Below, piece after piece: positions 1 to 18,860 of a stretch of 18,860 nt of DNA (position 1 is the stretch's first letter; each line of letters starts with the position of its first letter). The DNA comes from an uncultured Planctomycetaceae bacterium (GTDB lineage Bacteria; Planctomycetota; Planctomycetia; Planctomycetales; Planctomycetaceae). The stretch covers positions 1-18,860 of the forward strand of contig CAIJTL010000024.1 in NCBI GenBank assembly GCA_903823545.1, written 5' to 3'. Under the pieces are notes generated by a model, which worked only from the letters and a program-made list of their open reading frames with translations, had not been told where the DNA came from and made no database searches. Both the position numbers and the translations under genes were made by a program.

Positions 1-1020
1 CGTCAGGCCGGCAGCAGTGATGACGAAGTTCACGTTGCCAATTTCGACGACGCGATCAGTTCCTGAACCGCCATCGAACGAGTCATTGCCTGCGTCTCCA
101 GTGAGCGAGTCGTCATCGTTCCCGCCAAAGAGCTTGTCGTTTCCTGCCCCGCCGTTGATCACGTCATCGCCGTCATTGCCAGTGATCGAATCGTCTCCCG
201 TTTCGCCATTAAGAACATCGCCAGCGTTCGAGCCGATGAGCGTGTCGTTGCCACCTCCGCCCAAGAGCGTCGTGGAGCCTTTCGTGAAGGCACTCACGTT
301 GAGCGTGTTCGCACTGGCGCCGCCCGTCAGTGATGCTGCATCAATGCTGTCGAGTGAATCGGTCCCGTTTCCGCTCAAGAGACTGGCGTTGGTCAACGTG
401 AAATTGAAGTTACCGATTTCGATGACTCGGTCAGTTCCATTGCCACCAAAGAGCGAATCGAGTCCGGCGCCTCCGGTGAGTGAATCGTTATCTTCATCCC
501 CGTTAAGAAGGTCGTTACCCGCGTTGCCGACCAGTGAGTCGTCATTCGCTCCACCATCGAGTCGGTCATTGGCAGCACCGCCGATCAATGTGTCGTTGCC
601 GCCGTTACCGATCAGCGTGACGCTCATCGTCGCGGGTGCCGCGTTTGCATCGAACTTGTCGGCACTGCTTCCGCCCGTGAGCGATACTTGTTCGATTCCC
701 GACAGCGAGTCATTGCCCGTTGTCGCTTTGAGAGCAGAACCGCTCAGGGTCACAACGCCCGATAGCGTTTCGACGACGATGTCCGTCCCTGTGCCACCCG
801 TGAGCGAATCGTTGCCGTCGTTGCCGATCAGTGTGTCGTTGCCTGTTCCCCCTTTGAGAACGTCGTTACCGAGACCGCCGACGAGCTTTGAAGTACGGCT
901 CAATGCCGAGACGTCGAGTGTGTCGTTTCCGGCGTCCCCTTGCAGTTCGATGCTCGCGTTGAACGCCGCATCAAGGCTGCTGATTCTGATCGCATCGTTA
1001 CCACCGTTTCCGTGAACGAG
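1..1020 (-). repeat. RTX-like (hemolysin-type calcium-binding) coding repeats
   Basis: Within the giant protein, frame-consistent runs such as GGNGNDSLTGG, GGGGNDTLIG, GGAGNDKLFGG and GDAGNDSFDGG recur every 9 or 18 residues. Between them are longer non-repeat stretches of the type SLTGGASANTLNVSAF. This is the nonapeptide calcium-binding RTX pattern, which folds as a parallel beta-roll and is usually near the C-terminus of exported proteins. The array continues off the left edge. Confidence 0.85.
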
Positions 1021-4000
1021 GAACGAGGTCGCGTGTGTGACATTGAACGTGACCGTCCGCAGATTCGTTCCGGTGAACCTCATCAAACCGTCTGCTCCGG
1101 TGACATCGGCGAATGTGACTCCTGCGTCATTCGTAGCGGGAAGTTCAAAGTCGACTGCGGTCGCGAAGTCATCGAGCAACAGAGCTGTGCTGCCAGTGAG
1201 TGTTTCGGTGGTCGTGTTCCCCTCGAGAGTTCGCTCGACCGTCACACTGGTCGCGCTGTTAATGCGGATGACGAGTAATTCGTAAACAGGAATTTCGGTG
1301 ACGGTGACGTTAATCGTCTGCGTTGTCGTATGGCCGTTGTTGTCACTGGCGGTGACACTCACTTCGTAGACGTTGTTCGTGTCTGCGTCAGTCGGTGTTG
1401 CGAAGCTTGGTGCCGTGAGGAATGACAGAACTCCGCCGGTTGTGATACCGAACTTCGATTGATCCGCACCGCCGGTGATCGAGTACGCCAGCGTTTGGGC
1501 GAGTAAGTCTGCGTCCGTCGCAGTGACCGTTGTGACAAACGTCTTTGTTTCGGGAACGTTGACCGAGTTGTTGGATGTGAAGACCGGCGAGTTGTCATTC
1601 ACGCCGGTGACGTTGATGGTGATGGCGGCCGTGTCAGTCAGCGGCGTTCCTGGTCCGCCGTCGCTGACTTGAATTGTCAGCACGACAGATGCGATTTGCT
1701 CACGATCGAGATTCGTGTTGCTCGCAACGGTGATCGCTCCGGTCGAGGCGTTAATCGCGAAGATTCCGAGCGAGTTTCCGGCAGTGATCGAGTACGTAAA
1801 CGTGTTGGTCCCGTCGCCGTCTGTCGTGGCGAGCGTGCCAACTGTCGTGTTATTTGCCGAGTTTTCAGCAATCGAAAACGTCGTGTCATTCAGCACCGGA
1901 GCGAACTCGCTAGCGTTAGTGACGGTGACGTTGATCGTTCGCGGCGTCGTGCGACCGCTGCCGTCGTTCGCGGTGACGATCACTTCATAAACGTTGTTCG
2001 CACCGACGTCGGTCGGAGATTCAAAGTTTGGAGCCGTTTTGAACGCCAATACGCCGCCGGTCGTCAGACTGAACTTTGCCGAGTCCGCACCGCCAGTGAT
2101 TGTGTACGTCACCGTTTGCGCCGGAAGATCAGCGTCCGTTGCGATAACGGTTCCGACCGCCGTTGTGTTCTCGGCGATGCTAATGGCATTGCTCGTTGTG
2201 AAGACCGGCGAGTTGTCGTTGACTCCGGTGATGTTGACTGTCACCGCCGCCGTATCGGTACGCGGCGTTCCCGGTCCGCCGTCGGTCACTTGCACGGTCA
2301 ACACGACAGACGAAATCTGCTCACGATCGAGCTTCGTGTTATCCGCTACGGTGATTGCTCCGGTCGCGGAGTTGATCGCAAAAATTCCGAGCGTGTTCCC
2401 GCCAGTGATCGAGTACGCGAGTGTCTTCGTTGCATCGGCGTCGGTCGCCGTCACGGTCCCGATCGCCGTCGAGTTTGCTGAGTTTTCGACAATCGAGAAG
2501 GTCGCATCATTGAGGACCGGATCAAATTCATTGACGTCAGCTACAGTGACGGCGATGTTCTGCGACGAGGTGTTGCCAGCGGCATCCGTCGCTTTCACGA
2601 TGACGTCGTAAACGTTGTTCGTCCCACTGTCCGTCGGCGACTCGCGATTCGGAGCGGCCACGAACGTCAGCACGCCGCCGCTGCTGATGCTGAACTTCGC
2701 CGCATCCGCGCCGCCGTTGAGCGAGTAAGTCACACTGCTGACATCGGTCGTCGTGACAGTGACTACGCTCGTCTGGTTTTCGTTGGCGTTAATCGTTGCA
2801 GACGATGTGAAGCTCGGAGCAGTTCGATCGCTCGTCACAGTCGCGCTCGCCGCCGGATTGCCGGTCGAAGCCGAATTGACCGCCGCGTTCGCACCGACAT
2901 CGACCGTCACTGCTCCATCTGCCGTCGGCGTCACGACCAGCGTGTAGGTGTCGCCGTCAACGGCTGAGAAAGTCCCCTTCGTGCCGTTTGTCACCGTGAC
3001 ATCGCCTGTCGCGAATCCGGTCACGGTCTGGCTGAACTGGAACGTAAACGTGAGCGTGCTGGCGTTCGACGTCGTCCCGTTCGGAGTGATCGCGAGCGTT
3101 GGCACCGAGATGTCCGACGTGACCGACGCGCTGGTCGCCGCGTTGCCGTTCGTCAATGCATCTTGAGCGGCGTTCGCTCCCACACTGGCGGTGACGGTCC
3201 CGTTCGCCGTCGGCGTGACGAGCAGCGTGTAAGTGTCGCCGTCCACAGCGGTGAAAGTCCCCTTCGTTCCGTTCGCGATCGTGATATCGCTCGCGTCGAA
3301 GCCGGTGACTGTCTCTGTGAATTGAAACGTGAACGTGATTGGATTTGCGTTCGTCGTGCCGCTGTTGGGAGTAATCGTCAATCCCGGAGCACTCCGGTCG
3401 GAAGTGACCGAGGCACTCGTCGTTCCCGAATTGGAATTACCAGCGGTGTCTGAAAACCGAGAGCTGGCAATGCTGGCGGTCACCGTTCCGTCCGCCGTCG
3501 GAGTGACGTTCAAGGTGTAGGTGTCGACGTCAACGGCAGTCAGAGTTCCCTTGGTGCCGTTCGTCACCGTGACGTCGATTACGGTGAAGCCGGTCACTGC
3601 CTCGCTGAACTCGAATGTAAACACGATCGGGTTGGCATTCGTCGAGCCGCTATTGGGCGTGATCGTGACTGTCGGAGCGACAGTGTCGAACGTGACCGAA
3701 GCACTCGCTCCGCTGGTGTTCGCGTTTGCGGCCAAGTCCTGCACGGAGTTGCTCGCCACGCTGACGTTGACCGGCCCATTCGTGAGGCCGCTCGAACTGA
3801 CAATCGCTGTGTAGGTCTTGCCGCCATCGGATGTGGTCAACGTTCCCAACGTCCCTTGCGACAGTGTGACGTCCGCAGCGGTAAAGCCAGTCACCACTTC
3901 GCTGAATTGGAAAGAGAAGAAGATAGAACTACGGGTCGAAGTTCCGTTGGGTGTGATCTCCAGCGTGGGAGCCGTGTTATCGAACGTGATCGTCGCACTG

Positions 4001-6573
4001 GCCGCCGTGTTCGCATTCGCGAACAAATCCTGAGCGGTATTCGCCGCGACATCGACGGTGATGTTCGACGTTCCGGTCGGAGTGACGACGAGTGTGTAAG
4101 TGTCGGCGTCCACTGCCGTGAAAGTTCCCTTGGTCGCATTGCCGATCGTGACGTCGCTGGTGCCGAAGCCGGTGACAGGCTCGGTGAACTGTAACGTCAA
4201 CGTGACGGCACTGCCGTTGGTCGCCGCTGGATTGGAATTGATTGCCAACGATGGGACGTTTCGCTCCGACGTGACTGAGGCACTGGTCGAGGCGATGTTG
4301 TTGCCTGCCGCATCCGTGGTGGAATTCGCACCGACGGTGGCCGTCACCGTTCCGTCGTTGGTCGGCGTGACTTCGAGCGTGTAGGTGTCAGAATCGACCT
4401 CTGTGAACGTTCCCTTCGTGCCATTGACCACCGTGACGTCGCTGGTAACAAACCCGGTCACCGCCTCGTTGAATTGGAATGTAAACAGGATCGGGCTGGT
4501 GTTGGTGTTGCCGCTATTCGGCGTGATTGCGACCGTCGGGGCAACGTTGTCGAACGTGACCGTCGCGGTACCACCAGTCGCGTTCGCGTTTCCAGCGAGG
4601 TCCGTCACCGTACTGCTGCCGACCGTGATCGTCACCGGCCCGTTGCTCAGGCCGCTCGACGAGACGAACAGTTCGTAGGTGTCGGCATCCACGGTCGTGA
4701 AACTGCCAAACGATCCTTGCGAGAGAGTGATGTCCGCAGTTGAGAAGCCCGTCACCGCCTCGCTGAATTGAAACGTGAAGGTGATGCCGAACCTCGTGCT
4801 TGTTCCGTTTGGAGAGATCGCCAGTGTCGGGGCAACGTGATCCGAGTTGACCGTTGCGGACGCGGTCGGGTTCCCTTCGTTGACGACGTTGGACGCCAGC
4901 GAGGCCACGACCGCTCCGTCGGCAACCGGCGTCACCACGAGCGTGTAGTTCCTCGCATCGACCGCCGAGAAAGTCCCCTTCGTGCCGTTCGTTACGGTCA
5001 CGTCGGACGCGGTGAAGCCGGTCACGTCATAGTTGAACTGGAACGAAAACGTGATCGTCGCAGCATTCGTGAATGTGTCGTCCGGCGAGATCACGACTTG
5101 CTGCGCGAATGTCTGCGACTCGAACGCTCCGATATCGACGAACGTCGCGAAGACGCGGCTGAAACCGCTCCCGCGTTGGTCTGTCGTGAGTCCGCCCGGA
5201 ACGAGCGCGTTGCTTCCCGCGTTGATCGCCGGACTGCCGGTCAGCAGCGCGTGCGTCATCGACGCCCCGCCGTTGTTCGCCAGCGAACCAAGCAGCGGAC
5301 TCACGCCGATTTGATTTCCGTTGATCCCGTTGGCCAAGCCCCCCGCCGAGCCGGAGTGGCCGATGATGTTGTAAGAGCTACCGGATGCCGCCGACCCGCT
5401 AAGGTCGCTGGCCGTCGAACCGGTTCCGACGAAGTTCCCCGCAATGATCGTGTTCTTCAGCGTGACCGCCGCACTTTGAAACATCGCCACTGCTCCTCCG
5501 AACGAAGCCCCGTTTCCATCAGAGTCCGAGCGGTTGTTCGCGACGGTGCAGTTTGTCATCGTCACCGAAGAGTTGCTGAAAATCGCCGCTCCGCTGTCGG
5601 TTGCTGAGTTTCCAGAGAACGTGGAATTCGTCAGCGAATAATCCCCTGTGCCCGCCAAGGCTCCACCATTCACAGCGGAGTTATTGGCGAAGAGACAACC
5701 GGTTGCCGTGAATTCGGAGTTGATGCTGACGACACCTCCCGAACCGGTCGAGGAGTTGCCGGAGAACGTGCAATCGGTCGCCGTGTAAGTTCCGTTCCCA
5801 CCGATGACCCCACCGCCGCTCGCCGTGTTCGATGAGAACGTGCTCCCCGAAAACGTGTAAGTCCCGTTGCCGATCGTGACTCCTCCGCTGCTGGTTGCCG
5901 AGTTATTCGACACTGTGCAGTTTGAAAAAGAGACGGAACCGTTCGTCGCGGACACCCCACCGTTGACTGCCGAGTTGCCTGTGATCGTGCAACCAATAAA
6001 GCTGACGGTGGCGTTCGTGTCCACGACTCCGCCGTCACCCGTGGCCGAGTTCCCACTCAGCGTGCAATTGCTGATCGTCAGATTCTCACGATTGACGATC
6101 GCTCCGCCGCTTCCCGTCACGCTTCCGTTCTTCAGCGTCAGCGAGGAGATCGTCACCGCCTTCGTCCCGCCCGTCCCATCGACCGTGAAAATCCGCGACG
6201 CCTGCTGCGCATCAATGATCGTGTTCGCCGCCCCGTTCCCGGTGATCGTCACGTTTTCCGAGATCGTCATTTGGCCGCCGGTCAGGTCGATCTCCGTCCC
6301 ATTCAGCGACGCATCGAACGTGATAGTGTCCGAGTCGGTATTCGCGTTCGCCTGAGTAATCGCCTCCCGCAAGCTGAGCACCCCGTCGCTGCCATTCACG
6401 ACATCCGACGCAGTCGTCACCACGAATGCCGCCGGCATCTGCCGAGCTTCCAACAACTCCGCCACCCGACTACGAACCTTCAATCCCCGCCGAACTCCCC
6501 GCAGCGAAACAACATGCCCAGATTGACCAAACGCACGACGGACGAACTCACGGAGCCAAGACGAACGAGACAT
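1..6573 (-). CDS. Giant modular surface/secreted protein (beta-helix, Ig-like, cadherin and RTX repeats), partial at C-terminus
   Basis: The frame is open for 2191 codons from ATG at 6573 to the left edge, where it runs off without a stop. The N-terminus lacks a classical signal peptide. It is arginine-rich and has LLEARQMPA at residues 40-48, resembling the LExRxxPA-type motif of planctomycete exported proteins, then DGVLSLREAI at 63-72 (CSLREA-type motif). Residues about 140-350 form a parallel beta-helix of roughly 23-residue rungs with GNSA/NNSA and GGV motifs. Residues about 400-487 match the choice-of-anchor Q pattern (SPLLGSLANNGG, GSPAINAGS, TDQRG, DIGAFES). Residues about 491-1250 hold eight Ig-like repeats with FQFSEAVTGF-type motifs. 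About 1255-1760 are cadherin-like repeats (DREQI, DGGPGTP, GVNDNSPVF). From about 1850 come RTX-like GGxGNDxL repeats. Likely a very large calcium-binding adhesin or matrix protein outside the cell. A 134-nt gap separates it from the upstream permease gene, so it may have its own promoter. Confidence 0.93.
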   Translation of the reverse strand, partial: MSRSSWLREFVRRAFGQSGHVVSLRGVRRGLKVRSRVAELLEARQMPAAFVVTTASDVVNGSDGVLSLREAITQANANTDSDTITFDASLNGTEIDLTGGQMTISENVTITGNGAANTIIDAQQASRIFTVDGTGGTKAVTISSLTLKNGSVTGSGGAIVNRENLTISNCTLSGNSATGDGGVVDTNATVSFIGCTITGNSAVNGGVSATNGSVSFSNCTVSNNSATSSGGVTIGNGTYTFSGSTFSSNTASGGGVIGGNGTYTATDCTFSGNSSTGSGGVVSINSEFTATGCLFANNSAVNGGALAGTGDYSLTNSTFSGNSATDSGAAIFSNSSVTMTNCTVANNRSDSDGNGASFGGAVAMFQSAAVTLKNTIIAGNFVGTGSTASDLSGSAASGSSYNIIGHSGSAGGLANGINGNQIGVSPLLGSLANNGGASMTHALLTGSPAINAGSNALVPGGLTTDQRGSGFSRVFATFVDIGAFESQTFAQQVVISPDDTFTNAATITFSFQFNYDVTGFTASDVTVTNGTKGTFSAVDARNYTLVVTPVADGAVVASLASNVVNEGNPTASATVNSDHVAPTLAISPNGTSTRFGITFTFQFSEAVTGFSTADITLSQGSFGSFTTVDADTYELFVSSSGLSNGPVTITVGSSTVTDLAGNANATGGTATVTFDNVAPTVAITPNSGNTNTSPILFTFQFNEAVTGFVTSDVTVVNGTKGTFTEVDSDTYTLEVTPTNDGTVTATVGANSTTDAAGNNIASTSASVTSERNVPSLAINSNPAATNGSAVTLTLQFTEPVTGFGTSDVTIGNATKGTFTAVDADTYTLVVTPTGTSNITVDVAANTAQDLFANANTAASATITFDNTAPTLEITPNGTSTRSSIFFSFQFSEVVTGFTAADVTLSQGTLGTLTTSDGGKTYTAIVSSSGLTNGPVNVSVASNSVQDLAANANTSGASASVTFDTVAPTVTITPNSGSTNANPIVFTFEFSEAVTGFTVIDVTVTNGTKGTLTAVDVDTYTLNVTPTADGTVTASIASSRFSDTAGNSNSGTTSASVTSDRSAPGLTITPNSGTTNANPITFTFQFTETVTGFDASDITIANGTKGTFTAVDGDTYTLLVTPTANGTVTASVGANAAQDALTNGNAATSASVTSDISVPTLAITPNGTTSNASTLTFTFQFSQTVTGFATGDVTVTNGTKGTFSAVDGDTYTLVVTPTADGAVTVDVGANAAVNSASTGNPAASATVTSDRTAPSFTSSATINANENQTSVVTVTTTDVSSVTYSLNGGADAAKFSISSGGVLTFVAAPNRESPTDSGTNNVYDVIVKATDAAGNTSSQNIAVTVADVNEFDPVLNDATFSIVENSANSTAIGTVTATDADATKTLAYSITGGNTLGIFAINSATGAITVADNTKLDREQISSVVLTVQVTDGGPGTPRTDTAAVTVNITGVNDNSPVFTTSNAISIAENTTAVGTVIATDADLPAQTVTYTITGGADSAKFSLTTGGVLAFKTAPNFESPTDVGANNVYEVIVTANDGSGRTTPRTINVTVTNASEFAPVLNDTTFSIAENSANNTTVGTLATTDGDGTNTFTYSITAGNSLGIFAINASTGAITVASNTNLDREQIASVVLTIQVSDGGPGTPLTDTAAITINVTGVNDNSPVFTSNNSVNVPETKTFVTTVTATDADLLAQTLAYSITGGADQSKFGITTGGVLSFLTAPSFATPTDADTNNVYEVSVTASDNNGHTTTQTINVTVTEIPVYELLVIRINSATSVTVERTLEGNTTTETLTGSTALLLDDFATAVDFELPATNDAGVTFADVTGADGLMRFTGTNLRTVTFNVTHATSFLVHGNGGNDAIRISSLDAAFNASIELQGDAGNDTLDVSALSRTSKLVGGLGNDVLKGGTGNDTLIGNDGNDSLTGGTGTDIVVETLSGVVTLSGSALKATTGNDSLSGIEQVSLTGGSSADKFDANAAPATMSVTLIGNGGNDTLIGGAANDRLDGGANDDSLVGNAGNDLLNGDEDNDSLTGGAGLDSLFGGNGTDRVIEIGNFNFTLTNASLLSGNGTDSLDSIDAASLTGGASANTLNVSAFTKGSTTLLGGGGNDTLIGSNAGDVLNGETGDDSITGNDGDDVINGGAGNDKLFGGNDDDSLTGDAGNDSFDGGSGTDRVVEIGNVNFVITAAGLT
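1300..2820 (-). repeat. Cadherin-like coding repeats (about five, with an internal two-domain duplication)
   Basis: About five cadherin-like domains are visible. Two near-identical types alternate: one begins FDPVLNDATFSIVENSAN or FAPVLNDTTFSIAENSAN and contains LGIFAIN, LDREQI and DGGPGTP; the other begins NSPVFT and contains GGADSAKFS or GGADQSKFG followed by NNVYEV. The duplicated pair is offset by 621 nt (gcgttcc at 1644 and at 2265), which is 207 codons. This indicates duplication of a two-domain unit. Cadherin domains typically bind calcium and mediate adhesion. Confidence 0.8.
2824..5100 (-). repeat. Eight bacterial Ig-like coding repeats with a three-domain super-period
   Basis: Eight repeats of about 95 residues share ITPNSGxTNxxPI, FQFSEAVTGF, DVTVTNGTKGTF, VDxDTYTLxVTP and a closing SASVTS(E/D) or ATVTFD. 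They resemble the Big_12-type Ig-like family. Domains 2-3-4 match domains 5-6-7 one to one: both 2 and 5 have the unusual LSQG and SSSGL(S/T)NGPV variant, both 3 and 6 follow with AVTGF and TKGT, and 4 and 7 close the unit. ccgctatt at 3647 and at 4511 are 864 nt apart, equal to three 96-codon domains. Confidence 0.82.
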
Positions 6574-6707
6574 GAAACTACTTTCTGAATTTCGGCGAGG
6601 CCATTCACAAGCGACTGGCGATCCGTCGCGAAAATCTGCGACCGGACAACCTTCTCCACGACAACTCTGCCTCTCCTACAAGATCGCGGGGGCGCAACAC
6701 GATTCTT

Positions 6708-7496
6708 CTAATCTTTCAAAATATCCGTTGTAACAACGGGAATCACCGTGTTTGTAACCACTGTGGTCGGCCAGCAGAGATATTTCATTCCCATCACAAA
6801 CATAATTAGCAACACGCCAAATTTGAGGTGCGACTGAGCCGCTCGATCCAGCAACACTCCTCCCAACCAAATTCCTGCCAAGACGGGAATCAGCGAACAA
6901 CTCAAAACGAAAACCACGTTCGATCCCAACAGACCGGCGTTGCCCATGAGGATGACTCGTAAAATCCCGCTGACACAAAACATCGCTTGCAGAGCGGCGA
7001 TCATTTGCTGCTTCGTCCAAGGCTGCGAATAGACGTAGGCCACCGCTGGCGGACCTCCGATGTTGAACGCTCCGCCGAAGATGCCGCTCACAAAACCAAG
7101 CGGCAAGGCGCACCAGCGAGGGATCGGGCCAAGTCGAAACCCCTGTAGCAACGGATCAATCAAGGCAAAGAAACACATCACTCCGCCCAAGCAGCGCAGT
7201 AATGTTTCCGATCGACCCCAACTCAAGAGCGACACGCCGATCGGTGCTCCGACAACAACGCCAGCAATCAAACCGGCAGAATCGCGCCACGCAAAATGCT
7301 TTCGATTGGACCACAACGTTCCCCAGCAGACGGGAATGTTGATTGCTGCCACCGTCGCTGCAGACAGTTTGAAATCCATCCACAGCGGCAGCAACGCCAT
7401 CGCCACGATGCCGAACCCAAATCCCGTCAGACCTTGCATCAGACCTGCGAACGTCAGCACCGTGAGGATGTAAAACAAGTCCAAAGGACTCACCAC
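6708..7496 (-). CDS. Sulfite exporter TauE/SafE family membrane permease
   Basis: A hydrophobic 262-residue protein with about eight membrane spans. It carries the two family signatures: GLTGFGFGIVAMALL in the first helix hairpin (near residues 22-36), and GIFGGAFNIGGPPAVAYVY at the start of the second half (near 138-156). The family (PF01925, DUF81) moves sulfur-containing or organic anions across the inner membrane; the substrate cannot be read from sequence. The start is GTG. The listed GTG at 7496 overlaps the upstream dehydrogenase by 7 nt, while the adjacent GTG at 7493 would give a classic 4-nt GTGA overlap and is an equally good choice. The overlap implies translational coupling to the dehydrogenase. 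Length is normal for the family. Confidence 0.88.
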   Translation of the reverse strand: MVSPLDLFYILTVLTFAGLMQGLTGFGFGIVAMALLPLWMDFKLSAATVAAINIPVCWGTLWSNRKHFAWRDSAGLIAGVVVGAPIGVSLLSWGRSETLLRCLGGVMCFFALIDPLLQGFRLGPIPRWCALPLGFVSGIFGGAFNIGGPPAVAYVYSQPWTKQQMIAALQAMFCVSGILRVILMGNAGLLGSNVVFVLSCSLIPVLAGIWLGGVLLDRAAQSHLKFGVLLIMFVMGMKYLCWPTTVVTNTVIPVVTTDILKD

Positions 7497-8482
7497 TTCC
7501 AGTCACGAATACCGACCAAATTGCGAACGCATTCCGTCGGCCAGCCGCCGTTTCGCAAGGTGATGATTGTCTCGGCGGACATCTTCAGTGTGTCGTGCTG
7601 CGATTCCTCGTCGAGTCCCGCGAGATGGCCGCAGACCAAAATGTTGTCCAACGTCAGTAGCGGGTTATCGAGCGGCAGCGGTTCACGTTCAAAGACATCG
7701 AGTCCTGCGGCTCGCAGATGTCCTGACTTCAAAGCGTCGCACAAAGCTGCCTCGTCAACGAGTGGCCCGCGAGCGGTATTGATTAACACGGCTCCGCGTT
7801 TCATTCGCTTCAGCGAATCAGCATTGATGATGTGACGGACCGATTGATCCATCGGCAAGTGCAGCGAAACGAAATCGGACCGAGTCAACAACTCGTCGAT
7901 CGAGACTAGCTCGACTTCCCATTGCTCTGCGAACTCGCGATTCGGAAACGGATCGAAGGCGAGTACGTTCAAGCCGAGTCCTCGTGCACGCGTCGCGACT
8001 GCTCGTCCGATTCGTCCGAGTCCGACGATTCCCAGCGTTCTGCCCATCACTCGTGGCGTCGGCTCTTTCCCCCAAACACCACGTCGAACCTCGCGATCAC
8101 GTTCCGGCAATCGTCGGGCAAGTGACATCAGCATCGCGATCGTGTGCTCAGCCACCGCGTGATGATTCACCCCCGGAGTCGTGGCGACCACGACTTTCGC
8201 CTGATCGCACGCCGGAAGATTGACCGCATCAAATCCAACGCCGGTGCGAGCGATGACTCGCAATTGTTGGCATTCGGTGATGACCTTTGGCGTGAACGGT
8301 TCTGAACCGGCAATACAAGCAACGCAGTCGCGCAGTTCCCTGATGAGGCTCGCTTCTTCCCACAAGTTGAGCTTTCGGTTCACAACCACCGGCTCAAACC
8401 CAGCGTTCCTTAACAGGTCAAAATGTGGTCCCGTATCGCCAACCATGGACGTGACAAGCACCTTGGATGTCGCTGTCGCCAT
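7490..8482 (-). CDS. D-isomer-specific 2-hydroxyacid dehydrogenase (phosphoglycerate dehydrogenase-like)
   Basis: A 330-residue cytosolic NAD(P)-dependent oxidoreductase. The N-terminal catalytic half contains GVGFDAVNLP (81-90) and the HHAVAEHT helix (107-114). The nucleotide-binding fold has GLGRIG at 154-159. The catalytic set is present: Arg238 in NTARGPLVDE, Glu267 in DVFEREP, and His286 in GHLAG. Length and motif order match SerA-type and related dehydrogenases without the regulatory ACT domain. The true substrate is unknown; D-3-phosphoglycerate, glyoxylate/hydroxypyruvate or another 2-hydroxyacid are all possible. ATG at 8482 is preceded by AAGGAA at 8493-8498, 10 nt away. It begins 24 nt after the deacetylase gene and overlaps the permease gene, so it is mid-operon. 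Confidence 0.9.
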   Translation of the reverse strand: MATATSKVLVTSMVGDTGPHFDLLRNAGFEPVVVNRKLNLWEEASLIRELRDCVACIAGSEPFTPKVITECQQLRVIARTGVGFDAVNLPACDQAKVVVATTPGVNHHAVAEHTIAMLMSLARRLPERDREVRRGVWGKEPTPRVMGRTLGIVGLGRIGRAVATRARGLGLNVLAFDPFPNREFAEQWEVELVSIDELLTRSDFVSLHLPMDQSVRHIINADSLKRMKRGAVLINTARGPLVDEAALCDALKSGHLRAAGLDVFEREPLPLDNPLLTLDNILVCGHLAGLDEESQHDTLKMSAETIITLRNGGWPTECVRNLVGIRDWKW

Positions 8483-8506
8483 TGAAAAGTCGTTCCTTAT
8501 CAGTAT

Positions 8507-9382
8507 TCATTCGGAAGAGGTCGTGCGCCGATCGTTGCTCAGAACAAGCGACAGCAAACTATCGTCTACGGAAACTTTTCGCGAGCGGTACTTATGGCGG
8601 TGCAGCCACTCGGACGCACGCTGATAAAATCGACCGGCCACAGCTTTCGTCAGCTTCTTCCCGTTCCACAAAGCTTGCTCGCGAAAGACTGTCATGGGAT
8701 CTGCGGAAACCAGCTTCGCAGCCTTTGTCGCCGGTGTGTGATCAACGATCGGCAAGCGTCCGGCAATCCACATCGAACCATGCTTGAACCAGCGACAAAC
8801 CGGCTCGCTGTTGAACAAGATTTTCAACCCCGCTTGCTCCGCAGCCGTTGCAACTCGTGCTGAATAGAAGCCGCCGGGGACTGAGCCGCAAAATACTGGC
8901 TCTCGCAAAATGTCAGACAGGATCGCTGACGACTCAGCCCATTCTGCTTGCAGTTCGCGATCACTCAATTCGTCGATCCGTCGCGGATGCGAACACGAAT
9001 GAGAACCGATGACGTGACCTCGTTCATGAAGTTCCAGAATCTGCGCGACTGACAAAAAACCAGATTGGCCGATGTAGTTGGTCGGCACGAAGAAGTTCCC
9101 ACGCCATCCAAATGCTTCGAGTCGCTCAGAGATTTCGGTGATCGCCGACACTCCTGCATCGTCGAACGAAAACAAACCGGGACATTGACGGTTCGAGGCT
9201 TCTCGCAATAGTTCGCGCGCCGTCGCAACCGTCACGTTTCGACAAGTGGCGATCGCAAAGAGATGCGCATCAAACCTGTCGCACGTCAGCTTGTAACGAT
9301 TGGCAACCGCACCGCAGAAGCCGCTCGAATCCAATTGTCCTGTCGGTACGACGTCATGATAAAGCAGGGTGGCAGCTTGCAT
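8507..9382 (-). CDS. Polysaccharide deacetylase (NodB-like, carbohydrate esterase 4 type)
   Basis: A 291-residue protein beginning with LLYHDV (residues 6-11), which is typical of polysaccharide deacetylase families. The metal and catalytic motif is FSFDDAG with Asp74-Asp75, followed by FFVPTNYIG (97-105). The second motif is GSHSCSHP with His128 and His132 as likely metal ligands, and motif 3 is PGGFYS (169-174). These are the NodB-domain signatures for metal-dependent removal of N- or O-acetyl groups from amino sugars or peptidoglycan-like substrates. No signal peptide is evident, so it may act on a cytosolic lipid-linked or nucleotide sugar intermediate. The start overlaps the formyltransferase gene by 29 nt, so both modification enzymes are expressed together. 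The exact substrate is unknown. Confidence 0.87.
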   Translation of the reverse strand: MQAATLLYHDVVPTGQLDSSGFCGAVANRYKLTCDRFDAHLFAIATCRNVTVATARELLREASNRQCPGLFSFDDAGVSAITEISERLEAFGWRGNFFVPTNYIGQSGFLSVAQILELHERGHVIGSHSCSHPRRIDELSDRELQAEWAESSAILSDILREPVFCGSVPGGFYSARVATAAEQAGLKILFNSEPVCRWFKHGSMWIAGRLPIVDHTPATKAAKLVSADPMTVFREQALWNGKKLTKAVAGRFYQRASEWLHRHKYRSRKVSVDDSLLSLVLSNDRRTTSSE

Positions 9383-10166
9383 GATGAATCCGCTGGGCTG
9401 ATCGCTTCCAAGCGAAGTATTTGGTCAACCACGGCTGTCCCCAGACAGCCGTGTGACGTCCTTGTGTCGGAATAGACGAGGCGGTTCCCGCGACGATCTC
9501 TTCCAGCTTGAGCTGAATCGCGTCGAGGTTGGCCGTGACCGCTTTGGTTTGAATGACGATGTGTGAATCGTTGAGCGAATCGAAGTTGCACGAGAAGTAA
9601 CCGTAGACCGGCCCGGTATCGACTCCCGTGTCGATGCGCAACAATGTCACGGCGACCTTCTCTGGTTCACCGTTTGCCAACGCCCAAAAGCAGCCATGAG
9701 CGTTCCGATATTCCGGGCACATCCCCGGATGCAACACGAACGTGCCGTGCCGAGGTATTGAGAACACCTCTGGTTTCAACAGGGTCTTGCAGCGAGCGAT
9801 CATCAAGTCCGGCGCGATCTCTTTCAGAAACGCGCGTGCCTCCGACGAGTTCGGACTATTCGTGTAGCAGATGCGCGGCGCTGTTTGTGATTCGGGATAT
9901 TGCTGCTTCAGCCGCGTCAGCTCAGCCTCTTCCCACGCACGATCTCGTTGAGCCAGAAACATTCGATAGTAAAGTCGGAACGCAGCCACATCCGCGAACC
10001 GCAACAGGCCACTCCGTTGAATCTCCTTGCGCACTCTCTGCCACATCCGCTGCTTCGATTCGCGCAGGACTATGATTCCAGCCAAGTCTGTGAACGAGCC
10101 CATCCAACGAGCCAATCCCACTTGATCCAAGTGAGCCCCGTCGTGGCAAATCAATACGGTCTTCAT
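9354..10166 (-). CDS. Formyltransferase family protein (formyl-tetrahydrofolate-dependent, sugar-type candidate)
   Basis: A 270-residue protein starting MKTVLICHDGAHL. The frame extends 31 codons further upstream to 10259, but ATG at 10166 is chosen because AGGA at 10174-10177 lies 7 nt before it. The core has EIAPDLMIARCKTLL (116-130), then FVLHPGMCPEYRNAHG (143-158), and RIDTGVDTGPVYG (178-189). This is the formyl_transf fold with catalytic His146 and Asp183. The Asn normally two residues before the His (NxH) is Val144 here, in a VLH context. Members of this fold formylate methionyl-tRNA, GAR or amino sugars; as the first gene before a polysaccharide deacetylase, an amino-sugar or surface-glycan role is the best inference. 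It is too short and divergent to be the housekeeping Fmt. Confidence 0.82.
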   Translation of the reverse strand: MKTVLICHDGAHLDQVGLARWMGSFTDLAGIIVLRESKQRMWQRVRKEIQRSGLLRFADVAAFRLYYRMFLAQRDRAWEEAELTRLKQQYPESQTAPRICYTNSPNSSEARAFLKEIAPDLMIARCKTLLKPEVFSIPRHGTFVLHPGMCPEYRNAHGCFWALANGEPEKVAVTLLRIDTGVDTGPVYGYFSCNFDSLNDSHIVIQTKAVTANLDAIQLKLEEIVAGTASSIPTQGRHTAVWGQPWLTKYFAWKRSAQRIHHASCHPALS

Positions 10167-10173
10167 GAGTGCG

Positions 10174-10177
10174 TCCT
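10174..10177 (-). promoter_or_regulatory. Ribosome binding site deciding the formyltransferase start
   Basis: AGGA on the minus strand, 7 nt before the ATG at 10166. The longer upstream reading frame has no comparable site, so the shorter start is preferred. Confidence 0.6.
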
Positions 10178-10250
10178 GTGATGAGGCAATGATTGCCACA
10201 CTACAACGCACGCGCCGTGCCAGACGAGTGATCAATGCTGCGAGCGGCTT

Positions 10251-10363
10251 CGTAGCCATCGCGCTCCGCGTGATGAGCCGGAAGCTTCAGATCGCTAAAT
10301 TTCTGCTCGAATTGTGACCTGTTTGGAGAACTCGGCTCGTCACGCGGAGCGATGACGGCTACG
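10251..10363. repeat. REPIN-like doublet, copy 1 (two inverted palindromic units)
   Basis: The left arm at 10251-10279 reads CGTAGCCATC followed by the core GCGCTCCGCGTGATGAGCC. The right arm at 10334-10363 is its near reverse complement (GGCTCGTCACGCGGAGCGATG then ACGGCTACG), with one indel and a few mismatches. About 54 nt separate the arms. The same two-arm arrangement recurs at 17208-17359 and 18738-18850. Confidence 0.8.
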
Positions 10364-10594
10364 TAGAGTAGCCGTCTGCGATACCACGAAGTCGGCGGTG
10401 CATTCAACGAATGTCGCTCTGTAAGACCCCAGTCCGTGTTGCTAATCTGCAACATCGTTGCGTGGCGTTTGAGAAACAACGCGAACTCTGTTCTCAGCAA
10501 GCCACCCCCGCTGGGCTTGTTTCAGCGTCTTACAGGCATTTGCACGACGCAGTACGGCCTTCCGTTGAAGGTGGTTGTCGTCCAATACCCAAAC

Positions 10595-11104
10595 TCATCG
10601 CCCAACCTTCACAAGCAACGGCTCGATCAATTCGAGTGGCAAGAATGCCTTGAGTTGTTCCGCAGTATTCCCGCGACCGAGGTGCGCAATCTGTTTGATG
10701 AGACTACTGGAAATATGTGAGTACTTCTCGCTCGCCATCAAGAAGACCGTTTCGATCTCTGGGTCGAGAGCACGGTTCGCCAAGGTCATCGTGAATTCCG
10801 TTTCGATATCGGTCAGAGTCCGCACGCCGCGCAGCATGACCGCCGCATCGCAAGACCGAACGAAATTCACAGTCAGCCCTTCAAAGCACTTCACGACCAC
10901 ATTCTTTAACGGTGCAACGACTTGCTGGATCGCTGCCAGTCGTTCATCGGGCGTGAAGAGCGGACGCTTATCGGGATTGATACCGATACCCACCGTCAAC
11001 CGATCAAACAACGCCGCACCGCGACGAATGATGTCGAGATGCCCCAGCGTCAAAGGATCAAAGCTGCCTGCATAAACGGCGTGATGCGGACTCAAATTAG
11101 CCAT
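10595..11104 (-). CDS. coaD: Phosphopantetheine adenylyltransferase
   Basis: A 169-residue protein, normal for CoaD, which transfers AMP from ATP to 4'-phosphopantetheine to make dephospho-CoA, the penultimate step of coenzyme A synthesis in the cytosol. Signatures are GSFDPLTLGHLDII (13-26), which contains the TxGH nucleotidyl-transferase motif, GLTVNFVR (76-83), LRGVRTLTDIETE (91-103) and SEKYSHISSSLIKQIA (125-140). The frame extends upstream to 11134, but ATG at 11104 is chosen because a strong GGAGG at 11112-11116 lies 7 nt before it. The upstream neighbour on the same strand is tRNA-Leu, only 34 nt away, so the two may share a transcript. Confidence 0.97.
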   Translation of the reverse strand: MANLSPHHAVYAGSFDPLTLGHLDIIRRGAALFDRLTVGIGINPDKRPLFTPDERLAAIQQVVAPLKNVVVKCFEGLTVNFVRSCDAAVMLRGVRTLTDIETEFTMTLANRALDPEIETVFLMASEKYSHISSSLIKQIAHLGRGNTAEQLKAFLPLELIEPLLVKVGR

Positions 11105-11111
11105 CAACCCA

Positions 11112-11116
11112 CCTCC
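11112..11116 (-). promoter_or_regulatory. Shine-Dalgarno site deciding the coaD start
   Basis: GGAGG on the minus strand, 7 nt upstream of ATG 11104. It lies inside the longer frame and so argues for the shorter protein. Confidence 0.8.
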
Positions 11117-11138
11117 GCTCGCGGACAATTTCACTTAT

Positions 11139-11224
11139 TAGCCGAAGCGGGAATCGAACCCGCACGCCCCTTTCGGGACCCAGGATTTTAAGTCCTGTGC
11201 GTCTGCCTATTTCGCCATTCGGCC
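11139..11224 (-). tRNA. tRNA-Leu (anticodon UAA)
   Basis: An 86-nt cloverleaf on the minus strand. The acceptor stem GGCCGAA pairs with TTCGGCT (G1.U72, also seen in E. coli tRNA-Leu UAA), with discriminator A. The anticodon arm CAGGA-CTTAAAA-TCCTG gives anticodon TAA. The long class II variable arm folds as CCC-GAAA-GGG, and the T arm is GCGGG-TTCGATT-CCCGC. The D-loop has the leucine-like AATAGGCAGAC. CCA is not encoded. It lies 34 nt upstream of coaD in the same direction. Confidence 0.96.
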
Positions 11225-11474
11225 GGAAGAGGGGCGAATGCTAACAGTGACTTAGTGAGGTGCCAACCGACTCTCGCGTGCTGATCCCTTCGTGAGCGAT
11301 GAAGACCGACCAATTCAAAAAGCCGATTATCGAGAAGGCCAAATCGCATTGGTAAAAGACTTGGCGACGCAAAGGCAGGGGCACTATATTCCCACCTGCT
11401 TTCCGGGGCAGTTTTCCGTCGCGGGCCAGTTTGTAAGTGGTCATTTTTTGCTGCACTGCGGCGTTTGAGGTGTC

Positions 11475-11747
11475 ATGAGCAGTTCATCTTCAGGCAAATT
11501 AGCGGTGGGCTCGCGTGTGCGAGTGAAGGATGGAGTTACGTCTCCGGATTTCCCGGAAGTCTCATTTGCTGGCTGGGCCGCCACAATCGTTGAACTGAGT
11601 GGCAAAAAGCCGAACCAAAAATTCATCCTCGAATTCGACGATGCCGTTATTGCTGCGATGCCGCCGGATTATCTGAAGAAGTGCGAAGAGCAGCACCTGC
11701 TTTACACAATGGCCTGCCTGACCGCCGAACAAATCGAAGCGGCGTGA
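11475..11747 (+). CDS. Small hypothetical protein with SH3/KOW-like N-terminal region
   Basis: A 90-residue soluble protein on the opposite strand from nearly everything else. After a serine-rich start (MSSSSSGKL), residues 11-55 read like a small beta-barrel: VGSRVRVKDGV, then FAGWAATIVEL and NQKFILEFDDA. This resembles the spacing of KOW/SH3-type folds where a basic strand is followed by a GWxGxV turn. A helical C-terminus with CEEQHL and MACLTAEQIEAA follows. GAGG at 11467-11470 is a close ribosome binding site. I do not recognise a named family. The reading frame is well formed and protein-like, so it is probably real. Function is unknown. Confidence 0.7.
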   Translation: MSSSSSGKLAVGSRVRVKDGVTSPDFPEVSFAGWAATIVELSGKKPNQKFILEFDDAVIAAMPPDYLKKCEEQHLLYTMACLTAEQIEAA

Positions 11748-11778
11748 GTTTTTGTCAGTACTTTTTCAAACAAGCACA

Positions 11779-11793
11779 CGACAAGTTTTGTCG
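11779..11793. terminator. Short hairpin between convergent genes (weak terminator candidate)
   Basis: CGACAA-GTT-TTGTCG is a perfect 6-bp stem with a 3-nt loop, between the stop of the plus-strand small gene (11747) and the stop of the minus-strand LRR remnant (11807). No clean T-run follows the stem on either strand, so a rho-independent role is uncertain. Confidence 0.3.
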
Positions 11794-11806
11794 AGCGAAA
11801 GTGGCC

Positions 11807-12363
11807 TCAGGGCGAGATGACTTCGCACTCTGGCAGCGCGACTTTGATTTGCTCAATCATGCTCTTCGACACCGCAGTCCGGCTGAGGTCCGATGGCTTC
11901 AGCGTCTTGACCTGCATGACCGACTCCATTTGCTGGTCAGTGACTTGAGTTCCAGAAAAATCGCGTACTTTTAGTTGAGCGAAAGTGAGCATGCACTTCA
12001 GGTCGGGTCCGAAGACGTTGGAGTCTCGCAGGACCAACTCCGACATGTCGGTTTGCCGAGCGATGAAGCTCAGCGTTCCGGAAGCGAAAACTTGGCTCCG
12101 GTGATATCGACCTTGAGACTCGTGAACGAGCCGCGCGGCAGCAACTTTGCATCGCGGACGAGAATCGCTTCTTCGTCGGAGGTCCGAATGGTGAGCGTCG
12201 CTTTCTTTTCGAGGCTGACTTCAGCAGCGTCATCGGTCGCTACTGAAGAAAACTTATACTCTTCGCGCGGCTCGTTATGAGGTGTTGGAAGAAGCGGTGT
12301 TTTTTTGAGAGAACTCGGATCGTTGGGGTGATAGAACATCGGACGACGTGAAGCGGGAGTCAA
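11807..12363 (-). pseudogene. Leucine-rich-repeat protein gene broken by a frameshift
   Basis: The upstream frame (start 12363, or ATG 12339 giving MFYHPNDPSS) runs through EVSLEKKATLTIRTSDEEAI and SFTSLKVDITGAKF and then stops at 12070. The downstream part continues in another frame as ASGTLSFIARQTDMSELVLR, LKVRDFSGTQVTD, LKPSDLSRTAVS and ALPECEV, ending at 11807. The last motifs (LxxLxxSxTxVxD and a closing ALPxCxV) are the leucine-rich-repeat end typical of planctomycete LRR proteins. The switch maps to the AAAA run at 12087-12090: one extra base would join the frames into a 177-residue protein from 12339. A sequencing error, a true null mutation or programmed slippage would all look like this. 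The 5' end abuts a transposase fragment. Confidence 0.6.
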
Positions 12364-12365
12364 GG

Positions 12366-12602
12366 ATGGCTCGAGTGACGTTTTCAGAGGGTGAGCGGGA
12401 ACAGTTGCGGCGCGAGCGGATTGAGTATCCGCATCCGCGAGTGCAACTGCGAATGGAAGTGTTGTGGCTGATTAGTTGCAGCCAGTCGTATTCGTCGGCT
12501 TTGTCTTCCGCGCCGCTCGCGGGTGTTTCCGACGCGACCGTCGATCGGTACGTGGCCCTCTATCGTGAAGGGGGAATCGAGAGGCTCAAGCAGTTCGAAT
12601 AG
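12366..12602 (+). pseudogene. IS630-like transposase, N-terminal helix-turn-helix fragment
   Basis: A 78-residue reading frame starting at ATG 12366 with GGGAG at 12354-12358. MARVTFSEGEREQLRRER, HPRVQLRMEVLWLIS and AGVSDATVDRYVALYREGGI match the helix-turn-helix region that opens IS630-family and related transposases. The frame stops at 12602 just after LKQFE; the catalytic DDE domain should follow but no trace of it is visible downstream. The segment SYSSALSSAPLAG looks slightly scrambled compared with the usual xYxxxARLAGVS spacing, which suggests decay. It is divergent from the broken LRR gene, so insertion there may have disrupted that locus. Not functional as a transposase alone. Confidence 0.6.
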
Positions 12603-12628
12603 GCTATCCGAGAACCCGTAATTCAGAA

Positions 12629-12701
12629 GGGCGAGGCTCCTGTCGAGCCGCGGAAGTCGTTGGATATCAATCGTAGTATCGGTTCGGCAGGAGTCTCACC
12701 C
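12629..12701. repeat. Imperfect inverted repeat, 21-nt arms with a 31-nt spacer
   Basis: The left arm at 12629-12649 starts GGGCGAGGCTCCTG and the right arm at 12681-12701 ends GGAGTCTCACCC. 17 of 21 positions are Watson-Crick complementary and three more are G.U pairs in plus-strand RNA, so a strong hairpin is possible. It sits just downstream of the transposase fragment and its right arm contains the stop codon of the short minus-strand reading frame 12696-12992. It differs in sequence from the other repeats in the window. Possible roles are a miniature element, an IS-end relic or a transcription terminator. Confidence 0.65.
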
Positions 12702-12992
12702 TCCCTTTTCAAACTGCCTCTTAAAGATCCAAGAATGAGCGGGAGCGGGCATCTCTATTGGCGGCACAACATCATTGATTCCCGTAGCGACCACCGCAGC
12801 AATGTCTGAATAGACCAGCGTCAAAGCCTATGCCGATCGAGTTGTCCACTCCCGCACTGGCACCGGCGTCTCAAACGGGGTCATCAAGTTTGTCACTTCT
12901 TTAGTCCAAAACGATTCCGCAGCTAGAACACCTTCCGGAACATCAGACCTCTGCTGGTTTTGACAATTGGCGAGCGAGGTTTGGGTTGCCAT
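12696..12992 (-). pseudogene. Possible short degraded gene with an internal stop
   Basis: From ATG at 12992 the frame reads MATQTSLANCQNQQRSDVPE, continues through AAESFWTKEVTNLMTPFETP, and meets TAG at 12828-12830 after 54 codons. Past that stop the same frame continues 43 more codons (ALTLVYSDIAAVVATGINDV and onward to FKRQFEKGG) to a TGA at 12696 inside the inverted repeat. Both halves look protein-like, which suggests one gene of about 98 codons with a premature stop. I recognise no family. It could also be chance in a non-coding stretch. Confidence 0.28.
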
Positions 12993-13119
12993 CAAAGAAG
13001 ACATAAAGACTTAGAGCTTATCAACGGAAACTAAAGTCCCCGAAATCGTTCGATCACTCGGAGTTCAGCGCTGGAGTGTCGCGGAGGTTCTCGACAACAG
13101 GCCAACTGGCATCAACAAA
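12993..13119. other. Intergenic, nothing recognised
   Basis: Between the end of the GT2 gene (13120) and the doubtful degraded frame at 12992. I see no gene, hairpin with a T-run or named repeat here. Confidence 0.5.
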
Positions 13120-14274
13120 TCAGGCCGTGCGTTGCCAGGTTGCTCGGAAGCGGCCGCGAAAGGCGTCGCAGAGGGCGGCGATTGTGGTGAGGTTCAGGGC
13201 GACAAACATCAGTTGTGCTCCGAACAGAACCGAGCGTTGGCCGGCGCGTTGAAACAACCAACCGGCGAGTGCTGACAGGTAGAACGTCACATGCAATGTG
13301 AGCAGCACTCCGTAAATTGGATTCGTCGAAAGCAGGACATTGGCAATCATCGCCAACCCGAGCAGCACTGGTGAAACTAAGCGAGCCAGTTTGTGTGAGA
13401 CGAATTCCAACCAAATAGGATTCCGCCACGGAAGCAACCAACCAGGGTGATTGACCATCAACTGAGCCGCGCCAGCGATCGTGCGTCTTTTGCGAATTGA
13501 CTCCTTTGAAGTGGAATCAGACGGCAGGTCGTATGCGATTGCTGCTGGCTCGAAGAGACAACGAGTGCTTGCTGCGATCGCCTGCATCGGGATGACCACG
13601 TCGTCCAAGATTGTCTGCGGTGGAATCGGTCGAAAGAGCGAACGCCGCAGAGCGTACAACGCGCCGGTCGCACCGGGGACACTGCGGAAGCGGCCTTCGT
13701 GTTTGCGAATGAACTTCTCGTACTTCCAATAAATACCGATCCCGTGGGCGGCCGTTGTTGTGCTGTCGGCGGCTTTGAAAACCAGTTCTCCGGAAACAAC
13801 GCCGACTGTTTCGTCTGCGAAGTTCGCGGTGAGTTCGGCGATCGCTCGGCGGTCCAAATCCTGTCGCGCATCTGTCAGCACGATGAGTTCATTCTCGCAT
13901 TGTGGGATCGCCTCATTGAGCACAGAAGGCTTTCCTCGACGTTCCGCGAAAGCGAGGAGTTTGACTCGCGGTTCATTCAGGCTCGCGATGACTTCTGCCG
14001 TGTTGTCGGTTGAGCCGTCGGATGCAACGAGTATCTCTTGCATCAAATGAGCGTCATCGGAGCCGAGCACGCTCGCAATCTTCTGCGGTAAGCGCGTCGC
14101 CTCATTGAACGCCACGATGACGACGGAGATCGGCGACGTGTTGACCTTCTTTTGCGTTCGCAACGGCCAACAGCGAGACATCACAAAGACAAGCACCGGA
14201 TAGCCAACGAAGATGTAAGCGACTCCGATGATGCTGAACCAGAATGTGAGTTGCCAGATCGCGTTATGCGTCAT
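13120..14274 (-). CDS. Membrane glycosyltransferase family 2 (processive type candidate)
   Basis: A 384-residue protein. An N-terminal membrane span covers about residues 8-32, and three or so spans lie in 298-370. The cytosolic GT-A domain has VVIVAFNEA (51-59), ASDGSTDNT (84-92, binding the nucleotide), TDARQDLD (134-141, a DxD-like position), GATGALYALRR (201-211) and DDVVIPMQ (224-231, with the likely catalytic Asp). RKRRTIAGAAQ (261-271) falls where processive synthases carry Q/RxxRW. The topology and motifs resemble chitin/hyaluronan/cellulose-type synthases and GT2 exopolysaccharide polymerising enzymes, so it probably extends or exports a surface glycan from nucleotide sugars. It is the last of four glycosyltransferase genes, 11 nt after the previous stop, so co-transcription is likely. 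Confidence 0.88.
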   Translation of the reverse strand: MTHNAIWQLTFWFSIIGVAYIFVGYPVLVFVMSRCWPLRTQKKVNTSPISVVIVAFNEATRLPQKIASVLGSDDAHLMQEILVASDGSTDNTAEVIASLNEPRVKLLAFAERRGKPSVLNEAIPQCENELIVLTDARQDLDRRAIAELTANFADETVGVVSGELVFKAADSTTTAAHGIGIYWKYEKFIRKHEGRFRSVPGATGALYALRRSLFRPIPPQTILDDVVIPMQAIAASTRCLFEPAAIAYDLPSDSTSKESIRKRRTIAGAAQLMVNHPGWLLPWRNPIWLEFVSHKLARLVSPVLLGLAMIANVLLSTNPIYGVLLTLHVTFYLSALAGWLFQRAGQRSVLFGAQLMFVALNLTTIAALCDAFRGRFRATWQRTA

Positions 14275-14285
14275 GTTGAGTTACG

Positions 14286-15818
14286 TCAGTGATTGGAGTT
14301 GCGATCAACGGGGGCTGAGGCCACTTTATTTGCGACTCGGGTGTGACTGTGCGAGGGCCTCACGACGACGTGGCGTTGATCGCGGGTTTCGGTTCGTCCC
14401 GTTACGGCATCGAACAAGTGTGCGAGCTGCTGTGTTAGTTGTCGCCGCTCAAATTGTTCGGCGTTATGTAGACCGACAGGAAGTGGAACGCCGAGTCGCT
14501 TGCGTTCGATCTCGTCGCCAAGTCGTTGAGCGAGTCCGGCAATGTCGCTCGGTGCGTGGATGTAGCCGAGCGGACAATCGCTTAACAGATCGGCCACTTC
14601 ACCTGGCGGCGTAACTGCGAAGATCGGCTTCCGGACGGCCATGTATTCAAACAGCTTTCCTGGAACGACTCGCCCTACATCGGGTAGATCCGCCAGCAAC
14701 AGGCAGAGTCCGTCAGACGTCTGCATCAGCTTCACCGCCTCGTCATGATCAACATACGGTTGCCGAGTCACTCGACACGGTAAGCCGTTGAGTTGATCAA
14801 GCAATTCATCTTGCGGACCGGTGCGACGGCCAGCGAAATGCAGTTCCAGTCGAGCGGCCAGTTCCGGCGATTGCTCGCTGAGCAACTGAACCGCGCGAAC
14901 GATCGGTTCGACGGTCGTCAGATTCCACAGGGTACCGACATACGAAAGCTTGTAGGTTTCGCGGTCCGTTCCAGCTTCTAAGACTGGATCAAGCAACGGA
15001 GTTTTGCCGCTCGAATGGAGATCGTCCGCGTCGTAGCCGTTGTAGATGTGCGTCACGAGCGGACGAGTTCCCGCTTCGGTGGCCACTGAACGCAAAGCGT
15101 CGGCGCTGTGTTGAGTCGTCGCGACGAGTGCGGCGGCTGAGCGAACGACGCGGCGTTGCATCGCGCTTTGTAACCAGCGTGTGAAGAAGCCCTGCTGACG
15201 ATTCTCCCAATATGCGTTGCTGATTCCCCATTCGTCGCGATAGTCGAGCACCAGTGGCAGTCCGGTTCGACGACTCAACTCCGCTCCGACCAACAACGAC
15301 GAAAACGGCGGAGCGGTCACGAAGATGGCGTCGTGTTTCTCTTGCGAAAGAATTCGTAAGCCCGATTCGATCGCGTGATGATTCCACAACACTTGTGGAT
15401 CAGGTTGCAGCACGAGATTCACTGCACCGCGCAGAAATCGTTTCGCATACGCGGTCACCGCAGCCAGCATTCCTGAAGACTTAGGTGCCGCGTCGGATTT
15501 GGATGAGGCTGCACCGTTCGCAGAAACAGTTACGTTGGAGTTACTCGCCAGGATGCTTCGTTTGAAGGCGTAGCCGGGCTCCAGTGTTCGAGCCCGAACA
15601 ATCTTTGTCTGAGGCGGAATGTCAGACAGGAGGGACTCATCAGTGAGTGGGACGGATGGGTTCTCGGTGGTGAGGACGGTCGCTTCCCAACCGAATTCCG
15701 GCAAGTACTTCACAAACTTCGTCACTCGCTGCACGCCAGCACCACCGACGGGTGGAAAGACATAAGCGACGACCAAGACTCGTTGCGGATTTTTTGAATT
15801 TAAATTCGATTCCAACAT
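14286..15818 (-). CDS. Glycosyltransferase, GT4/GT-B type
   Basis: A 510-residue cytosolic or membrane-associated GT-B enzyme. The N-terminal Rossmann half begins RVLVVAYVFPPVGGAGVQR (13-31), the acceptor-side glycine loop of GT4. DYRDEWG (192-198) and THIYNGYD mark the linker, then YVGTLWNLTTVEP opens the donor half. GRVVPGKLFEYMAVRKP carries the donor-binding Glu region. A Ser/Ala/Asn-rich insert at about 91-116 is likely a flexible loop. The C-terminal tail after DAVTGRT is basic and His-rich with no recognised fold. The frame extends to GTG 15833, but ATG 15818 has GGGAG at 15824-15828, 5 nt before it, and is preferred. It sits 47 nt after the next gene upstream. Donor and acceptor sugars are unknown. 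Confidence 0.88.
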   Translation of the reverse strand: MLESNLNSKNPQRVLVVAYVFPPVGGAGVQRVTKFVKYLPEFGWEATVLTTENPSVPLTDESLLSDIPPQTKIVRARTLEPGYAFKRSILASNSNVTVSANGAASSKSDAAPKSSGMLAAVTAYAKRFLRGAVNLVLQPDPQVLWNHHAIESGLRILSQEKHDAIFVTAPPFSSLLVGAELSRRTGLPLVLDYRDEWGISNAYWENRQQGFFTRWLQSAMQRRVVRSAAALVATTQHSADALRSVATEAGTRPLVTHIYNGYDADDLHSSGKTPLLDPVLEAGTDRETYKLSYVGTLWNLTTVEPIVRAVQLLSEQSPELAARLELHFAGRRTGPQDELLDQLNGLPCRVTRQPYVDHDEAVKLMQTSDGLCLLLADLPDVGRVVPGKLFEYMAVRKPIFAVTPPGEVADLLSDCPLGYIHAPSDIAGLAQRLGDEIERKRLGVPLPVGLHNAEQFERRQLTQQLAHLFDAVTGRTETRDQRHVVVRPSHSHTRVANKVASAPVDRNSNH

Positions 15819-15823
15819 GATGA

Positions 15824-15828
15824 CTCCC
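15824..15828 (-). promoter_or_regulatory. Ribosome binding site deciding the start of the GT at 14286-15818
   Basis: GGGAG on the minus strand, 5 nt upstream of ATG 15818. The alternative GTG at 15833 has no comparable site. Confidence 0.6.
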
Positions 15829-15865
15829 GTCACACGGTGACGGCTTCGAGGGGATGTGAAGGAGT

Positions 15866-17182
15866 TCAGCGATTTCCTGTCGAAACCGTGGCCGTGAGAT
15901 TCTCCGATGCAGAGACCGACGTTAGCACGACGCGCAAGCGAGTGGTCTCGGTGTGGATGGTCTCGGTGGGAGCCACTCGCTTGCGCGTCGTGCTAAGATC
16001 GGATTCGCCGCGTAACCGCTGCAGCAGCGCGACTAACTCGTCAGCCGTGTCACGCCAGCTTCGTCGCGGAAACAACTGAGCGGCGGCGAGATACTCCGGA
16101 CGTAACGCTCGACCGATTGCGTTCGCCATCGCCGTTGCATCGCGAATGGGAACAAGCTCGGCGAAAGCTGGGCCACCGCGTGAATCAGCGATTTCGCGCA
16201 CGCTACCGACATCTGTCGAAACGAACGGACGTCCGCACGAGACCGCTTCACGCAAGACGTTCGGCAAGCCTTCCGACCAACTCGCCATCACCATCAAGTC
16301 CGCTGCGCGATACCAATTCGGTAACTCGGATTGCGATTGAGGCCCAATGAATCGGACGAAGTCATTCAATCCGCGCCGATCAACGTCTCGCTGAATGGCC
16401 CCTCGTTCCGGCCCGGCGCCAACGAGTAATAATTGCAACTTCGGGATTCGTTGTTGAGCCAAATCGAATGCTTCGATCAGTGTGTCGAGCCCTTTAACAT
16501 CGACCATGCGACCGACCCACAGCAAATACTTGCGATCGGTTGGCAGTGATAATTCCTGTCTTGCATCGGCCTGACTTCCTGGATGAAACAGTTCGTCATC
16601 GACTCCTTGATAGATGGTTGCCACTCGTGAGGGATCAGTTCCGAGGTCAATCACTGCCTGACGCAAACCGTTGCTGACCGTCATGACGGCCGACGATTCT
16701 CGCAAGACTCGTTCGATCTTCGGTCGTCGCCTACGATCGCGAGGCAACAACAAAATGTCCGAACCGCCGACGAGGACCACGCTCGGAATCTTGGCTTCTT
16801 GAGCGACTCGTAATCCCACTTCGCCATCGGGATGAGCCCAGTAACTCACAACCGCGTCCGGCTGAAATTCTTTGACGACCGATCGCAGATGGCGACCAAC
16901 CGACAGCCATTGCCAATCGCCATAAAGGTGTCGACCAACGCCTGGCGTGTAGAAATACTTCGGATAAGTCGCCGTTAAGCCGGTTGTTTCACGCACCCAA
17001 TCATCAGCGCCGATTCGATCTGACTGCGAACCGCGTGACCGCCAAACATCAACAAATGACCTCGGGGCAACGACTCGCACGTCATGCCCAATGGCAAGTG
17101 CCCGACGCAATTCCAAATTGAATGTCCCAGCGATACGCGCGGTCCCGTGTGGAAAAGTCGAGCTGTAGAAAAGGATGCGCAT
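15866..17182 (-). CDS. Glycosyltransferase, GT4 type, with a repeat-derived C-terminal tail
   Basis: A 438-residue GT-B enzyme. The N-terminal half starts MRILFYSSTFPHGTARIAGT and the SYWAHPDGEVG segment (113-123) lines the acceptor site. The donor half opens YLLWVGRMVDVKGLDTLIEA (219-238) and LLVGAGPERG (252-261), and the EX7E motif is Glu304 and Glu312 in SEGLPNVLREA. This is the PF00534/GT4 pattern, a retaining transferase using a nucleotide-sugar donor. The conserved protein ends near LVALLQRLRGES (about 394). The last 45 residues are unlike a GT: residues 396-421 are encoded by a perfect 24-bp inverted repeat and its spacer (15922-15996), so the tail looks acquired by insertion. Upstream gene 17356-18537 and downstream 14286-15818 are on the same strand. 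Confidence 0.9.
   Translation of the reverse strand: MRILFYSSTFPHGTARIAGTFNLELRRALAIGHDVRVVAPRSFVDVWRSRGSQSDRIGADDWVRETTGLTATYPKYFYTPGVGRHLYGDWQWLSVGRHLRSVVKEFQPDAVVSYWAHPDGEVGLRVAQEAKIPSVVLVGGSDILLLPRDRRRRPKIERVLRESSAVMTVSNGLRQAVIDLGTDPSRVATIYQGVDDELFHPGSQADARQELSLPTDRKYLLWVGRMVDVKGLDTLIEAFDLAQQRIPKLQLLLVGAGPERGAIQRDVDRRGLNDFVRFIGPQSQSELPNWYRAADLMVMASWSEGLPNVLREAVSCGRPFVSTDVGSVREIADSRGGPAFAELVPIRDATAMANAIGRALRPEYLAAAQLFPRRSWRDTADELVALLQRLRGESDLSTTRKRVAPTETIHTETTRLRVVLTSVSASENLTATVSTGNR
15922..15996. repeat. Perfect 24-bp inverted repeat with 27-nt spacer, inside a coding region
   Basis: The left arm at 15922-15945 begins TTAGCACGACGCGCAAGCG. The right arm at 15973-15996 is its exact reverse complement. 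The spacer 15946-15972 contains a partial direct repeat of TCTCGGTG. The element lies in the 3' end of the GT gene 15866-17182 and is translated in its frame without a stop. Its two arms encode similar peptides on both strands (TTRKRV and TRLRVVL), as expected from the palindrome. This is a strong candidate for a dispersed miniature element. Confidence 0.92.
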
Positions 17183-17207
17183 GAGAGAGTCCGTCGTGCC
17201 AAACTAT

Positions 17208-17359
17208 GTAGCCATCACGCTCCGCGTGATGAGCCAATCGCTCTTTAGACTTCCGATCGTGTCTTCATCTCTCGACTCACTTTGCTGTTCATTGAGAAGA
17301 GAATTGCATGGAAAAGTCTTATGAAGCGTTCGGCTCATCGAGCGGAGCGTGATGACTAC
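17208..17359. repeat. REPIN-like doublet, copy 2
   Basis: The left arm at 17208-17235 starts GTAGCCATCACGCTCCGCG. The right arm at 17332-17359 is its reverse complement at 25 of 28 positions. 96 nt separate the arms. The pair fills the gap between the two GT4 genes: the left arm lies 26 nt upstream of ATG 17182, and the right arm contains the TAG stop (17356-17358) of the gene at 17356-18537. Each arm carries its own inner palindrome, CACGC-TCC-GCGTG. Confidence 0.85.
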
Positions 17360-18537
17360 GTACCTGCTGTTTCACCGCGTTCGAAGAGTTCTTCGTACAA
17401 GGTTTCGTAACAACCAATCATGTTGCGGATCTCAAAGTGTTCTTCGACACGCTGCCGACCAAGTAGTCCCATCAGCGTCCAGGAGCCACGGTCGTTGCAC
17501 ATCTCGATCATCGCACGAGCCAGTGCCAGTGGATCGCCATCTGGGACCAGTCGCCCAGTCCGTCCATCAAGAACAACTTCCGGATTACCTCCGACTGATG
17601 TCGTCACAATTGGCACGCCGACCGCCATCGCTTCGAGCAGTGTCAGCGAGACACCTTCCGTGCGAGTGGCCGAAACAAAGAAGCCCGCTTGTGTGAGTAA
17701 CTGCGCGACATCGTGTCGCTCGCCGAGCAGTTCGATGTGGTTGCTCAAATTGAGTTCGCTGATCTTCTTTTCGATCGTTGCTCGCTCTGGCCCGTCACCG
17801 ACGATCTGCAAGCGGAAGTCAGGGACGTGCGGAAGCACTTGTCGCACCGCCTCGATCAACGTCGGGAAGTCTTTTTCTTTCGAGAGGCGTGCCACGCTGA
17901 TTGCTGTCGGTACGAGTTTCGGTCCGACGTACGTAAATCGTTCGAGATTAATACCGTTCCAGATTGCGATGATCTTGTCTCGTGAATGCGGGTCATCAAC
18001 TTGGCAGAGTTGAGCCGCATCACGAGAGACACCGACGATTTGTCGCGTCAATCGGTTTGCAATTCTGAATTGCCACGTTGCTTTCCAACCTTTGCCGCAT
18101 CCGCGACCATGTTGCGTATTCACAATGATCGGAACGCCCGCCAGCTTCGCAGCGAGTGATCCATAGAAATGGGCGTAAGTGTTATGTGTGTGGACGACTT
18201 GAATTCGTTCGGCACGCAACACATTTGAGAGTTCAACGATCGATCGGAGTTTGCGAATCTTCACGCTCTCGTTGAGAACTCGCACGGGGCAACCTGCCGC
18301 TCGAATGTCTTCCGCAGGTTGGCCATCTCCCGACAGGCCGACGAATTGCATCGCGAATCGACCGTGATCATGAAACCGACTGAAGTCGACAAGCAGCCGT
18401 TCCAGACCGCCGGTCTTCAAGCTCATACTGACGTGGCAAACGCGAATGACGTCCGACGAAGCATCGGCAACGGTCGAACGATTAACATCGCCGTGAGAAT
18501 GGAGTGGCGCTGAAAGAATCTCGGACGTGTGGGACAT
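17356..18537 (-). CDS. Glycosyltransferase, GT4 type
   Basis: A 393-residue GT-B enzyme from ATG 18537. The frame extends 29 codons to a GTG at 18624 that has no clear ribosome site. The first 30 residues are weakly conserved. The fold begins IRVCHVSMSLKTGGLERLL (31-49), with the GT4 glycine loop. HTHNTYAHFYGSLAA (116-130) is typical of heteropolysaccharide-type GT4 enzymes. WNGINLERF (193-201), SVARLSKEKD (214-223) and IVGDGPER (245-252) form the donor half. EX7E is Glu294 and Glu302 in TEGVSLTLLEAM, and SVGGNPEVV follows. It is the first of the four clustered transferases and possibly sets the first or branching sugar. Its stop codon lies inside a REPIN-like arm. Confidence 0.9.
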   Translation of the reverse strand: MSHTSEILSAPLHSHGDVNRSTVADASSDVIRVCHVSMSLKTGGLERLLVDFSRFHDHGRFAMQFVGLSGDGQPAEDIRAAGCPVRVLNESVKIRKLRSIVELSNVLRAERIQVVHTHNTYAHFYGSLAAKLAGVPIIVNTQHGRGCGKGWKATWQFRIANRLTRQIVGVSRDAAQLCQVDDPHSRDKIIAIWNGINLERFTYVGPKLVPTAISVARLSKEKDFPTLIEAVRQVLPHVPDFRLQIVGDGPERATIEKKISELNLSNHIELLGERHDVAQLLTQAGFFVSATRTEGVSLTLLEAMAVGVPIVTTSVGGNPEVVLDGRTGRLVPDGDPLALARAMIEMCNDRGSWTLMGLLGRQRVEEHFEIRNMIGCYETLYEELFERGETAGT

Positions 18538-18860
18538 GTCACTCACTTTGTCGAACGTCTGTGTTGTTGGTGAAGCAACGAGCCATCGCTTTTGACCAAA
18601 CTTGGCCGCAGAACTGTAGGTCACAATCTGAGCTGTGTTGGCTTAACCGTTGTCAGCCAAGCCGATTCCTCTGCCGTCACAATCGCGACTATCGCAATAA
18701 TCGACGCAATGCGATCGTTAATAGTGCGGCTGTTCTGCTACGGAGCCGTCAAGCTCCGGGTGACGAGCCGAGCGTTCACTCAACTCACAAGGGTCAGTAA
18801 GGCAACACGCGATTGTGAGATCAGCTCATTAAGCGGAGTGTGATGGCTATAGGCTGTTTC
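18538..18860. other. Non-coding right end upstream of the glycosyltransferase cluster
   Basis: No supportable gene. It is the likely promoter region of the cluster, but I cannot place -10 or -35 boxes with confidence. The right part holds REPIN-like doublet copy 3. The last bases on the minus strand (near 18850) could be the stop of another gene lying outside the window. Confidence 0.5.
18738..18850. repeat. REPIN-like doublet, copy 3
   Basis: The left arm at 18738-18769 (CTACGGAGCCGTC then AAGCTCCGGGTGACGAGCC) and the right arm at 18823-18850 (AGCTCATTAAGCGGAGTG then TGATGGCTAT) are degenerate versions of the copy 1 and 2 arms, in the same inverted arrangement with a 53-nt spacer. More divergence than the other copies suggests an older insertion. 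Confidence 0.65.

Follow-up and report, generated by a model that had tools for sequence, protein, structure and literature searches.

What are the three inverted repeat doublets carried by this planctomycete contig, and do they belong to a family that moves? The initial annotation of the window (the whole stretch of 18,860 nt analysed here) had placed paired arms at 10251/10334, 17208/17332 and 18738/18823. All six arms were found, with offsets of a few bases, in inverted doublets at 10249-10365, 17205-17362 and 18739-18853, and the annotated spacings of 54, 96 and 53 nt are consistent with these when the arms are taken as 28-30 nt. We consider the doublets to be, with high probability, REPINs: short non-autonomous mobile elements in which two GTAG-tagged palindromic arms stand head-to-head with GTAG outside, and which are moved by a RAYT. 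That they are mobile, and that a transposase moves them, is what we infer from their copies, their pairing and a RAYT with nearly the same arms.

Three doublets and their arms

Each arm is a GTAG-tagged stem-loop, TAC-GTAGCC-RTCACGC-TCC-GCGTGAY-GAGCC, that pairs head-to-head with a second arm and has a 7-bp stem with a compensatory change and a GTAG or GTCG foot. The inner palindrome ascribed to every arm is real: over 28 arms the outermost stem pair is A-U in 15, G-C in 12, C-G in one and broken in none. The first doublet consists of an A-T-type left arm on the forward strand (10249..10282; 51.4 bits to covariance model R1; one mismatch to the 28-mer consensus), a spacer (10283..10330) of the 48-nt class with the same length as in copies C108, C1507, C402 and C780, and a G-C-type right arm on the reverse strand (10331..10365; 54.4 bits) with a recurrent T insertion. 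By eye, the spacers of C1507 and C780 are alike. The second doublet has an A-T-type left arm identical to the 28-mer consensus (17205..17238, forward; 54.4 bits), a 90-nt spacer (17239..17328) and a decayed A-T-type right arm with three mismatches (17329..17362, reverse; 50.6 bits), whose GTAG foot, judging from the sequence and the list of open reading frames, supplies the TAG stop (17356..17358, reverse) of ORF 17356-18624(-). In the third, a G-C-type left arm with a decayed foot (18739..18772, forward; 48.7 bits) is followed by a 47-nt spacer (18773..18819) and an A-T-type right arm that is the most decayed of the six (18820..18853, reverse; 38.1 bits). Since all six window arms belong to the 28-arm training set of the model, their match to it is by construction; the 28-mer consensus with up to three mismatches recovered three of the six and had no match in 200 shuffles. 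The copies had been said to differ by point changes and an indel, and the indel is not merely random decay, as the T-inserted form (GTCATCGC-TCC-GCGTGAC) was seen again in other copies.

Single-strand folding, which among the host doublets covered the three in the window, gave z -6.1 for the first doublet and z -5.6 for the second (trimmed to 17209-17358), each better than all 200 shuffles, and a weak fold for the degenerate third (z -2.15, matched by 6 of 200 shuffles). Two of the window doublets are flanked by same-direction genes.

Copies in the host assembly and in related genomes

The REPIN reading had been made to depend on the arms being neither rare nor mostly unpaired elsewhere in the genome, and it withstood this check. 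In the host assembly (7.23 Mb in 1707 contigs, 88% complete), the covariance model found at least 115 distinct arms, with 150 of 5460 candidates scored, and 82 of these 115 form 41 head-to-head pairs. Head-to-tail pairs were absent from the arms found, eight arms make up four abutted tail-to-tail pairs and 25 stand alone, against a chance expectation of a neighbour within 200 bp for about 0.6% of arms. By sequence matching, 42 host arms were recovered at up to three mismatches and 50 by a two-type pattern at up to two, with nothing in the reversed and the corresponding control, respectively. A 24-nt spacer between 34-nt arms recurs in 14 of the 41 host doublets, and this main spacer class suggests that the whole unit is copied. 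The two arm types also tend to be combined, an A-T with a G-C arm occurring in 14 of 18 host doublets (p 0.008) and in 40 of 56 doublets of related genomes (p 0.00015), both values assuming free pairing among copies that are not independent. The outer border CTAC|GTAG is common to the arms (64 of 80 borders were readable, the remainder having been removed by the foot filter of the script).

Related genomes hold between 0 and 168 close copies each, e.g. 168 arms in G049, 54 in G010, 11 in G015 and five in G048.

In its build the family is a known one. The planctomycete host listed as 'R. baltica' among carriers of GTAG repeats is presumably Rhodopirellula baltica. The available text of PMC3733652, published in 2013, names 'R. 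baltica' as such a host and reports GTAG repeats in Planctomycetes, including head-to-head dimers and intragenic copies, as well as in many phyla beyond the gamma-proteobacteria. The REPIN reading of the initial annotation is supported; its remarks that such elements are best known from gamma-proteobacteria and that a planctomycete family would be worth describing stand corrected by these earlier reports. With the 24 GTAG-tagged REP families of that source, as far as its available text goes, our arm shares the GTAG tag, stems mostly of 6-9 bp, short loops, head-to-head dimers and heterodimers, and further REPtrons, intragenic copies including dnaE2, and TAG stops supplied by the tag; the likeness is drawn from descriptions rather than consensus sequences, and our arm may equal one of the 24. 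What is added here is the link between arm and RAYT and a stop-free reading frame (HAPRDEP...HAERDG), and for this planctomycete REPIN family we can now describe its anatomy, its distribution and a transposase clade that probably belongs to it.

A candidate transposase clade

A RAYT, i.e. a single-domain Y1 HUH transposase, would bind one arm through its hairpin in single-stranded DNA, use the GTAG foot to pick a nearby C|T, cut there and move both arms together as a unit; arms standing alone would be remnants, and the host's own RAYT would either have been lost or lie within unassembled sequence. The initial annotation had proposed looking for such a transposase flanked by the same arms, and the outcome was divided: none was found in the host assembly, and nearly the same arms surround one in a related genus. 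In the host, all 29 candidates were scored and no RAYT of this clade appeared at E 1e-20 in the 88% complete assembly, the nearest being L158, a remote and fragmentary match with 34% identity that lies where a contig ends. The four host Y1_Tnp genes L031-L034 were rejected as partners, since none has an arm in the 1.5 kb around it or in the shorter flank left where the contig stops sooner; L031 lies amid another GTAG palindrome family and L034 adjoins a third repeat, so these two may serve other families. A search of 21 genomes with the L133 RAYT gave no match in three arm-bearing ones (G010, G015 and G048), and the clade-type RAYTs of G049, at three places (C82, C337 and C516), have no family arm nearby. 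Among 30 Y1_Tnp loci of five related genomes and 20 more fetched by place, only L103 (about 340 bp) and L124 (about 1.6 kb) lie near an arm; other GTGG hairpins are nearer to both, and they were not taken as partners.

These gaps bear on whether we are looking at a fossil family, whose RAYT was active long ago and has since vanished from the lineage, with copies that now only decay. This variant, which is compatible with the REPIN reading, is conceivable but in our view doubtful. It would account for the missing host RAYT, for the decay of the third window doublet and many other arms, and for a decayed insert in an amidohydrolase gene of G103, but it sits poorly with the 21 host arms that match the two-type pattern exactly and with the enrichment of arms at contig ends, where at least 13 of 115 lie within 40 bp (2.2 expected). 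A RAYT gene wrapped in REPINs is just the type of gene that such an assembly loses. Of the 25 lone arms, at least nine are within 40 bp of a contig end, eight of these nine with the absent partner on the cut side (both end counts were made by eye and are lower bounds).

The closest link between arm and transposase comes from a related genus, in which the RAYT-like gene L360 (frame free of stops; E 1.8e-107 against profile A1) has a doublet on either side. Two of its four flanking arms are identical to ours over the first 24 nt and the other two differ by one base, whereas the tail beyond reads TGTGGCC versus TGAGCC, and both L360 doublets are made of A-T-type arms only, where the family otherwise favours mixed pairs. 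Around the clade as a whole, a GTNG hairpin occurs within 330 bp at 47 of 54 loci (on both sides at 41) and a head-to-head pair on at least one side at 39 (on both at 20), and 155 of 176 hairpins have a TCC or TCT loop; split RAYT genes were placed by their best piece alone, which makes these flank windows approximate. At the same loci, 97 near windows held 166 hairpins and 67 distant windows only seven. Distances between RAYTs correlate with those between arms (n=50, Mantel r 0.60, exceeded in 0 of 2000 permutations), as shared descent alone could also produce. The clade offers dozens of arm-RAYT pairs in which stems differ and the TCC-type loop is mostly kept, a natural experiment on how RAYTs read hairpins.

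The NCBIfam equivalog NF047646 (REP_Tyr_transpos) matches L360 at E 5e-17 and was the sole family matched in all five scanned members, at 44 to 62 bits and hence under its cut-off of 80, while PF01797 (Y1_Tnp) scores 27.2 bits for L360 (cut-off 23) and, among five scanned clade members, exceeds the cut-off in three, reaches 22.8 in one and has no match in one. Across 30 clade sequences N132, H133 and Y193 are invariant and H135 nearly so, and we read the N132/H133/H135 region and Y193 as the putative HUH and catalytic residues. The best solved match is 4er8, the E. coli RAYT on its REP hairpin (profile E 0.0075, fold E 3.6e-5), with a TM of 0.42 by query and an rmsd of 10. As far as the available text of PMC8266576 goes, E. 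coli TnpAREP shares the Y1 HUH type and the GTAG foot, and its cleavage site, a C|T next to the REP, agrees with the shared CTAC|GTAG border seen here; the E. coli REP stem is bulged, in contrast to our 7-bp stem with TCC loop, and the L360 protein, with extra N-terminal sequence, has 213 residues versus 165 in 4er8. Inverted ends and dispersed copies would also be expected of MITEs derived from an ordinary (DDE) insertion sequence with common terminal repeats. That origin is very improbable, given that each arm is itself palindromic with a GTAG foot and that the transposase found between arms of this kind belongs to the Y1 HUH type.

Doublets inside genes

Two doublets about 770 bp apart on contig C194 of G103, a distance of RAYT-gene size, enclose no RAYT; the DNA between them is part of a gene that matches DUF7133 (L273), and this observation prompted the search for copies within genes. 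Of the host doublets, five of 40 lie in open frames, and of those from related genomes 25 of 76, where 4 of 76 were expected with shuffled flanks; the other 35 in the host are outside long open frames, some being too close to a contig end to judge. One frame runs through the doublet without a stop (HAPRDEP...HAERDG). By eye, its HAERDG exit occurs in two of the five host in-frame cases, the other three leaving in another frame, and a VAITLRVMS frame occupies six of 26 open-frame rows of related genomes, four of these six with a flank of less than 100 codons and one opposite a longer frame. The Pfam searches covered 20 ORFs, all five from the host and 15 from the 25 in-frame doublets of related genomes. 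Each of the 20 is of HAPRDEP type or its decayed form, and the domain results therefore do not represent the frames evenly.

Orthologous sites differ in whether they carry a copy. In one host gene the insert is absent from the corresponding site in nine of 11 genomes, and the amidohydrolase-gene insert, decayed in G103 as noted, is common to two species; exact target sites and duplications are unreadable at the empty sites owing to divergence of the flanking DNA. Such comparisons bear on the possibility that the doublets are immobile regulatory RNA or DNA hairpins, acting as attenuators, mRNA 3' stabilisers or nucleoid sites, and held by selection at each site. The good folding of two window doublets, the position of two between same-direction genes and the stop codon provided by one arm would all suit such a role, but presence varies among orthologous sites, empty sites included, copies lie within open frames, the main spacer class suggests copying of whole units and nearly the same arm flanks a RAYT, all of which makes this explanation improbable.

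Some of the in-gene copies appear to be read as protein. It is possible, though we put it forward only tentatively, that the family has adapted to life within genes: the mirrored arms would leave one frame stop-free in both orientations, and a phase-keeping spacer would give RSxHAPRDEP, an often serine/threonine-rich spacer and RSAxHAERDGY, a charged and flexible loop, so that copies in that frame might be tolerated even within conserved domains, inherited and able to seed new protein loops. If true, the stem sequence would be under two demands: the RAYT must recognise it, and its translation must do no harm. Palindromic repeats that are translated in frame within genes are shared with the Rickettsia palindromic elements, whose dimers or groups encode mostly 20 to 30 and up to 82 residues according to the available text of PMC3733652; those are CGTC-tagged, and CGTC repeats are described there as having no known transposase, in contrast to the GTAG tag and the RAYT with nearly the same arm seen here. 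With the REPINs of Pseudomonas fluorescens SBW25, as far as described in the available text of PMC3116915, our family has in common the inverted REP doublet as dispersed unit, the hairpin, a minority of singlets and the RAYT link; in P. fluorescens, excision is reported from reads in which the two flanks are joined. Our family differs in phylum, arm, TCC loop and spacer, in the third of sampled related-genome doublets that lie in open frames, and in a host RAYT that was not found. Together with empty orthologues, the in-gene copies make it possible to ask directly if proteins such as a DNA polymerase or an amidohydrolase can gain a loop, functional or harmless, from a mobile palindrome. The length of the insert region is variable in a dnaE paralogue, with G134 having the shortest form and G056, G139 and G150 holding other short sequence there.

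The doublets and their copies in the host genome

The three inverted palindromic doublets that the initial annotation had placed in the window are indeed present there (10249-10365, 17205-17362 and 18739-18853), and they belong to a REPIN family of known build. An alignment of 28 arms from the host genome gave the consensus TAC-GTAGCC-RTCACGC-TCC-GCGTGAY-GAGCC, which combines a GTAG foot with a 7-bp stem and its TCC loop. When up to 3 mismatches were allowed, a 28-mer consensus matched three of the six window arms and had 0 matches across 200 shuffles. The outermost stem pair of the 28 aligned arms varies (A-U in 15, G-C in 12, C-G in one) yet is broken in none, and we therefore distinguish two arm types, A-T and G-C. 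According to the ORF list, no doublet of the window is located within a long gene, the sole exception being a TAG stop codon supplied by one arm. The first ATG (10257-10259) of ORF 9354-10259 on the minus strand falls within the left arm of the first REPIN, and an ATG further in is the likelier start. A tRNA-Leu gene (anticodon taa) is located at 11139-11224 on the minus strand.

The host assembly comprises 7.23 Mb in 1707 contigs (87.9% complete), the window being its contig C24. It holds 42 arms at up to 3 mismatches, compared to 0 for the reversed pattern. The genome-wide profile search suggested in the initial annotation was carried out with a covariance model made from 28 host arms, whose matches to those 28 are by construction; it gave at least 117 matches at E ≤ 10, including 103 at E ≤ 0.05. 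These represent at least 115 distinct arms, a lower bound since scoring covered 150 of the 5460 first-look candidates, and most occur in pairs: 41 are head-to-head (GTAG outside) and four are abutted tail-to-tail pairs, with 25 lone arms and no head-to-tail pairs among the 115. Of the 115 arms, 13 are no more than 40 bp away from the end of their contig versus 2.2 expected, and therefore the assembly seems to break at arm repeats; nine of these 13 are lone arms, and for eight of the nine the absent partner would lie beyond the break. The four tail-to-tail pairs (contigs C678, C930 and C1179) overlap by 6 nt, with GGCTACGTAGCC at the centre of the one read, and look as if two REPINs had been joined at their borders.

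The doublet also shows regularities as a unit. A 24-nt spacer between 34-nt arms was found in 14 of 41 host doublets (sequence read for 40), the 48-nt-class spacers of contigs C1507 and C780 resemble each other by eye, and the T-inserted arm of the first window doublet recurs in other copies. An A-T arm is combined with a G-C arm in 14/18 typable host doublets and in 40/56 typable doublets of related genomes (p 0.008 and 0.00015 if arms paired freely, both generous because the copies are related to each other). A doublet counted as typable when both of its arms could be assigned, and those of related genomes came from 80 of 115 loci. Such GTAG-REP heterodimers were known earlier and have been proposed to evade hairpin-cutting enzymes (PMC3733652, section 14). 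Upstream of the foot, 64 readable host arms carry T (50), A (56) and C (57) at positions -3 to -1 and C at -4 in 34, so that C|T often lies directly outside the arm. Enzymes of E. coli and Stenotrophomonas cleave at a C|T adjoining the REP, according to PMC8266576.

Distribution and a probable transposase clade for the family

The arm occurs in 34 of 150 family genomes at up to 2 mismatches, with 1 to 168 copies each and zero for the reversed pattern in every genome of this survey, and in 10 of 12 genomes of the host's genus. Among the 80 database records listed (named genomes), 78 are labelled planctomycete, one uncultured bacterium and one Verrucomicrobiaceae; the 78 include a Kuenenia entry that we take to be a planctomycete. 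The phylum is already known for such repeats, though little described: R. baltica is named among the hosts of several GTAG families and many tyrosine transposases (PMC3733652), and a class-3 group of these transposases with a different foot is placed in Planctomycetes (PMC6006769). Neither this arm nor a planctomycete REPIN-RAYT pair appeared in open-access titles and the starts of abstracts, a search that excluded subscription journals, preprints, figures and supplements.

A RAYT flanked by the same arms was not found in the host assembly, but one flanked by nearly the same arms is present in G014, a genome of genus g15 (assembly 78% complete). None of the four Y1_Tnp genes of the host has the arm nearby, and the RAYT clade profile A1 at 1e-20 matched 8/12 genus genomes and found no clade RAYT in the host assembly. 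The RAYT-like locus L360 of G014 bears almost the arm of the host family, with one copy of GTAGCCATCACGCTCCGCGTGATG on each side of its stop-free gene, each accompanied by an inverted partner one base off; all four arms are of the A-T type, and their tail past 24 nt is unlike that of the host arm. The L360 protein scored 62 bits against REP_Tyr_transpos, under the cut-off of 80, and 27 against Y1_Tnp, over the cut-off of 23. Among solved sequences, the clade profile matched the E. coli RAYT 4er8 best (E 0.0075), and the predicted fold of L360 (pLDDT 88.8, alignment of 30 sequences) was likewise closest to 4er8, which alone fell below an E of 0.001 (E 3.6e-5; TM 0.42 by query length, rmsd 10), followed by the IS608 and ISDra2 transposases. 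By analogy with these relatives, such a RAYT would act on the arms at all steps from binding through insertion.

Similar arrangements are found in most of the clade. L133, one RAYT of G067, has a doublet on either side that is built alike but has a different stem, and its relatives were matched in 18 of 21 genomes searched; at 1e-55, profile A1 matched at least 39 of 170 family genomes, with the best 17 candidates at most scored per genome. A GTNG hairpin lies within 330 bp of the gene in 47 of 54 distinct clade loci (on both sides in 41) and is absent from seven, while head-to-head pairs flank at least one side in 39 and both in 20. The loop is TCC or TCT in 155/176 hairpins beside clade RAYTs, and near windows contained far more hairpins than distant windows of the same loci (166, 146 with TCC/TCT, in 97 windows versus 7, one with TCC/TCT, in 67). 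Protein and arm distances are correlated (r 0.60 over 50 loci; 0/2000 permutations as high), a pattern that would also come from co-descent alone. Three genomes (G010, G015, G048) that have arms without a match to the L133 type, and G049, whose three clade-RAYT places (C82, C337, C516) have no arm nearby, count against a link of the host family to these RAYTs. Overall, the assignment of a transposase clade to the family is well supported.

REPINs inside genes

In the host, five of 40 doublets are read through by a frame that stays open for 50 codons or more to either side. Among 76 doublets of related genomes, loci picked by exact arm match, the same is true of 25 with a threshold of 60 codons, compared to 4.1 expected from shuffled flanks (maximum 8 in 20 rounds). 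RSxHAPRDEP..., intact or decayed, is the reading in 20 of 26 open-frame entries from related genomes, and 17 of those 20 exit through HAERDG; the other six entries are VAITLRVMS-like. All five in-gene host doublets are entered in the (H)APRDEP frame and two exit through HAERDG. Pfam matches were obtained for 19 of 20 scanned HAPRDEP-type ORFs, e.g. SMC, Lhr helicase, kinase domains, PurL, amidohydrolase and DNA polymerase III alpha chain, and the match runs across the insert in six loci (L269, L278, L287, L005, L021, L290) and is interrupted there in L260. Of the 11 genomes with an orthologue of the amidohydrolase gene, two carry the insert (the host and, in decayed form, G103) and nine lack it. 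In a dnaE paralogue, the peptide occurs in 5 of 10 aligned genomes (the host, G103, G129, G114 and G083), has apparently shrunk to one arm in G148, and is missing or replaced in the remaining four. For other species, GTAG repeats within genes, dnaE2 included, have been on record since 2013 (PMC3733652, section 15), and in-gene copies are thus a known phenomenon; what is added here is the frame preference of this family, seen in a small sample that was not fairly drawn. Between two in-gene REPINs on contig C194 of G103 (L191, 541-612), a stretch reads REGEAPAEPSSDG and is perhaps another in-gene repeat family.

Further repeats

Around the Y1_Tnp gene of host locus L031 (1106-1355 and 2363-2409), there is a second GTAG palindrome family (GTAGCCAGGGGC...) together with a GCCACGGAGTGGC repeat. 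An inverted repeat at 15916-16002 of the window, with 30-nt arms that are 93% complementary and 27 nt apart, sits in the 3' part of a glycosyltransferase-like ORF, and a similar inverted repeat adjoins the Y1 transposase of host locus L034. Finally, window positions 2909-5096 contain diverged repeats ~285-580 nt apart (six copies of 187 nt, at least 66% identity), which probably represent a repeat protein.
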